The position numbers and the translations under genes were made by a program. From positions 248,001 to 312,000 of the forward strand of contig NZ_JBGCCU010000012.1 in NCBI RefSeq assembly GCF_041261445.1: a stretch of 64,000 bases of DNA, in the 5' to 3' direction. Under the pieces are notes generated by a model. The model had not been told where the DNA came from and did no database searches. It was given only the letters and a program-made list of their open reading frames with translations. The first letter of the stretch is position 1. The number at the start of each line of letters is the position of its first letter. Shown piece by piece: positions 1 through 64,000 of the stretch. The DNA is from Catenulispora sp. EB89. Lineage in GTDB: Bacteria > Actinomycetota > Actinomycetes > Streptomycetales > Catenulisporaceae.

Positions 1-752
1 GCGAGGAGTTCCTGTGCCTGGCCGCCGGCCTGCGTCCGCTCGACGCGCTGCAAGGCGGACCGGCGCAGGCCGTGGCCTACGGACGGGCCCTGGCCGACCG
101 GCTGTGCGCCTTCGCCGCCGCGCTGCTGCCCGACCAGCGCATCGTGCTGCGGCTGCTCGACCTCCGCTCCGACCACGCCGCACACGTGACCACCGCCCCG
201 GTGGCGACCGAACCCAACCCGGAGATGGGCCTGCACGGCGCGCGCTGGCTCCTCGGCTCCAGCGCTTACCGCGACGCCCTGCACGCCGCGCTCGGCTCGC
301 TGCGGGAGCGCCTCGGCGGCGCGGCGGACGGGGTGCACCTGTCCGTCCCGTTCCTCACCGACGAACACGAATACACGCAGCTGCGCGACCACCTCCAACT
401 CCCGGCCGGAGTGCCGGTGGCCGCGTTCATCGAAACCCCGGCGGCCGTGCACGCGGCACCGGCGATCTGCGCGGCCGGCGCCAGCGAACTGTTCGTCGGC
501 ACGAAGGACCTGGTGCAGTTCTACCTGGCCGCCGACCGCAACAACCACCTGGTCGCGGAGTCCTACCAGACCCGGCACCCGGCGGTCCTCGCCGGCGTGC
601 GCGGCGTCGTGGACGCGGCGCACACGGCAGGCACCCCGGTGCGGGTGTTCGCGCTGCGCGCAGACCTGGTGCATTATCTGCGGCAGCTGCCGGCCCTGGA
701 CGGCTACATGATGTGCACGGCCGAGCTCCAGCAGCTGTTCGCAGGGGTCTGA
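1..752 (+). CDS. PEP-utilising enzyme, C-terminal TIM-barrel part (5' truncated)
   Basis: The reading frame is open from the first complete codon at base 3, so the gene starts outside the window and only about 249 C-terminal residues are visible. They look like the PEP-binding barrel of PTS enzyme I or PEP synthase: a 'VLRLLDLRSDHA' strand, a 'FIETPAAV' strand and 'ELFVGTKDLVQFYLAADRNN', which matches the family pattern (F/S)xGTNDLxQ(Y/F)xLAxDR. Where enzyme I carries its catalytic cysteine (family GMCGE) this protein reads 'VRVFALRAD', so the general acid may be missing. The N-terminal His and swivelling domains cannot be seen. It could be a divergent PEP synthase-like protein rather than a true PTS enzyme. 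The fold call is fairly safe; the reaction is not. Confidence 0.7.
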   Translation, partial: EEFLCLAAGLRPLDALQGGPAQAVAYGRALADRLCAFAAALLPDQRIVLRLLDLRSDHAAHVTTAPVATEPNPEMGLHGARWLLGSSAYRDALHAALGSLRERLGGAADGVHLSVPFLTDEHEYTQLRDHLQLPAGVPVAAFIETPAAVHAAPAICAAGASELFVGTKDLVQFYLAADRNNHLVAESYQTRHPAVLAGVRGVVDAAHTAGTPVRVFALRADLVHYLRQLPALDGYMMCTAELQQLFAGV

Positions 753-792
753 TGCGGCCCCGGCGACGCCCGGGTGCTGCCGCTCCGGGCAA

Positions 793-1803
793 GTGATCAC
801 AGACAGACGCTCACATACAGGCCTTACCATTGGAACGGTGTTCACCGATATCGAGAGCTTCCAGGCAGCGGCCGCGGCGAGCGGTCTGCCGCCGGTGGTC
901 GGCCGACGGCACGACGCGGGGGCCTTCCGGGCCGGGCTCGTGGCGCGCGACCTCGGGCCGCTCAAGGTGATCGAGCTGGTCACGCCCGAGGGGGAGTGCT
1001 TCCGGGACGCTCGCCGCACCCGGCCCGAGGACGAGCAGCTGTGGCAGATCGAGCTGATGACGCGCGGACGTGCGCGCGTCGAGCAGGGCGGCGCCGTCGC
1101 CGAGCTCGGGCCGGCCGATCTGGTCCTCATCGATCCGGCGCGGCCGGTCCGCTTCGCCAGCACCGCCTGCGGGCACGTGACCATGCTCGTGCCCCGGCGC
1201 GAGCTGCGGATCCGCCCCGGGGACGCCGACCGGCTGACCGGGGTGCGGGTCAGCGGCACCAGCGGTCCCGGAGCCCTGGTGTCCGCGCTGGCGCGGGGCA
1301 TGGTGCGCTCGCTGGGCGGCTTCGGCGCCGCCGAGGCGCACCGGTCGGCGGCCGCGGTGGTCGAACTGGTCTCGGTGGCGCTCGCGTCCCGGCTGGACGA
1401 CGTGCGTCCGGGACCCGACGAGGCGTTGTGTGACCGCGTCGTCGGCTACATCGAGGCCCGGCTGTCCGACCGGGACCTCGCCCCGGGCTCGATCGCGGCG
1501 GCCCACCACATCTCCGTATGCCGGCTGCACAAGCTCTTCGAAGACCAGCCGCTGACCGTCGCGGCGCTCATCCGCCGGCGCCGGCTGGAGCAGTGCCGCG
1601 CCGAGCTGGCGCGCGGCGGCCGCACGGTCGAGGCGGTCGCGGCGCGCTGGGGCTTCGCCGATCCGGCGCACTTCAGCAGGCTCTTCAAGGCGACCTACGG
1701 CTACAACGCGGCGGCACTGACGTCCGGTAACCGGGCACGGAAAGTCAAGGTGGCCGCCGGCGGGCCCGGCGACGATGGAGGCGTACACATCACAGAAGGG
1801 TGA
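793..1803 (+). CDS. AraC family transcriptional regulator
   Basis: The protein has 336 residues from a GTG at 793. The C-terminal third (about 214-315) is an AraC/XylS double helix-turn-helix: 'IAAAHHISVCRLHKLFE' gives the first motif and 'VEAVAARWGFADPAHFSRLFKATYG' the diagnostic second one. Residues about 15-200 are a cupin-like effector region of the AraC_binding_2 type, with 'ELGPADLVLIDPARPVRF'. The start is uncertain: a GTG at 838 would remove 15 residues, and neither has a clear Shine-Dalgarno sequence. Four bases separate its stop from the downstream NTF2-like gene, so the two are probably co-transcribed and the regulator may control that small partner. No ligand can be inferred. Confidence 0.85.
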   Translation: MITDRRSHTGLTIGTVFTDIESFQAAAAASGLPPVVGRRHDAGAFRAGLVARDLGPLKVIELVTPEGECFRDARRTRPEDEQLWQIELMTRGRARVEQGGAVAELGPADLVLIDPARPVRFASTACGHVTMLVPRRELRIRPGDADRLTGVRVSGTSGPGALVSALARGMVRSLGGFGAAEAHRSAAAVVELVSVALASRLDDVRPGPDEALCDRVVGYIEARLSDRDLAPGSIAAAHHISVCRLHKLFEDQPLTVAALIRRRRLEQCRAELARGGRTVEAVAARWGFADPAHFSRLFKATYGYNAAALTSGNRARKVKVAAGGPGDDGGVHITEG

Positions 1804-1807
1804 TCAC

Positions 1808-2266
1808 ATGGAACGGTCGATCGAGGCGATGAGCGCCATTCCGGGCCGGATGTACGAGGCCTGGAACCGCGGGGACGTCCCCGGCTTCTTCGCCGACTTC
1901 GCCGAGGACGCCCTTTTCGCCGAGCTCGAAGGCACCATCTATCGCGGCCGCGCGGAGATGATCGCCGCCCACCAGATGCTCTTCGACACGGTGATCAAGG
2001 GCTCCCAGCTGGTGCGCAGCGAGATCGGGTTCGCCCGGCTCGTCGGCCCGGACACCGGTGTCGTGAACAGCCGCGTCGGCATGCTGATGCCGGGGGAGAC
2101 GGAGCCGCCGGCGACCCGCTTTTCGATGCAGCTGTACGTCATGGCCTGGCAGGAGGACCGCTGGGTGGTCGTGGCGCTGGAGAACGCGCGGATCCTCTCC
2201 ATGGAGTCCATGGCGGCGCTGGAGTCCCTGGCGGCCGGCGGGCAGCAGTCCCCGGCCGCCGGCTGA
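1808..2266 (+). CDS. SnoaL/NTF2-like protein (SgcJ/EcaC, DUF4440-like)
   Basis: This 152-residue protein starts at ATG 1808, preceded by GAAGG in the end of the AraC gene. It has the NTF2-like cone-fold pattern: an N-terminal helix followed by 'MYEAWNRGDVPGFFADFAEDALFAELEG', then 'YRGRAEMIAAHQMLFD', and C-terminal strands ending in 'WVVVALENARIL'. This is the layout of the SgcJ/EcaC family (TIGR02246), whose members are loosely called oxidoreductases without a proven reaction. The gene follows the AraC regulator by four bases and is likely its operon partner. The C-terminus is a disordered Ala/Gly/Gln tail. The fold is confident; the function is unknown. Confidence 0.8.
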   Translation: MERSIEAMSAIPGRMYEAWNRGDVPGFFADFAEDALFAELEGTIYRGRAEMIAAHQMLFDTVIKGSQLVRSEIGFARLVGPDTGVVNSRVGMLMPGETEPPATRFSMQLYVMAWQEDRWVVVALENARILSMESMAALESLAAGGQQSPAAG

Positions 2267-2275
2267 CAGCGTCGT

Positions 2276-2524
2276 TCAGCAGGGCAGGATCTGGAACACC
2301 ACGTACCCGGTCTGAGTGCCGGTCGTGAACCACGTGCCGCTGCAGTTGTAGCCGCGCTCGCCAACGTAGACCGTGTGCGCGGGGTCCTGGTAGACGGTCC
2401 ACAGGCACCACGTCACCCCGGCGCTGCACGCCGGGTGGGCCTGCGCGGTGGCGGCGGGGATGACGGAGGCGGCGGCCACGGTGAGCGTGACGGCGGCGGC
2501 CGCGGTCAGGGTGCGGCGGAACAT
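2276..2524 (-). CDS. small secreted Cys-containing protein (DUF6289-like)
   Basis: The 82-residue product starts at ATG 2524 with a strong GGGAGG four bases upstream. Residues 1-29 form a signal peptide (MFRR, then a hydrophobic Ala/Val/Thr run ending in TAQA). The mature part is only about 50 residues, with four cysteines (HPAC, WCLW, YNCSG, ILPC) able to form two disulfides. The layout resembles small exported actinobacterial proteins grouped as DUF6289; that match is from memory and not certain. It ends nine bases from the NTF2-like gene in convergent orientation. A longer in-frame start upstream is rejected because the signal peptide and ribosome binding site sit at the internal ATG. Confidence 0.75.
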   Translation of the reverse strand: MFRRTLTAAAAVTLTVAAASVIPAATAQAHPACSAGVTWCLWTVYQDPAHTVYVGERGYNCSGTWFTTGTQTGYVVFQILPC

Positions 2525-2662
2525 GGGACCTCCCGGGTGGTGGCGACACGGCGGATGGTGCGGCATGAGTCCCAGAGCCCTGATGATCAGAGTTCCGCGA
2601 TCATCAGAGTTCTGATTCGTCAAGGCGGTTATACCGCACGGCCCGGCGTCCCCGGTAGCGCT

Positions 2663-3763
2663 TCAGATGCTGACGTCGTCCTCGTCCACTTCGTCAACTT
2701 CGTCTATGGCCAGTTCGTCTATGGCCAGCGTCAGGTGCGACATGTCGGCCGGCGGGGGCGTGGTGAAGGACCAGATCGGCCCTGCGAACCCGTCCGCCAC
2801 GGCCGCCGGGGCGTCGGTGAGGTTCATGCGCTCCCGCAGGCGGCCGTAGAAGTTCGTCGGTCCCAGGCGCACGGCCCGGAGCCGGCGCTGCGCCGCGTAC
2901 ACCCCGATCCAGTCGTCCGGCTCCAGCAGCCCGCGCAGCTGGCCGTCGATGGTCACCGCGGCGTTGCCGGAGCGTTCGAGCAGCCGCAGCCCGACCGGCT
3001 CGTCGGGGCCGACGACCACGGACCGGTCGAACGCCATGTGCGGCGCGACCGGCGTGAACACGATCGCCTCGGCGCGCGGGGAGACGATCGGGCCGCCGGC
3101 GGCGAAGCTGTACGCGGTCGAGCCGGTCGGCGTGGCCACCACCAGCGCGTCGGCGGAGTAGGCGGCGAGCAGGTGGCCGCCGACGTACACGCCGACCGAG
3201 ATCTGGTGGTCCCGCGACAGCTTCTCCAACACGATGTCGTTGACGCCGGAGACGTTGAGCGGGATGCCCCACTCGTCGCAGGCCACTCCGTCGTCGCGCA
3301 CCTTCGGCGCGGGCAGCAGCGAGCCGCGGCCGTACACCGACGCCCAGCGCTCCATGTCGTCCGGCAGCTCCAGCCGGCGCGAGACCCGCAGCGTCAGCAG
3401 CATGCGGCTGTCGATCGTGATCTGGTGCTCCCACACGGCGTCCAGCGCCGTGGTGATCTCCGAGATCGGCACCTCCGTCAGGAAGCCCACGCGTCCCAGG
3501 TCGATGCCCAGCAGCAGCGCGTCGTTCGCGGCGGCCAGCCGCGCGCCGCGCAGGAACGTGCCGTCCCCGCCGAGCGTGACGATCAGGTCCGGGTTGCCGG
3601 CGGCCTCGACCTCGTCCTTCGCGTTGCGCCGCCGGTTGTGCCAGACATCGATGTCAGTACAGGTGATGCCGCGCTCGGCAGACCACTTGCGCACCAGTTC
3701 GCACGCGGCCGGAGCCTCGGCCCGCCCGCCGTGCACGACCAGGCCGATTCGCTTCACGGTCAC
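2663..3763 (-). CDS. nadK: NAD kinase
   Basis: The enzyme phosphorylates NAD+ with ATP to give NADP+ in the cytoplasm. The NAD-kinase signature GGDGT is at about residues 65-69 ('DLIVTLGGDGTFLRGAR'), followed by 'GIDLGRVGFLTE', the second-domain 'GVNDIVLEK' (in the place of the usual NE motif), 'ATPTGSTAYSFAAGGPIV' and 'VTIDGQ'. At 366 residues it is longer than the usual 290-320; the excess is a C-terminal extension ending in an acidic Asp/Glu-Val tail. It starts at GTG 3763, one base after the stop of the methyltransferase gene, with GGGAG six bases upstream, so translation is probably coupled. A GTG two codons further on is an alternative start. Confidence 0.93.
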   Translation of the reverse strand: MTVKRIGLVVHGGRAEAPAACELVRKWSAERGITCTDIDVWHNRRRNAKDEVEAAGNPDLIVTLGGDGTFLRGARLAAANDALLLGIDLGRVGFLTEVPISEITTALDAVWEHQITIDSRMLLTLRVSRRLELPDDMERWASVYGRGSLLPAPKVRDDGVACDEWGIPLNVSGVNDIVLEKLSRDHQISVGVYVGGHLLAAYSADALVVATPTGSTAYSFAAGGPIVSPRAEAIVFTPVAPHMAFDRSVVVGPDEPVGLRLLERSGNAAVTIDGQLRGLLEPDDWIGVYAAQRRLRAVRLGPTNFYGRLRERMNLTDAPAAVADGFAGPIWSFTTPPPADMSHLTLAIDELAIDEVDEVDEDDVSI

Positions 3764-3764
3764 C

Positions 3765-4616
3765 TCAGACTCCCCGCTTCTCGTCGCCCGCGCTGATCGG
3801 CTTCCGAGCGAGCACGCCGAGGCTGGGCGGCACCGGATTGCCGCCCTCCCGCAAGCTCGGCAACCACACGTCGACGTTGACCAGTCCCGGCGGCTCGATC
3901 TCCAGGCCCTTGAGCCACGGCGCGATCTGCTCGGCGCTCCGCGCCGTGAACGGCACGCCGGTGCGCTGGACGTAGTTCTGGGCCGCCTGCTGCTGCGCCT
4001 CCAAGGCGTTGTGGTCGTAGCCGCCGTGCGAGATGGCCAGGTAGCTGCCCGGCGCGCACGGCTCCATGAACGCGCGCACGATCTGTGCGGCCTGCTCGTC
4101 GTCGGCGATGAAGTGCAGCACCGCGAACATCAGCACCGCGACCGGCTTGCTCCAGTCGATGTTGTCGCGCACGACCGGGTGGTCCAGCACGACCTGCGGC
4201 TCGCGCAGGTCCGCCAGCGCCGCGTGCGCGGTGGCGTTGCCGGCGAGCAGGGCCCGGGCGTGGGCGATGGCGACCGGGTCCATGTCGATGTAGACGACCG
4301 TCGCCGCGGGGTCGACGGCCTGCGCGACCTCGTGGACGTTGCCGACCGTGGGGACTCCCGAGCCGAGGTCGAGGAACTGGCGGACGCCGTACGTCGTGAC
4401 CAGTTCGCCGACGATGTGCCTGAGGAACACGCGGTTCGCCTTCGCCCACGCCGGCAGCGAGGGCAGCGCCTCGGCGGCGCGGCGTCCGGCTTCGCGGTCG
4501 GCTTCGAAGTTCTGCGAACCGCCCAGCCAGAAGTCGTAGATCCGCGCGATGCTCGGCCGGCTGGGGTCGACTTCGGGCAGGCTCAAGGCCAACTCGGCCG
4601 CGTCGATGGAGTCCAT
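3765..4616 (-). CDS. SAM-dependent methyltransferase, DUF574/Methyltransf_19 family
   Basis: The 283-residue protein matches the DUF574 methyltransferases that are abundant in actinobacteria. Visible hallmarks are 'PSIARIYDFWLGGSQNFEADRE' (family RxYDxxLGGxxNFxxDR), the SAM-binding 'QFLDLGSGVPT' with the family's GSGxPT, 'VVYIDMDPVAIAHARALL', and 'AVLMFAVLHFIAD'. The acceptor substrate of this family is not known. It immediately precedes nadK with one base between stop and start. The start is uncertain: ATG 4616 is given, and an in-frame ATG seven codons upstream adds MRRHNRT; neither has a good ribosome binding site. A 49-base gap separates it from the ferredoxin gene on the same strand. Confidence 0.88.
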   Translation of the reverse strand: MDSIDAAELALSLPEVDPSRPSIARIYDFWLGGSQNFEADREAGRRAAEALPSLPAWAKANRVFLRHIVGELVTTYGVRQFLDLGSGVPTVGNVHEVAQAVDPAATVVYIDMDPVAIAHARALLAGNATAHAALADLREPQVVLDHPVVRDNIDWSKPVAVLMFAVLHFIADDEQAAQIVRAFMEPCAPGSYLAISHGGYDHNALEAQQQAAQNYVQRTGVPFTARSAEQIAPWLKGLEIEPPGLVNVDVWLPSLREGGNPVPPSLGVLARKPISAGDEKRGV

Positions 4617-4665
4617 GGTCCGATTGTGGCGTCTCATCCGGAATGCCGCCCGGCTGATGCCCGGA

Positions 4666-4887
4666 TCAGTCTGTGAGACGCAGCGCCAGCGCGGGGCATT
4701 CGGAGACGGCTTTCCGGGCGCGCCGCTGGGCTCCTGCGGGTATCGGGCTCCGCTGGACGATCGGGTAGCCCCACTCGTCCAGGGTGATGAGCTCCGGGAG
4801 GAGGTCGGCGCAGCCGCCGTGCCCCTGGCACGCGGTCCAGTCGACGCTCGGGTGCCGGGGCCGGGTCTTGCTGGTGGCTTCGGACAT
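4666..4887 (-). CDS. 3Fe-4S-type ferredoxin
   Basis: This 73-residue ferredoxin has only three cysteine ligands (C20, C26, C64; 'TACQGHGGCADL' and 'SECPALAL'), the pattern of single [3Fe-4S] ferredoxins of actinobacteria. It starts at ATG 4887 with GGAGG eight bases upstream, four bases after the stop of the NuoF-like gene. It is the last gene of a five-gene electron-transfer operon running from 8104. The likely role is to accept electrons from, or donate them to, the NuoF-like flavoprotein, linking the cytoplasmic NAD(P)H pool to the membrane module; that direction is inferred. Single ferredoxins of this type also serve P450s, but no P450 is near. Confidence 0.88.
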   Translation of the reverse strand: MSEATSKTRPRHPSVDWTACQGHGGCADLLPELITLDEWGYPIVQRSPIPAGAQRRARKAVSECPALALRLTD

Positions 4888-4891
4888 GAGG

Positions 4892-6310
4892 TCACCCTCC
4901 TTGTTCGATCGGGGCGGCGGGGCCGGCGGGGCCGGTCGGGAGCATCGGCGGACGGCCGGGTGCCCGGCATCGGCCCCGGTCGTGGTCGTCGATCTCCGCG
5001 GCGAAGGCGATCAGGGCGCTGCGCGCCAGGCGGGCTGAGCCGTCCGGGTGGCGGCAGGCGCCGCGGCCGGTGATCAGTCCGGCCCAGCGGGACAGGTCGT
5101 CGCGGAGTCGGCGCAGGTCGCTGCGCGGCGTGGGGTGGGCGAGTTCGTTGAAGGCCGCCGCCATGCGGGGCAGGCCGTTCAGGCAGGGGCCGCACTGCCC
5201 GGCTGACTCCAGCGCCAGGTAGCGCAGGACGGACGCGGTCTCGATCAGGCCGCAGCGGTCGTGCGGCAGGACGGCCAGCAGGCCGGCTCCCAGCGAGACG
5301 CCGAGGGTGGCAGCGCTGATGCCGGTGTCGGGCGTGACGGCGGTGGCGCGGTGCTCGACACCTGACAGCGTGCCGGTGCCGGTGCCGGTGCCGGTGCCGG
5401 TGCTGGTGGCGGTGGCGGTGCCCGTGGCCGTGGCCGTGGCCGTGCCGGTGCCGGCGGCGGTGGCCGTCAGCGGCAGCCAAGTGCCGTGGTACCCGCCGAC
5501 CAACAACGCCTGCCCGGTCGCGGCGCCGGCCCCGCCCCCGACCAGGACGCCCAGCGGCGTGCCCGCCATGGCCTCCACCACGGTCGCCCCACCGTCCGCC
5601 CGCCGCACCGTGAACAGCGCCGTGGCCGTACCGGACCGGTACCACCCGGGGCCGTGCCGGGCGATCAGCGCCAGATGCGCCAGCGTCTCAACGTTCTGCA
5701 CCAGCGTCGGACCGCCGCCGACGCCCCGCTCGAACACCGGCCGGGCCTGGTACCGGGGCAGCGCCGCACCGCCGTCGAGGAACGACACCAGCGCCGACTC
5801 CTGCCCGGACAGGAACCGTCGCGGCACCTCGACGACCGTGACCGGCACCGGCACCGCCGAGGCAGGCCGTTGCCGACTCATCTCGGTCAGATACCTGCCC
5901 AGGCCATGGCCGGACTCGACGGCCAGGAACGCCCGGTCGGCGCCGACAGCGGCCGCCGCCAGCGCGATCCCGTCCAGCACCAGGTGCGGCGCATGCCACA
6001 GCAGAGCCTTGTCCTTCGCGCTGGCCGGCTCGCCTTCCGAACCGTTGGCGATCACGACCGCCCGGCGTCCGGCCCGCCGCGCCGCCTCGCGGACCGCCGT
6101 CATCTTGCGGTGCGCCGGGAACGCCGCACCGCCCTGCCCGCACAGACCGGACAACTCTGCCGCCACGACGACTTGCTGACCGTCGAGGTACGACAGGTCG
6201 CCGTAGATCGCGCGATGCGCCTCGTAACCCAACGGCTCCAAGGGAAGCAGCCGCCGCGCCGTGCTCGTGGCGAGCGACCGGACGCGCACGGGCGCCGTGA
6301 CCGTGTTCAT
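4892..6310 (-). CDS. NuoF-like NADH dehydrogenase 51-kDa-type flavoprotein
   Basis: The 472-residue protein has the order of the complex I 51-kDa subunit: 'LSGLCGQGGAAFPAHRKM' (family GRGGAGFP), 'VIANGSEGEPASAKDKALL' (family ADEGEPGTxKDR, FMN/NADH site), 'LVQNVETLAHLALI', an SLBB-like stretch, and a C-terminal Fe-S region 'ESAGQCGPCLNGLPRM' plus a later 'GRGACRH'. The first cysteine of the usual SCGxCxxC is Ala here, leaving three candidate ligands. A low-complexity Thr/Gly/Ala insert of about 35 residues (bases about 5360-5465) comes from a GC-rich hexanucleotide repeat. ATG 6310 overlaps the upstream stop by four bases. It probably moves electrons between NADH, the ferredoxin and the membrane partner; it is not part of a complex I operon. 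Confidence 0.85.
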   Translation of the reverse strand: MNTVTAPVRVRSLATSTARRLLPLEPLGYEAHRAIYGDLSYLDGQQVVVAAELSGLCGQGGAAFPAHRKMTAVREAARRAGRRAVVIANGSEGEPASAKDKALLWHAPHLVLDGIALAAAAVGADRAFLAVESGHGLGRYLTEMSRQRPASAVPVPVTVVEVPRRFLSGQESALVSFLDGGAALPRYQARPVFERGVGGGPTLVQNVETLAHLALIARHGPGWYRSGTATALFTVRRADGGATVVEAMAGTPLGVLVGGGAGAATGQALLVGGYHGTWLPLTATAAGTGTATATATGTATATSTGTGTGTGTGTLSGVEHRATAVTPDTGISAATLGVSLGAGLLAVLPHDRCGLIETASVLRYLALESAGQCGPCLNGLPRMAAAFNELAHPTPRSDLRRLRDDLSRWAGLITGRGACRHPDGSARLARSALIAFAAEIDDHDRGRCRAPGRPPMLPTGPAGPAAPIEQGG

Positions 6311-6882
6311 CGGCGGACCCCCGCGAGGACGTCGGCCGGGGTCAGGGCACGTCGTCCCGCGGACACCCTCGGCACGAGGGCGATCAGCACCGCGGCGATA
6401 CCGCCGATCGTCAGCCACAACGGCCAACCGCTCATCGGCTGTCCGCTCCCGCTGCCCATCGTCACGCCGTGCAGCACCGCCGCCGGCCAGCACGCGTAGG
6501 CCAGCCAGTGCACCGCACGCCACGTCCGCCGCCCCAACCGGGCCCGCAGCAAGCTCGTGACCGTCACCGCCACGATCAGATCCAGCGCCACCGTGCCGAA
6601 GCCCACCCACAAGGGCGAGTACGCGGACGTGAACGGCACCACTGCTGCCAGAGGGCTGATATCGACGTAGGAGTCGACGACCGCCGTGAGGATGTGCACG
6701 GCCAGGAACGCCACCGCCAGCAACGAGATGCTGCGGTGCAGCGCGACCGCGGCCAGCCGCGGCATCCCGGGGATCCGCACCTGCCGCCGCACGCTGATCC
6801 CCAGCACCATCACCGCGCTGAACAGCGTCAGGGACACGATCCCCGTGGCCTGTCCGACGTACCAGATCACCGCAGAGTCCAC
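6307..6882 (-). CDS. ferric reductase-like transmembrane protein
   Basis: About 191 residues start at GTG 6882 with GAAGG about ten bases upstream, inside the end of apbE (16-base overlap). Five to six hydrophobic helices are visible: residues about 5-28, 42-66, 85-108, 118-137 and 150-172. Histidines lie within them ('ALHRSISLLAVAFLAVHILTA' and 'AVHWLAYACWPAAVLHGVTMG'), as in the bis-haem b core of ferric reductase-like/YedZ domains. No cytosolic FAD or NAD domain is attached; the NuoF-like gene that overlaps its stop by four bases may supply the reducing side. It is likely the trans-membrane step carrying electrons outward to a flavinylated partner. Confidence 0.85.
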   Translation of the reverse strand: MDSAVIWYVGQATGIVSLTLFSAVMVLGISVRRQVRIPGMPRLAAVALHRSISLLAVAFLAVHILTAVVDSYVDISPLAAVVPFTSAYSPLWVGFGTVALDLIVAVTVTSLLRARLGRRTWRAVHWLAYACWPAAVLHGVTMGSGSGQPMSGWPLWLTIGGIAAVLIALVPRVSAGRRALTPADVLAGVRR

Positions 6883-7859
6883 GACGACACCACCTTCGGG
6901 TCCAGCTTCGGGTCCAGCGCGTAGGAGAAGCCCGTGCTCCGCGGCGCGGCGGGCCACCGGCCGACCGTGCACACCGTCCCGTCCTCGGCGAGCAGCCGCG
7001 CGTCCAGGCCGCACTCCGCGAGCCAGGCCGGGGCCCGGGTGCCGCGGATGACGGCGGCCGTGGCGGCGATGTTGGCGTCCAGGCAGCCGGCGGCGGCCAC
7101 GCTCACCGTGCGCCACGGCGTGCGCGCCGACAGGCCGGTGTGCGGGTTGACGATGTGATGCAGGGTCCTGCCGCCGCGGGTCCAGCGGCGCGCGGCGGTG
7201 CCGGAGGTGGCCAGGCCGCCGTCGCGGATCAGGACACTGGTGTGCGCGGCGTCCGGATCCGGATCGTCGGTCCGGTCCTGGACGCGGATCGTCCAGCCGT
7301 CCCCGGGCGCCGGTCCCGCGACGGCGATGTCGCCGCCGAGGCCGACCAGCACGCCGCAGCCGAACCTCGCGGCCAGCTCGGCGGCGGCGCGGTCGGCGGC
7401 CCAGGCCTTCGCCGTGGCGCCCAGGTCCAGCCGGACGCCGGCCGGGACGGCGAGCGTCCGGCGCCGCGCGTCGAACGCGATCCGCCGCCAGCCCGGCACC
7501 GGCCGGACCACCAGCCGCACCGGGCTGCCGTCGTGCTCCACCAGCTCGAAGTCGCGGTCGTAGCCGAGCCCGGCCAGCGCCGAGCCGACCGTCGGATCGA
7601 CGTCCCCGCCGGTGAGCTCCGCGCCGCGCAGGGCGGCGGCGACGGCGTCCGCGAGCACGTCGCTGACCGGCGTCTCGCGTCCGTCCGAGCGGTCCAGCGC
7701 CACGAGCTCGGAGTCGTCGCGGAACCGGCTGCAGGCGGAGTCCACCCGGGCCAGCCACCCGGTCAGCGCCTGGCGCGCATCGGCCAGGGCGGCCGGTTCG
7801 GTGACCGCGAGCCGGACCGCGCAGCCCAGGGCGCGCCAGTCGGCCGCCGCGGTGTTCAC
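6867..7859 (-). CDS. apbE: FAD:protein FMN transferase
   Basis: ApbE transfers FMN from FAD onto a Thr/Ser of an extracytoplasmic target. The 330-residue protein shows the family motifs in order: 'RFRDDSELVALDRS', 'GDVDPTVGSAL', 'DLGATAKAWAADRA' (family LGxxAKGxxxD), 'GVLVGLGGDIAVAG', 'LATSGTAARRW' and 'HHIVNPHTG' (family HIxDPxTG), which bind FAD and the Mg ion. No lipobox or signal peptide is evident, so it may act in the cytoplasm or be exported by a non-obvious route. It starts at GTG 7859, overlapping the upstream small gene's stop by four bases. Its presence implies a flavinylated protein, and the upstream small gene is the only nearby candidate. Confidence 0.9.
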   Translation of the reverse strand: MNTAAADWRALGCAVRLAVTEPAALADARQALTGWLARVDSACSRFRDDSELVALDRSDGRETPVSDVLADAVAAALRGAELTGGDVDPTVGSALAGLGYDRDFELVEHDGSPVRLVVRPVPGWRRIAFDARRRTLAVPAGVRLDLGATAKAWAADRAAAELAARFGCGVLVGLGGDIAVAGPAPGDGWTIRVQDRTDDPDPDAAHTSVLIRDGGLATSGTAARRWTRGGRTLHHIVNPHTGLSARTPWRTVSVAAAGCLDANIAATAAVIRGTRAPAWLAECGLDARLLAEDGTVCTVGRWPAAPRSTGFSYALDPKLDPKVVSSWTLR

Positions 7860-8104
7860 GACGCACCCGACGTCGTGGTGTGGCCGGACGTGGTGGTGGT
7901 CGACGATGAGGATGACGTGGTCGGTGCAGACGTCGCTGGCTGGAGCCCTGAGCTGGACGATGTACTTGTGGTCGGTGTACTCGACTCCGAGTGTGCCCGG
8001 GGGACGGTTGCGGCGAGCGCCACCCCGCCGGCCACGCTGGCGGCGGTCACGCCCCAGGTCACGGCAGATATTCGGACGAGCCTGCGACGGGCTTCGCGTT
8101 CCAT
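7856..8104 (-). CDS. small membrane-anchored protein with Ser/Thr-rich tail ending SGAS
   Basis: The 82-residue protein is the first gene of the ApbE operon. It starts at ATG 8104 with GGAGG seven bases upstream. Residues 1-10 are basic, about 11-34 form one membrane helix or uncleaved signal, and the remaining 45 residues are almost only Ser, Thr, Gly and Pro. The tail ends in 'TTTTSGHTTTSGAS'. ApbE targets usually carry a D-x-x-(S/T)-G-A-(T/S) motif in an FMN-binding domain. Here only the SGAS core is present and there is no FMN-binding domain, so a flavinylation role is a hypothesis. In related actinobacterial loci an FMN-binding protein sits in this place. Confidence that the gene is real is good; its function is open. 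Confidence 0.75.
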   Translation of the reverse strand: MEREARRRLVRISAVTWGVTAASVAGGVALAATVPRAHSESSTPTTSTSSSSGLQPATSAPTTSSSSSTTTTSGHTTTSGAS

Positions 8105-8217
8105 GTCGACACCTCCACGACGGCTGGATGGATCGCCACCAACCGTCACCCGGCGGGGTGAGAGAGTGATGAGCCGGGCATCAATATCGACTTTGAGAAG
8201 CAACTCACAGGAAAGCG

Positions 8218-8256
8218 CCCGGCCGGTCAGGAGTCCGAGACTCCTGACCGGCCGGG
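8218..8256. terminator. perfect 18-bp stem hairpin (bidirectional terminator)
   Basis: Bases 8218-8235 and 8239-8256 are exact reverse complements (18 pairs, 3-base loop). The stem is very GC-rich (left arm starts CCCGGCCGGTCAGG). It lies 20 bases past the stop of the small membrane gene at 8276-8548 and 114 bases upstream of the ApbE operon, so it most likely ends the phosphate-transport unit and insulates the two operons. There is no clear T-run, as is usual in actinobacteria. Confidence 0.8.
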
Positions 8257-8275
8257 CGGATTCAGCTCGTAATGG

Positions 8276-8548
8276 TCAGCTGTTGTGGACGATGCTGTAG
8301 ACACCCCATCCCATCGCGGCGAGCACGGCGAGGAAGCAGATCCCCGCAGCCACCTTCCCGAGCAGGTCAGGTTGTGCCTCGGCGGAGGCCTCCGCTGCGC
8401 CGGCCGACCCCGGCCCCGACCCCGACGCCCCGCCCCGGGGCGCCAGCGCCCGCAGCCCGACCGCGAACAGCGCGGGCAGCCCGGCACCGGCCAGCAGGCC
8501 GATCACGACGATCTTCCACAGCGCGTTCAGATTGATCCAGGAGTTCAC
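8276..8548 (-). CDS. small two-helix membrane protein downstream of phosphate transporter
   Basis: The 90-residue protein starts at GTG 8548 with GAAGGGA about ten bases upstream. It has two membrane helices (about residues 10-32 and 65-86) joined by a Gly/Ala/Ser/Pro-rich loop. It follows the PiT transporter gene by 23 bases on the same strand and precedes a strong terminator, so it is probably co-transcribed with it and may be an accessory subunit. I do not recognise the family. Confidence 0.7.
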   Translation of the reverse strand: MNSWINLNALWKIVVIGLLAGAGLPALFAVGLRALAPRGGASGSGPGSAGAAEASAEAQPDLLGKVAAGICFLAVLAAMGWGVYSIVHNS

Positions 8549-8571
8549 GTTCGCTGCTTCCCTTCAGCCGA

Positions 8572-9726
8572 TCACGCGGCCGCGCCGACCGGCACGGCGC
8601 CCGGGGCCACCGAGCCGGACCACTGGCTGTTGACGTTCGACGCCGTCACCGCGGTGCGGCGCGAGGCGAGGTAGAACCCGGTCGCGCAGGCGGCGAGCAC
8701 CACGAAGATGGTGGAGGTGCCGGCGGTCCCGCCGATGCCGTGCGCCGTGGCGTAGGCCAGCGCGCCGACCAGGCCCGCGGCGGGCAGCGTCAGCACCCAG
8801 GCGAAGGCCATCCGGCCGGCGACCGACCAGCGCACCTCGGCGCCCTTCTTGCCGACGCCGGAGCCCAGGATCGAGCCGGTGGCGACGTGCGTGGTGGACA
8901 GCGAGTAGCCGAAGCTGCTGGAGAGCAGGATCACCGCGGCGGAGGACGACTCGGCCGCCATCCCCTGCGGCGACTCGATCTCCACCAGGCCCTTGCCCAG
9001 CGTCCGGATCACGCGCCAGCCGCCGACGTAGGTGCCCAGGCTGATCGCCAGGGCGCAGGAGATGATGACCCACGCCGGCGCCTTGGCGTGCGCGCCGACG
9101 GAGCCGTTGGCGATGAGGGCCAGGGTGATGACGCCCATCGTCTTCTGCGCGTCGTTGGTGCCGTGCGCCAGCGACACCATGGACGCCGAGCCGATCTGCC
9201 CGATCCGGAAGCCCCGGCCGCGCAGCCCGTCCGGCACCCCGCGGGTGATCCGGTAGACCAGCCAGGTCCCCACGGCCGCCACCATCCCGGCGATCACCGG
9301 CGAGAGGACGGCGGGCAGGATGACCTTGGACGTGATGCCGTGCCACTGCACCGCGTGCCCGCCGGCCGAGGCGATGGCCGCGCCGACGACCCCGCCGATC
9401 AGGGCGTGCGAGGAGCTGGAGGGCAGCCCCAGGTACCAGGTGGCGAGGTTCCACAGGATGCCGCCGGTCAACCCGGCGAACACCATGGTGAGCGTCACCA
9501 GGTGGGTCTGGACCAGACCGCTGGCGATGGTCGCCGCGACGCTGAAGGACAAGAACGCCCCGACGAGGTTCAGGACGCTGGACACCGCCACAGCGATTCG
9601 GGGCGGGAGCGCCCCGGTGGCGATGGAGGTGGCCATCGCGTTGCCGGTGTCATGGAAGCCGTTGGTGAAGTCGAAGCCCAGCGCTGTGGCCACCACGAGC
9701 GCGAGCAGGACGCTGTTGCCAGTCAC
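8572..9726 (-). CDS. pit: low-affinity inorganic phosphate transporter, PiT family
   Basis: PiT proteins are H+- or cation-coupled phosphate permeases. Both family repeats are visible: 'GFDFTNGFHDTGNAMAT' near the N-terminus, 'GLPSSSSHALIGGVVGAA', 'VSLAHGTNDAQKTMGV' and 'SLSTTHVATGSILGSG'. About ten membrane helices can be drawn in 384 residues, with a central cytoplasmic loop. The start is chosen at GTG 9726 because PiT proteins begin just before the first helix. An in-frame ATG at 9801 would add 25 residues that look unlike the family; neither has a convincing ribosome binding site. It is divergent from the SARP gene at 9923. Confidence 0.92.
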   Translation of the reverse strand: MTGNSVLLALVVATALGFDFTNGFHDTGNAMATSIATGALPPRIAVAVSSVLNLVGAFLSFSVAATIASGLVQTHLVTLTMVFAGLTGGILWNLATWYLGLPSSSSHALIGGVVGAAIASAGGHAVQWHGITSKVILPAVLSPVIAGMVAAVGTWLVYRITRGVPDGLRGRGFRIGQIGSASMVSLAHGTNDAQKTMGVITLALIANGSVGAHAKAPAWVIISCALAISLGTYVGGWRVIRTLGKGLVEIESPQGMAAESSSAAVILLSSSFGYSLSTTHVATGSILGSGVGKKGAEVRWSVAGRMAFAWVLTLPAAGLVGALAYATAHGIGGTAGTSTIFVVLAACATGFYLASRRTAVTASNVNSQWSGSVAPGAVPVGAAA

Positions 9727-9922
9727 GTCGGTTGGGTAACCGCATATGGCCTGCGAAAACGTTCCCGGAGGGCAGAGATGCCGGACGTGGGATCTATTCA
9801 TCTGATTTCACTCGGACCTCACCTTCCGTTGGGGAAGCGGCCAAGCCCGGTGATCATGACGTGCTCGTTTGACCCGTCGTGACCAGCCCCTGAAGATGGT
9901 GCGGAACAGGGGGAGATCATCA

Positions 9923-12900
9923 ATGCGGGTGGCGCTGCTGGGACCGGTCGGGCTGGTTTCGGAGGACGGCGTTCCGGTCGGGGTCGGAGGCCCGCGGGTC
10001 AGGGCTCTGCTGGCCCTGTGCGCGCTCCAGCCGGGCCGTCCGGTGGTGTCGGCACGGCTGATCGACGCGATCTGGGGCGAACAGCCTCCGGAGAACGCGG
10101 CCAACGCGCTTCAGACACTGGTGAAACGGCTTCGCGCGGTCTGCGGACGCGCGGCGGTGGTCCGGCGCGCCGGCGGGTACGCGCTGATGATCGAGCCCTG
10201 CGACGTCGACGCGCACCGGTTCACTCACCTTCTGATGCTCGCGCGGCGCCAGGCTTCCGCGAACGCCACTGAAAACACTTCCGAGAACAACACCGCGAAC
10301 GCCTCCGAACTGGCCGCATCGACCCTGGTCCAGGCGTTGCGCGAATGGACCGGCCCGGCCCTCGCCGACCTGACCGGCTTTCCGCAACTGGCCAGCGCCG
10401 CCGCCGCGCTGGAGACGGCGCGGCTCGAAGCGGTGGAACTGCTTGCCGACTGTCGGCTGGCCCTGGGACGTGCCGAGGAGTCGATCCCCGATCTGGCGGC
10501 CGAGGTCGCGGCGCACCCGCTGCGCGAGCCGCTGACCGCACGGCTGATGACGGCGCTCGCCGCCGCCGGCCGTCGCTCCGAAGCACTCACCTCCTATCAG
10601 GCCATCCGGCGGCTGCTGGCCGACGAGCTCGGCGTGTATCCGTCGCCGGAACTCGCCGCTGTCCATACCGACCTGCTGCGGCAGGACGCTGCGCACGTTG
10701 ATGCCCATGCCCCGGCCTCGGAGCCGCGCGGGCCGCGGACGAACCTGCCCCGTCCGCTGACCTCGTTCGTCGGCCGCGACGCGGAGGTCGGCACGATCAG
10801 CCGGCTGCTGGAGGACAGCGCCCTGGTCACGCTCACCGGCCCCGGCGGGACCGGCAAGACCCGGCTGGCGCTGGAGACGGCGGCGCGCCTGTCCGGCGGC
10901 CACCCCGACGGCGTCTGGCTGGTCGAGCTCGGCGCGGTGGCCGGGCCGGCGCGGCTCGGCGGCGCGGTCCTGGGCGCGCTGGCCCCGCTCGGCGCGCGCG
11001 GAGCTCACGGCGCCCTCAGCACCCGCGGAGCAGTCGGAGCCCGCGGCGTTCCGGCGGTCGCTCGACCCGGTGCGGACGGCGCCGACAGCACGGAGGGCGA
11101 CAGCGCCGCAGCGGTCGCCGAGGCCTTGGCGGACCGGCGCGCGCTGCTCGTCATCGACAACTGCGAGCACCTGATCGACGCGGTCGCCGCGCTGGTCCAC
11201 ACCATCCTGGAGCGCTGCCCGGGTATCAGGATCCTGGCGACCAGCCGGGAACCCCTCGACGTGCCCGGCGAGCGCCTGCTGCCGGTCCCGCCGCTGGCGC
11301 TGGCCCCCGCCGATGCCGACGCCGATCCCCGCCAGGCGCTGCAATCCGCGGCGGTACGCCTGTTCGCCGACCGGGCCGCGCAGTCCCGCCCCGGCTTCGG
11401 CCTGGACACCGGGAACAGCGCGGCGGTGTGCGCGATCTGCCGGCACCTGGACGGCATCCCGCTCGCGCTGGAGCTGGCGGCGATCCGGACCCGCTCGATG
11501 GACCCGGCGGACGTGGCCGCGGGCCTGGCCGACCGGTTCCGGCTGCTGGCTGCGGGCCCGCGCACGGCGGCGCCCCGTCACCGCAGCCTGCGCGCCGTGG
11601 TGGCCTGGAGCTGGGACCTGCTGACCGAGGCCGAGCGCGACCTGGCCCGGCGGCTGGCGGTCTTCGTCGGCGGCACCACCGCGGACACGGTCAGGATCCT
11701 GTTCGGGGAGGAGTCGCCGGGGCTGCTGGCGTCGTTGGCGGACAAGTCGATCGTGCAGTGGGACGGGGCCCGCTACAGCATGCTGGAGACGATCCGTGCC
11801 TACGCCGCCGAGGACGCGCAGGCCCACGGCGTTTTGGCGGCGGCCTCGCGCAGCCACGCGGAGTTCTTCACGTGCCTCGTCGAGCGCGGCGAGCCGGCCC
11901 TGCGCACGGCGGAGCAGGTTCGGTGGCTGGCGATTCTGGCGGCCGAGCACGACAACTGCGGCGCGGCGCTGGGCTGGGCCGTTGAGAACGGCGATGTCCG
12001 CACGGCTCTGCGCCTGTTCGGGAGCCTCAGCTGGTATCTGCTGCTGCGGGGGCATCGCACGGAGCTGACGGCTTGGCGGCGGCGGGTGCTGCCGCTCGTG
12101 CCGTTTGGGCCGGACGCGCTGGACGTGCCGGGTGGGCCGGTCGGGCCGGACGTGCCGGGCGGGTCGGTCGGGCAGGGCGGGCCCGTCGGGTCGGTCGGGC
12201 AGGGCGGGCCGCCGCCGGGCCTGGCCTCGGCGTATCTTTCCTGCGCGTTCGCGGCGGACTTGCAGGACCATCTGGACCCGGCGCGCTGGAACCAGATGGT
12301 GCAGGCGAGCCCTGGGTTCCTCGGGGTGTACGCGCGTGCGCTGAGCGAGGAGCGCGGGCCGCATCCCGTCTTCCGGCTCGTGACGGCCGTGTACGCCGGC
12401 GGGTCGGAGGACTTCGCCGAACTCACGGCATCGGCGGACCCGTGGTTGGTCGGCAACGCCTTGCTGCTGCGCGGCAGTGCGCTGTTCAACGCCGGGGACT
12501 ACGCCTCGGCGTCGGCGGATCTGGCGGCGGCCGTCGAGGTGCTGCGCGGTATCCGCGACCAGCAGGCCCTTCTCAGGGCTTTGCTGACGCTGGCGACAGT
12601 GGTGGTGCGCACAGACGGCACCGCGGCCGCCTCGGAGCTGCTGGCCGAGGCCGACGCGCTGCTCGACCGCTGGCCGGGGACCGAGGAAGCGGTCAACGCC
12701 CTGGCGTGGATCGCGCACCTGTATTACTGGGACGGGAATCTGGACGCCGCCGAAGTCCGGCTGAAGCGTGCGCGGGCACACCGGCTCAGCGAGGTTTCCG
12801 AGGCGGTGCTGGCGACGCTCGCGGCGGTCGAGGCCGACGTGCGGCGCGGGCGCGGGGACCTGCGCGGCGCGCTGGCCGACTACGCGGCGGTGATCCGGCA

Positions 12901-13468
12901 GGTCGACGGCGGGCTTCCGCCGGACGATCCGGTCGGGGTGTATCCGGCGATCACGCTGCGGCTGGCGGCGGTTTCGGGGTTGACTTCGGGCCCTGCCGCG
13001 GCGGTGGCCGTGGCTTCTGAGGCTTCTCGCACTTCTGCTGCCCAGCACCCCCAGCGCCATGTCGCCAACGCCGGCGCACTCTGGGTCCGCCTCTCCTACG
13101 CGTTCGCCCTCATCGAGGACGGCCAGCCCGCCGCCGCCGCCGCGCAGCTCGCCACACTCCTGGACCTGCTTCGCACGTCGTGGCACCTGCCACTACTCCT
13201 CGGCTCGGCAGTCGCTTTCGCCGCGCTCGCCCACGACGCCGGCGACCCGACGGAGGCCGCCGTGCTGCTGGGCGCCGCGGCTTCGTTGCACCGCGAGCGT
13301 GCGACCGGCGGTCCCAATACGGTTCGGGTGACGGAGCGCGTCCGCACCACGCTCGGGACCGAGGAGTTCGCGCGTGCCGTGTCGCTCGGGGCACGGATGG
13401 CGGTCGGCGAGCTCGTCGAGCGCTTGCTCGCGCGGGCGGCTGGCGGTCTGGGGCCCGACGGCGATTGA
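9923..13468 (+). CDS. large SARP/AfsR-type regulator with STAND ATPase and TPR-like region
   Basis: The 1181-residue protein starts at ATG 9923 with GGGGGAG eight bases upstream. Domains in order are: a winged-helix DNA-binding domain (about 1-90, opening 'MRVALLGPVGLVSEDG' with 'ARLIDAIWGEQPPENAAN'); a BTAD (about 95-245, 'YPSPELAAVHTDLL'); an NB-ARC-type ATPase with Walker A 'GPGGTGKT' at 306-313 and Walker B 'ALLVIDNCEHLIDAV'; then a long helical, TPR-like C-terminus. AfsR-type proteins activate secondary-metabolite genes and respond to ATP binding or phosphorylation. A Gly/Pro/Val-rich stretch of roughly 35 residues near base 12130 comes from a GC repeat. No biosynthetic cluster adjoins it, so its target is unknown. 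Confidence 0.9.
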   Translation: MRVALLGPVGLVSEDGVPVGVGGPRVRALLALCALQPGRPVVSARLIDAIWGEQPPENAANALQTLVKRLRAVCGRAAVVRRAGGYALMIEPCDVDAHRFTHLLMLARRQASANATENTSENNTANASELAASTLVQALREWTGPALADLTGFPQLASAAAALETARLEAVELLADCRLALGRAEESIPDLAAEVAAHPLREPLTARLMTALAAAGRRSEALTSYQAIRRLLADELGVYPSPELAAVHTDLLRQDAAHVDAHAPASEPRGPRTNLPRPLTSFVGRDAEVGTISRLLEDSALVTLTGPGGTGKTRLALETAARLSGGHPDGVWLVELGAVAGPARLGGAVLGALAPLGARGAHGALSTRGAVGARGVPAVARPGADGADSTEGDSAAAVAEALADRRALLVIDNCEHLIDAVAALVHTILERCPGIRILATSREPLDVPGERLLPVPPLALAPADADADPRQALQSAAVRLFADRAAQSRPGFGLDTGNSAAVCAICRHLDGIPLALELAAIRTRSMDPADVAAGLADRFRLLAAGPRTAAPRHRSLRAVVAWSWDLLTEAERDLARRLAVFVGGTTADTVRILFGEESPGLLASLADKSIVQWDGARYSMLETIRAYAAEDAQAHGVLAAASRSHAEFFTCLVERGEPALRTAEQVRWLAILAAEHDNCGAALGWAVENGDVRTALRLFGSLSWYLLLRGHRTELTAWRRRVLPLVPFGPDALDVPGGPVGPDVPGGSVGQGGPVGSVGQGGPPPGLASAYLSCAFAADLQDHLDPARWNQMVQASPGFLGVYARALSEERGPHPVFRLVTAVYAGGSEDFAELTASADPWLVGNALLLRGSALFNAGDYASASADLAAAVEVLRGIRDQQALLRALLTLATVVVRTDGTAAASELLAEADALLDRWPGTEEAVNALAWIAHLYYWDGNLDAAEVRLKRARAHRLSEVSEAVLATLAAVEADVRRGRGDLRGALADYAAVIRQVDGGLPPDDPVGVYPAITLRLAAVSGLTSGPAAAVAVASEASRTSAAQHPQRHVANAGALWVRLSYAFALIEDGQPAAAAAQLATLLDLLRTSWHLPLLLGSAVAFAALAHDAGDPTEAAVLLGAAASLHRERATGGPNTVRVTERVRTTLGTEEFARAVSLGARMAVGELVERLLARAAGGLGPDGD

Positions 13469-13504
13469 TCCGCCGCCGGCCTAGGTGCCAGTCGAGGTGC
13501 GCCG

Positions 13505-14368
13505 TCACATCCCCAGCGCAGCGAAAATCGCCGCCGCGAACTCGTCGGGGTACTCCAGCGGCGCGAAGTGCCCGGCGCCGTCGACGAAGCGGAGCGTGGC
13601 GTCGCTGAAGTAGTCGTCCAGCCGGTCCGACCACGCGCGGGGGAACAGCGGGTCCTGATCGGGCCACAGCACCGTGGTCGGGACGCTGATCCGGTCCTCG
13701 GCGGCCGGCGTGGTCTCGCGCACCGACGTGGCCACGGCCCCGGCGCCGGCCCGGTACCAGGCGATGGAGGCGGCGAACGCGCCGGGCGCGCCGTAGACGT
13801 CGACCAGGTGGTCCAGGTCCGCCTCGTCGACCGTGAACGCGGATCCCGACCAGTGCGACCAGAAGTGCCGCAGATAGGCCCGCACGGCCTCGGGCCTGCC
13901 GTCGATCAGCGCCTCGATCAGCTCCAGGCGGTGGAACGCCTGATACCAGAACTCCTGCTGCGGCTCCGGGTCCAGGATCCGGCGCCCGATACCGGGCAGC
14001 GGCGGCGCGACGACCAGCGCCCGCACCGAATCAGGACGCTGCCGCGCCAGCGCCTGGGCCACCCGGCTGCCGACGTCGTAGCCGGCCACGACCGGCCGGA
14101 CCATGCCGACCTCCTCGATGAGCGCGGCCACGCTGCGCGCCTGCGCGACGGCGCCGTACTGCTCAGCGGGGTCGGCGGGGTGCTTGTCGGACGCCCCGAA
14201 CCCCCGCAGGTCCGGCACGAGCAGCTCGCAGCCGCCCGACAGCCGGGGGACCAGCTCGCGGTAATCGGTCCGGTCGCCGGGCCAGCCGTGCACCAGGACG
14301 ACCGGCGGCCCGGAACCGACGCGGTCGTAGGCGATGCGGAAGCCGTCCACCGGTTCGCTGAGCTCCAT
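13505..14368 (-). CDS. alpha/beta hydrolase, epoxide hydrolase/haloalkane dehalogenase type
   Basis: The 287-residue protein has the oxyanion-hole motif 'VVLVHGWPGDRTDYREL', 'VPDLRGFGASDKH', and the nucleophile elbow 'VVAGYDVGSRVAQAL', in which the nucleophile is Asp rather than Ser, as in epoxide hydrolases and dehalogenases. The acid is probably in 'VLWPDQDPLFP' and the base is His in 'VDGAGHFAPLEYP'. Tryptophan-rich cap helices ('HFWSHWSGSAF') lie between. The Asp nucleophile with an HGWP motif favours an epoxide hydrolase. It starts at ATG 14368, 15 bases after the pseudogene fragment upstream. The physiological substrate is unknown. Confidence 0.87.
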   Translation of the reverse strand: MELSEPVDGFRIAYDRVGSGPPVVLVHGWPGDRTDYRELVPRLSGGCELLVPDLRGFGASDKHPADPAEQYGAVAQARSVAALIEEVGMVRPVVAGYDVGSRVAQALARQRPDSVRALVVAPPLPGIGRRILDPEPQQEFWYQAFHRLELIEALIDGRPEAVRAYLRHFWSHWSGSAFTVDEADLDHLVDVYGAPGAFAASIAWYRAGAGAVATSVRETTPAAEDRISVPTTVLWPDQDPLFPRAWSDRLDDYFSDATLRFVDGAGHFAPLEYPDEFAAAIFAALGM

Positions 14369-14383
14369 GGACCCATCTAAGCG

Positions 14384-14956
14384 CTAGCCGCCGACCGCCG
14401 CCGTGTGGGCGTAAAGCCGGACGCGGACGACGCGGCCGCCGGCGGCCGCGATCACCTGCTCGACCCGGCTGTCGAACGACTCCCACACCTCCGTCCCGCC
14501 GGGCGTCTCGCCGAAGAACTCCTCGAACGCCTCGGGCCCGTCGTAGTTGCCGCCGTAGGGCAGCGACTCGGCTGCTGTCGCGGTGCGCGAACAGCTCGGT
14601 GACGGCGCAGGCCATCTCGTTCTTCGTGTAGACCGCCCACGAGCCGGGGTTCGCGGCGGCGGCGTCGAGGGCTTCGACCGCGACCACGTCGGTCCCGATG
14701 ACGGCGTCGGCGAAGGAGAAGTTGTCCGGCGGCGTGAGCGTCATCATCACGAAGACGTCCGCCGGGCTGATGCCCGGGTCGGCGGCCAGCAGGCGCACCA
14801 GCGTCGCGTAGAAGCGGCGCTTGGCCTGCGGGCCGCGCTCCAGGCACCGCGTCCGGGGCGAACTCGTGGATGAGCTGGGGGTCGTCATTGGGCTTCATGG
14901 CGAGTTCGGCGACCAGCGCGCTTGCCCCGGACCAGTGAGATGTCGACGAAGGGCAT
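14384..14956 (-). pseudogene. tautomerase gene remnant fused to an NTF2-like fragment
   Basis: The remnant starts at ATG 14956 (GAGGAC upstream) with a typical tautomerase N-terminus, MPFVDISLVRGK, then a stop after 23 residues. In the next frame comes 'LVAELAMKPNDDPQLIHEFAPD', and in a third frame 'AKRRFYATLVRLLAADPGISPADVFV' and 'MMTLTPPDNFSFAD', which continue the tautomerase core. Segments between them are missing, so at least two internal deletions or frameshifts have occurred. After 'YTKNEMACAVTELFAHRDS' the frame changes again to 'ESLPYGGNYDGPEAFEEFF', an NTF2/SnoaL-like piece that runs to a TAG at 14384. No intact product is possible. The last part could be from a separate neighbouring gene joined by deletion. 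Confidence 0.75.
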
Positions 14957-14982
14957 GTTCCGTCCTCTCGGGTCCGAACGCC

Positions 14983-15268
14983 ATGCCGCACATCGAACTG
15001 GGCAACGACCAGCCCGGGATCCGCTCCCTGTTCTTCTTCTGCCCCGAGACCGCCGCGCCGCTGAGCGAGCTGGCCGAGGTGCTGTTGCGCGGTCCGGGCA
15101 CGCTGGAACGGTGGGAGCGGGAGTCGATCGCCACGCACGTCTCCGGTATGTCGACGGTCTGGCCACCGTCGCGCCGGAGGATCCGGCGGGCTACGCCGCC
15201 GGCGCCGAGGTGTTGGTGGTTCAGGGGTACCTGCCGCTGGTCGAGGCTGCGCGGGCTTACTCGTCGCG

Positions 15269-15272
<4 letters not shown>
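14983..15272 (+). pseudogene. AhpD-like (carboxymuconolactone decarboxylase family) gene with internal deletion
   Basis: From ATG 14983 the frame reads 'MPHIELGNDQPGIRSLFFF' and 'PLSELAEVLLRGPGTLERWE', the N-terminus of AhpD-like peroxidase-related proteins. After about 54 residues (near base 15145) the matching continuation is in another frame: 'RYVDGLATVAPEDPAGYAAG', then 'EVLVVQGYLPLVEAARAYSS' to a TAG at 15272. The whole central part, including the CxxC redox motif that defines the family (roughly 90-100 residues), is absent. The junction is consistent with one deletion that also shifted the frame. The end overlaps the stop of the ImuA-like gene on the other strand by four bases. Confidence 0.75.
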
Positions 15273-16177
<905 letters not shown>

Positions 16178-16234
16178 GACCCGGCGGATCAGCTGGCCGA
16201 CGGGAAGGGTTCGGAGGTCACCGAGGGAGGCTAT

Positions 16235-16250
16235 TCGAACAAATATGCGA
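16235..16250. promoter_or_regulatory. LexA-box-like site upstream of the ImuA-like gene
   Basis: The sequence TCGAAC-AAAT-ATGCGA resembles the actinobacterial SOS box TCGAAC-N4-GTTCGA: one half is perfect and the other matches four of six positions. It lies 58 bases upstream of the proposed ATG 16177. The surrounding AT-rich patch would suit a promoter. Its agreement with the expected SOS control of imuA genes raises its credibility, but a degenerate site like this can occur by chance. Confidence 0.45.
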
Positions 16251-16480
16251 GCGCAACGACAGCGCCACGGGTTCACCGGATCGGGTGACGGTGCGACGTG
16301 CTCGCACAAGTCGGCGAAAAATACGAGGCGGCGAGGTGCGCTGGTTGGTAACGTCCCCGCCGTGAAGTGATCTCCCAGGACGCGGCCGCTTACCGGGCTG
16401 CTGTCCGACGCGTCGGAACAAACCCTCGCCGCGACGCCCCGTCACGCTGACACGGGCAACTTCCTTCTGGAGAGATCCCG

Positions 16481-17650
16481 ATGCCGCACCCTGCCTCGAC
16501 TTCCCGCGCCTCCACGGCCTCCACCACCTCCGGACGACTCCTGGTGGACTGGTCGACCTACCCGCCCATCGGCCACGTGATCGAGGGCCTGCAGATCGCC
16601 GGCGCCTACGCCGCCACCAACCTGGGCCTCGCCGTCTCCCTCGCCCTGCCCTATCGCTCCCCGCTCGAACTGGCCGAGTGCTGCGACTTCCTCGACGCCG
16701 TCTACCCGGTGGCGTTCGACCCGACCGACAAGGGGTACCCGGCCGACCCCTACGCGAACGTCCCCCGCGATTTCGAGTGGACCTTCCGCTGCTACCGGCG
16801 CGACAACCCGGCCGAGCGCGCCCAGTTCCCCCACCTCGCCCGCCTGTCCGACGCCGCAGCCGCGCACTTTACGGCACCTGGCGACGCCCCCGGCCTCCCC
16901 TTCCGGAGTGAGCAGCACCTACGCCTGCGACTCCCGGCGCAGGCGCGGCAGGACGCCGACCGCATCCTCGCACCGCGCTTGGGCTCCGGCCCGGTGCTCG
17001 CCGTACTACCCAGCGGCGGTGGACAACGCGCCAACTACCCGTCCACCGGCTCCTGGCTCCTGATGCTCCGCGAGCTGCGCACGGCATGGCCGAACGCCAC
17101 CATCATCCTGCTCGGCAAAACCGCCGGCGCGCACGGACGCCGCTCCAGCGCGATACCGCAGCAGGAGGCAGCCGAACTGATAGCCGCGGTCGACGCCGTC
17201 GACGGCTACGATCTCCCGCTGCTGGTGCAGCTGGCGCTGATCGAACGCTCCGCACTGTTGCTCTCCCCACACTCCGGCTTCTCCTTCGCCGCACTCGCGA
17301 TCGGCACCCCCTGGCTGGCCCTCTCCGGCGGGGCATGGTTCGAGTACTTCCACAACGGAGTCCCCTTCCACTCACTACTGCCAGACACCACGCGCTTCCC
17401 ATCCTTCGGCGGAGCCCACCGCACCGAGGACGACGACGGAACCGGCACACGCGAGGCATCGATGACCCGGCAGCGGATCGAGGAGACCATCTCCGAGCTG
17501 CTCGAAGCAGCCACCGACCTCATCGAAGCCCGCCGCGACTACGAGGAATGCCTCGCGGCCTACTTCCCCCGCCTGCTTTCAGCCCTGGGCGGCGACAGGT
17601 CGGCGCTGGCGTCCTGGGACCGCGTGCACGAGCGGTTCATTGGGGCGTGA
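16481..17650 (+). CDS. GT-B-fold glycosyltransferase-like protein (GT9/heptosyltransferase-like)
   Basis: The 389-residue protein starts at ATG 16481 with CTGGAGAG upstream. The second half has the GT9-like pattern: 'PVLAVLPSGGGQRANYP', 'SWLLMLRELRTAWPNATIIL', 'DLPLLVQLALIERSALLLSP', 'HSGFSFAALAIGTPWLALSG'. In GT9 enzymes this region binds the nucleotide sugar. The N-terminal part ('YPPIGHVIEGLQIAGAYAAT') is consistent with the acceptor domain, although the usual 'GDxxLxxPxLxxL' start of heptosyltransferases is not obvious. A C-terminal acidic helix is added. No carbohydrate cluster adjoins it, so acceptor and role are unknown. It converges with the gene at 17672. Confidence 0.55.
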   Translation: MPHPASTSRASTASTTSGRLLVDWSTYPPIGHVIEGLQIAGAYAATNLGLAVSLALPYRSPLELAECCDFLDAVYPVAFDPTDKGYPADPYANVPRDFEWTFRCYRRDNPAERAQFPHLARLSDAAAAHFTAPGDAPGLPFRSEQHLRLRLPAQARQDADRILAPRLGSGPVLAVLPSGGGQRANYPSTGSWLLMLRELRTAWPNATIILLGKTAGAHGRRSSAIPQQEAAELIAAVDAVDGYDLPLLVQLALIERSALLLSPHSGFSFAALAIGTPWLALSGGAWFEYFHNGVPFHSLLPDTTRFPSFGGAHRTEDDDGTGTREASMTRQRIEETISELLEAATDLIEARRDYEECLAAYFPRLLSALGGDRSALASWDRVHERFIGA

Positions 17651-17671
17651 CGCGCTGCTTCTAAGGAATCG

Positions 17672-18319
17672 TCACAGACGTGCGCCTTGGCGGACCTGGA
17701 TCTCGACACGGTGACGGATGTACTCGTCGGGATGCGCCCGGGCGATCGCCACCGCCGTGTCGACCAGTCCCCGGAGCTCCGGCGGGTAGGACGTGGGATC
17801 GAGCCGCAGGCCGGGCAGGATGCAGCAGCGGACGTCCAGATCCTCGTTACCGACGAACTCCCGCAGCGAAGCCTCACGCCATGCAGCCACGACGTCAGGA
17901 GCCTCGTCCGCCTCAGCCCCCATTCCCGCCGCCGCGGTCCCGACCCGCAGATGCCGCTGCCGGAGCGGGTAGCCCGTCCAGTACCAGGCCCGCGCCGAGC
18001 CGGCTCGCTCCCGATCCGTGCCGGTCTGCAGCGAGGTCAACAAGGCCACCTGGACGCGACGTCGCCCGAAGGCGTTGATCGCCGGCTCGACGAACCAGCG
18101 GTTGTGGCTCGGGTCCGGCTCGTAGACCGCGGCGCCGATCAGCGGCTCGAAGTACTCCTCCGACAGCCCATCCGACCGGCTGATGAAGGCCTTCCGTATC
18201 TCGTTCCGTGCGACGTGCCTCCAACCGGTCGTCTCGGATTTCGGAGGAACCTTGATCTCGAGGAGCCGTATCAACTCCCTCAGGTGTCGCCGAAGAACTC
18301 GTTTCCCATCCTCAGGCAT
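17672..18319 (-). CDS. conserved-looking hypothetical protein, helical
   Basis: The 215-residue soluble protein starts at ATG 18319 with AGGAG nine bases upstream. It has no signal peptide or membrane segment. The composition is rich in Arg, Glu and Ala, with repeated short helices; 'RRVQVALLTSLQTGTDRERA' and 'CCILPGLRLDPTSYPPELRG' suggest HEAT-like or DNA-glycosylase-AlkD-like helical repeats, but this is only an impression. It lies 50 bases downstream of the M3 peptidase gene on the same strand with its own ribosome binding site. I do not recognise the family. Confidence 0.7.
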   Translation of the reverse strand: MPEDGKRVLRRHLRELIRLLEIKVPPKSETTGWRHVARNEIRKAFISRSDGLSEEYFEPLIGAAVYEPDPSHNRWFVEPAINAFGRRRVQVALLTSLQTGTDRERAGSARAWYWTGYPLRQRHLRVGTAAAGMGAEADEAPDVVAAWREASLREFVGNEDLDVRCCILPGLRLDPTSYPPELRGLVDTAVAIARAHPDEYIRHRVEIQVRQGARL

Positions 18320-18369
18320 CGCCGCTTGCTCCTTCGGTCAGCTGTTTCGGTTCCCGACTCGCAGAAGCT

Positions 18370-20367
18370 TCACAGTCCGATGTCGCGCAAGAAAGCATCG
18401 ATCGACGGCTCCCGCCCAAGGAACTCGCGAACCATCGCCTCCCCGTCGACAGTGCCGCCGCGCTCCAAAACAGTGCGGCGGTAGTGCGCGCCGGTCGTCG
18501 GGTCGAGGGGGCCGACTTGCTGGAAGCGGGTGTACATGTCGTCGCCGAGGACTTTTGACCAGAGGTAGCTGTAGTACGCGGCGTCGTAGCCGAACAGGTG
18601 CGTGATGCCCGACTGCAGGTGGGTGCCCTCGACGTACGGCTGGCCGTGCTGCGCGTACACCTCCGCATACGTCGCGGTGCTCGCGCCGTCGTGGTGGCTG
18701 TACTCGGCGGAGTGGTACGTCGCGTCGAGCGTCGCGAAGGCCAGCTGCTCCATCGTCAGCACGCCAGATGCGGCGGTCTTGGCGGCGGCCAGGCCCGCCA
18801 GCAGGTGCGCCGGCATCGGCTCGCCGGTTTGGTGGTGGCGGGCGAAGCTGCCCACGACGCTCGGTTCCCAACACCAGTGCTCCAGCATCTGCGAGGGCGC
18901 CTCCACGAAGTCGATCTCCGTCTCGGCGCCGGAGTACCGCGGGTGTTCGGCGCGGGCGAGGACTTCGTGGAGTACGTGCCCGAACTCGTGGAAGAGCGTG
19001 ACGAGCTCACCGTGCCGCAGGAGCGAAGGCGTGTCGGCACTCGGACGGGTGACGTTGGCCAGCAGCACCGCGACAGGCTGCTGCCACGAGCCGTCCGCCG
19101 ACCGCCGCCCCGGCCGCAGGGCGAGCGCCATCGCGTGCTTGTACTTCTCCGGCCGGGGGAAGAGGTCGAGGTGGAAGCGTGCGAACGGCGCGCCGCCCGC
19201 CGCTTCGCGCACGTCAAACGTGCGCACCTCCGGATGCCACACCGAGGCGTCAGTCACCTCCTCGAACCGAATGCCCAGCACCGCACCGGTCGTCGCGAAC
19301 AACCCCGCCAAGCACGCATCGAGCGGCAGGTACTCCGCGACTTCCGAGTCGTCGAACGCATGGCGCGTCTGCTTGAGCCGACTGATCGCGTAGGGCTGCT
19401 CCCACTGCGTCATCTCCCGCGAACCGCCGGCCTCCGCACTGGCATCGGCCATCTCGGCCAGGTCGGCGGCGGCCTTCGGCGCGATCCGGGCACGCAGATC
19501 GTCTAAGAACGCTGCGACCGTCTCAGGCGTCTTGGCCATCCGCGTCTCAAGGACATACGCGGCCCAACAGGAGTAGCCAAGCATCCCGGCGATCTCGCTG
19601 CGCACCGCGAGGGCACGCTCAAGCCGAGCGACGTTCTCCGCACCGCCCTTGCACAGGTCCTTCTCCAACAGCTCCCGCCGCCGCTCGGCCGACCGCGCCT
19701 CGCACATGAAGGGCCAGAACTCGGGATTGTCCAGCGACACCCGGTAACCGTCCCCGACCCGCTCCAGCCCCTCGACGTACGGCTCCGACAGCCCCGCGAG
19801 CTCATCGCGCCCCACGACGATGCCGTCGCGCCACCCCGCCAACGTCGCCAAGTACCCCGACCCGAGCTCGACCAACTCGTCGAAGAGCCCCCGCAACCGC
19901 TCACGCTCCGCAGCCGGCAACCCGATCCCGCTCCGCCGGTAGTCGCGCTGCACGTCGCGGAGTAGCCGCGCGTCCACCACGCTCAACGCCGCAGCCTGCG
20001 CTCCAGTACCGCCGCCACCGCCACGACCACCGTCACTACCCGTGAACTCGCACACCGCACGGAACACCCGCTCATCGAGCCCGATGCCGACCGCGTGCTT
20101 GTCCAGCCGCTCACCCCACTCCAACGCAGCCTCCCGCAACCCCTTGTCAGGCGACACCTCCGCCAGCACCCCCCACGCCGCCCGCGCCCCCCTCACCACC
20201 GCCCGGGCCTCCTCCACCGCCAACACCGTGTTCGCGAACGTGCGTTCCCCGCCCGGCACCGCGACCAGCGCGCCGATCCGGGCCTCGCACTCCTCGATCG
20301 CCGCACGACAAGCCGCCGCCAGCTCATCGGGCGTGACGTTCGCATAGTCAGGAAGCTCACGGGCCAT
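18370..20367 (-). CDS. M3 family zinc oligopeptidase
   Basis: The 665-residue protein is a cytoplasmic thimet-oligopeptidase/Dcp-type peptidase that degrades short peptides. The zinc site is 'ELVTLFHEFGHVLHEVL' (HEFGH), with the third ligand Glu in 'TEIDFVEAPSQMLEHW', followed by the family's 'YSGAETEID' and 'HLFGYDAAYYSYLWSKVL', which carry the substrate-binding Tyr/His residues. The long helical N-terminal domain is normal. The start is given at ATG 20367 (MARELPDY); an ATG at 20403 would add twelve residues. A Gly-rich insert near residue 130 interrupts the helical domain. It stands alone apart from the small gene downstream. Confidence 0.93.
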   Translation of the reverse strand: MARELPDYANVTPDELAAACRAAIEECEARIGALVAVPGGERTFANTVLAVEEARAVVRGARAAWGVLAEVSPDKGLREAALEWGERLDKHAVGIGLDERVFRAVCEFTGSDGGRGGGGGTGAQAAALSVVDARLLRDVQRDYRRSGIGLPAAERERLRGLFDELVELGSGYLATLAGWRDGIVVGRDELAGLSEPYVEGLERVGDGYRVSLDNPEFWPFMCEARSAERRRELLEKDLCKGGAENVARLERALAVRSEIAGMLGYSCWAAYVLETRMAKTPETVAAFLDDLRARIAPKAAADLAEMADASAEAGGSREMTQWEQPYAISRLKQTRHAFDDSEVAEYLPLDACLAGLFATTGAVLGIRFEEVTDASVWHPEVRTFDVREAAGGAPFARFHLDLFPRPEKYKHAMALALRPGRRSADGSWQQPVAVLLANVTRPSADTPSLLRHGELVTLFHEFGHVLHEVLARAEHPRYSGAETEIDFVEAPSQMLEHWCWEPSVVGSFARHHQTGEPMPAHLLAGLAAAKTAASGVLTMEQLAFATLDATYHSAEYSHHDGASTATYAEVYAQHGQPYVEGTHLQSGITHLFGYDAAYYSYLWSKVLGDDMYTRFQQVGPLDPTTGAHYRRTVLERGGTVDGEAMVREFLGREPSIDAFLRDIGL

Positions 20368-20448
20368 GCGCGAGACCGTAGCCTCGCCGCCAGCGGCAAT
20401 CATCTGATTTACGCGCGCGCCTGGAGGCTAAAGCCCGAAGCCAGGAAC

Positions 20449-20700
20449 TCAGAAGGCCAGCTGCTGCCCACCATCGATGTGGTACGTGACCCCCGTAAGC
20501 AAATCGTCGAACAGCGCTCGGGCCTGATCCACATACATCTCGTAGATCCGTGGATGCGGATCGGACTCTTCGGCCAACCGCTTCGCGGCCGGTTCCAGCA
20601 CCGGAGTCGGCGGAGCGAGCGTAGCCGCGGCTGCGGCGGTTGGGGTTGTGGGTGGGGTTGCGCCCAAGCGCCTCAACTTGCCTGCGCTGGGGCTCGACAT
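20449..20700 (-). CDS. doubtful short ORF with an SDR-like C-terminus
   Basis: This 83-residue frame from ATG 20700 occupies most of a 380-base space between the M3 peptidase and the MOSC fusion gene. Its end reads 'LLTGVTYHIDGGQQLAF', which resembles the last strand of short-chain dehydrogenases (family TGxxxxVDGG), but the rest does not show a Rossmann fold and there is no ribosome binding site. It may be a gene remnant or a chance frame. Outside it the gap (20404-20448 and 20701-20747) holds only the ribosome binding site of the next gene. Confidence 0.3.
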   Translation of the reverse strand: MSSPSAGKLRRLGATPPTTPTAAAAATLAPPTPVLEPAAKRLAEESDPHPRIYEMYVDQARALFDDLLTGVTYHIDGGQQLAF

Positions 20701-20747
20701 AAGCTGAAGCCGGGTCGTGCCGGCGAGCAGGACGGGAGGCGCAGTCC

Positions 20748-22589
20748 GTGGCCACACTGATCTCGGTGAACGTCGGCATGCCCAAGGACGTCGCCTGGCA
20801 CGGCAGCACTCTCCACACCGGCGTCTGGAAGCGGTCCGTCGCCGGGCCGGTGGCCGCGCGGCGCCTCAACCTGGACGGCGACGGTCAGGGCGACCTCGCC
20901 GGGCACGGTGGCGAGCAGCGTGCCGTCCTGGTCTACCAACTGGACTCCTACCGTCACTGGCAGCGGCACCTCAAGCGCGACGACTTCGCCCACGGGCAGT
21001 TCGGTGAGAACTTCACCGTGGAGGGCCTGCCCGACGACGAGGTCTGCGTCGGGGACCGCTACGGGATCGGCGAGGCGGTGTTCGAGGTCACGCAGCCCCG
21101 AGTCACGTGCTACCGCGTCGGGCTGCGGCTCGGAGAACCGCAGATGGCCGCGCTGCTCGTGTCTCACCACCGCCCCGGCTTCTATATGCGGGTGCTGACA
21201 GAGGGGCGGGTGCAGGCCGGCGACGACATCGTGAAGCTCGCCTCGGGCCCGGAGGCGATGACCGTCGCAGAGATCGACGCGCTGCTCTACCTGCCCGGTC
21301 ACGCCAAGGAGAGCCTGGAGCGTGCGCTGCGCATCCCCGCGCTGAGCCCGGGGTGGCAGGGCAGCTTCCAGGCCATGCTCGCCGACGCCGACAGCGGCTC
21401 CGACAGCAGCTCCGGCGGCGGCTCGGGCAGCGGCTCGGGAATCCCAACCGGTAACAGCGGTCTGACAACCCCCTCCCCACCACCAGCCTGGCCAGGATTC
21501 GCACCCCAACAAATCATCGACATCGAACCGGAGACCCCGGGCATCTTCTCCCTCACCCTCGCCGCGCTCGATCGCAAACCGCTGCCGCCCGCCCTACCAG
21601 GCCAGTACATAGCGATCCGCCTGCAACCGGACCAGCACGATCCGCCGGTCATCCGCAACTACTCGCTGTCCGGGCAGCCAGGCGCCGAGACATACCGCAT
21701 CAGCGTCAAACAGGAACCGCACGGCGCCGCCAGCACATATCTGCATCAGCGAGTGAAAGTCGGCGACGTCCTCGACGTCGCCGCACCTCGCGGCACGTTC
21801 CTGTTGAAGGACGCTGACACGCCGGTCCTCCTGCTGTCCGCCGGCGTCGGCGCCACCCCGGTCCTGGCGATGCTCAAGGCCCTGGCCGCACGGCGCTCGC
21901 CGCGGACCGTTTGGTGGCTGCACGCGGCACGGGACGGCGCGCACCATCCGTTCGCCGATGAGGTCCGCGCCCTGCTCGGCCAGCTGCCCGCCGGCCGGTC
22001 GTTCGTCGCCTACAGCGCTCCGCGCCCCACCGATCGCCTCGGCGTCGACTACGTCTTCGCCGGCCGATTCGGTCCGGAACGGATCAGCGAACTGAAGCCG
22101 CCTCAGGATGCTGATGCATACCTCTGCGGCCCGGACGCCTTCATGAAAGACATGACCACCGCGCTGCTAGCCTGCGGCCTGTCAGCCGCGCGGATCCACA
22201 CCGAGATCTTCGGCGCCACATCCGCCGTCACCCCCGGCGTGGCGACCGGACCGACTCGGGCGCCGCACCAGCCGTCCCGGATCCCCGACGCGGGGCCGGG
22301 ACCGGGATCAGAGTCGGGACCGGGGCCCACCCCAAGACCGACCGTATCCTTCGCACGCAGCGGCCTGACAGTCCCCTGGCACCCCGGCTACGGCACCCTC
22401 CTCGACCTCGCAGAAGCCTGCGACGTCCCGGTCCGCTGGTCCTGCCGCACCGGCGTCTGCCACACCTGCGAGACGGCGCTCGTCACGGGCCGCGTCGACT
22501 ACGCGCCCGAACCTCTGGAGCCGCCGGCCCGGGGGAGCGTGCTCATCTGCTGCTCGACGCCCCCCGACGACGTCGTTCTCGACATGTGA
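20748..22589 (+). CDS. MOSC domain fused to FAD/NAD reductase and 2Fe-2S ferredoxin
   Basis: The 613-residue protein starts at GTG 20748 with GGGAGG eight bases upstream. Residues 1-215 are a YiiM-type MOSC domain with 'DLAGHGGEQRAVLVYQLDSY', 'FGENFTVEGL' and the proposed molybdenum ligand Cys121 in 'QPRVTCYRVGLRLG'. A Ser/Gly linker leads to a ferredoxin-reductase module (about 245-490: FAD motif 'VIRNYSLSG', NAD motif 'LLLSAGVGATPVLAML', 'AYLCGPDAFM'). A Gly/Pro linker then leads to a plant-type [2Fe-2S] domain ('WSCRTGVCHTCETAL' plus a final Cys). This would let one polypeptide pass electrons from NAD(P)H to a molybdenum cofactor, plausibly to reduce N-hydroxylated bases or amines as YiiM and YcbX do. 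The substrate is inferred. Confidence 0.9.
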   Translation: MATLISVNVGMPKDVAWHGSTLHTGVWKRSVAGPVAARRLNLDGDGQGDLAGHGGEQRAVLVYQLDSYRHWQRHLKRDDFAHGQFGENFTVEGLPDDEVCVGDRYGIGEAVFEVTQPRVTCYRVGLRLGEPQMAALLVSHHRPGFYMRVLTEGRVQAGDDIVKLASGPEAMTVAEIDALLYLPGHAKESLERALRIPALSPGWQGSFQAMLADADSGSDSSSGGGSGSGSGIPTGNSGLTTPSPPPAWPGFAPQQIIDIEPETPGIFSLTLAALDRKPLPPALPGQYIAIRLQPDQHDPPVIRNYSLSGQPGAETYRISVKQEPHGAASTYLHQRVKVGDVLDVAAPRGTFLLKDADTPVLLLSAGVGATPVLAMLKALAARRSPRTVWWLHAARDGAHHPFADEVRALLGQLPAGRSFVAYSAPRPTDRLGVDYVFAGRFGPERISELKPPQDADAYLCGPDAFMKDMTTALLACGLSAARIHTEIFGATSAVTPGVATGPTRAPHQPSRIPDAGPGPGSESGPGPTPRPTVSFARSGLTVPWHPGYGTLLDLAEACDVPVRWSCRTGVCHTCETALVTGRVDYAPEPLEPPARGSVLICCSTPPDDVVLDM

Positions 22590-22659
22590 GCCGATGCCAT
22601 GCCATGCAATGCCCGGCGCGGCCCGGCCCGGCGCGAACCGGGCCGGCGTGCGCGATTTC

Positions 22660-23067
22660 TCAGAGCCCTGCTTCGAGCAGCGCCTGGATCGCCTTCGTCC
22701 GCTCCTCGACGTGGTGGGTGTTGACGTCCGACTGGTGGTCGAGGGTCAGCACGCCGTCGGCGAAAGTGAACCCGGACGGGCTGAAGTACTCGCCGGTGTT
22801 CCGCAGGACGACCTTCGACACGCCCTCGCGCAGCGCGTCCTTGCCCATGTCGTCCGCGCCGATCGCGCCGAACGCGTCCAGCAGCGGCTGGAAGAACACC
22901 GCGGGGAAGTCCTCGGCGTACCGGTCGGAGCGGTCCACGACGGCCAGCTCGTCCCAGGACGCCTCGATCGGCACGTCGAAGCCGGCCGCCTCGTCGATGC
23001 GGGCCTTCCAGCCCGGGTAGTCCTCGTTCTTGAAGCGCTCGACGCTGCGGCGTTCTGCCAGACCCAT
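22660..23067 (-). CDS. conserved actinobacterial hypothetical protein
   Basis: The 135-residue soluble protein starts at ATG 23067 with GGAGG five bases upstream. It opens 'MGLAERRSVERFKNEDYPGW' and contains 'DDMGKDALREGVSKVVLRN' and a C-terminal 'VEERTKAIQALLEAGL'. I believe it belongs to a small family without known function found in actinobacteria and some other bacteria, but cannot name it. It lies downstream of the LAL regulator, separated by 187 bases that include a four-copy 12-bp repeat, which may be part of its promoter. Confidence 0.75.
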   Translation of the reverse strand: MGLAERRSVERFKNEDYPGWKARIDEAAGFDVPIEASWDELAVVDRSDRYAEDFPAVFFQPLLDAFGAIGADDMGKDALREGVSKVVLRNTGEYFSPSGFTFADGVLTLDHQSDVNTHHVEERTKAIQALLEAGL

Positions 23068-23182
23068 GGGGACCTCCGAAATGTGTGTGGTGCTGTGGTT
23101 TGAGAGATTTGAAGGAAACGCGTTGTGATCCGGAACGTCCCCGAGTTTCGCGGGGCTCCCGGCCGCCTCGCATCGGCGAAAC

Positions 23183-23230
23183 CACGTAGCCGGCCACGTA
23201 ACAGGCCACGTAACCGGCCACGTAGCAGCG
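23183..23230. repeat. four tandem 12-bp repeats, unit CACGTA(G/A)C(C/A)GGC
   Basis: Units run 23183-23194, 23195-23206, 23207-23218 and 23219-23230. The first three agree at ten of twelve positions (units 1 and 3 differ at one); the last drifts after the CACGTAGC core. Each unit holds CACGTA, itself close to the CACGTG palindrome. The array lies between the LAL regulator's stop (23255) and the start of the gene at 22660-23067, in that gene's upstream region. It could be an operator array, but no matching regulator can be named. Confidence 0.75.
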
Positions 23231-23254
23231 GTCTCGGTACGTGCGGGAACGCGG

Positions 23255-26080
23255 CTACGCGCGCCGGGCGTCCATGACCGCGCGCGTCAGGGCGGCACGG
23301 TTGGGCACATCGAGCTTGCGGTAGATCTGGCGCAGGTGCGACTCCACGGTCCGCACACTCAAGAACAGCATCTCGGCGATCGCGGGGTTGGTCATACCCG
23401 TGCTGACCAGGTCGGCGATCTCGCGCTCGCGTATCGACAGCGATGCCGCCGCCGACCGTGGATCAGGCCACTGATCTGCCCCTGAGCCCGACCGCTGATC
23501 TGACCGCTGATCTGACCGCTGATCTGACCGCTGATCCGGCCGTAGATCCGACCGCTGATCCGATCCCGCCTCCGCCGCAGCGGCCAAACGCGACCGGCAA
23601 AGAGCGACCCGCGCCATCAACCGCGCCGAACCGCACTGCTCGGCCAGCAACCCGACGCGGTCCAGCCAGCCCGGCACGAGCTGCGCCTGCCCGGCCCGCA
23701 GCGCGAACTCGGTCGCCGCCAGCAGCGTGCGGCACACCTCGATCCGCTCCCCGCGCGCCGTGAACTCCGTGACCGCCTCCTGCGCGGACTTCAGCGCCGC
23801 GTCGTCGTCCCCGAGCGCGGCGTTCGCCCACATCCCGGCCCGGAGCGCGAAGGCCCGCAGCGTCGGCGGCCGCTGCGGGGCCCGCTCGGCCAGCGTGGCC
23901 CACCGGTCGGCGTCCGTGCTGTCGCCCACGGCCAGGGCGATCTCGGCCAGGGTGTCGCACCAGCGCGGGCGGCGCCACGGGCTGATCCCCGACAGGTCCT
24001 CGCCGGCGACCTCCAGCAGCAGCGAGCGGGCGCGCAGCGGATCGCCGGCGAACAGGACGAGTTCGGCGTGGAAGCAGCGCACCGCCATCGCCCAGCTGGT
24101 GGACGAGTCGCTGGCGACGGCGAGCGCGCGGTCCAGCTCGACCCGCATCAGCTCGGCGTCGCCGGGTTCGTCGCGCCAGTACAGCGCGGCGGCGCGCAGA
24201 TTCGCGGCGACCGCCTCCTCGGAAGGGTTGAGGCCGTGCTCGCCGAGTTCGGTGAGCCGCCGGGCGACGCGGTCCAGGGTGGCCAGGGTCGGGCGCAGTT
24301 TGCCGAGCCGGCATTGCGCGTTGGCCAGGACGGTCAGCAGCGAGCCGTCGAGGTAGCTCTGGCCGGTGCGGCGGCCCAGGGCCTCGGCGCGGGCCAGGTG
24401 GCGCTCGGAGTCGGTGAGACGGCCGAGCAGCCCCTCGGTCATGCCCAGTTGCAGCGGCGCGGCCAGGTTCGTCAGCAGGGTGGTGTCGGCGGCGGCGTCG
24501 ATGAGTTCGGCCGCCCTCGCGGCGCGGGCCAGGGCGGTGCTCTCGTCGTCGGTGAACAGGTGGCCCAGGGCCGACTGCGCCAGGGCGTGCGCCTCGCCGA
24601 CGCGGTCGCCGTGCCGGGCGGCGATGGCCGCGGCCGTCTCGGCGTGCAGGCGGGAGGTCTCGTAGTCCTGGACGTCGTACGCGGCGTCGGCCAGTTCGGT
24701 GTGCAGGGCGGCGGCGGTCGCCGAGTCGGTTTCGGCCAGCGCGGTCAGCGCGGCCAGGCCGGAGCGGGCCAAGGCCCCGGACTCGAAGTGCCGGCCGAGG
24801 CGGCGCTCGATGCGGATGGAGTCCAGTGCGGCACCGCCCGGACGGTCCTCCGGTCCGGCTGAGCGGAGCGTGTCGAGCAGGGCGCGGCCTTCGGCGAACT
24901 CGCCGGACAGGACGCGGGCTCGGGCGAGGAGGACGTGGACTTCGTGTGCGTGGTCGTGCCCGTCGTGTTCTTCGCGCCCTTCATACTCTCCACCCCCTTC
25001 GCGCAGCAGCGGCACGGCGGCCTGGAGATATTCGACCGCTGCGGCGGGGGAGTTGTAGAGCGTTCCGCGAGCGGCGGCGATCAGAGTCGTCAGATGCTCA
25101 GGGTTCTGCGGATCGGCGGCTCGGATGACGTGTCGCGCGCGCTGCGCGATCGGTGCGCCGGCCCGGGCGAGCACATCGGTCGCGCGGCGGTGCAGGGCGA
25201 AGCGCAGGCTCGGCTCCAGCCGCTCGTAGACGGCTTCGCCGACGGCCCGATGCCGGAGCGCCAGCTGGGATCCGCGCTCGGCGGGGCGTATCAGGTCGAC
25301 GCCGGTGAGCTGGTCGAGCGCACGCACGGCTGCGGGCTCGTCGAGCCCGGCGACCTCGGCCAGCAGCGTGACGTGGAACGGTTCGCCGAGCACCGCCGCA
25401 GCCCGCGCCGCGGCCAGCGCCTCGGGGTCCAGACCGGCGAGCTCCGCGAAGATCGAGGCACCGGCCTCGGCGGTGGAGCCGGTGTCCCGCAGTGCGCTCA
25501 GTACCTTGATGTACTGCGGGTTTCCGGCGGCCTCGCGGTGGATCTCGTCGGCGTCGCGGCGGCCGCCGAGCAGGACCGCGGTCTGGTCGCGGGTGAGCGG
25601 ATCGAGCGGTGCGAGGCGGAGCGGGCCGGTCGAGGCGTCGGCGAGCGCGGCGGCGAGGCTCGGTGCGAGCTGTCGCCGTCGGTACGCCAGAAGGCACAAC
25701 ACCGGGCCGTTCGCCGTGCGGCGCAACAGCTGCGCGAGCAGGCCCAGGGCCGGGCCCGCCTCGTCGGCACCGATCAGGTGCAGGTCGTCGACCGTCACCA
25801 GAACCGGTTTGCCGGCGGCCTCGTGGGCGCAGACGGCATCGACGACCTGTGCGCAGGCTTCAGCTATATTAGGGCTCTGCGTTACCTCGGCACCGCGGGT
25901 GGCGACCACCGCGACACCTTCCGCGCGCGCCGTGTTCGCCGCCGTCCACAACAGCGCGCTCTTCCCGATGCCCGGGTCCCCGGCCAGAGCCACGGCGGAT
26001 CCCGAGCCGGCCTGGAGCGCGTCGAGGGCCGATCGCAGTGTGTGCAGGTGGCACTCGCGCCCGATGAGAGTGTCGACCAC
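23255..26080 (-). CDS. LAL-type LuxR regulator (AAA ATPase, TPR-like, LuxR HTH)
   Basis: The 941-residue protein starts at GTG 26080. Walker A is 'GDPGIGKS' at 34-41 and Walker B is in 'PVLVTVDDLHLIGADEAG'. A long helical TPR-like region follows (about 330-850), and a LuxR-type helix-turn-helix ends the protein ('LSIREREIADLVSTGMTNPA', 'MLFLSVRTVESHLRQIY'). Such LAL (MalT-like) regulators act as ATP-dependent transcription activators, often of antibiotic or sugar genes. Just before the HTH is a Ser-Asp-Gln-Arg repeat, about eight imperfect copies, encoded by a 12-bp tandem repeat (about 23480-23565), which forms a flexible or variable linker. No clear target gene is near. Confidence 0.92.
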   Translation of the reverse strand: MVDTLIGRECHLHTLRSALDALQAGSGSAVALAGDPGIGKSALLWTAANTARAEGVAVVATRGAEVTQSPNIAEACAQVVDAVCAHEAAGKPVLVTVDDLHLIGADEAGPALGLLAQLLRRTANGPVLCLLAYRRRQLAPSLAAALADASTGPLRLAPLDPLTRDQTAVLLGGRRDADEIHREAAGNPQYIKVLSALRDTGSTAEAGASIFAELAGLDPEALAAARAAAVLGEPFHVTLLAEVAGLDEPAAVRALDQLTGVDLIRPAERGSQLALRHRAVGEAVYERLEPSLRFALHRRATDVLARAGAPIAQRARHVIRAADPQNPEHLTTLIAAARGTLYNSPAAAVEYLQAAVPLLREGGGEYEGREEHDGHDHAHEVHVLLARARVLSGEFAEGRALLDTLRSAGPEDRPGGAALDSIRIERRLGRHFESGALARSGLAALTALAETDSATAAALHTELADAAYDVQDYETSRLHAETAAAIAARHGDRVGEAHALAQSALGHLFTDDESTALARAARAAELIDAAADTTLLTNLAAPLQLGMTEGLLGRLTDSERHLARAEALGRRTGQSYLDGSLLTVLANAQCRLGKLRPTLATLDRVARRLTELGEHGLNPSEEAVAANLRAAALYWRDEPGDAELMRVELDRALAVASDSSTSWAMAVRCFHAELVLFAGDPLRARSLLLEVAGEDLSGISPWRRPRWCDTLAEIALAVGDSTDADRWATLAERAPQRPPTLRAFALRAGMWANAALGDDDAALKSAQEAVTEFTARGERIEVCRTLLAATEFALRAGQAQLVPGWLDRVGLLAEQCGSARLMARVALCRSRLAAAAEAGSDQRSDLRPDQRSDQRSDQRSDQRSGSGADQWPDPRSAAASLSIREREIADLVSTGMTNPAIAEMLFLSVRTVESHLRQIYRKLDVPNRAALTRAVMDARRA

Positions 26081-26536
26081 GCGCTGAGCTTACGGCTTGG
26101 ACGGCTGCGGCGGTCCCGGACGCGCCTATTACTGTCCGTCATCGTGCGGCGCCTTTGCGAAGCTTTTGCCAACCGGCAGGCTGACGAAGGTCACAGGGAC
26201 TTGCTACGTTTCCTCTCTAGTACGAGCCTCCGTAGTTGATCGGCACCGGACCGCAGCCGGCCGTCGCGTCGCACGAGGGGCACCGGGTCGCGCCGCGTCG
26301 GCGTGCCCGTCATCACCTGGATCCGCTGCTCTGGCATCTTCCCTCAGCAGTCACTTCCCAGGTCCCGCATGTCCTTCTGGCTTCATCGCGCCCAGGCGCG
26401 GCCGGGACCGTGCGCCGACTTGGGGCTGTGATGTCAAGAGTTGGTCAAAATCCTGATGGCGAGCACCTGCGGGCCGCGCTGCCGGGCCGGCGTATGAGAC
26501 ATGCCACCGTCACGCAAGCAAGCAAGGAGTTCCCTC
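26081..26536. other. 456-base intergenic region between divergent genes
   Basis: This region separates the LAL regulator (minus) from the secreted peptidase (plus) and must hold both promoters. It includes a less GC-rich stretch (about 26120-26240) and the ribosome binding site AAGGAG at 26524-26529. The length of the peptidase leader would allow a regulatory RNA element; I looked for the known actinobacterial ydaO-type consensus and did not recognise one. No convincing gene was found in it. Confidence 0.5.
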
Positions 26537-27436
26537 ATGCACAGCTCCAAGACCGTCGGCATAGCCGCGGCCTTCGCCACGGCCGCCGCGATCACCGCGG
26601 TCGCCGCCTCGCCGGCGTCCGCCGCGCAGCCGAACGCGCACCGCCACCACCACTACGCGACCGGGCTGAACATCGCCCGGGCGCGGGCCGCCGAGCACGC
26701 CGGGCTGGCCGCGAACGCCACCCGGGCCCACGGCCTGCGCGCCGCCGACGCCGTGCCGGCCGACGCCCCGGCCAGCGCCAGCCTGCAGCAGTACGCGCTG
26801 TCCCCGGGCGACCAGGGCCAGGTCGGCTCCTGCGTGACCTGGGCCACCGGGTACAGCGCCTACGGGATCCTGATGAACGAGCAGGGCATCTCCGGCGACC
26901 CGATGGCGCCGATGTACGTCTACGCCCAGATCGCCCAGGGCAACGACCAGGGCACCACCGGGGACGTCGCCCTCGGCATGGAACAGCAGCAGGGCATCGA
27001 CACCAAGACCGACTACTACCAGGGTGACTTCGACTACACCACCCAGCCGGACGACAACGAGCGCGCCAACGCCGCGCACTACAAGCTGTCCGGCTACCAG
27101 ACCCTGCCGGTCGGCGACGGCGCGGAGGACGCGATCAAGAGCTCGATCTCGCAGGGGCTGCCGGTGTCGGTCGGCTTCAACGTCCGGCAGAGCTTCATGG
27201 ACCTGTCCGGCCAGGCCGCGTCGGACTACAGCTACCAGCCGGGCGGCGACGGCAGCGACCCGGTCGTCGGCGGCCACGAGGTCGCCGTGATCGCGTACAA
27301 CGACCAGGGCGTCACCATCGAGAACAGCTGGGGCTCCAGCTGGGGCGACAACGGCTACGTCAACGTCCCGTGGAGCTTCTTCACCACCGGTGACGTGGAC
27401 GAGCTGTACTCGGTCGGCAAGCTCGTGCAGGGCTGA
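26537..27436 (+). CDS. secreted papain-like (C1 family) cysteine peptidase
   Basis: The 299-residue protein starts at ATG 26537 with a perfect AAGGAG seven bases upstream. Residues 1-30 are a Sec signal peptide ending ASA. A His-rich pro-region follows. The catalytic set of C1 peptidases is visible: Gln and Cys99 in 'DQGQVGSCVTWATGYS', His247 in 'VGGHEVAVIAYND', and Asn263 in 'IENSWGSSWGDNGYVNV'. Two cysteines or more for disulfides, as in eukaryotic papains, are absent, which is common in bacterial members. It probably degrades proteins outside the cell. A hairpin 51 bases past the stop may terminate it. Confidence 0.9.
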   Translation: MHSSKTVGIAAAFATAAAITAVAASPASAAQPNAHRHHHYATGLNIARARAAEHAGLAANATRAHGLRAADAVPADAPASASLQQYALSPGDQGQVGSCVTWATGYSAYGILMNEQGISGDPMAPMYVYAQIAQGNDQGTTGDVALGMEQQQGIDTKTDYYQGDFDYTTQPDDNERANAAHYKLSGYQTLPVGDGAEDAIKSSISQGLPVSVGFNVRQSFMDLSGQAASDYSYQPGGDGSDPVVGGHEVAVIAYNDQGVTIENSWGSSWGDNGYVNVPWSFFTTGDVDELYSVGKLVQG

Positions 27437-27486
27437 CCTCGCACGGCACCACCCAGCACAGCAGCAAGTAGCACCGTGAAACCTGG

Positions 27487-27517
27487 TGCGGCCGGCGTTC
27501 GCCATGCGTCGGCCGCA
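27487..27517. terminator. hairpin between convergent genes
   Basis: TGCGGCCGGCG (27487-27497) pairs with CGTCGGCCGCA (27507-27517) with one mismatch and a nine-base loop. It lies between the stops of the secreted peptidase (27436) and the CGNR protein (27551, minus strand), a position that suits a bidirectional terminator. There is no clear T-run. Confidence 0.55.
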
Positions 27518-27550
27518 TCGGGCCTTCGACGTTCTCGCGGGAAAGTGAAA

Positions 27551-28111
27551 TCAGAGATCGTCGTTCGCCACCGAAGCCCTGACCCGCGCCCGGTACGCCG
27601 CGACGTTCGCCCGCGTCGCACACCGGTCCGAGCAGTAGCGCCGTGAGGCGTTGGTGGAGGTGTCCACGAACACGAAGCGGCAGGGCGCGGCGCAGCACAG
27701 CCCCAGCCGCTCGATCCCGCGTTCGGCGACGGTGGACGCCAGGCCGAACGCGGCGCCGGTGACGTAGGTGCGCGCCGGCCCCGCGTCGTCGTCGGCCAGG
27801 TGCATGTGCCAGTCTTCGGTGTCGTGGCCGCTGATCGACATCGACACCGGGAAGTCGGACAGCAGCCGGTTCAGCGCCTGCACGGCGCGGCGCGGATGTC
27901 CGGTCGAGGCCTGCTCGAAGACGTGCCGCAGGCGCGGCCGGGCTTCGAGGAGTCCCTGGAGGCCGTCGCGGGCTGCGGTGCGGGACGCGGTCCAGGTCGC
28001 CGGGAACAGGCGCAGGACGTCGTCCTCTGATACCAGCCGATCGGTTCCGGTGCTCGGGTCGTAGGTGTTGACCAGCGTCACGGCCCGCTCGGCGTAGGCC
28101 ATCGGTTCCAT
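27551..28111 (-). CDS. CGNR zinc-finger (ABATE domain) protein
   Basis: The 186-residue protein has an N-terminal ABATE-like domain and a C-terminal zinc finger 'LGLCCAAPCRFVFVDTS' followed by 'RRYCSDRCATRANVAAYRAR', which is the zf-CGNR pattern (C-x3-C and C-x3-C; the family's CGNR reads CATR here). Members are thought to be stress-linked transcription regulators. The start is given at ATG 28111; ATG 28102 is equally possible. It is divergent from the 5-oxoprolinase operon, and the palindromic site at 28165-28177 is 54 bases upstream of its start, so it might also be affected by the GntR regulator. Confidence 0.85.
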   Translation of the reverse strand: MEPMAYAERAVTLVNTYDPSTGTDRLVSEDDVLRLFPATWTASRTAARDGLQGLLEARPRLRHVFEQASTGHPRRAVQALNRLLSDFPVSMSISGHDTEDWHMHLADDDAGPARTYVTGAAFGLASTVAERGIERLGLCCAAPCRFVFVDTSTNASRRYCSDRCATRANVAAYRARVRASVANDDL

Positions 28112-28157
28112 GACTGCAAATGATATGCAGCTGCTAGGGGTTCGCAATAAGCGCACC

Positions 28158-28186
28158 TTGAAGGATTGTTGAACAATAGTTAGGGT
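28158..28186 (+). promoter_or_regulatory. GntR-type operator inside promoter of pxpB operon (site 1)
   Basis: A -35-like TTGAAG (28158-28163) and a -10-like TAGGGT (28181-28186) are 17 bases apart, and the spacer holds the palindrome ATTGTT-G-AACAAT (28165-28177). The same arrangement occurs at 30663 and 31558. Binding there would block RNA polymerase, so repression is expected. The predicted transcript would begin near 28193, giving an 80-base leader before pxpB. Confidence 0.8.
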
Positions 28187-28272
28187 TCGTAGTGTCGCAG
28201 TCGCGTCCCGGGACCCAGTGAGGTGTGTGTGAGCTCGTCGCGTCCATCATCGTTACGGGGCGGGCAGGGTCG

Positions 28273-28929
28273 ATGCGCTTTCTGAGTGCGGGGGACCGGG
28301 CGCTGTTGGTCGAGCTCGACCTGGCGGCTGAGGCGGCGCCCGAGCCCGCTCGCCTGTATCGGGCCCTGATGCGCGACAAGCCGGCCGGTGCGCTGGAGTT
28401 CGTTCCGGCCGCGCGGACCGTGCTGGTCCGTTTCGATCCCGCGCTCACCTCGTCGGCGTTGCTCGCTGCCCGGATCGGGGAGGTCGCGCGAGCGATGGAG
28501 GACGAGGCAGCCGAGTCCGGGGACGCGGGGGACGCCGACGTTCTGGAGATCCCGGTGCGCTACGACGGCGAGGATCTGGACGACATCGCGCGGTTGGCGG
28601 GGCTGAGTGTCGCAGAGGTCGTTGCCCGGCACTGCGCGCCGGTTTACACCGTTGCGTTCTGCGGGTTCGCGCCGGGGTTCGGGTATTTGACCGGTCTGGA
28701 CGACGCGTTGTGGTTGCCGCGGCGCGCGGTGCCGCGGACGCGGGTGCCGGCCGGTTCGGTCGCCGTCGCCGACCGCTACGCGGCCGTCTACCCGCAGGCG
28801 TCGCCCGGCGGCTGGAACCTGTTGGGGCGTACGGATGTCGCGGTGTGGGATGCGGCGCGCCAGCCTCCTGCGATGTTCGTTCCCGGGGTCAGGGTGCGGT
28901 TCGTCGCGGCGTCGGGGCTGCCTCGATGA
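28273..28929 (+). CDS. pxpB: 5-oxoprolinase subunit PxpB (KipI family)
   Basis: PxpB with PxpC and PxpA hydrolyses 5-oxoproline (pyroglutamate) to glutamate with ATP. The 218-residue protein carries the KipI/allophanate-hydrolase-1 motifs: 'MRFLSAGDRALLVELD', 'TVAFCGFAPGFGYLTGLDDA', 'RTRVPAGSVAVADRYAAVYP' and 'SPGGWNLLGRTDVAVWD'. The start at ATG 28273 is chosen because the family begins near 'RxxxxGDxALxVE'; the longer frame from 28225 adds unrelated residues. Its stop overlaps the pxpC start (ATGA). It is the first gene of the unit controlled by the palindromic site at 28165. pxpA is not present in the window. Confidence 0.9.
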   Translation: MRFLSAGDRALLVELDLAAEAAPEPARLYRALMRDKPAGALEFVPAARTVLVRFDPALTSSALLAARIGEVARAMEDEAAESGDAGDADVLEIPVRYDGEDLDDIARLAGLSVAEVVARHCAPVYTVAFCGFAPGFGYLTGLDDALWLPRRAVPRTRVPAGSVAVADRYAAVYPQASPGGWNLLGRTDVAVWDAARQPPAMFVPGVRVRFVAASGLPR

Positions 28930-29810
28930 CCCGGTCCGAGCTGGTGATCCTCGCACCCGGCCCGCTCACCACGGTTCAGGACCTCGGGCGTCCCGGGCTG
29001 GCGGCGCTCGGCGTCGGTGCGTCGGGGGCTGCTGATCGCGGGAGTTTGCGGCTCGCCAACCGGCTTGTCGGCAACGTTGAGGGGGCCGCAGCCCTCGAAC
29101 TCACTCTTGGTGGCTTACAGGTCCGGATCGAGGGTGCCGGTGGCGGTGCCGGCGCCGGTGCTGCCATCGTCGCGCTGACCGGGGCGCCGTGTCCGGTGAC
29201 CGTCGGCGGGCGAGCGGTCGGGATGAACGGGCCTGTCGCGGTGCGGTCCGGCGAGGTGATCGTCGTCGGCGTGCCGGCTGAGGGCGTGCGGACGTATCTC
29301 GCTGTGCGCGGCGGCGTGGCGGTTCCGGAGGTGCTGGGGGCTCGTAGCACCGACACGCTCAGCGGGCTCGGGCCGGAGCCGGTCCGTGCCGGGTCGGTGC
29401 TGCCGATCGGGAGCGAGACGACGGGTTTCCCGGTGGTGGATCAGGCGCCTGTGCGCGGGCACGCGGGGGACGCCGTGCTGCGTGTCGTGCCCGGTCCGCG
29501 TGCCGACTGGTTCGATCCGGAGGCGCTGCGGACGCTCGGCGCCGAACCGTACCTGGTCACCGCCGAGAGCAACCGGATCGGCGTGCGGCTCGACGGGCCG
29601 GAACTGCGGCGTACCGAGGTCGCGGAGCTGCCGCCGGAGGGCATGGTGCGCGGCGCGTTGCAGGTGCCGCCGTCGGGCCGGCCGGTGCTGCTGCTCGCCG
29701 ATCACCCGGTGACCGGCGGGTATCCGGTGATCGGCGTCGTGGCCGACGCGGACGTCGATCGGGCCGGGCAACTGCGGCCCGGTGATCGGGTACGGTTCCG
29801 GGTGCGGTGA
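28926..29810 (+). CDS. pxpC: 5-oxoprolinase subunit PxpC (KipA/biotin-dependent carboxyltransferase family)
   Basis: The 294-residue protein opens 'LVILAPGPLTTVQDLGRPGL', the conserved start of the allophanate-hydrolase-2/KipA family, and continues with 'GASGAADRGSLRLANRLVGN', 'ALELTLGGLQVRI', 'TYLAVRGGVAVPEVLGARST' and 'PVLLLADHPVTGGYPVIGVV'. It forms the catalytic complex with PxpB. Start and stop overlap both neighbours by four bases (ATGA with pxpB, GTGA with the GntR gene), showing a tightly coupled operon. Without pxpA nearby the complex either uses a PxpA encoded elsewhere or acts on another substrate. Confidence 0.9.
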   Translation: MTRSELVILAPGPLTTVQDLGRPGLAALGVGASGAADRGSLRLANRLVGNVEGAAALELTLGGLQVRIEGAGGGAGAGAAIVALTGAPCPVTVGGRAVGMNGPVAVRSGEVIVVGVPAEGVRTYLAVRGGVAVPEVLGARSTDTLSGLGPEPVRAGSVLPIGSETTGFPVVDQAPVRGHAGDAVLRVVPGPRADWFDPEALRTLGAEPYLVTAESNRIGVRLDGPELRRTEVAELPPEGMVRGALQVPPSGRPVLLLADHPVTGGYPVIGVVADADVDRAGQLRPGDRVRFRVR

Positions 29811-30634
29811 ACGGGGATATCGTAGAACGATCCGGCGATCCGAACCCGGACCCGGACCACGACTCGGAACCGAATCAGGGCCCGATGACCGACGAAGCAC
29901 GACCTGGGGGTGCGGTGTCCGCCGACATGACAGCGACGGCCTTCTCCGATCTGGCCAACGACCGGCATCTGCTCGGGCGCAGCAGCACCGCGGACCTGGT
30001 GGCCGGCATCCTGCGCGGCCGCATCGCCGAGGGGCAGCTGCCGCCGGGGACGCGGCTGGCCGAGGAGGCGATCGGCACGGCGCTGGCGGTGTCGCGCAAC
30101 ACGCTGCGCGAGGCCTTCCGCCTGCTCACGCGGGAACGGCTGCTGGTCCACGAACTCAACCGCGGCGTCTTCGTCCGCACCCTGACCGCCGAGGACGTCA
30201 CCGAGATCTACCGCGTCCGCCGCGTCGTGGAGTGCGCGGCCGTCCGCCGCCCCGTCGGCGACCCCGCCGAGGCCCTGACCCGCGCCCGCCAGGCGGTCGC
30301 CGACGGCGAACAGGCGGCGCGCGAGGGCCGCTGGGACGCGGTCGGCACCGCGAACATCCGCTTCCACAAGGCACTGGCGTCCCTGGCGGGCAGCGAGCGA
30401 GTGGACGAGTTCATGGACGGCATCCTCGCCGAGCTCCGCCTGGTCTTCCACGTGATGGCGAACCCCCGCGTCTTCCACGAGCCCTACCTCTCCGGCAACC
30501 GCGCCCTGGTGACCCTCCTGGACGCCGGCGACTTCGAAGCGGCCGAACGCAGCCTGGCGACGTACCTCGACGAGGCCGAGGCCGAGCTGGTCGGCGCCTA
30601 CGCGGGAGTGCTGGAGCGGGACGAGCGGAGGTAG
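29807..30634 (+). CDS. GntR family regulator with FCD domain
   Basis: From GTG 29807 the product is 275 residues; the N-terminal 55 are low-complexity, so ATG 29885 or ATG 29927 may be the true start. The winged helix is 'STADLVAGILRGRIAEGQLP' and 'GTRLAEEAIGTALAVSRNTL', with 'REAFRLLTRERLLV' as the recognition region. The C-terminal all-helical FCD domain has 'VTEIYRVRRVVECAAVR' and metal-binding-type His in 'NIRFHKALASLAGS'. FadR-subfamily proteins bind short palindromes and release DNA on binding a carboxylic acid. It is the natural candidate for the ATTGTTGAACAAT sites found at three promoters here, including its own. Confidence 0.92.
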   Translation: MNGDIVERSGDPNPDPDHDSEPNQGPMTDEARPGGAVSADMTATAFSDLANDRHLLGRSSTADLVAGILRGRIAEGQLPPGTRLAEEAIGTALAVSRNTLREAFRLLTRERLLVHELNRGVFVRTLTAEDVTEIYRVRRVVECAAVRRPVGDPAEALTRARQAVADGEQAAREGRWDAVGTANIRFHKALASLAGSERVDEFMDGILAELRLVFHVMANPRVFHEPYLSGNRALVTLLDAGDFEAAERSLATYLDEAEAELVGAYAGVLERDERR

Positions 30635-30662
30635 GGGCTCGCGGCGTCGGCGCCTGAGTCTC

Positions 30663-30691
30663 TTGCCGGATTGTTGAACAATCCTTACATT
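30663..30691 (+). promoter_or_regulatory. GntR-type operator inside promoter of D-glutamate-cyclase-family gene (site 2)
   Basis: TTGCCG (30663-30668), a 17-base spacer with ATTGTTGAACAAT at 30670-30682, and TACATT (30686-30691) form the same layout as sites 1 and 3. The expected start of transcription is at about 30697-30699, which coincides with the ATG at 30699, so the mRNA would be leaderless or nearly so. Sites 2 and 3 share the longer sequence GGATTGTTGAACAATCCTTA. Confidence 0.82.
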
Positions 30692-30698
30692 GCCTCTT

Positions 30699-31514
30699 AT
30701 GACGTCCACGCCACTCACCGCACTCCCGCCACCCGTGCTCGCCGCCGCGTCGCCCGCAGACTGGCGCGCCGCCTTCCGCGCCGGGGACCGGCGCCCGACC
30801 AGCGGGCTCGCGGCCGGGCACACGCAGGCGAACCTCGTGTGCCTGCCGCGCGACTGCGCGTTCGATCTGCTGCTGTTCGCGCAGCGCAATCCCAAGCCCT
30901 GTCCGCTGCTGGAGGTCACCGAGCCCGGCTCGTGGCGTTCGGTGCTCGCGCCCGGCGCCGACCTGCGGACCGACCTTCCCGGCTACCGGGTCTGGCAGAA
31001 CGGGCTGCTGGTCGCGACCCCGCGCGAGGTCGTCGACCTGTGGCGCAACGACCTCGTCAGCTTCCTGATCGGGTGCAGTTTCAGTTTCGAGACCCTGTTG
31101 TCCGAGGCGGGGATTCCGTTGCGGCACGTAGAGCAGGACGTCACCGTCCCGATGTACGTCACGAACCGCGAGTGCGTGCCCGCCGGCCGCTTCAGCGGGC
31201 CGCTGGTCGTGTCGATGCGGCCGATCCCCGCGGCCTCGGTCGCCGCCGCTACCGCCATCACTGCGCTGATGCCTGCGGTGCACGGTGCCCCGGTGCACGT
31301 CGGCGCGCCCGAGGAGCTGGGCATCGCCGATCTGGGCAAGCCGGACTTCGGCAAGCCGGTGGAGTTCGCCGACGGCGACGTCCCGGTGTTCTGGGCCTGC
31401 GGCGTGACGTCGCAGACCGCTGTCATGCGGGCCGCCCCGTCGTTCGCGATCACGCACGAGCCCGGCCACATGTTCCTCACCGACGCCCGCGACCTGGAGT
31501 ACCGGATCGCTTGA
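30699..31514 (+). CDS. putative hydro-lyase / D-glutamate cyclase family (DUF1445)
   Basis: The 271-residue protein matches the DUF1445 family: '[20 protein letters not shown]', '[18 protein letters not shown]', '[17 protein letters not shown]', '[20 protein letters not shown]' and '[15 protein letters not shown]'. Mammalian DGLUCY, which carries this domain, converts D-glutamate to 5-oxo-D-proline; most bacterial members are annotated only as hydro-lyases. Its proximity to pxpBC and the shared operator make a role in the glutamate/5-oxoproline cycle likely here. ATG 30699 is chosen; no ribosome binding site is needed if the transcript is leaderless. Confidence 0.88.
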
Positions 31515-31557
31515 GCGAGGGGGCGAATCCGGGTTCTAAGATTGTCCGCTCGACCTC

Positions 31558-31586
31558 TTGCGGGATTGTTGAACAATCCTTAGATT
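31558..31586 (+). promoter_or_regulatory. GntR-type operator inside promoter of MFS-glnX-glnH operon (site 3)
   Basis: TTGCGG (31558-31563), a 17-base spacer with ATTGTTGAACAAT at 31565-31577, and TAGATT (31581-31586) repeat the architecture of sites 1 and 2. The transcript would start near 31593, giving a leader of about 60 bases before the MFS gene at 31651. Confidence 0.82.
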
Positions 31587-31650
31587 ATGGAGCACCGCGC
31601 GGTACCACCCAGGAACGCACCATCGACTCCACCTGCCAACGAGGTGCTCC

Positions 31651-32979
31651 ATGACCGCACTTCCCACCGCAACGCCCACCGCCTCCGACACCGAGGACGG
31701 CCCCTTCGCCTGGTACCGGTCCCTGCCGGTCCCCGGCCGCCGCGCCTTCGTCGGCGCGTTCGGCGGCTACGCCCTGGACGCCTACGACTTCCAGGTCCTG
31801 CCGCTGAGCCTGACCGCGATCGCCGCCTACTTCCACCTGAACAAGGGCCAGTCCGGCCTGCTGACCACCGTGACCCTCGTGGTCTCCGCGGTCGGCGGCA
31901 TCCTGGCCGGGCTGCTGATCGACCGCATCGGCCGTACTCGAACCCTGATGATCACCGTCGGGACGTACGCGCTGTTCACCGCCCTGTGCGGATTCGCCTC
32001 GAACTATCCGATGCTGCTCACCTTCCGGGCCCTGCAAGGGCTCGGATTCGGAGGGGAGTGGGCAGCCGGAGCCGTCCTGGTGGCCGAATACGCCTCGGCC
32101 CGGTACCGGGGCCGCACGGTCGCCTTCGTCCAGGCCTCCTGGGCGGTCGGCTGGGCCGCCGCCGTGGTCGTCACCACGCTCTCGCTCGACCACCTGAGCC
32201 ACGGCCTGTCCTGGCGCGTCGTGTTCTGGACCGGCGCGCTGCCCGGCCTGACGCTGCTCTACATCCGCCGGCACGTGGTCGACGCGCCGGCGGACTCGAA
32301 CGGCGGCAGCGGCGACAGCGGCGAGAACAGTGACAACGGCGACAGCGGCGACAGCGCCACCACCGAGCCCGCGCCGCGTGCACCGTTCTGGCGCATCTTC
32401 GAGGGCCGCACCGGCCGCATCACCCTGTTCGCCACGCTCATGTCGACCGGCGTGCAAGGTGGCTACTACACCATCGCAACCTGGTTGCCCACCTACCTCA
32501 AGACCGAGCGCCACCTGACGATCGTCGGCACCGGCTCCTATCTCAGCCTGCTGATCGGCGGCGCCTTCCTCGGCTACCTGTGCGGCGGCTACCTGACCGA
32601 CCTGATCGGGCGCCGCAAGGCCATCGGCCTGTTCGGCGTGCTCAGCGGCGCCATCCTCTACAGCTACATCCACATCCCGACGAGCGCGAACCACGTGCTG
32701 CTGATCCTCGGCTTCCCGCTCGGGTTCTGCTTCTCGGCCATCTTCAGCGGCTTCGGCGCCTACCTCGCCGAGCTGTACCCGCGCACGATCCGTGGCACGG
32801 GACAGAGCTTCACGTACAACGTCGGCCGTGCGGTCGGCGCGTTCTTCCCGACCGCCGTGGGGTTCGCCGCCGGGAGCGGGGGTCTCGGCGGCGCCCTGGT
32901 CTACGGCACGCTCGGGTACGCGCTGGCGGTGGTGGCGCTGGTCGGGCTGCCCGAGACACAGGGTTCGGATCTCGCCTGA
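31651..32979 (+). CDS. MFS transporter of the sugar/organic acid:H+ symporter type
   Basis: The 442-residue protein has twelve predicted helices, the MFS signature 'GLLIDRIGRTRTLMITVG' after helix 2 and its repeat 'GGYLTDLIGRRKAIGLFG' in the second half, plus 'RALQGLGFGGEWAAGAVLVA', which is typical of metabolite:H+ symporters (ShiA/MhpT/JEN-like). The N-terminal 'GGYALDAYDFQVLPLSLTAI' carries the Asp pair of these carboxylate carriers. The central loop contains a Gly/Asp/Ser/Asn-rich expansion. It starts at ATG 31651 with GAGGTG upstream. Its stop overlaps the glnX start by one base. Within this regulon 5-oxoproline or another amino-acid-derived carboxylate is the likely cargo (inference). 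Confidence 0.88.
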   Translation: MTALPTATPTASDTEDGPFAWYRSLPVPGRRAFVGAFGGYALDAYDFQVLPLSLTAIAAYFHLNKGQSGLLTTVTLVVSAVGGILAGLLIDRIGRTRTLMITVGTYALFTALCGFASNYPMLLTFRALQGLGFGGEWAAGAVLVAEYASARYRGRTVAFVQASWAVGWAAAVVVTTLSLDHLSHGLSWRVVFWTGALPGLTLLYIRRHVVDAPADSNGGSGDSGENSDNGDSGDSATTEPAPRAPFWRIFEGRTGRITLFATLMSTGVQGGYYTIATWLPTYLKTERHLTIVGTGSYLSLLIGGAFLGYLCGGYLTDLIGRRKAIGLFGVLSGAILYSYIHIPTSANHVLLILGFPLGFCFSAIFSGFGAYLAELYPRTIRGTGQSFTYNVGRAVGAFFPTAVGFAAGSGGLGGALVYGTLGYALAVVALVGLPETQGSDLA

Positions 32980-34256
32980 TGCGCCTTGCCACCCGCACCG
33001 GCCTGCGCTGGTACGCGGCGGCCGTCGCCGTGGTCGTCGTCGCGCTCGGCACGACGACGTACCTCGGGACGGCCGCCGGCGACGACGCGATCGGCCACGC
33101 CCGGACCACGGCCGAGCCGCTGGCCGTCGCCGCCGAGAACGTGTACCGCGCGCTGTCCGACGCCGACGCGACGGCCGCCATGGTGTTCCTGTCCGGATCG
33201 CAGGTGCAGACCAGCGGCGTGCAGCGGTACGACCAGGACGTCCGCGAGGTGTCGGCCGGGCTGGCGGCGATCGGGGGTCAGACGGGGATATCGCAGCCTT
33301 CCAACACCTCGCACCCCGGCACGCCCCCGACCCCGACCCCGACCCTGCGCACCGCGGTGAGCCGCCTGCTCGCCGACGTCCCCGTCTACACCGGCCTCGT
33401 CGGCACCGCCCAGGCCGACGCCCGCCAGGACCTCCCGGTCGGCGCGGCCTACCTGCGCGAGGCTTCCGCCCTGATGCGGACCGACCTGCTGCCCAGCGCG
33501 CAGGCCGTCCTCCGCATCGAGACCGACCGCCTGGCGGCCGACGCGGCCGCGGCGCGCGGCCCGGACACCGTGCTCGTCGCAGCCGTGGTCGCGTTCGCCG
33601 TCCTCATCCCCGCGCAGCTGTTCGTGGCCCGGCGCACCCGGCGCAGGTTCAACCTCGGGCTCGTGGCGACGACCGTGCTGGTCGGCATCGTCACGATCTG
33701 GGCCGCCGCGGTCTCGACGGCCGCGACCAGCGCCACCGCCGACGCGCGCACGCATCGGCAGTCGGCGGACGCGCTGGTCACGACCGATCTGGCCGTGCTC
33801 CAGGCGCACGGTGACGAACTGCTCAGCCTCGCCGCACGTGGCGAGGACGTCGGCTCGTACGAGGGCGACTACCAGACGGTCAGCGCACGCCTGGGCACGC
33901 TGCTCGCCGCGGATCAGGGCCCTGGTATCGCGGACGCCACGACCGGCTACCGGGACTGGAAGACCGCGCACGGAACCCTGGCGCAGGCGTCGAGCAGCCC
34001 GCAGGCCGACAACACGGCCAACGTCCAGGCGCTCGCGCAGGCGACCGGCGCGCAGCCGGGGACCGGGACGTTGTTCACGCGCGTCGACGGCGACGTGCAA
34101 GGCGCGATCGCCATACAGGAAGCGGACTACCGGGCCGCGATCGACACGGCCGGATCGGACCTGCGCGGGCTGGCGACGGGGACCGCGGCGTTGATCGTGT
34201 TCGCCTTCGCGGCGGGTGCGTTCGGCATGGATCAGCGGCTGAGGGAGTACCGGTGA
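32979..34256 (+). CDS. glnX: GlnX-like membrane sensor protein
   Basis: The 425-residue protein has helices at about 12-30, 198-216, 226-247 and 397-415, enclosing two extracytoplasmic domains of similar size (31-197 and 248-396), which look like tandem helical sensor modules. That is the layout of mycobacterial GlnX, which passes a signal from the periplasmic binding protein GlnH to the kinase PknG. The next gene is a clear glnH, overlapping by four bases (GTGA), and this supports the assignment. The first domain holds a Pro/Thr-rich insert (about 108-122). No pknG follows, unlike the mycobacterial order. Sequence-level identity could not be tested; the call rests on topology and neighbour. 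Confidence 0.75.
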   Translation: MRLATRTGLRWYAAAVAVVVVALGTTTYLGTAAGDDAIGHARTTAEPLAVAAENVYRALSDADATAAMVFLSGSQVQTSGVQRYDQDVREVSAGLAAIGGQTGISQPSNTSHPGTPPTPTPTLRTAVSRLLADVPVYTGLVGTAQADARQDLPVGAAYLREASALMRTDLLPSAQAVLRIETDRLAADAAAARGPDTVLVAAVVAFAVLIPAQLFVARRTRRRFNLGLVATTVLVGIVTIWAAAVSTAATSATADARTHRQSADALVTTDLAVLQAHGDELLSLAARGEDVGSYEGDYQTVSARLGTLLAADQGPGIADATTGYRDWKTAHGTLAQASSSPQADNTANVQALAQATGAQPGTGTLFTRVDGDVQGAIAIQEADYRAAIDTAGSDLRGLATGTAALIVFAFAAGAFGMDQRLREYR

Positions 34257-35299
34257 AGGGTATGAGGACTCCGTTGCGGCTTTCGCTCGCCGCCATGGTG
34301 ATGAGCCTGACGCTCGGCGTCGCGGCTTGCGGGTCGGGGTCATCGGCGACGCCGACGACATCACCCGGTGCGACCGCCACCGCTGCCGCTGCCGCCACCG
34401 CCACCGCCGCCGGCGCACCAGCCGACGTCCCGATCCCCGACGGCGTCATGACCCTGCCCGAAAGCCCGGCGCCGCCCCTGACCGGCTGCGACGCCTCCCT
34501 GCGCCCGACCGGCCCACTCCCCGCCGCGGGCGCCATGCCGGCCGGCTCCACGATGGCGAAGATCCAGCAGCGCGGCTACCTGATCGCCGGCGTCGACGAG
34601 GACAGCTACCTGTTCGGCTACCGCAACCCCTCCGCCGACCCCTCGGCCCCGCCGCTGGTGGGCTTCGACATCGACTTCGTCCAGCAGGTCGCCACGGCGA
34701 TCTTCGGCGCACCGGGCCACGTGCGCTACAAGGTGCTGACCAAGGCCGAGCGGCTGACGGCGCTGCAACAGGGCTCGGTCGACCTCCTCGCCGACATCCT
34801 GACCGTCGACTGCCAGCGCGCGCAGCAGGCCGACTTCAGCGCCGACTACTTCGACGCCGGCCAGCGCGTCCTGGTGAATCAGGCCTCGACGGTCCAGAGC
34901 ATCGCCGACCTCGCCGGCAAGAAGGTCTGCGCGGCGGCCGGCACCACCTCGATCCAGACCCTCGCCGACCCGAAGTACCGGGTGGTCCCGGTCAGCGCGG
35001 TCAACTGGGCCGACTGCCTGGTGATGCTCCAGCAGGGCCAGGTCGACGCGATCTCCACCACCGACCTGATCCTCCTCGGCATCCAGTCCCAGGACCCGTA
35101 CACGAAGATCGTCGGCCCCCGCTTCACCTACGAACGCCACGGCCTGGGCTTCCCGAAGGGCAAGGGCGACTTCATCCGCTTCGTCAACGCCGTGCTCGAA
35201 CAGATGAAGGCCAACGGCACCTGGACCGCGATCTACACCCACTGGATCGGCGACCGGCTCGGGCCGGTGCCCGCGCCGCCTCCGGCCGTGTATCAGTGA
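34253..35299 (+). CDS. glnH: GlnH-like glutamate/aspartate-binding lipoprotein
   Basis: The 348-residue protein starts at GTG 34253 (GGGAG five bases upstream). The lipobox LGVAAC puts the lipid-modified Cys at 26, followed by a low-complexity Ala/Thr linker. The binding protein shows the GlnH pattern: 'GCDASLRPTG', 'IQQRGYLIAGVDEDSYLFGY', 'LVGFDIDFVQQVATAIFG', 'AERLTALQQGSVDLLADILT', 'DYFDAGQRVLVN', 'NWADCLVMLQQGQVDAISTT' and a C-terminal 'GTWTAIYTHWIGDRLGP'. Mycobacterial GlnH binds Glu/Asp and reports through GlnX. No ABC permease or ATPase is encoded here, consistent with a sensing rather than transport role. It ends seven bases inside the convergent small gene. Confidence 0.9.
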   Translation: MKGMRTPLRLSLAAMVMSLTLGVAACGSGSSATPTTSPGATATAAAAATATAAGAPADVPIPDGVMTLPESPAPPLTGCDASLRPTGPLPAAGAMPAGSTMAKIQQRGYLIAGVDEDSYLFGYRNPSADPSAPPLVGFDIDFVQQVATAIFGAPGHVRYKVLTKAERLTALQQGSVDLLADILTVDCQRAQQADFSADYFDAGQRVLVNQASTVQSIADLAGKKVCAAAGTTSIQTLADPKYRVVPVSAVNWADCLVMLQQGQVDAISTTDLILLGIQSQDPYTKIVGPRFTYERHGLGFPKGKGDFIRFVNAVLEQMKANGTWTAIYTHWIGDRLGPVPAPPPAVYQ

Positions 35300-35541
35300 A
35301 CCACCGAGTCCGCGGCCGGCGGAAAGCCGTGCCGCTCGGGCGGCCAGACCTCGCGGAAGAGCTCGACCGGCATACCGCCCGGCGTCCCGCTGTCTTCGAT
35401 CGCCACGAAGAAGTTCCCTGACGGCAGCGACAGGCGCCAGGTGTCGAACTGGTCCACGCCATGGGTGCAGTGGCGCGCCAGCAGCTCCAGGAGCGTCCGG
35501 CCTTCGTCGGCGGTGAGCGGCGGTCCCACCTCGTCATTCAC
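35293..35541 (-). CDS. small hypothetical protein
   Basis: The 82-residue soluble protein starts at GTG 35541; a longer frame to 35604 exists but adds Arg-rich sequence without a start signal. It contains 'GRTLLELLARHCTHGVDQFD' and 'WRLSLPSGNFFVAIEDSG', a compact alpha/beta pattern. Its stop overlaps glnH (plus strand) by seven bases, so the two are convergent. The family is not recognised. Confidence 0.6.
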   Translation of the reverse strand: MNDEVGPPLTADEGRTLLELLARHCTHGVDQFDTWRLSLPSGNFFVAIEDSGTPGGMPVELFREVWPPERHGFPPAADSVVH

Positions 35542-35566
35542 CGCGCCAGGATCCCACGAGCGATCG

Positions 35567-37252
35567 TCAGTGAGCCACCTGGAGCGCGTTGATCTGCGCC
35601 GCACTCAGCACCTGGTTGAACACCTCGACGTTCGACAGCGCGCCCTTGAACCAGTCGGTCGCGTTGCCGTCGTACTGGGCACGCCCCATGGCCAGCGGGC
35701 CGGTGGTCGCGTACGGGGTCGGGTCGGTGACCGTCTGCTGGAGCTGGCCGTTCACATACAGCTGCATCTGCTTGCTGCCCGCGTCGAAGACCCCTGCGAG
35801 CCGGGTCCAGACGCCGGCCGCGGCCTTGCCGGTCGAGTAGGCGCGGACCGCGGTCGGATTCGCGGTGTCGCTGCCCACTCGCGCGAAGCCCCAGACGCCG
35901 GGCGGGTTGCCCGGGCCGTTGCCCATGTACTGGAGGTAGAAGCCGCTGTTCTGGGTGCCGTCCTGGCTCACCATCGTCTCTTCGACGTTGGAGTCGGTCG
36001 AGTTCAGATACACGTCGGCGGTCACGGTGAAGCTGCCGCCGGGGCCGGTGTCCAGGACCGGGCCGTTGGTGACGATCTGGCTGTTCGTGCCGTTGAACAG
36101 GCATGAGCCGCCGGCCCACCAGCCGTTCGAGGCCGTGCCGTTGTGCACGGTCATGGAGTCGATCGCGGTGTTGCCCACGGTCTGGTTCAGGATCCAGTTG
36201 CCGATCGGCGTCGGCGCGACGACCGGCGGCGGGGCCGAGGTCGGTTTGGCCGCGGGCTTGGACGCGGAGGTCGCCGCGGCGGGAGCCGAGGACTTCGCGG
36301 GCGGCGCCGACGAGCTCGCGGGCGCGGCCGGGGCCGACGAACTCGGCGGCGGCTGCTGCGACGAGGACGACGGCGCCGGCGTGCTCGGCGCCGCGACGGT
36401 GACCGCCGGCGCGCCGGCCATGGCGACCTGCGCGGTGGCGTCCGTCGACACCGAGGGGCGCACCGCCAGCCAGAGCCCGGCGAACAGCACCACCAGCGCG
36501 GTCAGCGCCCCGAAGAGCCCGCCGAGCCAGCGGGGGAGCAGCGCCGTCTGGTTGTACGTGCCGGCGGCGGTGACCGGCTGGCGGCCGGAGACCTGCAACG
36601 TCGTGGTGAACGGGTGGGTGACCTTCTGGCCGAACCACAGCAGGCGCTCGGGGCGCAGCCGCAGGACACTGAAATGCGCGCGGCCGGGCTGGATCTGCAG
36701 GCTCGGCGTCCGGATGTCGACGTCGACCCGGTTGCCCGGGCCGGTGACCGCGACCGAAGCCGTGGCCAGCGCGTTGCCGTAGTTCGACACCACGAGCCGG
36801 GGCCTGGCCCGCCGCCAGCCCCGCACCGTCGGCGGCACCAGCTCGGCCCGGACGTCGACGAACGACGCCACGGTCAGGATCCCCTCCGGCACCGCGACGC
36901 CCTCGGGATCCTCCAGCGGCGTCACGCGGACCCCGTACGGCTGCGGCCCCGCCGCCGACTCCGAGGCCCGCGGCGGCGCGAACGTCAGGCTCACCTCGCC
37001 TGTCGTCCCCGGGTACAGCCGGATCGTCGAGGGCTCGACCGCGCACCACATGGCCGGGTCCCCGACCACCTCGACGCGGTATTCCTCGACGATGTCCCCG
37101 GTGTTCCGGATACGGAGGTCTACGACGGTGCTGTCCCCGGGTTCGACCGCGGCAGACAGCGGTTCCAGGTTGACCCACTGGCTCACCGTATGAAGGTAAG
37201 GCTCAGAGCCCTGGTTCGCCACCGGCTGGAGGGGCACGCCGGGGGCAACCAT
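35567..37252 (-). CDS. membrane-anchored protein with C-terminal LamG-like domain
   Basis: The 561-residue protein starts at ATG 37252. The N-terminal part (about 20-230) is beta-rich and resembles immunoglobulin-like repeats ('VNLEPLSAAVEPGDSTVVDL', 'RPRLVVSNYGNALATASV'), and is predicted cytoplasmic because no signal peptide precedes it. One membrane helix follows at about 243-265 ('GGLFGALTALVVLFAGLWLA'), then a long Ser/Pro/Ala linker and a concanavalin-like LamG domain (about 365-561: 'GNWILNQTVGNTAIDSM', 'GSFTVTADVYLNST', 'QMQLYVNGQLQQTVTD', 'FKGALSNVEVFNQVLSAAQI'). The LamG part should face outside and bind carbohydrate or protein. Its role is unknown. Confidence 0.8.
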   Translation of the reverse strand: MVAPGVPLQPVANQGSEPYLHTVSQWVNLEPLSAAVEPGDSTVVDLRIRNTGDIVEEYRVEVVGDPAMWCAVEPSTIRLYPGTTGEVSLTFAPPRASESAAGPQPYGVRVTPLEDPEGVAVPEGILTVASFVDVRAELVPPTVRGWRRARPRLVVSNYGNALATASVAVTGPGNRVDVDIRTPSLQIQPGRAHFSVLRLRPERLLWFGQKVTHPFTTTLQVSGRQPVTAAGTYNQTALLPRWLGGLFGALTALVVLFAGLWLAVRPSVSTDATAQVAMAGAPAVTVAAPSTPAPSSSSQQPPPSSSAPAAPASSSAPPAKSSAPAAATSASKPAAKPTSAPPPVVAPTPIGNWILNQTVGNTAIDSMTVHNGTASNGWWAGGSCLFNGTNSQIVTNGPVLDTGPGGSFTVTADVYLNSTDSNVEETMVSQDGTQNSGFYLQYMGNGPGNPPGVWGFARVGSDTANPTAVRAYSTGKAAAGVWTRLAGVFDAGSKQMQLYVNGQLQQTVTDPTPYATTGPLAMGRAQYDGNATDWFKGALSNVEVFNQVLSAAQINALQVAH

Positions 37253-37314
37253 CGTTGCCCGAACGGACCTTCCACGGTCGGCCCCCACAGCCCACGAGGC
37301 GGCGCCGCCCGAAG

Positions 37315-37698
37315 TCAGGCCGCCGAGTCGTAAGTCTCCTGCGACGCCGTCACGTACTCGAGATGCTTGACCGCCCAATCCTCCAGCGCCCGCAGCGGCT
37401 CGCGCAGGGCGCGGCCGGCCTCGGTGAGCGAGTACTCGACGGGGGCCGGGTTTCCGGGGTGGACGGTGCGCAGCACGATCCCGTCCCGTTCGAGCCCGCG
37501 CAGCGTCTGGGTGAGCATCTTCTGCGAGATGCCGACGATGCGCCGGCGCAGCTCCGCGAAGCGGACGCCGTCGTCCCACAGGGCGCCGACGATGAGCACC
37601 GTCCAGCGGTCGCCGACGCGGTCCAGGATGTGCCGGGTCGGGCAGTCCGCGTGATACGGGCTGCCGACGAGCACCGACTCGGCCGAGGTGGTTACCAC
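37315..37698 (-). CDS. HxlR family transcriptional regulator
   Basis: The 127-residue winged-helix regulator has the HxlR pattern 'CPTRHILDRVGDRWTVLIVG' (family Cys near the start, a redox or aldehyde sensor in some members), 'RFAELRRRIVGISQKMLTQT', 'LRGLERDGIVLRTVHPGNPA' and 'PVEYSLTEAGRALREPL'. GTG 37698 is chosen because AAGG lies six bases upstream; the frame extends to ATG 37734. It is divergent from the NAD(P)-binding oxidoreductase gene at 37797, the usual HxlR arrangement, and probably controls it. Confidence 0.9.
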   Translation of the reverse strand: MVTTSAESVLVGSPYHADCPTRHILDRVGDRWTVLIVGALWDDGVRFAELRRRIVGISQKMLTQTLRGLERDGIVLRTVHPGNPAPVEYSLTEAGRALREPLRALEDWAVKHLEYVTASQETYDSAA

Positions 37699-37796
37699 AA
37701 AGTGCCTTCTTCCCCATCGAGAGCTGCCTTCCATACGGTAAGCGCAGCGCGTCCTCGACGTAATCCCGCGCGTGGATCCCTTGGAAAGGCACTCTC

Positions 37797-38444
37797 ATGG
37801 CTCGCATCATCGTCATCGGCGGAACCGGTTATGCAGGTTCCGCAATCGTCGCCGAGGCCGCCGCTCGCGGCCACGAGGTCACGGCGCTGAGCCGGTCGCT
37901 CCCCGACGCCCCGACCCCGGACGTCACCTACATCCAGGGCGACGTCCGCGACGAGGTGACGCTGTCGCCGGCGATCGAGGGCGCGGACGTCGTCGTGGCC
38001 GCACTCGCTCCGCGCGGTCCGCTGGCCGGCGCGTTCCGCGACGTCAACCGCGCCATCGGGCGTCTGGCCGAGGCCGCGGGCGCGCAGCTGTTCGTGGTCG
38101 GCGGCTACTCCTCACTGCGCCCCGCGCCCGGTGCGGAGCGCTTCGTCAGCGACCTCAGCGACATCCCGGCCGCACTCCGCGACGAGATCCTCGCCGGCGC
38201 GGCGCTCATCCTGGAGGACCTTCCGGCCACGCCCCCGACGCTCGACTGGGTCTTCGTGAGCCCGGCGTTGAGGTTCGGCGCGCACGCGCCCGGCGAACGG
38301 CTCGACCGGTACCGGCTCGGCGACGACGTCGCGGTCCAGCCCGAGGACGGCGGCGCGATCTCCGCCGCCGACTACGCGCTCGGCTTCGTCGATCTCATCG
38401 ACAAGGGCGAGCACCACCGGACCCAGGTCAACCTCGGCCACTGA
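37797..38444 (+). CDS. NAD(P)-binding oxidoreductase (NmrA/SDR-like)
   Basis: The 215-residue protein starts at ATG 37797 with GGAAAGG upstream. The Rossmann motif 'ARIIVIGGTGYAGSAIVAEA' is at the N-terminus, followed by 'DVTYIQGDVRDEVTLSPAIE' and 'ADVVVAALAPRG', as in atypical SDR proteins of the NAD(P)H-binding (PF13460) group. The catalytic YxxxK is absent, as usual for this group. It is divergent from, and probably repressed by, the HxlR regulator; such pairs often respond to electrophiles or quinones. Substrate unknown. Confidence 0.9.
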   Translation: MARIIVIGGTGYAGSAIVAEAAARGHEVTALSRSLPDAPTPDVTYIQGDVRDEVTLSPAIEGADVVVAALAPRGPLAGAFRDVNRAIGRLAEAAGAQLFVVGGYSSLRPAPGAERFVSDLSDIPAALRDEILAGAALILEDLPATPPTLDWVFVSPALRFGAHAPGERLDRYRLGDDVAVQPEDGGAISAADYALGFVDLIDKGEHHRTQVNLGH

Positions 38445-38476
38445 GCGAAACAGCGAAACACCGGGCGGCTACTGAC

Positions 38477-39694
38477 ATGAGCGACCACATCCACCGCGGA
38501 TTCCGGCCACGGAACCTCGATCTGCCGATCCTCGACGGGACCCTGCACGCGGACCTGCTGCCGCCGGCCGTCGCCCAGGAGGTCTCGGCAGCGCTGCGCA
38601 ACCACCGCGACCCCTACGTCGGCGTCACCACCGACGGCACCCCGATCGGCGGCCTCTACCACCTCGAAGACACCGGACTGTCGCATCGGAAGGTCCTCGA
38701 CGCCGCGTCCGCATACCTGGAAACTCTGGAGCAGCACCAACTCCTCAGCGCCCGCCTGCCGATGGACTCGCCGGAATGGCGGCTGTGGACCAACGCCTTC
38801 CCGGTCTGGACGCACCAGGGCCTGCGCCTGGACCGCGTCGAGCCCCGGCAGCGGGACGCCGCCCTGGCGCTCGTCGAGGCCAGCCTCAGCCCCGACGGGT
38901 ACGCGGCCGTGCGCAACGCGATGAAACTGAACGGCGCGCTCGGCGAGCTCGTCCAGCGCTACAGCGACTCTCTCGGCGAGTACACGTACCACTTCACGCT
39001 CTTCGGCGAGCCCTCGGCCGACACGCCGTGGGGCTGGCAGCTGGCCGGTCACCACGTCGACCTGCACTGCGTCTTCGTCGGATCCCAACTCGTGCTCGCC
39101 CCGGTGTTCCTCGGCGCCGAACCGACCCGCGCAGGAGACCACGGGCCCTACGCGGGAGTGAGCGCCTTCGAACGGGAAACGGACGGCGGCCTGGCGATGC
39201 GCCGCTCGCTCACCGGAGCCCAGGAGGAGCGCTTCCTGCTGGGCGATTCGCTGCGGACCGCCGATCTACCGCCGGAGCTCGCCGGCCCCAACGGCCGCCA
39301 CGTCTCCGGTGCCGGCCAGGACAACCTCGTCCTGAAGCCCGAGGGGATCAGCGGGAAGGAACTGACGCGCGACCAGCGGCGACAGCTGCTCGAACTCGCA
39401 GACGTGTACATCAACCGCCTCCCCGAGGGCCACGCCGAACACAAGCGCCGCCGCTTCCTGGACCACCTGGACGACACGACGTTCGCTTGGCGCGGCGGCC
39501 ACGACGACACCAGCGCGTTCTACTACCGCGTCCACTCGCCGGTCCTGCTGATCGAGTACGACAACCACGCGGGCATCTTCCTGGACAACGACGAGGCCGA
39601 GCGGTTCCACGTGCACACCATCACGCGGGAGCCCAACGGCAACGACTACGGGAAGGACCTGCTCGCTCAGCACTACGCGCGCTTTCACGGCTGA
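38477..39694 (+). CDS. DUF3500 family protein
   Basis: The 405-residue protein matches DUF3500: 'LRNHRDPYVGVTTDGTPIGG', 'NGALGELVQRYSDSLGEYTY', 'DTPWGWQLAGHHVDLHCVFV', 'PVFLGAEPTRAGDHGPYAGV' and 'FYYRVHSPVLLIEYDNHAGI'. Several His residues in 'AGHHVDLHC' and the C-terminal 'FHVHTITREPNGNDYGKDLL' could bind a metal. The function of the family is not established. It starts at ATG 38477, 32 bases after the oxidoreductase, so the two may be one operon. It ends 23 bases before a strong hairpin. Confidence 0.9.
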   Translation: MSDHIHRGFRPRNLDLPILDGTLHADLLPPAVAQEVSAALRNHRDPYVGVTTDGTPIGGLYHLEDTGLSHRKVLDAASAYLETLEQHQLLSARLPMDSPEWRLWTNAFPVWTHQGLRLDRVEPRQRDAALALVEASLSPDGYAAVRNAMKLNGALGELVQRYSDSLGEYTYHFTLFGEPSADTPWGWQLAGHHVDLHCVFVGSQLVLAPVFLGAEPTRAGDHGPYAGVSAFERETDGGLAMRRSLTGAQEERFLLGDSLRTADLPPELAGPNGRHVSGAGQDNLVLKPEGISGKELTRDQRRQLLELADVYINRLPEGHAEHKRRRFLDHLDDTTFAWRGGHDDTSAFYYRVHSPVLLIEYDNHAGIFLDNDEAERFHVHTITREPNGNDYGKDLLAQHYARFHG

Positions 39695-39717
39695 GGCGCC
39701 CGGACCCTGACCTTCCC

Positions 39718-39748
39718 GTTCCGCCGCCGGTCAGACCGGCGGCGGAAC
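39718..39748. terminator. 14-bp perfect hairpin after DUF3500 gene
   Basis: GTTCCGCCGCCGGT (39718-39731) and ACCGGCGGCGGAAC (39735-39748) are exact reverse complements around a three-base loop. It lies 23 bases past the DUF3500 stop and is followed by a short T-containing stretch, so it should end the HxlR-controlled transcript. Confidence 0.82.
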
Positions 39749-39912
39749 TTCCTGCATGCATGTTCTGACAGGGAGTATCCCCTTTCTGCACCCGCATTCC
39801 CGGCGGCAAGCTGGAAGCACGACGGAACACGGCAGGGGGTTGCGAAACCCCGGTATCGCCGAACCGCTCGTCTTCTGGCTCTTTTCGTCTTTCTGCTTCT
39901 TGAGGAGGCACT

Positions 39913-40152
39913 GTGAATCGGCTGTGGAGTGCTCTCGCCGGTGTCGTCGCCGCGGTTGCGCTGGTGCTGGCCTGCTCCGGACTCGGCTCGGCGGCGGACG
40001 CCTCGGCGCCCTCCCACTCCGGGACCGGCATCGGGACCAGCACCGGCACCAGCACCGGCACCAGCACCGGCACCAGCGCCGGGGCCGTCGTCCTGGCGGA
40101 CAGCGGCGTCGGCAACGTCACCGACACCGGCTGGGGCGGTGGGGGCAGCTGA
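39913..40152 (+). CDS. tiny exported protein with Gly-Thr-Ser repeats
   Basis: The 79-residue product starts at GTG 39913 with GAGGAGG four bases upstream. Residues 1-30 form a signal peptide or membrane anchor (MNRLWSALAG, then a hydrophobic run containing a Cys in 'VLACSG' that could be a lipobox). The mature part contains repeated Gly-Thr-Ser-Thr units from an 18-base region of (ACCGGC)-like repeats and ends 'GNVTDTGWGGGGS'. It is followed after four bases by another tiny gene and then by a SARP regulator. It could be a cell-surface lipopeptide or a peptide signal; the function is unknown. Confidence 0.65.
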   Translation: MNRLWSALAGVVAAVALVLACSGLGSAADASAPSHSGTGIGTSTGTSTGTSTGTSAGAVVLADSGVGNVTDTGWGGGGS

Positions 40153-40156
40153 CGCG

Positions 40157-40369
40157 GTGAGCATGCCTCGGTCGGCTGAGCGACCGGGCCCCGGCCGGAC
40201 GCGTCTCGTGCTGTTCTGCCTGGCCGCGTCGGTCGCGCTGGGCGCCGCCGCCGCGCTCGGGGGCGTCGTGGCCACACGGCTCGCCGCGGCCCGCAGCCGG
40301 AACCACCGCCGCCGGGCCCGCGAGGTCCTGGACGAGAGGTCCGGGGATCGCGGCTACCCCTGGCCCTGA
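40157..40369 (+). CDS. tiny single-pass membrane protein
   Basis: This 70-residue frame from GTG 40157 (ATG 40163 is an alternative) follows the exported peptide by four bases. One membrane helix (about residues 16-40, 'RLVLFCLAASVALGAAAALG') is followed by a basic cytoplasmic tail rich in Arg ('ARSRNHRRRAREVLDERSG'). Its stop overlaps a possible ATG of the next frame (TGATG). The spacing suggests an operon with the neighbours. The family is not recognised, and the gene call is moderate. Confidence 0.5.
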   Translation: MSMPRSAERPGPGRTRLVLFCLAASVALGAAAALGGVVATRLAAARSRNHRRRAREVLDERSGDRGYPWP

Positions 40370-40437
40370 TGACCCCGACCGCCCCCGCCCCGCCGGCGAG
40401 CCCCGCGCCGGCGGGCCACCGAAGGGAGGAACGCCTC

Positions 40438-42294
40438 ATGGAACGCCTCACGGACCCGCCCGCGGTCGTCTTCCGGATCCTGGGGGATCTGGCCGTCGAG
40501 ATCGGCGGCCACGAGGCGGATCCCGGTCCGCACAAGCAGCGCCTGGTCCTGGCCATGCTGTTGTGCCGGGCCAACAGCGTGGTCTCCACCGACCTGCTGA
40601 CCGACGCGGTGTGGGGCGACGAGCCGCCCCGCACCGCGCACAAGAACCTGCACGTCTACGTCTCCAGCCTGCGCAACCTGCTGCGTCCGGCGGGCGGCCC
40701 GGAACGCATCGTCCATCGCTCGGGCGGCTATGTGCTGCGGGTCGGGGCCGAGGAACTGGACGTGCTCCGCTTCAAGGAGTTCGTGCGCGCGGCCCGGATG
40801 AGCGCGACCGTCCCCAACGGGTCCGAGCACGCCGCCCGGCTCTTGGGCGAGGCCCTGGACCTGTGGCGCGGCCCGATGCTCGCCGACCTCGCCGACTCCC
40901 CGGCGATCCGGGCCGAGGCGGACGCCTGGGCTTTGCGCCGGGTGAGCGCGTGCGAGGACTGGGCCGAGGCCTGTGTCGCTCTCGGACGCGCCGCCGGTGT
41001 CGCGGACCGGATCGCCGAACTGGTCCGCGAGCATCCGATGCGCGAACGGCTGCGTGCGGTGCACATGACCGCGCTGCACCGGTCCGGGCGCCGTACCGAG
41101 GCGCTGGCCTGCTACGACGAATACCGGCGGCACCTGGCTGCCGAACTCGGGCTCGACGTCGGGCCGGTCGTCACATCCCTGTACCGCTCGCTGCTCGCGG
41201 ACGGGGCGGCACGGTCGGGGGACCCCGTGCCGAAGCCGCGGCGCGAACGCCCCGACCAGCGCCTGCTGCTGCCGCCCGACCTCCACGACTTCACCGGGCG
41301 CGCGCGGCACACCGCCGAGCTGATGGAGACCGTCGGTGTCCACCGCCGCTCGGTGCACGTGTGCGGGCCGCTCGGCGTCGGCAAGACCACCCTGGCCGTC
41401 CGCACCGCGCACCGCCTGGCCGCCGACTTCCCCGACGGCTGCGTGCTGATCCGCATGCGCCGCTCCGACGGCTCGGCGCGCCCGGTCAACGCGCTGCTGG
41501 CCGACCTGTGCCGGGTCACCGGGACGACGATTCCCCAGGTCGACGACGAGGACGACGCCATCGCGCTGTGGCAGGCCGAAATCCTCGGCCGCAGCCTCCT
41601 GCTCGTCCTCGACGACGCGGCCGACGCCCCGACGCTGCAATCCCTGCTGCCCGGCCCGGGCGGCAGCGTCGCGCTGGTCACGACCCGCCGCGAGCTGCCC
41701 GGTATCGGCTCGCTGCAACGGATGGAGCTCGGGGCGTTCACGCCGACCGAGGCGCTCGACCTGCTGGCGCGGCACATCACCGGGCAGCGCGTGGCTCAGG
41801 AGCGCGGCGCTGCCGAGCGCATCGTCACGGCGGTGGGGCTGCTGCCGCTGACGGTCCGCCTGGTCGGCGGCAAGCTGGCGGCGCTGCGTCACCTCTCGCT
41901 GTCCGCCTACGCGTCCCGGCTGGAGTCCAGCGAGTGCCTTCTCGACGAGCTCGCGGTCGGCGAGAACACGGTCCGCCCCCGGCTCGCCGCGTGGTGGCAG
42001 GACCTCGTCCCGCACACCCGCGCCGGACTGCAAGCACTCAGCCGCCTGCCCGGCCCGGTCTTCACCCTCGCCGAGGCCGCCGCCGCGCTCGGCCTGCCAC
42101 CGGACGAGGCCGGCCGCGCGCTGGAGCCGCTGCTCGAGCAACGCGAGCTGGACAGCCCGCTGGCCGAGGTCACGGCCCATGCCGTGCTCTACGAACTGCC
42201 GCTCCTCTCGCGCCTCTACGCCCGGACTCAACCTCTGTATGGCGACGAACGTCTCATGGGTGACTGTCGGGAATCCGACCGTCACCGCACATGA
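40438..42294 (+). CDS. SARP family regulator with NB-ARC-type ATPase
   Basis: The 618-residue protein starts at ATG 40438, chosen because GGGAGGA lies seven bases upstream; the frame extends to ATG 40369. It has a winged-helix DNA-binding domain ('FRILGDLAVEIGGHEAD', 'LTDAVWGDEPPRTAHKN'), a BTAD ('AELGLDVGPVVTSLYRSLL'), and a STAND ATPase with Walker A 'CGPLGVGKTTLAV' and Walker B 'SLLLVLDDAADAPTLQ', plus 'VALVTTRREL'. The ATPase-linked C-terminus is short, without TPR repeats. SARPs activate secondary-metabolite clusters; the RiPP-like cluster starting 0.6 kb downstream is a possible target (inference). Confidence 0.9.
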   Translation: MERLTDPPAVVFRILGDLAVEIGGHEADPGPHKQRLVLAMLLCRANSVVSTDLLTDAVWGDEPPRTAHKNLHVYVSSLRNLLRPAGGPERIVHRSGGYVLRVGAEELDVLRFKEFVRAARMSATVPNGSEHAARLLGEALDLWRGPMLADLADSPAIRAEADAWALRRVSACEDWAEACVALGRAAGVADRIAELVREHPMRERLRAVHMTALHRSGRRTEALACYDEYRRHLAAELGLDVGPVVTSLYRSLLADGAARSGDPVPKPRRERPDQRLLLPPDLHDFTGRARHTAELMETVGVHRRSVHVCGPLGVGKTTLAVRTAHRLAADFPDGCVLIRMRRSDGSARPVNALLADLCRVTGTTIPQVDDEDDAIALWQAEILGRSLLLVLDDAADAPTLQSLLPGPGGSVALVTTRRELPGIGSLQRMELGAFTPTEALDLLARHITGQRVAQERGAAERIVTAVGLLPLTVRLVGGKLAALRHLSLSAYASRLESSECLLDELAVGENTVRPRLAAWWQDLVPHTRAGLQALSRLPGPVFTLAEAAAALGLPPDEAGRALEPLLEQRELDSPLAEVTAHAVLYELPLLSRLYARTQPLYGDERLMGDCRESDRHRT

Positions 42295-42314
42295 CTGGTT
42301 GAAGGAGCACGTTC

Positions 42315-42710
42315 ATGAGCAAGACCCGGGGAACCCGCGCGGCAGTGGTCGCAGGCGCCTGCGCGACACTGACACTGATCGCCGCCGGCCCGGCCATGGC
42401 CAAGTCCGACATCTCGCTGTCGGCCCACTCGGCCAAGGTCCGCGTCGGCCAGACCACCCGGCTCTCCACCACCGCCGGCGACGACGGCGCCCAGTACCAG
42501 CGCCTGTGCGTCGAACGCCAGAACGGCCGCACCTGGCAGGTGCTGCGCTGTGTCAACGGCGGCCAGGACGGCGTCTCCCTGAGCCTGTCGGTGAAGATCA
42601 CGCACTCCGGCCGCACCACCTTCCGCGCGCAGCTGTTCAGCACCGACGCGCACCACGGCCACCTGAAGCTCGACCGGACGTCTGCGGTCGTCGCGGTGAC
42701 AGGGCGCTGA
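42315..42710 (+). CDS. small secreted protein, beta-rich
   Basis: The 131-residue protein starts at ATG 42315 with GAAGGAG seven bases upstream, 20 bases after the SARP gene, so they are likely co-transcribed. Residues 1-29 are a signal peptide ending AMAK. The mature part has alternating strands and two cysteines ('RLCVERQNGRTWQVLRC'), resembling a small immunoglobulin-like or bacterial Ig domain ('SAHSAKVRVGQTTRLSTTAG'). No catalytic motif is seen. It may be a surface or signal protein regulated with the SARP. Confidence 0.75.
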   Translation: MSKTRGTRAAVVAGACATLTLIAAGPAMAKSDISLSAHSAKVRVGQTTRLSTTAGDDGAQYQRLCVERQNGRTWQVLRCVNGGQDGVSLSLSVKITHSGRTTFRAQLFSTDAHHGHLKLDRTSAVVAVTGR

Positions 42711-42930
42711 TACTGCGGGGGACACAGTTCGGTCATACCAACCGCACCTCACCCGACACCGGCGCTCACCGCCGCACTCTCGCCGAATTTGTCGAGATTT
42801 CGCGCCTATTCTCATTCCTCAACGTCGCCGTGTAAGGAACCAGACTTTCCTCTATTTTAGGGGTATCCCTAATTGATCGACGGTCCTCGTGGCCGCTGCC
42901 GCGCATGACCGCACTCCCACCGGAGGCGAC

Positions 42931-44031
42931 ATGGCCGACGGCGAACTCGCTCCGGCGGCGTTCCCCGAGATCGGTGAGCGTGAGATGGCGCTCTACCGGC
43001 TGTTCCTCCGCAAGGGTCGGCTGACCGTCGACGAGGCGGTGTGCGAGCTCGGCTTGGCCGGCGAGGACGCGACGCGGTCGGTCGAGGTCCTGATCGATCT
43101 GCATCTGCTGCGCGCCGAGCCCGAGCCGGTCGGGGCCGACACCGCCCCGGCCTACCTGCCGGTCCCGCCTTCGATCGCCGCGGCGTATCGGGTCGCGCCG
43201 GTCGAGGCGGATCTGCGGCGGCGGTTGGCCGACGCGGAGCGGGCTCGGGCGCAGCTGCTGATCCTGGACGAGGTGTACGCCGCGGGGCGGCCCTCGGCCG
43301 GATCGCACCGGCTGGACGAGATCCTCGACCTGGCCACCGTTCTGGACCTGATCGAGCGGCTCGCCGTCGGCTGCCGGACCGAGGTGATGACCGTGCAGCC
43401 CGGCGGGCCGCGGGAGCCGGATCAGCTGGAGCAGGCGATCACCCGCGATCTGGCGATGATCGGGCGCGGCGTCCGGATGCGCACGCTGTACCAGCACACC
43501 GCGCGCCTGCACCAGCCGACGCAGGAGTACGTCGCGCGCATCACCGCCGCCGGCGCCGAGGTCCGGACCCGTACCGACCTGTCCGGCCGGATGCTGGTCT
43601 TCGACCGCGAGGTCGCGATCCTGCCGCACCGGCTCAGCCTGGACGGCGCCATCGTGGTCCGCGAGCCGTCGATGGTGTTCTACTTCTGCGGCCTGTTCGA
43701 CCAGTCCTGGTCGTTCGCCGACACCTTCGTCCCGCTGCGCCAGTGGGACAGCGCGCTCGACGACGTCAAACAGGCCGTCGTCCGATTACTCGCCGAGGGC
43801 ATGAAGGACGAGATGATCGCCCGGCGCCTCGGCATGTCGCTGCGCACCTGCCGCAAGCACATCGCCGAGCTGCTGGAAGGGCTCGGCGCCGCCAGCCGCT
43901 TCCAGGCGGGCTACCTGGCCCGGGCGCGGCCCGATCTGGCCGGCCCGCAGCAGCCGGACCAGGGCGCGCAGCAGGCCGGCCCCTGGTTCGAGGCCATGCC
44001 GCCGAATCCCTTGCGGCAGCAGGGGAACTGA
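42931..44031 (+). CDS. LuxR-type regulator with TrmB-like N-terminal domain
   Basis: The 366-residue protein starts at ATG 42931 with GGAGG four bases upstream (the frame extends to 42889). The N-terminal winged helix is 'REMALYRLFLRKGRLTVDEA' followed by 'ATRSVEVLIDLHLLRAEP'. The middle has a phospholipase-D-like/TrmB effector fold ('MIGRGVRMRTLYQHTARLHQ', 'LVFDREVAILPHRLSLDGAI'). The C-terminal LuxR helix-turn-helix is 'LLAEGMKDEMIARRLGMSLR' and 'TCRKHIAELLEGLG'. It lies convergent, one base apart, with the P450 gene that ends the minus-strand RiPP-like operon, so it is a candidate regulator of that cluster. Confidence 0.88.
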   Translation: MADGELAPAAFPEIGEREMALYRLFLRKGRLTVDEAVCELGLAGEDATRSVEVLIDLHLLRAEPEPVGADTAPAYLPVPPSIAAAYRVAPVEADLRRRLADAERARAQLLILDEVYAAGRPSAGSHRLDEILDLATVLDLIERLAVGCRTEVMTVQPGGPREPDQLEQAITRDLAMIGRGVRMRTLYQHTARLHQPTQEYVARITAAGAEVRTRTDLSGRMLVFDREVAILPHRLSLDGAIVVREPSMVFYFCGLFDQSWSFADTFVPLRQWDSALDDVKQAVVRLLAEGMKDEMIARRLGMSLRTCRKHIAELLEGLGAASRFQAGYLARARPDLAGPQQPDQGAQQAGPWFEAMPPNPLRQQGN

Positions 44032-44032
44032 G

Positions 44033-45256
44033 TCAGACAGAACCCTGATGAGGACTCTCGGCGGACGGCCGGGGCCGGACCACCACCGGCAGCGCGCTCA
44101 GCCGCCGATGCTGGAACCCGCCGCTCCACCGCAGCCGCTCCGCCGGCACCGCGAGCCGCAGCTCCGGCCACCGTCGCGCGAGCGCACCGAGCGCCGCCGC
44201 CAGCGTCATCCTGGCCAGCGCCGAGCCGAGGCAGTAGTGCGGTCCTAGGCCGAAACTCAGCTGCCGGTGCCGGGTCGTGCGGTCCAGTCGCAGCTGCTCC
44301 GGCTGGACATGCGCACGGTGGTCGTGGTTCGCCGCCGCCACGGAAAGCAGCACACTGCTGCCCGCCGGGATGACCGTCTCGCCGATCCGCACGTCGCTGA
44401 GCGTGTGCCGGGTCGTCGCGAACGGACCCGGCGTGTCCATCCGCAGCAGCTCGTCCACGGCGCTCGGGATCGATCCGACATCGGCGGCCAGCAGGGCCAG
44501 TCCGCCAGGCTCCGCGGTCAGCGCTAGGACCGCCATCGCCAGCATCTGCACCGTGCTGTCGTATCCGGCCAACAGGAGCATGGCGATCAGATCGAGGAGT
44601 TCTTCGCGGCTCACCGCAGCGGCATCAGGCGCTTCGTTCCCCGCCATCCATGCCCTGATGATCTCCCCGAACACACCAGGCGACGATGTGCCGAGATCGA
44701 CCTGCCGCCGTACATACGAGTCCAAAACCGTGACGGCGGCCTCGCGATCGGCTACTCCATACCCCTGCGAGTCGGCCAGCACGTCGAGCGCCACCCACAG
44801 CTCCGGCCGGTCCGCCGCCGCGATCCCCAACACCTCGCACATCACTCCGAACGCGAACGGCCGCGCGAACTCCGCAACCAGCTCCACGCTGTCGGGACGG
44901 CCGAGCCTGTCCAGGACCTGCTCCGCCAAGGACTCCACGGGCTCCTGCCAAGGCCCGAGCCGTGCCGCCGACAACGCCGGAGCCGCCAACCGCCGTATCC
45001 GCGTGTGATCCGGCGGATCGTAGTTGACCAGCGTCATGTCCAGCGCCCGATGCGGACGGCCGTGGTCGACCGGCTCCCGCGCCAGCGACAGCTGCGGGTT
45101 CAGCAGCGCGGCCCGGACGTCGGCCTCGCGGGTCACCACCCACACCTCCCGCCCCGCCGGTGACGTCGTACGCGCCACCGGACACGATTCACGAAGCTGT
45201 TCCAGCGTGGGATTCGGATCGGCGACGAAGCGCCCGCCGAGCGGTGAGGAAGTCAT
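44033..45256 (-). CDS. cytochrome P450
   Basis: The 407-residue P450 starts at ATG 45256 (GAGGG nine bases upstream). The haem ligand Cys is in 'LSFGLGPHYCLGSALARM', the I-helix is 'LLLAGYDSTVQMLAMAV' (AGxD(S/T)T-like), the K-helix ExxR is in 'AVDELLRMDTPG', and 'NYDPPDHTRIRRLAAPALSA' is the usual C-helix region. It looks like an actinobacterial class I P450 that hydroxylates or couples secondary metabolites, needing a ferredoxin from elsewhere. It is the last gene of the seven-gene operon and starts 12 bases after the GAF gene's stop. In this context a peptide tailoring role is plausible (inference). Confidence 0.93.
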   Translation of the reverse strand: MTSSPLGGRFVADPNPTLEQLRESCPVARTTSPAGREVWVVTREADVRAALLNPQLSLAREPVDHGRPHRALDMTLVNYDPPDHTRIRRLAAPALSAARLGPWQEPVESLAEQVLDRLGRPDSVELVAEFARPFAFGVMCEVLGIAAADRPELWVALDVLADSQGYGVADREAAVTVLDSYVRRQVDLGTSSPGVFGEIIRAWMAGNEAPDAAAVSREELLDLIAMLLLAGYDSTVQMLAMAVLALTAEPGGLALLAADVGSIPSAVDELLRMDTPGPFATTRHTLSDVRIGETVIPAGSSVLLSVAAANHDHRAHVQPEQLRLDRTTRHRQLSFGLGPHYCLGSALARMTLAAALGALARRWPELRLAVPAERLRWSGGFQHRRLSALPVVVRPRPSAESPHQGSV

Positions 45257-45268
45257 CAGAACCAACCC

Positions 45269-45919
45269 TCAGGAATGACCGTCGGTTGCGAGCAGCAGAT
45301 CACGCACCGCGTCGATCAACACCAGCCCCGCCGCCCGGCCCGCCTCGTCGAGCCCCTCGACGGCGCGCACGCCGGCCCGCACCCCGGCCGCCGCCGGACG
45401 TCCGTTCCCCTGCCGCTGCGTCACCAGCCGCAGCGCGCCGGTCGACTGCCGCGCGAACAGCGCGAGCAGGTCGAGCTCGGCCAGGTCCGAGCGCGTCTGC
45501 GGGGCCGGGTCCAGCACCTCCAGGACGCCGAGCACGCCGGTGGCGTCCAGCAGTGGCGCCGCCATCAGCGCGTTGGGGACGTACTCGGTGGACTCGGCCA
45601 GATCGCGCGCGAAACCCTGGTCCTGGCTCAGATCGTCGACGATCATCGGCTCGCCGGACCCGGCCACCCAGCCGGCGATCCCGCGGCCGGCCGGGAACCT
45701 GCGGCCGACCAGGAAGTTCTCGCCCTGCCCGGAGACCGCCTGGAAGACCAGCTCCCCGGCGGCCTCGTCGAGCAGGAAGATGGAGCTCGCGGCGGCGCCG
45801 AAGATCGCGCGGGCGGTGTCCACGATGGACTGGAGCAGTTCCCGCGCCAGCGGGTCGGCCTCGGCCGCACTGCCGGTTGGCCCGGAGCGGTCCGCGACGG
45901 AGTTGTCCGGCTGATTCAT
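45269..45919 (-). CDS. GAF domain protein
   Basis: The 216-residue protein starts at ATG 45919 with AGAGGTG upstream, overlapping the S8 peptidase stop by four bases (ATGA). One GAF domain spans about residues 22-165: 'IVDTARAIFGAAASSIFLLD', 'GELVFQAVSGQGENFLVGRR', 'PAGRGIAGWVAGSGEPMIVD' and 'YVPNALMAAPLLDATGVLGV'. No output domain is attached. It may sense a small molecule and act on a partner in the operon such as the cyclase protein. A C-terminal Ala/Gly/Arg region ends in 'LVLIDAVRDLLLATDG'. Confidence 0.87.
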   Translation of the reverse strand: MNQPDNSVADRSGPTGSAAEADPLARELLQSIVDTARAIFGAAASSIFLLDEAAGELVFQAVSGQGENFLVGRRFPAGRGIAGWVAGSGEPMIVDDLSQDQGFARDLAESTEYVPNALMAAPLLDATGVLGVLEVLDPAPQTRSDLAELDLLALFARQSTGALRLVTQRQGNGRPAAAGVRAGVRAVEGLDEAGRAAGLVLIDAVRDLLLATDGHS

Positions 45920-46776
45920 GCTGCACCTCTGGATGTGACGTTTACGTTGGCTGCCGTCAGATAGAGCACGCTCTTGAGCTGGAACAGGGTCAGGTCCGGA
46001 TGCTTGGCCAGGATCCGCGCGCACGCCCCGGCCACGAACGGGGTGGCGAAGCTGTTGCCGGTGGTGCGGATCGTCTTGCCGCCGAGCCAGGCCACGGAGA
46101 CGTTCTGGCCGGCGGCGAAGAACTCCACCGGCGGTTCGGGGTTGTACAGGTGCAGATCCTGGTCGGACTCCTGGTGGCTGCCGACCGAGAACACCGAGGA
46201 GAACCGCCACGGGAAGCTCTCCACCGGCGTGTTGTGCGCGGAGGCCACCAGCGCGGTGCCGCCGAAGTACGCCTCGTCGGCGAGCTCGTGCAGCGCCTCG
46301 GCGAACCGCGCTCGCGTGGTCGACAGGCTCAGGTTGACCACGTCGAACCGCTGCCGCACGGCCCACCGCAGGCCGGCCAGCAGCACGTCGCCGGTCCCGG
46401 AGAAGCGCTCTCCCAGAACCCTGACACTGTGCAGCTCGCAGTCCGGGGCCAGCCGCCGCACGATGCTGGCGCAGGCCGTGCCGTGGCCGCAGGTGTCGCC
46501 GGTCTCGGTCGGCTCGACCCGGAACTCCCCGCCGTCGCCGACCACCACCCAGGAGCCGTCCACCGGCCCGACGCCCGGATGGTCCCGCTCGACGCCGCTG
46601 TCCACGACGCACACCCGCACCCCGCGCCCGGTCGAACCGCCCCAAGCCCAGTCCGGCGTGACCTCGATCCCGTCCGCGGTCAGGGCGATGTCGTCCGGCG
46701 CGCGCCCACGCAGGCTCCAGGTCAAGCGCGCCGGATCGGTGTGGCTGCGCGGCGACGCGATGGTGTCGGTGGTCAT
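45916..46776 (-). CDS. cytosolic S8 (subtilisin-like) serine peptidase
   Basis: The 286-residue protein has the complete subtilase triad: Asp59 in 'GVRVCVVDSGVERDHPGVG', His98 in 'GDTCGHGTACASIVRR', and Ser in 'TTGNSFATPFVAGACARIL'. The oxyanion-site Asn, expected between them, aligns with 'ALVASAHNTPVESFPW'. There is no signal peptide and no propeptide, so it should act inside the cell. Its start overlaps the cyclase stop and its stop overlaps the GAF start (ATGA each). In a cluster with a small precursor-like peptide and two radical SAM enzymes, a leader-peptidase role is the best guess. Confidence 0.9.
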   Translation of the reverse strand: MTTDTIASPRSHTDPARLTWSLRGRAPDDIALTADGIEVTPDWAWGGSTGRGVRVCVVDSGVERDHPGVGPVDGSWVVVGDGGEFRVEPTETGDTCGHGTACASIVRRLAPDCELHSVRVLGERFSGTGDVLLAGLRWAVRQRFDVVNLSLSTTRARFAEALHELADEAYFGGTALVASAHNTPVESFPWRFSSVFSVGSHQESDQDLHLYNPEPPVEFFAAGQNVSVAWLGGKTIRTTGNSFATPFVAGACARILAKHPDLTLFQLKSVLYLTAANVNVTSRGAA

Positions 46777-49700
46777 GTGGTCGGCCTTCCTGCGCGAACT
46801 TCGACGTCGATCGGGCTGTGGTCGGCGAGGTCCAGCAGCTGCTCCGCGCAGCGCGTCCCCGGCCGATGCCCCTTGGCGGCGAACTGGTCCCGCGCCGAGC
46901 ACGCGGCTTCCAGCGCCTCCGACGCCCGATCCGAAGCCTGCGCGCAGCGGGCCAGGTCGAGCGCCGCGGTGGCCTGAAGCACCGGCGAATCGGCGGCGCG
47001 GGCATCGAGGACCGCACGCCGAGCCAGATCCAGCGCGTGGCCCGGATCCGTGTCCATCACCACCCGCGCCAACAGCCCTCGAAGATCGACGGCGTCCTCC
47101 AGCGGCAGCGAGTCGACGGCTTCGACCGGCTCGGAATCCCGTTTCAACAGCAGGGCTTTCGCGTCCTCGACGCGTCCGGCGTCCAGCAGCACACGAGCCC
47201 GGGCCCGCCGCAGCTGAGCCGCCGCCTGGCTCCCGCCGAGCCGGTCGGCGGCCGACTCGGCCTGCCGGAGCAGCATGTCAGCCTCCTGCGGACGCCCGGC
47301 CAGCGACGCGACGGTTGCCCGGAAGAAGGGCAGGAAGACGGACGTCTCCGCGTACCCGGCGGCCCGCGCGAACTCGTCGGCGGCGTCCAGACAGGCCAAG
47401 GCCGCGTCGGGCCGGTCGTCGAAGGCGAGCAGCACCGCCAGCGGGCAGTTGAGCGTGATCTGCACGATGCGCCGCACGCCGTGCCGCGCCAGCAGTCCCC
47501 GGCACCGCGCCACGGCCTCGGCGACCGGCGTCGGCCCGGCCGACAGCGAGACCCCGAGCGCGCCGAGGACGGCCGCGCGTTCGGGCTCCGCGCCGGCCCG
47601 CACAGCGTGTTCGGCAGCGCTGAGCAGCAGTTGCTCGGCCTGGCCGTGCCGCCCCAGCGTCTGCCGGGCTTGCGCGATCCGCAACCGGGATCTGGCCTGG
47701 CCGAGTTCGTCGCCCTCGGCGGTGAACACTGCGCTCACCTCTTCGGCGACGCGTGCCGTACCGACCGGATCGGCGTCCGCGCCGTGCACGGCCAGCGCCA
47801 GCCGAGCATGCGCACGCACCAAGTTCGGAGCGGACGGCTCGGCGACGACCTCCGCCAGCAGGGCCCTGCCTTCGTCGAGACTTCCTCCGGCCACCAGCAC
47901 CTCGGCCAGCTGCCATAGCACCTGCGGACGCTGCTCGTCCGCGGGCTCGCTCAGCGCCGTGGCCCGGCGCAGCAGCGGCTCGGCCCAGCCGAGGTCGGCA
48001 CGGGCCAAGGCCCGCGAACCGGCTGCGGCCAGGGTGATCATCGCCCGCGAGCGCAGCAGCTCGGTGCGGCCGTCGGCCAGTCCGAGCTCGGTCCGGTAGC
48101 GATGCGCCAGCTCCCAGTGCGCCCCGGCCTCGTGGTCCGCGGCCCGCGCGGCCACGAGCAGCCCGGCCGCGCGCTCGTGCCGGTCCGCCCTGATCCGCTT
48201 GGCAGTGCGCTGATACGACACCTCCTGGACCAGACCGCTGGTGAAGCGCATACTGCCGCTGGCGGCCTCGATCATCCGGCGGCCGGCCAGCCCGCACAGG
48301 GCCCGGCCGGTCATGTCAGCGCTCTCCGGTCCGGTCTGCAGGTCGCCGCCCGGCGCCCCCTCGGGCCCGGACCGGGCCAGACCGGCGACCCGGTCCGGCG
48401 TGAACTCGCGACCGAGGACGGCGGCCAAGGAGAGTGCGGCGCGCTCGGCCGCGCCGAGGGCGTCGATCTGTACGCCGAGCAGCGCCTGGATCGTCGACGG
48501 CAGGCCTTCGGAGCTGCCGGGTTCCGCAGGATCGGCGACCGCGAGCAGATGCTCCAACAGCAGCGGATTGCCTTCCGCCCGGTCGAGGATCCGGGCCGGC
48601 AACTGTCGCGGCGCGGCGTATTCGCGTTCTGCGTAAGCCGTCGCCAGACGTACACACTCCGCCCTCGGCAGGGGAGGGAGCGTGAGGCATTCGTGCTCTG
48701 ATCCCGGCGCGGACCAACCGGCTCCGGCCTCCAACAACTCGGGACGTCCGGCGCAGACCAGCAGCAACGGGAAGTCGGCGGCCAGCGCCGAAAGGCGTTC
48801 GACCGTGGCCCGCAGCGCCGGGCGCGACCAGTGGAAGTCATCGAGCACCAGGACCAGCGGCCCGGCGGCGGTCAGGTGGCGCAGCACCACGCCGAGTGAG
48901 GCGCAGGTGTCCTCGATCGACGGATCGGGGGTGCCGTCGCGCAGCATCCCGACCTCCAGCAGGGCCAGCGCGTCGGTCACCGGCCCGGGCCAGGCGGTTC
49001 CCGGTTCGGCGCGGACACCGTCCAGCAGCGCCGACACGGCTTCGGCCAGCGCCGTCAGGCTTCCGCTGTCGGTGAGCGGACGGCAGCGACCGACGCCGGA
49101 GCGGGTCCGACGCGACGGTTCCCGGTCCAGCCATTCCCGCAGCAGCCTGGTCTTGCCCAGGCCTGCCTCGGCGGTCAGAGTCAGCACTCTGACACGACGC
49201 TCGGCGGTCGTCGCACGCAAGGCTTGGTCCAGCGCGGCGAACTGGTCCTCGCGCCCCACGAACGGTAGATCGAACCGGCGCAACAGCCCCGGGTCGTCGC
49301 CGCGCAGGGCGGTCAACCGATAGGCGTGCACCGGCTCGGTCTTCCCGCGCAGGCTCATCGGCCCCGCGTCCTGTGCCTCCACCGCCGCGGACACCGCGCG
49401 CCGCGTCTCGGCGTCGATCAGGATCTCGCCGGGGGCCGCGTTCTGCTCCAGCCGGGCCGCCACGTTGGCCACCTCGCCGGAGATGAGCACCTGCCGCTCG
49501 TCGGAGTCGGTGCCGACCACGGCCTCGCCGGTGCCGATGCCGATTCGCACGGCCAGCCGCACGCCGAGCGCGCTGTGCAGCTCCTCGTTCAGCCGGTGCA
49601 GGACGTCCGGGATCTCCAGCGCCGCGGCGACCGCGCGCAGCGCGTCGTCCTCGTGCAGGCCCGGGATGCCGAACACGGCCATGACCGCGTCCCCGATGAA

Positions 49701-49997
49701 CTTCTCCACGGTGCCGCCGCGCGCCTCGATCGGGGCGCGCACGGCCGCGAAGTAGCGCAGGATCACCGAGCGCAGCGTCTCGGGGTCGAGCCGCCCGGAC
49801 AGCGCGGTCGAGCCGACCAGGTCGCAGAACAGCACGGTGACCGGTCGGCGCTCCTCGGCCGACGGGGTCGGGACGGACAGCGCCGGGGCCGGGGCGGGCG
49901 TCGCCGTCGCAGCGCACGGCGTACCGCAGTTCATGCAGAAGCGGGCGCTGTCGGGCAGCGTTTCAGAGCATGCGGCGCAGTGCACTGCCTTCCTCAC
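46773..49997 (-). CDS. class III nucleotide cyclase fused to STAND ATPase and TPR-like domain
   Basis: The 1074-residue protein starts at GTG 49997. A zinc ribbon opens it (C7-x2-C10 and C21-x2-C24). A class III cyclase domain follows (about 50-225) with metal-binding 'VTVLFCDLVGSTALSG', 'GGTVEKFIGDAVMAVFGIPG' and the transition-state region 'SGEVANVAARLEQNAAPG', all looking catalytically competent. The ATPase has Walker A-like 'LTAEAGLGKTRLLREW' and Walker B 'LVLVLDDFHWSRPALR'. The rest is TPR-like helices. This architecture is common in actinobacteria, where its signal and cyclic nucleotide product are unknown. Its place in the middle of a peptide-modification operon, with four-base overlap to the peptidase gene, is unusual. 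Confidence 0.9.
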   Translation of the reverse strand: MRKAVHCAACSETLPDSARFCMNCGTPCAATATPAPAPALSVPTPSAEERRPVTVLFCDLVGSTALSGRLDPETLRSVILRYFAAVRAPIEARGGTVEKFIGDAVMAVFGIPGLHEDDALRAVAAALEIPDVLHRLNEELHSALGVRLAVRIGIGTGEAVVGTDSDERQVLISGEVANVAARLEQNAAPGEILIDAETRRAVSAAVEAQDAGPMSLRGKTEPVHAYRLTALRGDDPGLLRRFDLPFVGREDQFAALDQALRATTAERRVRVLTLTAEAGLGKTRLLREWLDREPSRRTRSGVGRCRPLTDSGSLTALAEAVSALLDGVRAEPGTAWPGPVTDALALLEVGMLRDGTPDPSIEDTCASLGVVLRHLTAAGPLVLVLDDFHWSRPALRATVERLSALAADFPLLLVCAGRPELLEAGAGWSAPGSEHECLTLPPLPRAECVRLATAYAEREYAAPRQLPARILDRAEGNPLLLEHLLAVADPAEPGSSEGLPSTIQALLGVQIDALGAAERAALSLAAVLGREFTPDRVAGLARSGPEGAPGGDLQTGPESADMTGRALCGLAGRRMIEAASGSMRFTSGLVQEVSYQRTAKRIRADRHERAAGLLVAARAADHEAGAHWELAHRYRTELGLADGRTELLRSRAMITLAAAGSRALARADLGWAEPLLRRATALSEPADEQRPQVLWQLAEVLVAGGSLDEGRALLAEVVAEPSAPNLVRAHARLALAVHGADADPVGTARVAEEVSAVFTAEGDELGQARSRLRIAQARQTLGRHGQAEQLLLSAAEHAVRAGAEPERAAVLGALGVSLSAGPTPVAEAVARCRGLLARHGVRRIVQITLNCPLAVLLAFDDRPDAALACLDAADEFARAAGYAETSVFLPFFRATVASLAGRPQEADMLLRQAESAADRLGGSQAAAQLRRARARVLLDAGRVEDAKALLLKRDSEPVEAVDSLPLEDAVDLRGLLARVVMDTDPGHALDLARRAVLDARAADSPVLQATAALDLARCAQASDRASEALEAACSARDQFAAKGHRPGTRCAEQLLDLADHSPIDVEVRAGRPTT

Positions 49998-50028
49998 TTT
50001 CCAAGCTCGTCGCGGACCGGCCGGGCGA

Positions 50029-50241
50029 TCAGAACAGCGCGCCGCCGGCGATGTTGGTGTGCGCCTGGACCTCGGGTTCGAGCTCGTCGAGCCGAGTCTT
50101 GAGATCCACCAGCAGATCCAGCTCCTGGGGGGACAGCGAACCGAGGACCACGACCTGCTCCTCGCTCAGCGTGTCCAAGGGGAATCCGGCCGCGGCGAGC
50201 GCGGTCAGCGCGGGGTTGGCGGGGCTGTCGGAGTCGTTCAT
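50029..50241 (-). CDS. 70-residue RiPP-precursor-like peptide
   Basis: The product starts at ATG 50241 with GGAGG five bases upstream, overlapping the previous gene's stop (ATGA). It has an acidic leader-like N-terminus with 'LTALAAAGFPLDTLSEEQ' and 'SPQELDLLVDLKTRLDEL', then 'EPEVQAHTNIAGGALF' as the C-terminus. There is no signal peptide. The run 'EPEVQAHT' matches 'EPEVVAHS', which opens every repeat of the precursor at 52406. It lies directly downstream of a radical SAM and a haem-oxygenase-fold gene. I infer a ribosomally made, modified peptide with the core after the EPEV motif. I vaguely recall a named domain for such tiny proteins in radical SAM clusters but cannot confirm it. Confidence 0.75.
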   Translation of the reverse strand: MNDSDSPANPALTALAAAGFPLDTLSEEQVVVLGSLSPQELDLLVDLKTRLDELEPEVQAHTNIAGGALF

Positions 50242-50960
50242 CGGGTCCTCCACAAATCGGTGGTTCTGAGGTCGGACGAAGGTGAGTCGGTGGCATCCGG
50301 TGACAGTTCCCTGATCAACTCGGTCAGCGCACCGATCGTGTGCAGCGCGCTGACACCGATCGCGGCGTCCTGGGCCCGGCTCAGCGGCAGGTCGTCCAGC
50401 AGCTCGTCGAGCTGACTGGTGTGGCCGCCGTCGAGTTCGGCGTGCGCGCGGACGGTACGGAAGGCCTCGGTCGGCAGCCCGGTGTCCAGGGCGAGTCGGT
50501 CGGCCAGCCAGACAGCCGGCGCGCGGCTTTCGAGCACTGCGATGTACCCGAGCAGCGTCGCCGGGTGTCCGTGTTCGATCCAGTAGTACTGCGGGCCGAC
50601 CAGGCGCGCCGCCGCGAGACCCGCCGACGGCTCCGGCACGCCGTTGCTGCCGTGCATCACGGCGAGGTCGTCCAGCAGCCACAGGTCGTGGCCGCGTTCC
50701 TCGTCGATGTGCTCGACCAGGTAGTCGTGCAGGCGCGCGGCGAGCGGATCCGCCGCCCCGCGCTCGGCGCAGCGTCGGGCCGCGAGGTCCATGAGCGGTA
50801 CCGAGGCGCGGATCACCTGATGCATGGCAGCGAGGTAGCGGCCGTAGCGGAGGACGAGGCCGTCTGGCCTCCAGAGGCGATCCAGCGCGGCGTTCAGGGC
50901 GTGGTCCGCGAGGGAGATCTTGACGTGCAACATATCGCTGCGCGAGAGCGTGGCGGTCAT
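50238..50960 (-). CDS. haem-oxygenase-fold iron enzyme (TenA/PqqC/HDO-like)
   Basis: The 240-residue all-helical protein starts at ATG 50960, overlapping the radical SAM stop by four bases. Candidate metal ligands are in 'YLVEHIDEERGHDLWLLDDL' (Glu/His on one helix) and 'VRAHAELDGGHTSQLDELL' (His-x-x-x-Asp-x-x-His), the pattern of haem-oxygenase-like diiron oxidases and related iron-containing redox enzymes. Such enzymes cleave or oxidise amino-acid side chains in several natural-product pathways. It sits between a radical SAM enzyme and a precursor-like peptide, so the peptide is the probable substrate (inference). Nothing in the sequence decides between oxidase and non-catalytic scaffold. 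Confidence 0.8.
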   Translation of the reverse strand: MTATLSRSDMLHVKISLADHALNAALDRLWRPDGLVLRYGRYLAAMHQVIRASVPLMDLAARRCAERGAADPLAARLHDYLVEHIDEERGHDLWLLDDLAVMHGSNGVPEPSAGLAAARLVGPQYYWIEHGHPATLLGYIAVLESRAPAVWLADRLALDTGLPTEAFRTVRAHAELDGGHTSQLDELLDDLPLSRAQDAAIGVSALHTIGALTELIRELSPDATDSPSSDLRTTDLWRTR

Positions 50961-52063
50961 CGTGTGTCTCCCGGGGCCACCAGCTCGGCATACTTGGCGC
51001 AGCCGAATCGCCGCACCAGCGTGACCGGACCGGATTCGGCCTGCGTGGCAGTGGCGTGCCGGTCCAGCAGCTCTCCGGCCGGACCGGCGCCGAAAGCGCG
51101 GATCGCCGGCAAGTCAGTGCTCTGTGGGAGCGCGATGCAGGCCGTGCAGTAGTCGTCCGAGCCCGCGCTGCCGTTGCCGAACCGGGAGCGCAGATGCAGC
51201 GGACCCAGGGCCCTGATCATCCGCACCTCGGGCGAGTTCATGGCCCGCTCGCGCAGCGTCGGCCAGTCGTCGTCGGCGATGTGGCCGAGCAGGAGATGCT
51301 CCGGTGCCGGCCTCAGATCCACGGTGTCCTGACCGCAGCAGGCCAGGACCGTGCCGTCGGAGGCCACCACGGGCCAGGCGGCCATGGCGCAGGGCAGCAC
51401 GCGCGCCGGATCCTGTGCTCTGTCCGAGGAATCCGGTGCCCCCTCCGGCCCGGCGACGATCCGCGCGGCCGCGGCCCAGGACGCCGCCCGGCCCACCGCG
51501 CGCACCTCGTTCACCAGCATCGGAACCCGGTTCCCGAACCTGCGCCGAACCTCTTCGGTGACGTCGGCCAGGTAGGGATCGTCGGGGCCGTGGCCGGTCA
51601 GGTGCAGGCTCACGGCCATGCCGTCGTCGAGCAGCGTGGACAGCGTCCGCAGCACCTCGGCCCTGGGCACCTCGCGCTCGTGCTCGCGGTCCAGGCTCGC
51701 CGAGAAGTGGTCCACGGCGTGGATCGCCTTACGAATATGCCTCGGGAAGCGTCCCTGGCGTGCGAAGAACATCCCGCTGAGCAGTGCCGTGCGGACACCC
51801 CGGTCCGCGGCAGCCTGGGCCAGTTCGGTCACGAGGCCCGGCCGCAGCAGCGGCTCACCGCCGGTGAACATCACCAGCTCCGGCCGGTCCTGCGGGCCGA
51901 AGGACTCGACCAGCCGGCGCAGCGCGGCGCCGTCCAGCTGGGGCCCGGTCATCGTGGACGCGGTGGAGCAGTGCGCACAGTGCAGCGGGCAGCGCTGAGT
52001 CAGCATCAGCAGGACGCCGGCGCACGGCACCGGACGCAGGCTGATCAGTTCGGCCAGTTCCAC
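50957..52063 (-). CDS. radical SAM enzyme with extra C-terminal cysteines (SPASM-like)
   Basis: The 368-residue protein has the radical SAM cluster motif C25-x3-C29-x2-C32 ('MLTQRCPLHCAHCSTAS'), the SAM-binding 'ELVMFTGGEPLLRP', and later cysteines: 'LPCAMAAW', 'VLACCGQD', 'DDYCTACIALP' and 'RRFGCAKYAE', consistent with one or two auxiliary Fe-S clusters as in SPASM/twitch enzymes that modify peptides. It is the first gene of the minus-strand operon and faces the repeat precursor gene across a 342-base promoter region. The reaction is unknown; crosslink or epimerisation on the 70-residue peptide is plausible. Confidence 0.9.
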   Translation of the reverse strand: MELAELISLRPVPCAGVLLMLTQRCPLHCAHCSTASTMTGPQLDGAALRRLVESFGPQDRPELVMFTGGEPLLRPGLVTELAQAAADRGVRTALLSGMFFARQGRFPRHIRKAIHAVDHFSASLDREHEREVPRAEVLRTLSTLLDDGMAVSLHLTGHGPDDPYLADVTEEVRRRFGNRVPMLVNEVRAVGRAASWAAAARIVAGPEGAPDSSDRAQDPARVLPCAMAAWPVVASDGTVLACCGQDTVDLRPAPEHLLLGHIADDDWPTLRERAMNSPEVRMIRALGPLHLRSRFGNGSAGSDDYCTACIALPQSTDLPAIRAFGAGPAGELLDRHATATQAESGPVTLVRRFGCAKYAELVAPGDTR

Positions 52064-52405
52064 AGCGCGCTCCTTTCCAGCGGACGCATTCGCGGACGCC
52101 GCGTCGCGGGCGTCCGAGGACCACTGTCGGCGCGGCCGATTCGGCCCCGGTTAAGGCGCACCCAATTCTCGATATGGCCGCAGCTCAGAGCAGTGAGACA
52201 GATCCCTGACGCGCTGCCGAGTCGGTCCCCGGGCCCTCATCCGCACGTCACGCAACCCTGCGCCAGGCCTCCTGATCTGCGGCCATAGCGAAAATGCGCC
52301 GCGACCCAAGCGGGCTCGAAGCGCCGCCGCGCAGATTGGTCGGCGTCGGCCCCGATCACGAGGGCCACAGCGAAACCCGCCTTCCGCACGAGTCTGGAGA
52401 ACACC
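52064..52405. promoter_or_regulatory. divergent promoter region with an inverted repeat
   Basis: This 342-base region separates the two oppositely directed halves of the cluster and contains no gene. TATGGCCGCAG at 52173-52183 is repeated in reverse complement as CTGCGGCCATA at 52277-52287; extending inward, 13 of 14 bases match. The two arms are 93 bases apart, one nearer each gene, so a dimeric regulator could act on both promoters. The region is otherwise GC-rich and I saw no firm -35/-10 pair. Confidence 0.55.
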
Positions 52406-52747
52406 ATGGCCAAGAAGCGCGATCTGGAGAACGAGCCCGAAGTCGTCGCCCACTCGGGTGAGGACACCCCGTGGTGTGGCGTGAACGTCAACACCAACGC
52501 CACCGAGGACGAGCCGGAGGTCATCGCGCACTCCGGTGAGGACACGCCGTGGTGTGGCGTGAACGTCGGTACCGCCGCGACCGAGGACGAGCCCGAAGTC
52601 GTCGCACACTCCGGCGAGGACACCCCCTGGTGTGGCGTGAACGTCGGCACTGCCGCGACCGAGGACGAGCCCGAGGTCATTGCGCACTCCGGTGAGGACA
52701 CCCCCTGGTGCGGCATCAACGTCGGCACCGCCGCCACCGAGGACTGA
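52406..52747 (+). CDS. multi-core RiPP precursor with four 26-residue repeats (AmcA-like)
   Basis: The 113-residue protein starts at ATG 52406 with GGAG six bases upstream. It is nine residues (MAKKRDLEN) plus exactly four copies of a 26-residue unit: EPEV(V/I)AHSGEDTPWCG, then (V/I)NV(G/N)T(A/N)ATED. Each copy has one His, one Trp and one Cys at fixed positions and is strongly acidic. The next gene is a radical SAM/SPASM maturase. I recall a family of multiple-cyclophane precursors (AmcA) paired with a maturase (AmcB) of this kind, and this pair probably belongs there; the exact match was not tested. There is no export signal, and the nine-residue leader implies that the recognition element lies within each repeat. 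Confidence 0.88.
   Translation: MAKKRDLENEPEVVAHSGEDTPWCGVNVNTNATEDEPEVIAHSGEDTPWCGVNVGTAATEDEPEVVAHSGEDTPWCGVNVGTAATEDEPEVIAHSGEDTPWCGINVGTAATED
52433..52744 (+). repeat. four tandem 78-bp coding repeats
   Basis: Units are 52433-52510, 52511-52588, 52589-52666 and 52667-52744. They differ mostly at third codon positions (for example GTCGTCGCC, GTCATCGCG and GTCGTCGCA in the EVxAH segment), while protein differences are limited to V/I swaps and two positions in the first unit. Old duplications kept under selection at the protein level would give this pattern. Confidence 0.92.
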
Positions 52748-52874
52748 TGACGCCCCGCACCACCGTCTGACGCACCATCGGCTGACGACCACCGTCCCGA
52801 GCCGGTCGGCCGCGGTGCTGCTCCGCCGGGCAGCACCACGGCCGACTGGCCCGATCCTTCCGACAGGAGGCACC

Positions 52875-54077
52875 ATGCTCCGGACCATGAGCCCGGAACC
52901 GCTCGCCGCGGACGCTCCCTCGCGCCTGCTCCCGGCCCGGCAGGGCTGGTGGTTCGTCAGCGAGGGCGGCTCGGCCCGGCTCCACACCGCGCAGGTCGAC
53001 CCGGACGGCACCGTCGTGCCGGCCACCCTGGACCGGCTGCGCGCGGCGGGCCTGATGCGCCGGCGCCCGCCGAGCAGCTACTCCCTCACGGTGCTGACCA
53101 GCACCGACTGCAATCTCGGCTGCGGCTACTGTTTCCAGAACATCGAGCAGGACCCGCGCGGGGGAGCCCGGCCGCCGCGCATCGCGCACGCCCGGCTCAA
53201 GCCGGACACCACCACCGCGATCCTCGACTTCACCCGCGCCCGGATGGCCGAGGCCGGGCTGGACAAGCTCGCCCTGATGCTGTTCGGCGGGGAGCCGCTG
53301 CTGAACCTGCGCGGCGCCGTGGACCTGCTGGAGCGCGCCGCCGAGCTCGGCGAGATGACCGTGTCCATGACCTCCAACGGCACGCTGCTCACGCCGCTGG
53401 TCATCAGGACCCTGCACGACGCCGGCCTGGGCTCGGTCCAGCTCACCTTCGACGGCGACCGGGACGAGCACGACGCGATCCGCGTCACCCGCTCCGGCGG
53501 GCCGACCTTCGACCGGATCGTCGACAACGCCGCGCAGGCGATGAGCGCCGCGCCGGACGTGAAGTGGCACCTGCGGGTCAACGTCTCGCACCACAACCGG
53601 CGCGGCATCGACGCCCTGGTGGAGCGGCTGGCCGAGCGGCTGGACACCGCCCGCTGCGGGATCCAGTTCGCGCTGGTCGGCGACGTGGGCGTCGGCTACG
53701 GCAACGAGCTCGACTACGGCGGCGCGCTGGCCGCCGACTTCACCCGCTGGCACCACGCGGCGCACCGGCACGGCTTCACGCTGACCCGCCCGCGCTCCGG
53801 CAAGGGCTGCCAGGCCTGCGAGCACCCCGACGGCCAGTACGGCGCGGTGGTCAGCGCCGACGGCTCGCTGTCCAGCTGCTGGGAGACGGCCGGCCGGCCG
53901 GAGTGGACCGTCGGCGACGTCGACGCGGGCTACCTGTCCGGCGAGCACGTCGAGGGCCGCTGGATCACCTGCACCGACCAGTACCGGCACGGCGAGAACG
54001 CGCCGGCCCTGGCGGCCTTCCAGGACCAGGTCGACGCCGAACTGCTCGATCTTCTGCACACGGCCGGACGGGTCTGA
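52875..54077 (+). CDS. radical SAM/SPASM peptide maturase (AmcB-like)
   Basis: The 400-residue protein starts at ATG 52875 with AGGAGG four bases upstream. Radical SAM ligands are C79-x3-C83-x2-C86 ('LTSTDCNLGCGYCFQNIEQ'), followed by 'ALMLFGGEPLLNL', 'MTSNGTLLTP' and 'VQLTFDGDRDEHDAI'. The SPASM region has 'GKGCQACEHPDGQYGAVVS', 'GSLSSCWETAG' and 'WITCTDQYRHG'. Enzymes of this type install crosslinks such as cyclophanes or thioethers in repeated core peptides. The upstream repeat gene is the obvious substrate. The N-terminal 70 residues are likely a peptide-binding region, though not a recognised RRE. Confidence 0.92.
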   Translation: MLRTMSPEPLAADAPSRLLPARQGWWFVSEGGSARLHTAQVDPDGTVVPATLDRLRAAGLMRRRPPSSYSLTVLTSTDCNLGCGYCFQNIEQDPRGGARPPRIAHARLKPDTTTAILDFTRARMAEAGLDKLALMLFGGEPLLNLRGAVDLLERAAELGEMTVSMTSNGTLLTPLVIRTLHDAGLGSVQLTFDGDRDEHDAIRVTRSGGPTFDRIVDNAAQAMSAAPDVKWHLRVNVSHHNRRGIDALVERLAERLDTARCGIQFALVGDVGVGYGNELDYGGALAADFTRWHHAAHRHGFTLTRPRSGKGCQACEHPDGQYGAVVSADGSLSSCWETAGRPEWTVGDVDAGYLSGEHVEGRWITCTDQYRHGENAPALAAFQDQVDAELLDLLHTAGRV

Positions 54078-54108
54078 GCCCCGCCCGACCCCTCGGAGGT
54101 GGACACAC

Positions 54109-55437
54109 ATGACCGGCACCGCCGGCACCGGAATCCTGCGCGAGAACCGGGACTTCCGCCGCTACTGGACCGGCTCGACACTGTCGACGCTGGGTTCGCA
54201 GATGTCTCTGATCGCCTTCCCGCTGCTGGTCCTCTCGCTCGGCCAGGGCGCCGCGCGGGCCGGGCTGGTGGCCACCTTCTCCCTGGTCACCCGGCTGGCG
54301 CTGCGGCTGCCGGCCGGCGGCCTGGCCGACCGCGCGGACCGGCGGCGGCTGATGCTGGGCGCCGACCTGGTCCGGCTGGTGGCGCTCGGCAGCATTCCGC
54401 TGGCCGCGGGACTCGGGGTACTGGGCTATCCGCAGCTGCTCGGGGTCGCGATCGTCGAGGGCTGCGCGACGGCGGTGTTCGGGCCGGCGAGCCGGATCGC
54501 GGTTCGGGACGTGGTCTCCGACGATCAGCTCTCTGATGCGCTGGCGAAGGAACAGGCCGCGATGGGGACCGCCACGTTGGTGGGTCCGTTCCTGGGCGGC
54601 TGGCTGTTCGCCGTGGACCGGATCCTGCCGTTCACCGCTGATGCGATGTCGTACGCGGTCTCGGCGATTCTGTTGCTGCGTATGGCCACCCGGCCGCGAG
54701 CTGCCGACCCGGTGTCCGCGCGGGCCGCTGGCGGCGGGTTGGCCGGCGTGCGCTGGCTGGCGCGTCGGCCGGCGTTGCTCAGGGCTCTGCTTTTCGGCTC
54801 GCTGCTCAACTTGGGTGGGGCCGCGGCTGAGGTGGCCGTGGTGGTGACGTTGCGCGAACAGCACGCTGCGGGGCCGGTGATCGGGCTGGTGATGGCGTGC
54901 GCCGGGGCGGGTGCTGTGCTCGGGGCTTTGGCGGCGCCGCGTGTGCTCGCGTTGTTGGAACCCGGTCCGTTGTTCCTGGCGGTGGGGGTGATCTGGACGT
55001 TCGGCTTCATCGCGTTCGCGGTCGAGCCGACGCCGCTGGTGGTCGGTCCGGTGCTGGTGCTGCTGGTCTTCCTCACGCCGCCGGCCGGGATCCTGGTCGG
55101 GCAGGCGCTGCTCACCGAGTCGCCGCGGGAGCTGCTGGGCCGGGTCTCGACCGCGGCCGACTTTCTGATGGCTGGGCTGGCTTCGCTGGGTCCGGCGGCG
55201 GCAGGGCTGTTGCTGCAGGACGCGGGGATCGGGCGGACGTGGGTGGCGCTGGCGGTGTTGATCGCCGCCGGGACGGTGGTCGCGGCGGTGCCGCTGCTGC
55301 GGGGTGGGTCGCTGTCGGCGGTGGTGGAGGCTGTGGTCCCGGTGCTGGAGCCGGATCTTGTGCTGCACTCGGATCCGGCTGCGGGGATGGAATCAGGACT
55401 CGATGATGGCGGACCTGGTTCATTGGAGGCGACATGA
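54109..55437 (+). CDS. MFS exporter (EntS-like) of the RiPP cluster
   Basis: The 442-residue protein starts at ATG 54109 with GGAGG nine bases upstream. It opens 'NRDFRRYWTGSTLSTLGSQM', typical of MFS exporters of the EntS/MFS_3 group, and has the loop motif 'PAGGLADRADRRRLMLGADL'. About ten to twelve helices can be drawn. It lies 31 bases after the maturase and overlaps the peptidase gene (ATGA), so it is probably the exporter of the finished peptide. Confidence 0.9.
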   Translation: MTGTAGTGILRENRDFRRYWTGSTLSTLGSQMSLIAFPLLVLSLGQGAARAGLVATFSLVTRLALRLPAGGLADRADRRRLMLGADLVRLVALGSIPLAAGLGVLGYPQLLGVAIVEGCATAVFGPASRIAVRDVVSDDQLSDALAKEQAAMGTATLVGPFLGGWLFAVDRILPFTADAMSYAVSAILLLRMATRPRAADPVSARAAGGGLAGVRWLARRPALLRALLFGSLLNLGGAAAEVAVVVTLREQHAAGPVIGLVMACAGAGAVLGALAAPRVLALLEPGPLFLAVGVIWTFGFIAFAVEPTPLVVGPVLVLLVFLTPPAGILVGQALLTESPRELLGRVSTAADFLMAGLASLGPAAAGLLLQDAGIGRTWVALAVLIAAGTVVAAVPLLRGGSLSAVVEAVVPVLEPDLVLHSDPAAGMESGLDDGGPGSLEAT

Positions 55438-57557
55438 GTGTCCTGAATGAGCATGCTGAGGTCGCTGTGGGGAGCTATCCGCCGGCTCCGCGGACCGGCC
55501 CGGTCGAGGCGCTGCACGGCATCCCGGTCGCGGATCCGTATCGGTGGCTGGAGGACGAGTCCGATCCGGCCACTACAGCGTGGAGCGCTGCTCAGGAGGA
55601 GCTGTACGCGGCGCGTCGGGGCGGCTGGGCCCTGCTGGAACCGATGCGCCGACGCATCGCGGACCTGCTGGACGTCGGGTCGGTCAGTGCTCCGGTCGCG
55701 CGCGGGGGAAGGCTGTTCGACACTTTGCGCGAGCCGGGTCGTGACCAGATGGCGTTGCGAGTCACCGATGCCCGGGGGAGTGGCGCGCGGATTTTGTGGG
55801 ATCCGCTCGTCCAGGATCCGAGCGGGCTGACGGTGCTGGAGTGCTGGGAGCCGTCTTCGGACGGGTCGTTGGTCGCTGTGCAGTACTCGGCGGCCGGGAC
55901 CGAGGACACGCTGCTCGTGGTGCTCGACGTGGCGAGTGGTCGGGTGGTGGACGGGCCGATCGACCGGCTGCGGCGGTGCGACGTCGCGTGGCTGGCGGAC
56001 TCCAGCGGCTTCTACTACGCGCGGCGGCGGCCGCCGGAGGAGATCCCCGGCGAGGAGCGCTATCACCGCCGGGTTCGGCTGCATCGACTCGGTGCCGACC
56101 CGGAGACGGACGCGGTGGTGTTCGGCGAGGGTCGGGCCATGGACGACTTCTATACGCCGAGGCTTTCCGCCGACGGCCGTTGGCTGACCGTTGCGGTGAC
56201 GCGTGGCGCGGATCCGGCGACCGAGCTGTGGCTGGCGGATCTCGCAGCTTCCGGTCCCGAGGCGCCAATGCTGCGCCGGGTGGTCGGATCCGGTGCAGCA
56301 CGCATGGATCTGGTCATTCCCGCTGGTACCGAGCCGCAGGACACGGCTTACCTCATCACCTTCCAGGACGCGCCGAACGGTCGGCTGGAAGCTGTCCGCC
56401 CTGCCGCACTCCTCGCGCCCGAACCTGACTCACAGCCTGTCGTCCTTGTCGCTGAGGATCCCGAGGCGGTGCTGACCGAGGTCGCCGTGCTCGACGGCCG
56501 GCTGCTCGTCACGCGCGTGCGCCATGCCGTCTCCGAGATCACCGTCCACGATCCGCACACCGGAGTCCAGGTCGACCAGCTGTCCCTTCCAGGCCCGGGG
56601 ACGGTCGGCACGGTGCGCACGGCGCCCGACGGCCGCGAGGCGTGGTTCGGCTACACCGACCACATCACTCCCATCAGTGTGCTGCGTTACGACGTGCGCT
56701 CCGATGCGCGCTCCGGCTCGGTCGCACCGTGGGCCGCCGCGCCGGGAACCCCGGTCATCGAGGGCTGCGTCGTGCGCCGGGTGCGGTTCCCCTCCCACGA
56801 CGGCACGCTCGTCACGGCCTTCGTGCTGTCTCCGACCGGGCACCCCGACCGCCCGCGTCCGACGGTGATCAGCGGCTACGGCGGGTTCGGCGCGTCGATC
56901 GTCCCCGGTTGGGCGCCACAGGCCCTCGCCTGGGTCGAGCGCGGCGGCGTGTTCGTGTTCGCGTGCCTTCGCGGCGGCGGCGAGGAAGGCCAGGCCTGGC
57001 ACGACGCCGGACGCCGTGCCGCCAAGCAGAACACCTTCGACGACCTCGACGCCGCCGCCGACTGGCTCATCGCCGACGGATGGACCGACCCCGCGCGCCT
57101 GGGCCTGCTCGGCAGCTCCAACGGCGGCCTGACCGTCGCGGCGGCGATGACACAGCACCCTGAGAAGTACGCGGCCGTCGTCGCCGTCAGCCCCCTGCTC
57201 GACATGGTGCGCTACGAGGCCTCCGGCATGGGCCCGAGCTGGCGCGAGGAGTACGGCACGGCCGCGGACCCCGACGACCTCGCCGTCCTGCACGCCTACT
57301 CGCCGTACCACCGCGTCCGCGAGGGGGCGCGCTACCCGGCCGTCCTGCTCGCCGTTGCCGACGGCGACACCCGCGTGAGCCCGCTGCACGCCCGCAAGAT
57401 GTGCGCCGCGCTGCAACACGCGTCCGCGGGCCCCGGCCCGATCCTGCTCCGCCTGGAGCGCGGTGTCGGCCACGGGGCCCGCGGCATCGGCGCGACGGTC
57501 GAGCTTTTCGCCGACGTCATGGTGTTCCTCGCGGAACACCTCGCCCTGACTATGTGA
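55434..57557 (+). CDS. prolyl oligopeptidase family (S9A) serine peptidase
   Basis: The 707-residue protein has the S9A layout: a short N-terminal helix segment with 'VADPYRWLEDESDPATTAW', a seven-bladed propeller, and a hydrolase domain with nucleophile Ser562 in 'LGLLGSSNGGLTVAAAM', Asp in 'VADGDTRVSPLHARKM' and His in 'ERGVGHGARG'. 'LRGGGEEGQAWHDAGRR' is also diagnostic. No signal peptide is present, so it acts in the cytoplasm on peptides small enough to enter the propeller. Each precursor repeat contains Glu-Pro and Thr-Pro bonds, so it is a likely candidate for cutting the modified repeats apart (inference). Confidence 0.93.
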   Translation: MSVLNEHAEVAVGSYPPAPRTGPVEALHGIPVADPYRWLEDESDPATTAWSAAQEELYAARRGGWALLEPMRRRIADLLDVGSVSAPVARGGRLFDTLREPGRDQMALRVTDARGSGARILWDPLVQDPSGLTVLECWEPSSDGSLVAVQYSAAGTEDTLLVVLDVASGRVVDGPIDRLRRCDVAWLADSSGFYYARRRPPEEIPGEERYHRRVRLHRLGADPETDAVVFGEGRAMDDFYTPRLSADGRWLTVAVTRGADPATELWLADLAASGPEAPMLRRVVGSGAARMDLVIPAGTEPQDTAYLITFQDAPNGRLEAVRPAALLAPEPDSQPVVLVAEDPEAVLTEVAVLDGRLLVTRVRHAVSEITVHDPHTGVQVDQLSLPGPGTVGTVRTAPDGREAWFGYTDHITPISVLRYDVRSDARSGSVAPWAAAPGTPVIEGCVVRRVRFPSHDGTLVTAFVLSPTGHPDRPRPTVISGYGGFGASIVPGWAPQALAWVERGGVFVFACLRGGGEEGQAWHDAGRRAAKQNTFDDLDAAADWLIADGWTDPARLGLLGSSNGGLTVAAAMTQHPEKYAAVVAVSPLLDMVRYEASGMGPSWREEYGTAADPDDLAVLHAYSPYHRVREGARYPAVLLAVADGDTRVSPLHARKMCAALQHASAGPGPILLRLERGVGHGARGIGATVELFADVMVFLAEHLALTM

Positions 57558-58173
57558 AGATGCTCAGGCCGCTGCAGGACGGGATGCCCAGCCACGGAAC
57601 GGTGAACGTGGCGCTCCCGTCAGGGGCCGTACACACCTTCAGGAAAGCGTTGCCGACGCCGAGCGCCGCGCCGACGATGCTCGCGATCTGGGCGCCGTTC
57701 GGGACGCCGGCGACGGCGAGGATCGGACCGACGAGGGCGGCGACGGTCTGGCCGAAGCCGATGACGTTCTCGACCTCGGTGACCGCCTGCTTGCTCAGGT
57801 TCAGCTGGACGCCGGAGTTGTCGATGGTGAGGGTGATGCCGGGCAGGATCTGGTAGGTCGTGTTCGGCGTCGCCGCCGGGACGGCCGTGGCGACGTGGAT
57901 CGCCGTCCCGGTCTTCTCGGCGGCGGCCGTCTCGATGCTGACACGGCCGTCGCCGGCCTGCACGTAGCGCGCCGCCGCCAGCAGCGCCGCGGTCGGCGCC
58001 GTGCTGTCGCCGGACCGTGTGGGCTCCTGCGCGGCGGCGCTCGCCGGGCCGGCGGCGGCCGCGACCAGCGAGGCGCTGATCGTGGCGGCGGTGACGAGGG
58101 GCACGACGCGTCGCAGGCGCTTGGCACTGTCCTTCGCGTGTTTGCGGCGGGCGGGGGGCTCAATGGTGCTCAC
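57550..58173 (-). CDS. secreted protein of unknown function
   Basis: The 207-residue protein starts at GTG 58173 with AAAGGA six bases upstream; the longer frame to 58221 has no start signal. The basic N-terminus and hydrophobic run ending 'AGPASAAAQ' form a signal peptide of about 48 residues. The mature part has a strand-rich segment ('TYQILPGITLTIDNSGVQLN') and an amphipathic Gly/Ala/Val helix ('VENVIGFGQTVAALVGPILA') with two cysteines near the end. The stop overlaps the peptidase gene by eight bases in convergent orientation. The helix resembles membrane-active bacteriocins, but that is only an impression. Confidence 0.75.
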   Translation of the reverse strand: MSTIEPPARRKHAKDSAKRLRRVVPLVTAATISASLVAAAAGPASAAAQEPTRSGDSTAPTAALLAAARYVQAGDGRVSIETAAAEKTGTAIHVATAVPAATPNTTYQILPGITLTIDNSGVQLNLSKQAVTEVENVIGFGQTVAALVGPILAVAGVPNGAQIASIVGAALGVGNAFLKVCTAPDGSATFTVPWLGIPSCSGLSIFT

Positions 58174-58419
58174 AGATGGTCCTTTCTCGGGACATCGGCC
58201 GTTGCAAGGCCATGGCGTCACCGTAATGACAGCCTCCGAGGACCCCTCCTCTTTTCAACCGCTCTGCCTGGTGGTATGGCTCTCAGCTGGCAAAAGATCA
58301 CAGCAGGTGAGCGCGTGGGGGCATGTCGGAAACCGGCGCCAGAAGACCCCTGACATCGGTTTCCGACGAAGCCGGGCGGCTGGATTCTCCACAGCGGCGC
58401 GAGCGGCACAAGGTGAGGC

Positions 58420-58878
58420 ATGACAACTGACAACGCCACCCGCGAACCCGAACTCCTCCCGCCCGGAGCAGGCTGCCGCTTCCACGTACCGGGCCCGTAC
58501 GTCGTCAAGCTCGCCGGCGAGCAGACCGCCGGATCCCTGGCGATCCTGGAGTCCGCCTTCGCTCCCGGCGAAGGCGCCCCGCTGCACCGCCACCAGGGCC
58601 ATGACGAGACCTTCTACGTCGTCAGCGGCCGCTTCCGGCTCCGCTGCGACGACCGGACCGCCGAGGAAGGCCCCGGCGGCTTCATGCACGTGCCGCGCAC
58701 GCACCCGCATTCGTTCACGAACATCGCCGACGGGCCGAGCACGATCCTGGTCGCGCTCACCCCGGCGGGTTTCGAGAAGTTCTTCATCGAGGCCGCGGGC
58801 CTGTCCGTCTCCGGGCGCCCGAGCCGGGAGGCGATGGAGTCGATCCTGGCGAAGTACGACCAGGAGCTCGTTCTCTGA
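58420..58878 (+). CDS. cupin domain protein
   Basis: The 152-residue protein starts at ATG 58420 with AAGG six bases upstream. It has both cupin motifs: 'GAPLHRHQGHDETFYVVSGR' (metal ligands His, His, Glu) and 'PGGFMHVPRTHPHSFTN' (His). A single small-cupin fold with intact ligands suggests a metal-dependent isomerase or dioxygenase, but many such proteins only bind small ligands. It is convergent with the kinase gene (seven bases between stops). Substrate unknown. Confidence 0.9.
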   Translation: MTTDNATREPELLPPGAGCRFHVPGPYVVKLAGEQTAGSLAILESAFAPGEGAPLHRHQGHDETFYVVSGRFRLRCDDRTAEEGPGGFMHVPRTHPHSFTNIADGPSTILVALTPAGFEKFFIEAAGLSVSGRPSREAMESILAKYDQELVL

Positions 58879-58885
58879 GGTCTGC

Positions 58886-60634
58886 TCACCCGCCGCTGAC
58901 CACCTGCCCGAACGAGTTCACGCAGTACATCGGGCTCGGATACATCGCCGATCGTCCGTACTGGTTGACCGCGGCGAGCTGGAGACACGTCGTGCTTCCC
59001 GCCGGGATCTGGTAGGAGTAGCTGGTCCCGCCGACGGACATCGTCTGGTCGGTCGCGGGCGTGCCGTTGATCGTGTAGTGCAGGCTGTAGCTCGTCGCGT
59101 CCGAATGCGCCTTCCACGACACGTCCACCGTGGCCATGCCGACCCAGTTCGGAATCCAGACACTGATATCGCCCGCCCCCATCGGGCCGGGCGGGTTGTG
59201 CGCGGGCGGCGGCGTCTGCGAATGCGGCGGGGCCGGCGGAGTCGTCGAGTGCGTGGTCGGCGTCGTGGGGTGCGTCGTCGGGTGCGTCACCGGCTTGCCG
59301 GCGGTCGTGGTCGACGGCGGAGTCGTCACCGGCCCGCCGCCGTTCGGGCCGCCGGCGGGCACCGTGACCGTGATCTGCCCCGAACTGCTCGGCGCCGCCG
59401 TGGTGACGCCGGCGGGCTTCGGCGGCGTCACCGAGCCGTTCGGTGTCGGAGACGGCTTGCCGCCCGCCAGCGCCGGCCCGCTGGAACTGCTGGAGCTGCC
59501 GGAGCCACCGGAGCTGGCCGACCCGAGCGCGGGCGGGAACGCTCCGCCGTCCTGGCTGCTGGACATCGTGCTGCCGGCCCGGAGCGCGTCCGTCGTCGGA
59601 TTCCCGTTGCCGCCGCTGCCTTCGACGACGGCGACGCCGGCCAGGACGACCACGGCGGCCGCGGCGCCGGAGATCATCGCGACGCGCTTGCCGCTCCGCT
59701 TGGACGCCAGGGCCACGGTCGGCAGGTCGGCCGCGTCCCCGGCGGTGAGCGGCAGTCCCACGCCGAGCGGCGGCTCCTGCCATCTGACGCCGGCGAGCGG
59801 CTGCCACGCGGCCTCGCCCAACACGTCGATGATCTGCTGCGGAGTCGGACGATCCGCAGAATCCTTGGCCAGGCAGCCCTTGATCAGGCGACGCAGAACA
59901 TCGTCGGCGACGGCGACGCCTTCCAGGTCCGGCTCGTTGTTGACCACGCGGTGCAGGATCGCCAGCGGTGCGCCGTCGCCGAACGCGAGTCGGCCGGTAG
60001 CGGCGAACACCAGCAGTGAACCCAGGGCGAACACGTCGGAGGCGGCCTCTACAGAGCTTCCGTCGGCTTGCTCAGGGGACATATACGCGGGTGTGCCCAG
60101 AGTCTGGCCGGTGTTGGTCAGCAGGGAGGCATCCAGTGCGCGGGCCACCCCGAAGTCGATGACTTTGGGGCCGTCCGGACCGAGCAGTACGTTCGCCGGT
60201 TTGAGGTCGCGGTGCACGACCTCTGCGGCGTGGATGACTTGCAGCGCCTGGGCGATCGCCACGGCCAGAGCACGAAGACGCGTGTCGTCGAAGCCGCCGC
60301 CTTGCTCGATCGCGTCCTGCAACGTCGGGCCGGGCACGTATTCGGTCGCCAGCCAAGGCCGCTCGCCGTCGGCCTGCGCGTTGAAGATCTCTGCGATCCG
60401 CGGCGAGTGGACCCTCCCGGCCACCTCCAACTCCCGCGAGAACCGCTTGCGGAACGCCGGGATCTCGGCCAGATCCGAGCGCACCACCTTCACCGCGGCC
60501 TGCCGTCCGTCGGCGTCGGTCCCCAGGAACACCCGCCCCATCGCGCCCGACCCGAGCTGCGTGAGCAGCAGGTACGGCCCCATCCGATCGGTCGGCGCGG
60601 GTCCCACGCTGTGTACGTTGCCGTTCATAATCAC
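58886..60634 (-). CDS. membrane Ser/Thr protein kinase with exported C-terminal domain
   Basis: The kinase starts at GTG 60634, preferred because GGGGGAGG lies six bases upstream; ATG 60628 would remove two residues. The Hanks-type domain spans about 15-275: 'LGSGAMGRVFLG', Lys in 'QAAVKVVRSDL', 'HRDLKPANVLL', 'VIDFGVARALD' and 'GTPAYMSPEQADG'. One membrane helix is at about 323-345 ('VAMISGAAAAVVVLAGVAVV'). The outside part is a long Ser/Thr/Pro/Gly linker followed by a beta-sandwich (fibronectin-III-like, 'MATVDVSWKAHSDATSYSL') with two cysteines. It should phosphorylate cytoplasmic proteins in response to an external ligand; neither is identified. Confidence 0.93.
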   Translation of the reverse strand: MIMNGNVHSVGPAPTDRMGPYLLLTQLGSGAMGRVFLGTDADGRQAAVKVVRSDLAEIPAFRKRFSRELEVAGRVHSPRIAEIFNAQADGERPWLATEYVPGPTLQDAIEQGGGFDDTRLRALAVAIAQALQVIHAAEVVHRDLKPANVLLGPDGPKVIDFGVARALDASLLTNTGQTLGTPAYMSPEQADGSSVEAASDVFALGSLLVFAATGRLAFGDGAPLAILHRVVNNEPDLEGVAVADDVLRRLIKGCLAKDSADRPTPQQIIDVLGEAAWQPLAGVRWQEPPLGVGLPLTAGDAADLPTVALASKRSGKRVAMISGAAAAVVVLAGVAVVEGSGGNGNPTTDALRAGSTMSSSQDGGAFPPALGSASSGGSGSSSSSSGPALAGGKPSPTPNGSVTPPKPAGVTTAAPSSSGQITVTVPAGGPNGGGPVTTPPSTTTAGKPVTHPTTHPTTPTTHSTTPPAPPHSQTPPPAHNPPGPMGAGDISVWIPNWVGMATVDVSWKAHSDATSYSLHYTINGTPATDQTMSVGGTSYSYQIPAGSTTCLQLAAVNQYGRSAMYPSPMYCVNSFGQVVSGG

Positions 60635-60701
60635 GCGCTGCCTCCCCCTGTACGGCGTCCTTGCCATTATGGGGCGCCCGACGAAGTCTAGGGCTCGGGT
60701 T

Positions 60702-61925
60702 TCAGGACCCGTCCTCGCCGGAATATGCCAAGGTTGCTGGAGTCGCTGGAGTCGCTGGAGTCGCTGGAGTTGCCGGAGCCGCCGGAGCCGCCGAGGCGTG
60801 CCGGGAGTCTTTCCCCATGTGCGTGAAGGCGTTCGCGACCTCAGCCAACCACGCCGCCTCCGCCGCGACCGTCTTCGCGGCCTCAGTGTGACGGACCGGC
60901 TCGCCCGACGCGCGCAGACGTCCGTCGCGGTGGTTCGCCAACGCCGCCGCGAGGGACGCGGCCTCGATGTGCGCTTCGTCGCCCGCGGCCTCGGCCACCT
61001 GTTCCGGAGCGTAAGGGCGCAGCGCGAGGCGGGCATCGTGGATCTCGATGACCCGCCGATAGAGCGCGAAGTCGAGCGATCGGCCGCCGAACAGCAGCCG
61101 ACGTCGGTCGTCGAGCGCGATCTCCGGCAGTTCGGCGCGCACGGCCTCCCACAGCGGCGTCAGGCGTCGGTAGACCAGGTAGGTGTGGACGCGCTCGCGG
61201 ACGACGGTGTAGCCGGTGTGCCACTTCGCGACCAGCGTCGCGGCCACGATGAAGGCCGCGCACAACGCACCGAGTGCGTTCGAGACCAGGTCCTCGCTGC
61301 CGTCCTGCACGCCGGTGCGCAGTACGTGGACGATGTCGTCGACGGTCCACGCCGTCCACACCATGCCCACGGCCAGCGCGACCAGCGACAGCCGTATCCC
61401 GGTCCGCACCGGCCCGGGCCCGGCCCGCCGCGCCTCGCGCCAGAAGGCGGCCGTCGCGACGGCCAGGGCCCATCCGGTGTACGTGGCGAAGACGACGTCG
61501 TCCCCGGCCAGCAGCCACCGCCCCGGTCCGTGGGTGACCAGCGAATCGTCCGGGACGCTGATGACGGGCCGCGCCGCGACGAAGCAGCCGATGCTGGCGA
61601 CCTGCGCCACGACGGCGGCGACCACCGGCAGGCCGCGCACCGGACGCCGGGCGACCACGTACGCCATGAACATCAGAACGCTGACGGCCGCGATGCGCAC
61701 GCAGTCGCCCAACAGGATCTCCGCCACGCGGCTCAAACCCACGTCTGCGAGCAGCTGGGGCGTCGCGGGGGCGAGGATCGCCATGGCCAGCGCCAGGCAG
61801 ATCATCAGTCCGTAGCCGTAGTGCTGTACCTGGTACGGCGGCGCGCCGCTGCGGTCGGTGCGCAGGCGGTACACCGAGAACGTCAGCAGGGCCGCGGCGG
61901 CCAGGTACGCGGCGAGGTCCGACAC
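60702..61925 (-). CDS. multi-pass membrane protein of the MAB_1171c/DUF6545 type
   Basis: The 407-residue protein starts at GTG 61925, three bases after the stop of the ImmA/IrrE-like gene. Seven or so helices fill residues 1-250, then a cytoplasmic helical domain follows ('VYRRLTPLWEAVRAELPEIA', 'RRVIEIHDARLALRPYAPEQ'), which is typical of the actinobacterial MAB_1171c family of putative transporters. The C-terminus is a Pro-Ala-Thr repeat coded by a 9-bp tandem repeat (about 60733-60785). These genes are often paired with an ImmA/IrrE protease and an Xre regulator; here the regulator is missing. The function is unknown. Confidence 0.8.
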   Translation of the reverse strand: MSDLAAYLAAAALLTFSVYRLRTDRSGAPPYQVQHYGYGLMICLALAMAILAPATPQLLADVGLSRVAEILLGDCVRIAAVSVLMFMAYVVARRPVRGLPVVAAVVAQVASIGCFVAARPVISVPDDSLVTHGPGRWLLAGDDVVFATYTGWALAVATAAFWREARRAGPGPVRTGIRLSLVALAVGMVWTAWTVDDIVHVLRTGVQDGSEDLVSNALGALCAAFIVAATLVAKWHTGYTVVRERVHTYLVYRRLTPLWEAVRAELPEIALDDRRRLLFGGRSLDFALYRRVIEIHDARLALRPYAPEQVAEAAGDEAHIEAASLAAALANHRDGRLRASGEPVRHTEAAKTVAAEAAWLAEVANAFTHMGKDSRHASAAPAAPATPATPATPATPATLAYSGEDGS

Positions 61926-61928
61926 CCG

Positions 61929-62480
61929 TCAGTCCTTGAAGACCGCGAACAGCGTGTCCAGGCTGGAGGGCCGGTCGGCCCCGCGCGCCCGATGCCGGTC
62001 CCGGCGCTCGACGCGCTGCAGGATCAGCGAGGCGACGAGTTCGGCCTCGCGTTCGTCGGGCTCGCTGTAGACGGTCCGGCCCAGCACGCTGCGCACCAGT
62101 TCGGCTGGCAGGTGCGGCATCAGCGCCCGCGCGGCGGCGGCCATCGCGTCGCCGTCGGCCCCGCGCTCGGTGTGCCCGCACAGGATGTGCGCGGCTTCGT
62201 GCAGCAGGATGTGCTGGCGGTGAACGCCGCCGGTGTCCGAGGCGTAGATGATCCAGTCGGCGTTGCGAGTGGTGACGACGAGCCCGCACGGGGCGTCCGG
62301 CCGGGAGGCGACCGGCAGCAGGCCGATCGGCCGTCCGCGTTCCCGGGCGAGCACGCCGATGAAGGTCTCGGCGTCGAACGGCTCGGGCAGGTCGAGCTGG
62401 TCGACCATGGTCCGGCACCGGTCCCACAGCCGGTCCGCGCTGTGGTTGCCGCCTCGGTCGTCGCCGCGGCCGTTGGCCAT
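61929..62480 (-). CDS. ImmA/IrrE-type zinc metallopeptidase
   Basis: The 183-residue protein starts at ATG 62480. The zinc site is 'QHILLHEAAHILCGH' (HEAAH; family HExxH), with the third ligand probably the Glu in 'DEREAELVASLI', as in ImmA/IrrE proteases (family E(x)EA..FA). Such enzymes cleave repressors; in actinobacteria they commonly come as pairs with a membrane protein like the next gene. No Xre-type target regulator is encoded upstream; instead there is a repeat-rich region. Substrate unknown. Confidence 0.85.
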   Translation of the reverse strand: MANGRGDDRGGNHSADRLWDRCRTMVDQLDLPEPFDAETFIGVLARERGRPIGLLPVASRPDAPCGLVVTTRNADWIIYASDTGGVHRQHILLHEAAHILCGHTERGADGDAMAAAARALMPHLPAELVRSVLGRTVYSEPDEREAELVASLILQRVERRDRHRARGADRPSSLDTLFAVFKD

Positions 62481-62539
62481 CGCTCCACCCCCTGCCGATC
62501 ATAGCGACTCGCACAGGCCCCGGCCGGTGCGCGCTGAGG

Positions 62540-62613
62540 CCGGACAGCCTGGACAGCACAGACACGACAGACAGCGCAGACACGACAGACAGCACAGACA
62601 GTCCGGACAGCAC
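62540..62613. repeat. ACAG-rich imperfect tandem repeats
   Basis: Upstream of the ImmA/IrrE-like gene about 70 bases consist of GACAGCACAGAC/ACGACAGACAGC-type units; an imperfect 20-base period (CAGACACGACAGACAG twice) is visible. On the minus strand this becomes TGTC/GTCTG direct repeats, 60-130 bases before the start codon of that gene. It could be a regulatory array or just replication slippage. Confidence 0.65.
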
Positions 62614-62764
62614 AGCCTTCGCTGGAAAACCGCCGGGTCCGCCCTCTTGACGTCTATCGGTCGAATCCGTTTACTCCACTCGTAGAACTCTGATTCATTC
62701 TGTTAACTTGCTTGTCTTCCTGTTTGATTCCCGGTCCGTTACACCGTCCATCAGGGAGCACGTC

Positions 62765-64000
62765 ATGCACACCGCTTCATTGACACGTCCCGGTCCGCGC
62801 CGCCTGCTCGCCGTCTTCGTGGCCGCGGTGCTGGCGCTCTTCTGTTACGACGGCGGGGAGTCGAAGGCCTACGCGCAGAGCAACGGTGCGGCGATCACGC
62901 CGCTGATGGGTTGGAGCAGTTGGTCATTCCTGCGCAACGCCCCGACCGAGGCGAAGATGAAGGCCCAGGCACAGGGGATGGCGAGCTCGGGGCTGGTCGC
63001 CGCGGGCTACAAGTACGTCAACCTCGACGACTTCTGGTACCTCGATCCGGCCAGCACCGTCGACGCGAACGGACGGTGGGTCACGGACAGCAGCAAGTTC
63101 CCGGACGGGATGGCGAATCTGGGTTCGTACATCCACTCGCTCGGGGAGAAGTTCGGGATGTACCTGACGCCGGGGATCCCGGTCGCGGCCTACAACCAGA
63201 ACACGCCGATCGCGGGGACGTCGTTCCACGCGCGGGACATCGTCTCCAATACGAGTAGTTACGAGACGAACTACAACTTCGGCAGTGGTCGGATGTACTA
63301 CATCGACTATGGCAAGAACCCGACGGCTGCGCAGGCGTTCTTGAACTCCTGGGCTGACCAGCTCGTGGGCTACGGCATCGACTATCTGAAGATCGACGGT
63401 GTCAGTCCGAACGATGGGGACTCGCAGGGGGTCGCCGATGTCCAGCACTGGTCGACCGCGCTCAATCAGACGGGGCGGACCATCCACCTGGAGCTGTCCA
63501 ACTCGCTGACGACGGCCGATGCCGCGTCGTGGCAGCAGTACTCCAACGGTTGGCGGATCGATGGCGACATCGAGTGCTACTGCGGTTCGAACTCCTCGTT
63601 CCCGTTGACTGACTGGAACAACGTCAGCGGCCGGTTCAACGATGTGCAGCCGTGGATCGGTGTCGGGGGTACGGGAGGGTGGAACGATCTGGACTCGATC
63701 GAGGTCGGGAACGGGTCGAATGACGGCCTGACCCTTGATGAGCGCAAGACGCAGCTGACGTTGTGGGCGATCGAGAACTCGAACCTGACGCTGGGTGTGG
63801 ACCTGACCAACCTGGATTCCACTGACGTCGGTCTGCTGACCAACAGTGAAGTGCTGGCCGTTGACCAGGCCGGACATCCGGCGCGGGCGGTGGATCGTAC
63901 GACGCAGCAGCAGGCCTGGTATGCGGCCAATGGGGACGGCAGCTACACGGTCGCGTTGTTCAACCTGTCGGGTTCGGCCGCTACGACGTCGGTGAACTGG
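62765..64000 (+). CDS. secreted GH27 alpha-galactosidase-like enzyme (3' truncated)
   Basis: The gene starts at ATG 62765 with GGGAG six bases upstream and runs off the window after 412 codons. Residues 1-38 form a signal peptide (ending AYAQ). The catalytic barrel matches GH27: 'PLMGWSSWSFLRN', 'GYKYVNLDDFWYL', 'GEKFGMYLTPGIPV', the nucleophile Asp in 'GIDYLKIDGVSP', and the acid/base Asp in 'GGWNDLDSIEVGNG'. GH27 cleaves alpha-galactosides or beta-L-arabinopyranosides. The 'IDG' in place of the usual 'DNC' after the nucleophile points away from standard alpha-galactosidases. A C-terminal beta domain begins near the end and extra binding modules may follow outside. The upstream 150 bases are AT-rich and probably hold its promoter. 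Confidence 0.92.
   Translation, partial: MHTASLTRPGPRRLLAVFVAAVLALFCYDGGESKAYAQSNGAAITPLMGWSSWSFLRNAPTEAKMKAQAQGMASSGLVAAGYKYVNLDDFWYLDPASTVDANGRWVTDSSKFPDGMANLGSYIHSLGEKFGMYLTPGIPVAAYNQNTPIAGTSFHARDIVSNTSSYETNYNFGSGRMYYIDYGKNPTAAQAFLNSWADQLVGYGIDYLKIDGVSPNDGDSQGVADVQHWSTALNQTGRTIHLELSNSLTTADAASWQQYSNGWRIDGDIECYCGSNSSFPLTDWNNVSGRFNDVQPWIGVGGTGGWNDLDSIEVGNGSNDGLTLDERKTQLTLWAIENSNLTLGVDLTNLDSTDVGLLTNSEVLAVDQAGHPARAVDRTTQQQAWYAANGDGSYTVALFNLSGSAATTSVNW

Follow-up and report, generated by a model that had tools for sequence, protein, structure and literature searches.

The 64,000-nt stretch of Catenulispora sp. EB89 analysed here (hereafter the window) contains a multicore RiPP gene cluster, in which each of four repeated precursor units comprises a mini-leader, EPEV(V/I)AH, and a core, PWCG(V/I)N. 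Comparison with relatives shows that the motif and a cysteine are the constant elements in the precursors of this maturase family, and suggests that the target kept throughout is cysteine and not tryptophan; the radical enzyme probably ties a ring at the Cys of each copy. Our best reading, to which we would give about even chances, is that a motif-docked maturase closes one C-x-x-N thioether per unit, followed by P450 action on Trp, release of the units and MFS export.

The repeat precursor and its gene cluster

The cluster contains the following features (coordinates in the window, strand in brackets):

40438–42294 (+): SARP/BTAD-type regulator
42931–44031 (+): LuxR-type regulator, possible cluster regulator
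44033–45256 (−): cytochrome P450; close relatives occur with Trp-bearing cores
45269–45919 (−): 216-aa protein with a GAF domain (matched by tblastn at 58 % to the Pfam-typed GAF protein of locus L036)
45916–46776 (−): small subtilase, matched best in NCBIfam by QhpE (104.7 bits, cut-off 165) and mycosin (103.7 bits, cut-off 278.75)
46773–49997 (−): nucleotide cyclase/AAA protein, probably regulatory
50029–50241 (−): aroma-sacti-type precursor (NF045560, 72 bits, cut-off 30), C-terminal end LDELEPEVQAHTNIAGGALF
50238–50960 (−): haem-oxygenase-like iron enzyme (PF14518, 29.8 bits, cut-off 28.9)
50957–52063 (−): second radical SAM protein, divergent
52406–52747 (+): multicore precursor, 113 aa (9 + 4 × 26 residues)
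52433–52510 (+): precursor unit 1, EPEVVAHSGEDTPWCGVNVNTNATED, by translation
52511–52588 (+): precursor unit 2, EPEVIAHSGEDTPWCGVNVGTAATED, by translation
52589–52666 (+): precursor unit 3, EPEVVAHSGEDTPWCGVNVGTAATED, by translation
52667–52744 (+): precursor unit 4, EPEVIAHSGEDTPWCGINVGTAATED, by translation
52875–54077 (+): radical SAM maturase, 400 aa (PF04055, 59.1 bits)
54109–55437 (+): MFS exporter (PF05977, 83.2 bits; PF07690, 77.5 bits)
55434–57557 (+): prolyl oligopeptidase (S9), candidate for separating the units

Translation of the repeat-precursor ORF gives MAKKRDLEN before the four units; GGAG lies 7–10 bases 5′ of its ATG, and its third-position GC is 0.88. In pairwise comparisons the units share 83–88 % of their DNA sequence and 22–25 of 26 amino acids, and their differences are mostly silent (dS 0.43–0.63, dN 0.017–0.117), showing that the unit peptide is under selection and that the duplications are old, not fresh DNA copying. 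Translation and Pfam matches bear out the original prediction of a precursor built from nine residues plus four exact 26-residue units, with a radical SAM maturase and an exporter encoded behind it; the gene set of precursor, maturase and exporter also stands, but its end at 55437 was placed too early, because the prolyl oligopeptidase gene overlaps that of the exporter by 4 bases. Since all four genes are on the same strand, with this overlap and with gaps of 127 bases between precursor and maturase and of 31 between maturase and exporter, a single transcript from the precursor to the prolyl oligopeptidase is plausible.

Repeated cores, maturase, protease and exporter are thus found together, and the arrangement is conserved in other species. 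A GTDB scan identified close named loci in Catenulispora pinisilvae (L031), C. pinistramenti (L032) and Streptomyces montanisoli (L033); gene order is kept, with diverged repeat precursors, in C. pinisilvae and S. montanisoli, L034 carries the same precursor ORF as L031, and the contig of C. pinistramenti starts 37 bases 5′ of the maturase, with the precursor region beyond it. Near related maturases, the neighbouring genes had hits in 33 (prolyl oligopeptidase), 32 (cyclase/AAA), 25 (SARP) and 20 (S8 subtilase) of 41 loci, and window-like MFS hits occurred in 21. The trio of second radical SAM protein, haem-oxygenase-like enzyme and aroma-sacti-type precursor was found in 18 of the 41, the second radical SAM gene lying 0.6–3.3 kb from the maturase. 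A glycosyltransferase is present in 36 of the 41 loci and had no hit within 38–62 kb of the window. All of these counts are lower bounds, as they come from fetched stretches of differing length.

Distribution of the family and survey of precursors

Within the order, 32 of 391 genomes contain the maturase at E ≤ 1e-20. With an alignment as query (E ≤ 1e-40), it was detected in the family (6 of 14 genomes), in the class (9 of 394) and in a different order of that class (12 of 345), these being overlapping sets. A scan of 50 maturase loci, including the window and L033, for short ORFs that have a ribosome-binding site yielded 57 precursor genes (53 unique) from 43 loci. Of the seven loci that yielded none, four border a contig end or come from short contigs, 3.1–5.5 kb long (L035, L073, L085 and L086), and three contain distant maturases (L071, L072 and L074, with 41, 35 and 27 % identity). 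The 43 include L049 and L050 (41 % identity), whose different precursor has EVEIY, lacks AH and contains two Cys; leaving these two out gives the 41 loci of the neighbour counts, and the P450 counts omit them as well.

At E ≤ 0.01, the repeat precursor matched only two unrelated families, both far below cut-off, and neither the StsA-related sactipeptide precursor model NF045559 nor the aroma-sacti domain NF045560. Among the titles and abstract openings retrieved from the literature, none describes the present maturase/precursor family, nor do passages of PMC12710340 and PMC9062424.

The maturase is closest to peptide maturases

The maturase contains the cysteines C79-x3-C83-x2-C86, C312, C315, C335 and C366, all invariant in 16 of 16 aligned members. 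Its best NCBIfam matches were CefB (NF038107; 100.9 bits, cut-off 600) and TIGR04463 (100.4 bits, cut-off 525), the alignment spanning residues 63–350; these scores place it outside both families, whose precursors are Cys-rich, unlike those of the window. The PapB model NF047865 gave 74.1 bits (cut-off 340), outside the curated ranthipeptide maturases. Other best-matching models were those for geopeptide, FlmE/OhkG and CcpM, followed lower down by the thioether-forming QhpD and SCIFF maturases, with the cyclophane families YhhB (58.7 bits, between QhpD and SCIFF) and FxsB (49.7 bits) also among the matches; RumMC gave 34 bits. For the best 25 of 55 NCBIfam matches, the maturase scored below cut-off in every case. 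Several of the best-matching models, all far under cut-off, are Cys-directed maturases. The outcome that was to speak against the original prediction, clustering with SPASM proteins that do not modify peptides, did not appear, since CefB, TIGR04463, geopeptide and PapB are all peptide maturases.

A SPASM Pfam match was found in two of the 16 members and was weak, while no RRE Pfam family was listed for the 16 at E ≤ 10, a search in which the HMMER filters drop most weak matches. An AlphaFold2 prediction made with four sequences had a mean pLDDT of 53.9, too poor to judge the presence of an RRE, and a PDB sequence search returned four matches, all to remote radical SAM proteins and the best of them at E 2.9e-07.

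A motif and a cysteine are constant in the precursors

Cysteine is present in all 53 unique precursors, and the motif (E/D)(V/I/L/T)xAH in 49. Among 176 short coding-like ORFs from 815 kb of loci, motif and Cys co-occur in 53 of the 57 precursors and in none of the 119 others, a control that is partly circular, because the motif helped choose many of the precursors. Eighteen further short ORFs contain the motif without Cys, of which 17 are aroma-sacti-type precursors and one is chance-like. The general context of the cysteine is C-x-hydrophobic-(N/H/Y/F): at position +3, 76 of 83 sites have one of these four residues and 7 have another, and the same four occupy the other offsets at 1/83 (−1), 1/83 (+1), 3/83 (+2) and 17/82 (+4) sites. 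Counting the 46 distinct Cys contexts instead, +3 is N in 17, Y in 10, H in 8, F in 5 and another residue in 6. The sequence CX3D is additionally present in L051–L053, and therefore the acceptor may differ there.

Single-core genes are the commonest architecture and may occur in tandem (five in L041, eight in L102), while fused cores number three in L036–L040 and four in L033 and the window. L034 contains four fused cores plus a fifth, partial core without its own motif, and in L052 three of the four precursors have a first core that is not preceded by the motif. The family thus shows four designs, namely a lone full-leader gene (L104, see below), a lone short-leader gene, a tandem of eight genes (L102) and, in the window, four repeats fused into one gene, which makes the origin of multicore RiPPs testable.

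The motif as a probable leader remnant

The original prediction held that recognition must lie inside each unit, probably in EPEV(V/I)AH. Recognition by the maturase there is indeed probable from the comparison of sequences, the motif being present in nearly all precursors and also in the leaders of single-core relatives, where (E/D)VxAH is situated 8–20 residues before the first Cys; the word "must" has to be softened, given the fifth core of L034 and the first cores of L052.

Locus L104 suggests how such a motif could arise. Its precursor has a full aroma-sacti leader (NF045560, 44.2 bits, cut-off 30), ending PEVLAHSEEGGEDTPC, versus PEVIAHSGEDTPWC in the window, and behind this leader, beside a family maturase, sits a core with Cys; the same protein scores 41.1 bits on NF045559 (cut-off 75), and the locus is on a long branch (0.87) of the tree. 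The aroma-sacti leaders of NF045560 likewise end in EPEVxAH, whereas the repeat precursor of the window keeps only the last leader residues. On the simplest account, EPEVxAH looks like the surviving end of an aroma-sacti leader, the direction of change being the part that we infer; the short motif would be the remnant of a full leader of this type, copied into every unit.

The same motif might instead be a protease site, with the maturase reading the core alone. This would fit the precursor at 50029–50241, which has its own radical SAM protein and shares EPEVxAH with the repeat units, as a shared protease could read both; descent from a common leader, as in L104, accounts for the shared motif. 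Moreover, neither the prolyl oligopeptidase nor the S8 subtilase is universal, and L052, L053 and L099 keep the motif (in 3/4, 1/1 and 1/1 precursors, respectively) with hits to neither protease in the fetched stretch, which leaves the maturase as the constant partner of the motif. We consequently regard the protease-site explanation as distinctly unlikely. If the docking role is right, the motif would be a portable tag of about seven residues, working once per repeat.

Ring chemistry

In the proposed mechanism, the maturase would dock on EPEV(V/I)AH and take a hydrogen from the residue at +3 of the Cys (Asn in the window; His, Tyr or Phe in relatives), which would then be joined to the Cys sulphur. 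This would create one C-x-x-N thioether ring per unit (C-G-V-N in the window), with a loss of 2 Da each. The P450 would afterwards act on Trp. Release of the units would fall to the prolyl oligopeptidase, cutting after Pro (in EP↓E or TP↓W), to the subtilase or to both, and export to the MFS protein. Linkage at the beta carbon is favoured over other linked atoms by analogy, because N, H, Y and F carry an sp2 carbon beside it, like Asp, the acceptor of PapB, and because Asn is the acceptor in NxxcA. To our knowledge, Phe, Tyr and His have not been reported as ranthipeptide acceptors.

The original prediction centred on Trp. A three-residue cyclophane needs a core aromatic and a residue with a beta carbon at +2, and the argument that W-C-G offers no beta carbon at this position is correct and holds for all four units. 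A chemistry centred on Trp is not supported by the comparison, though: Trp occurs in 25 of the 53 unique precursors and is missing from 28, and 12 lack F, W and Y altogether, beside maturases that are 54–59 % identical to that of the window. A Trp cyclophane therefore cannot be the reaction shared by the family and is ruled out as such. The suggested AmcA/AmcB type found no backing either, since the precursor had no AmcA match at E ≤ 0.01 and AmcB was outside the best 25 of 55 maturase matches, in a library that may lack such models. A Trp-centred ring within the window itself (Trp to Asn, His or Cys, in a relative of AmcA/AmcB) would agree with the Trp that directly precedes Cys in all four units, and at 41 of the 85 Cys sites of the set, and with the matches to YhhB and FxsB, but in view of the Trp-less and aromatic-free precursors we consider it very improbable.

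A sactipeptide, with the Cys sulphur bound to an alpha carbon, be it that of the +3 residue or of a different one, would require the same genes and differ in the linked atom. An alpha-carbon link would tolerate the chemically mixed side chains at +3, and the leader seemingly descends from an NCBIfam domain whose name refers to sactipeptide clusters. Nevertheless, the +3 residue is restricted, not free, and the closest models are not sactipeptide maturases by name (RumMC at 34 bits versus 100.9 for CefB and 74.1 for PapB), so that we rate this alternative as rather unlikely. An invariant Cys is by itself no proof of a thioether, and the radical enzyme could bypass the Cys and modify residue +3 or those next to it, for instance by epimerisation, with the Cys serving another purpose such as a disulfide. 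Nonetheless, in 36 of the 53 unique precursors there is just one Cys, hence no internal disulfide, and the Cys-directed maturases among the best-matching models also argue against this reading, which appears quite improbable.

We thus prefer the C-x-x-N thioether. Its extension to the whole family, with maturases that read a leader-remnant tag of 5–7 residues copied per repeat and close C-x-hydrophobic-(N/H/Y/F) rings at beta carbons, and a P450 that adds a step on Trp, is tentative and on balance doubtful. In that case one precursor would yield four rings, and the product would be a compact modified W-C-G-V-N/H peptide. If it is right, the ring motif C-x-x-N/H/Y/F would accept a wider set of residues than the ranthipeptide motifs known to us.

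Comparison with known systems

QhpD acts on an enzyme subunit. Models of this thioether-forming radical SAM enzyme and of QhpE match the maturase and the small subtilase, respectively, but the window has short peptides and an exporter, the scores remain below cut-off, and mycosins match the subtilase just as closely. Read by eye, the subtilase sequence has DSG, GHGT and GNSFATP stretches that look intact.

The Streptococcus ranthipeptide NxxcA contains a beta thioether between Cys23 and Asn20, in an Asn-x-x-Cys motif (PMC8326336). Both systems have a radical SAM enzyme (NxxcB in Streptococcus) and Asn and Cys separated by two residues, and a beta thioether is also the product proposed for the window. 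The window differs in the reversed order, Cys-x-x-Asn, in the His, Tyr or Phe that replace Asn in relatives and in a precursor with repeats and a motif in each unit. In freyrasin, PapB joins the CX3D sequences of PapA, with Asp as the acceptor (PMC9413430). PapA has several Cys rings per precursor, with Cys before the acceptor, as proposed for the window precursor, and the PapB model matches the window maturase; the window differs in that the proposed acceptor is at +3, not +4, in the single Cys and motif per unit, and in a score of 74.1 bits versus a cut-off of 340.

Release of the units and the P450

Each unit contains two Pro (EP↓E and TP↓W), suited to a prolyl oligopeptidase, but several single-core relatives with this enzyme, such as L042, have no Pro from the motif to the end; that the oligopeptidase cuts the units apart is a guess.

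In many genomes, the scoring covered only 44 P450 candidates. A P450 at least 44 % identical to that of the window, a line drawn after inspecting the hits, was present in 12 of 14 genomes with a WC precursor and in none of the 27 searched genomes without WC, three of which (G310, G287 and G751) have matches of 38–40 %. These counts leave out G003 and G011, while G009 has the P450 and its precursor was not seen; the P450 of L033 sits a little beyond the fetched locus, on that same contig. The association with Trp gave a Fisher p of 1.2e-08, ignoring kinship, and on the tree there are three P450 changes and four independent pairs, two concordant, none discordant and two without a P450 change. 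As a lead that rests on few independent changes, then, the presence of the P450 appears to track core Trp. Core differences can be matched to partner genes in this way, the P450 going with Trp and DUF6895 with C-x-x-N cores: the two genes occur together in none of the 41 loci, and the two WC loci without the P450, L048 and L099, carry DUF6895 genes instead.

Further precursors and genes at the maturase loci

The window holds a second RiPP set:

50029–52063 (−): precursor, radical SAM protein and haem-oxygenase-like enzyme

Its precursor contains no Cys and has EPEVQAHTNIAGGALF as its C-terminal end. In the short-ORF listing of the maturase loci, 16 of the 17 precursors of this type end in AGGALF; in locus L104 the end is IIGGLLF. 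The trio is found close to the repeat-type maturase in 18 of the 41 loci.

Locus L102, another of the maturase loci, carries an array of precursor genes, with the core WCG(V/I)(H/Y) in seven genes and WCGLL in the eighth:

L102 8518–10180 (−): eight tandem single-core precursor genes, ahead of one maturase

This locus and four others encode aroma-sacti-like peptides of 68–70 aa:

L096 1990–2202
L100 9123–9335
L101 6939–7145
L102 10372–10584
L103 7258–7470

These peptides end in EVEG(H/Q)(E/D)LKL(V/I), with no core beyond it, and no match to a second radical SAM protein was obtained in these five loci; they are perhaps leader-only helpers, or the precursors of another product.

In L043, L045 and L046, where the cores are C(I/V)xN, the maturase is flanked by two genes of a single cluster, assigned by Pfam to DUF6895 (members scanned); genes of this cluster co-occur with the P450 gene in none of the 41 loci.

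Two further genomes of the window's genus (loci L049 and L050), each with a maturase at 41% identity, encode short precursors:

L049 9373–9471: 32-aa precursor
L050 9288–9386: 32-aa precursor

Both lack the (E/D)VxAH-type motif and end in APCDVCRW, and these maturase and precursor pairs possibly constitute a further branch.
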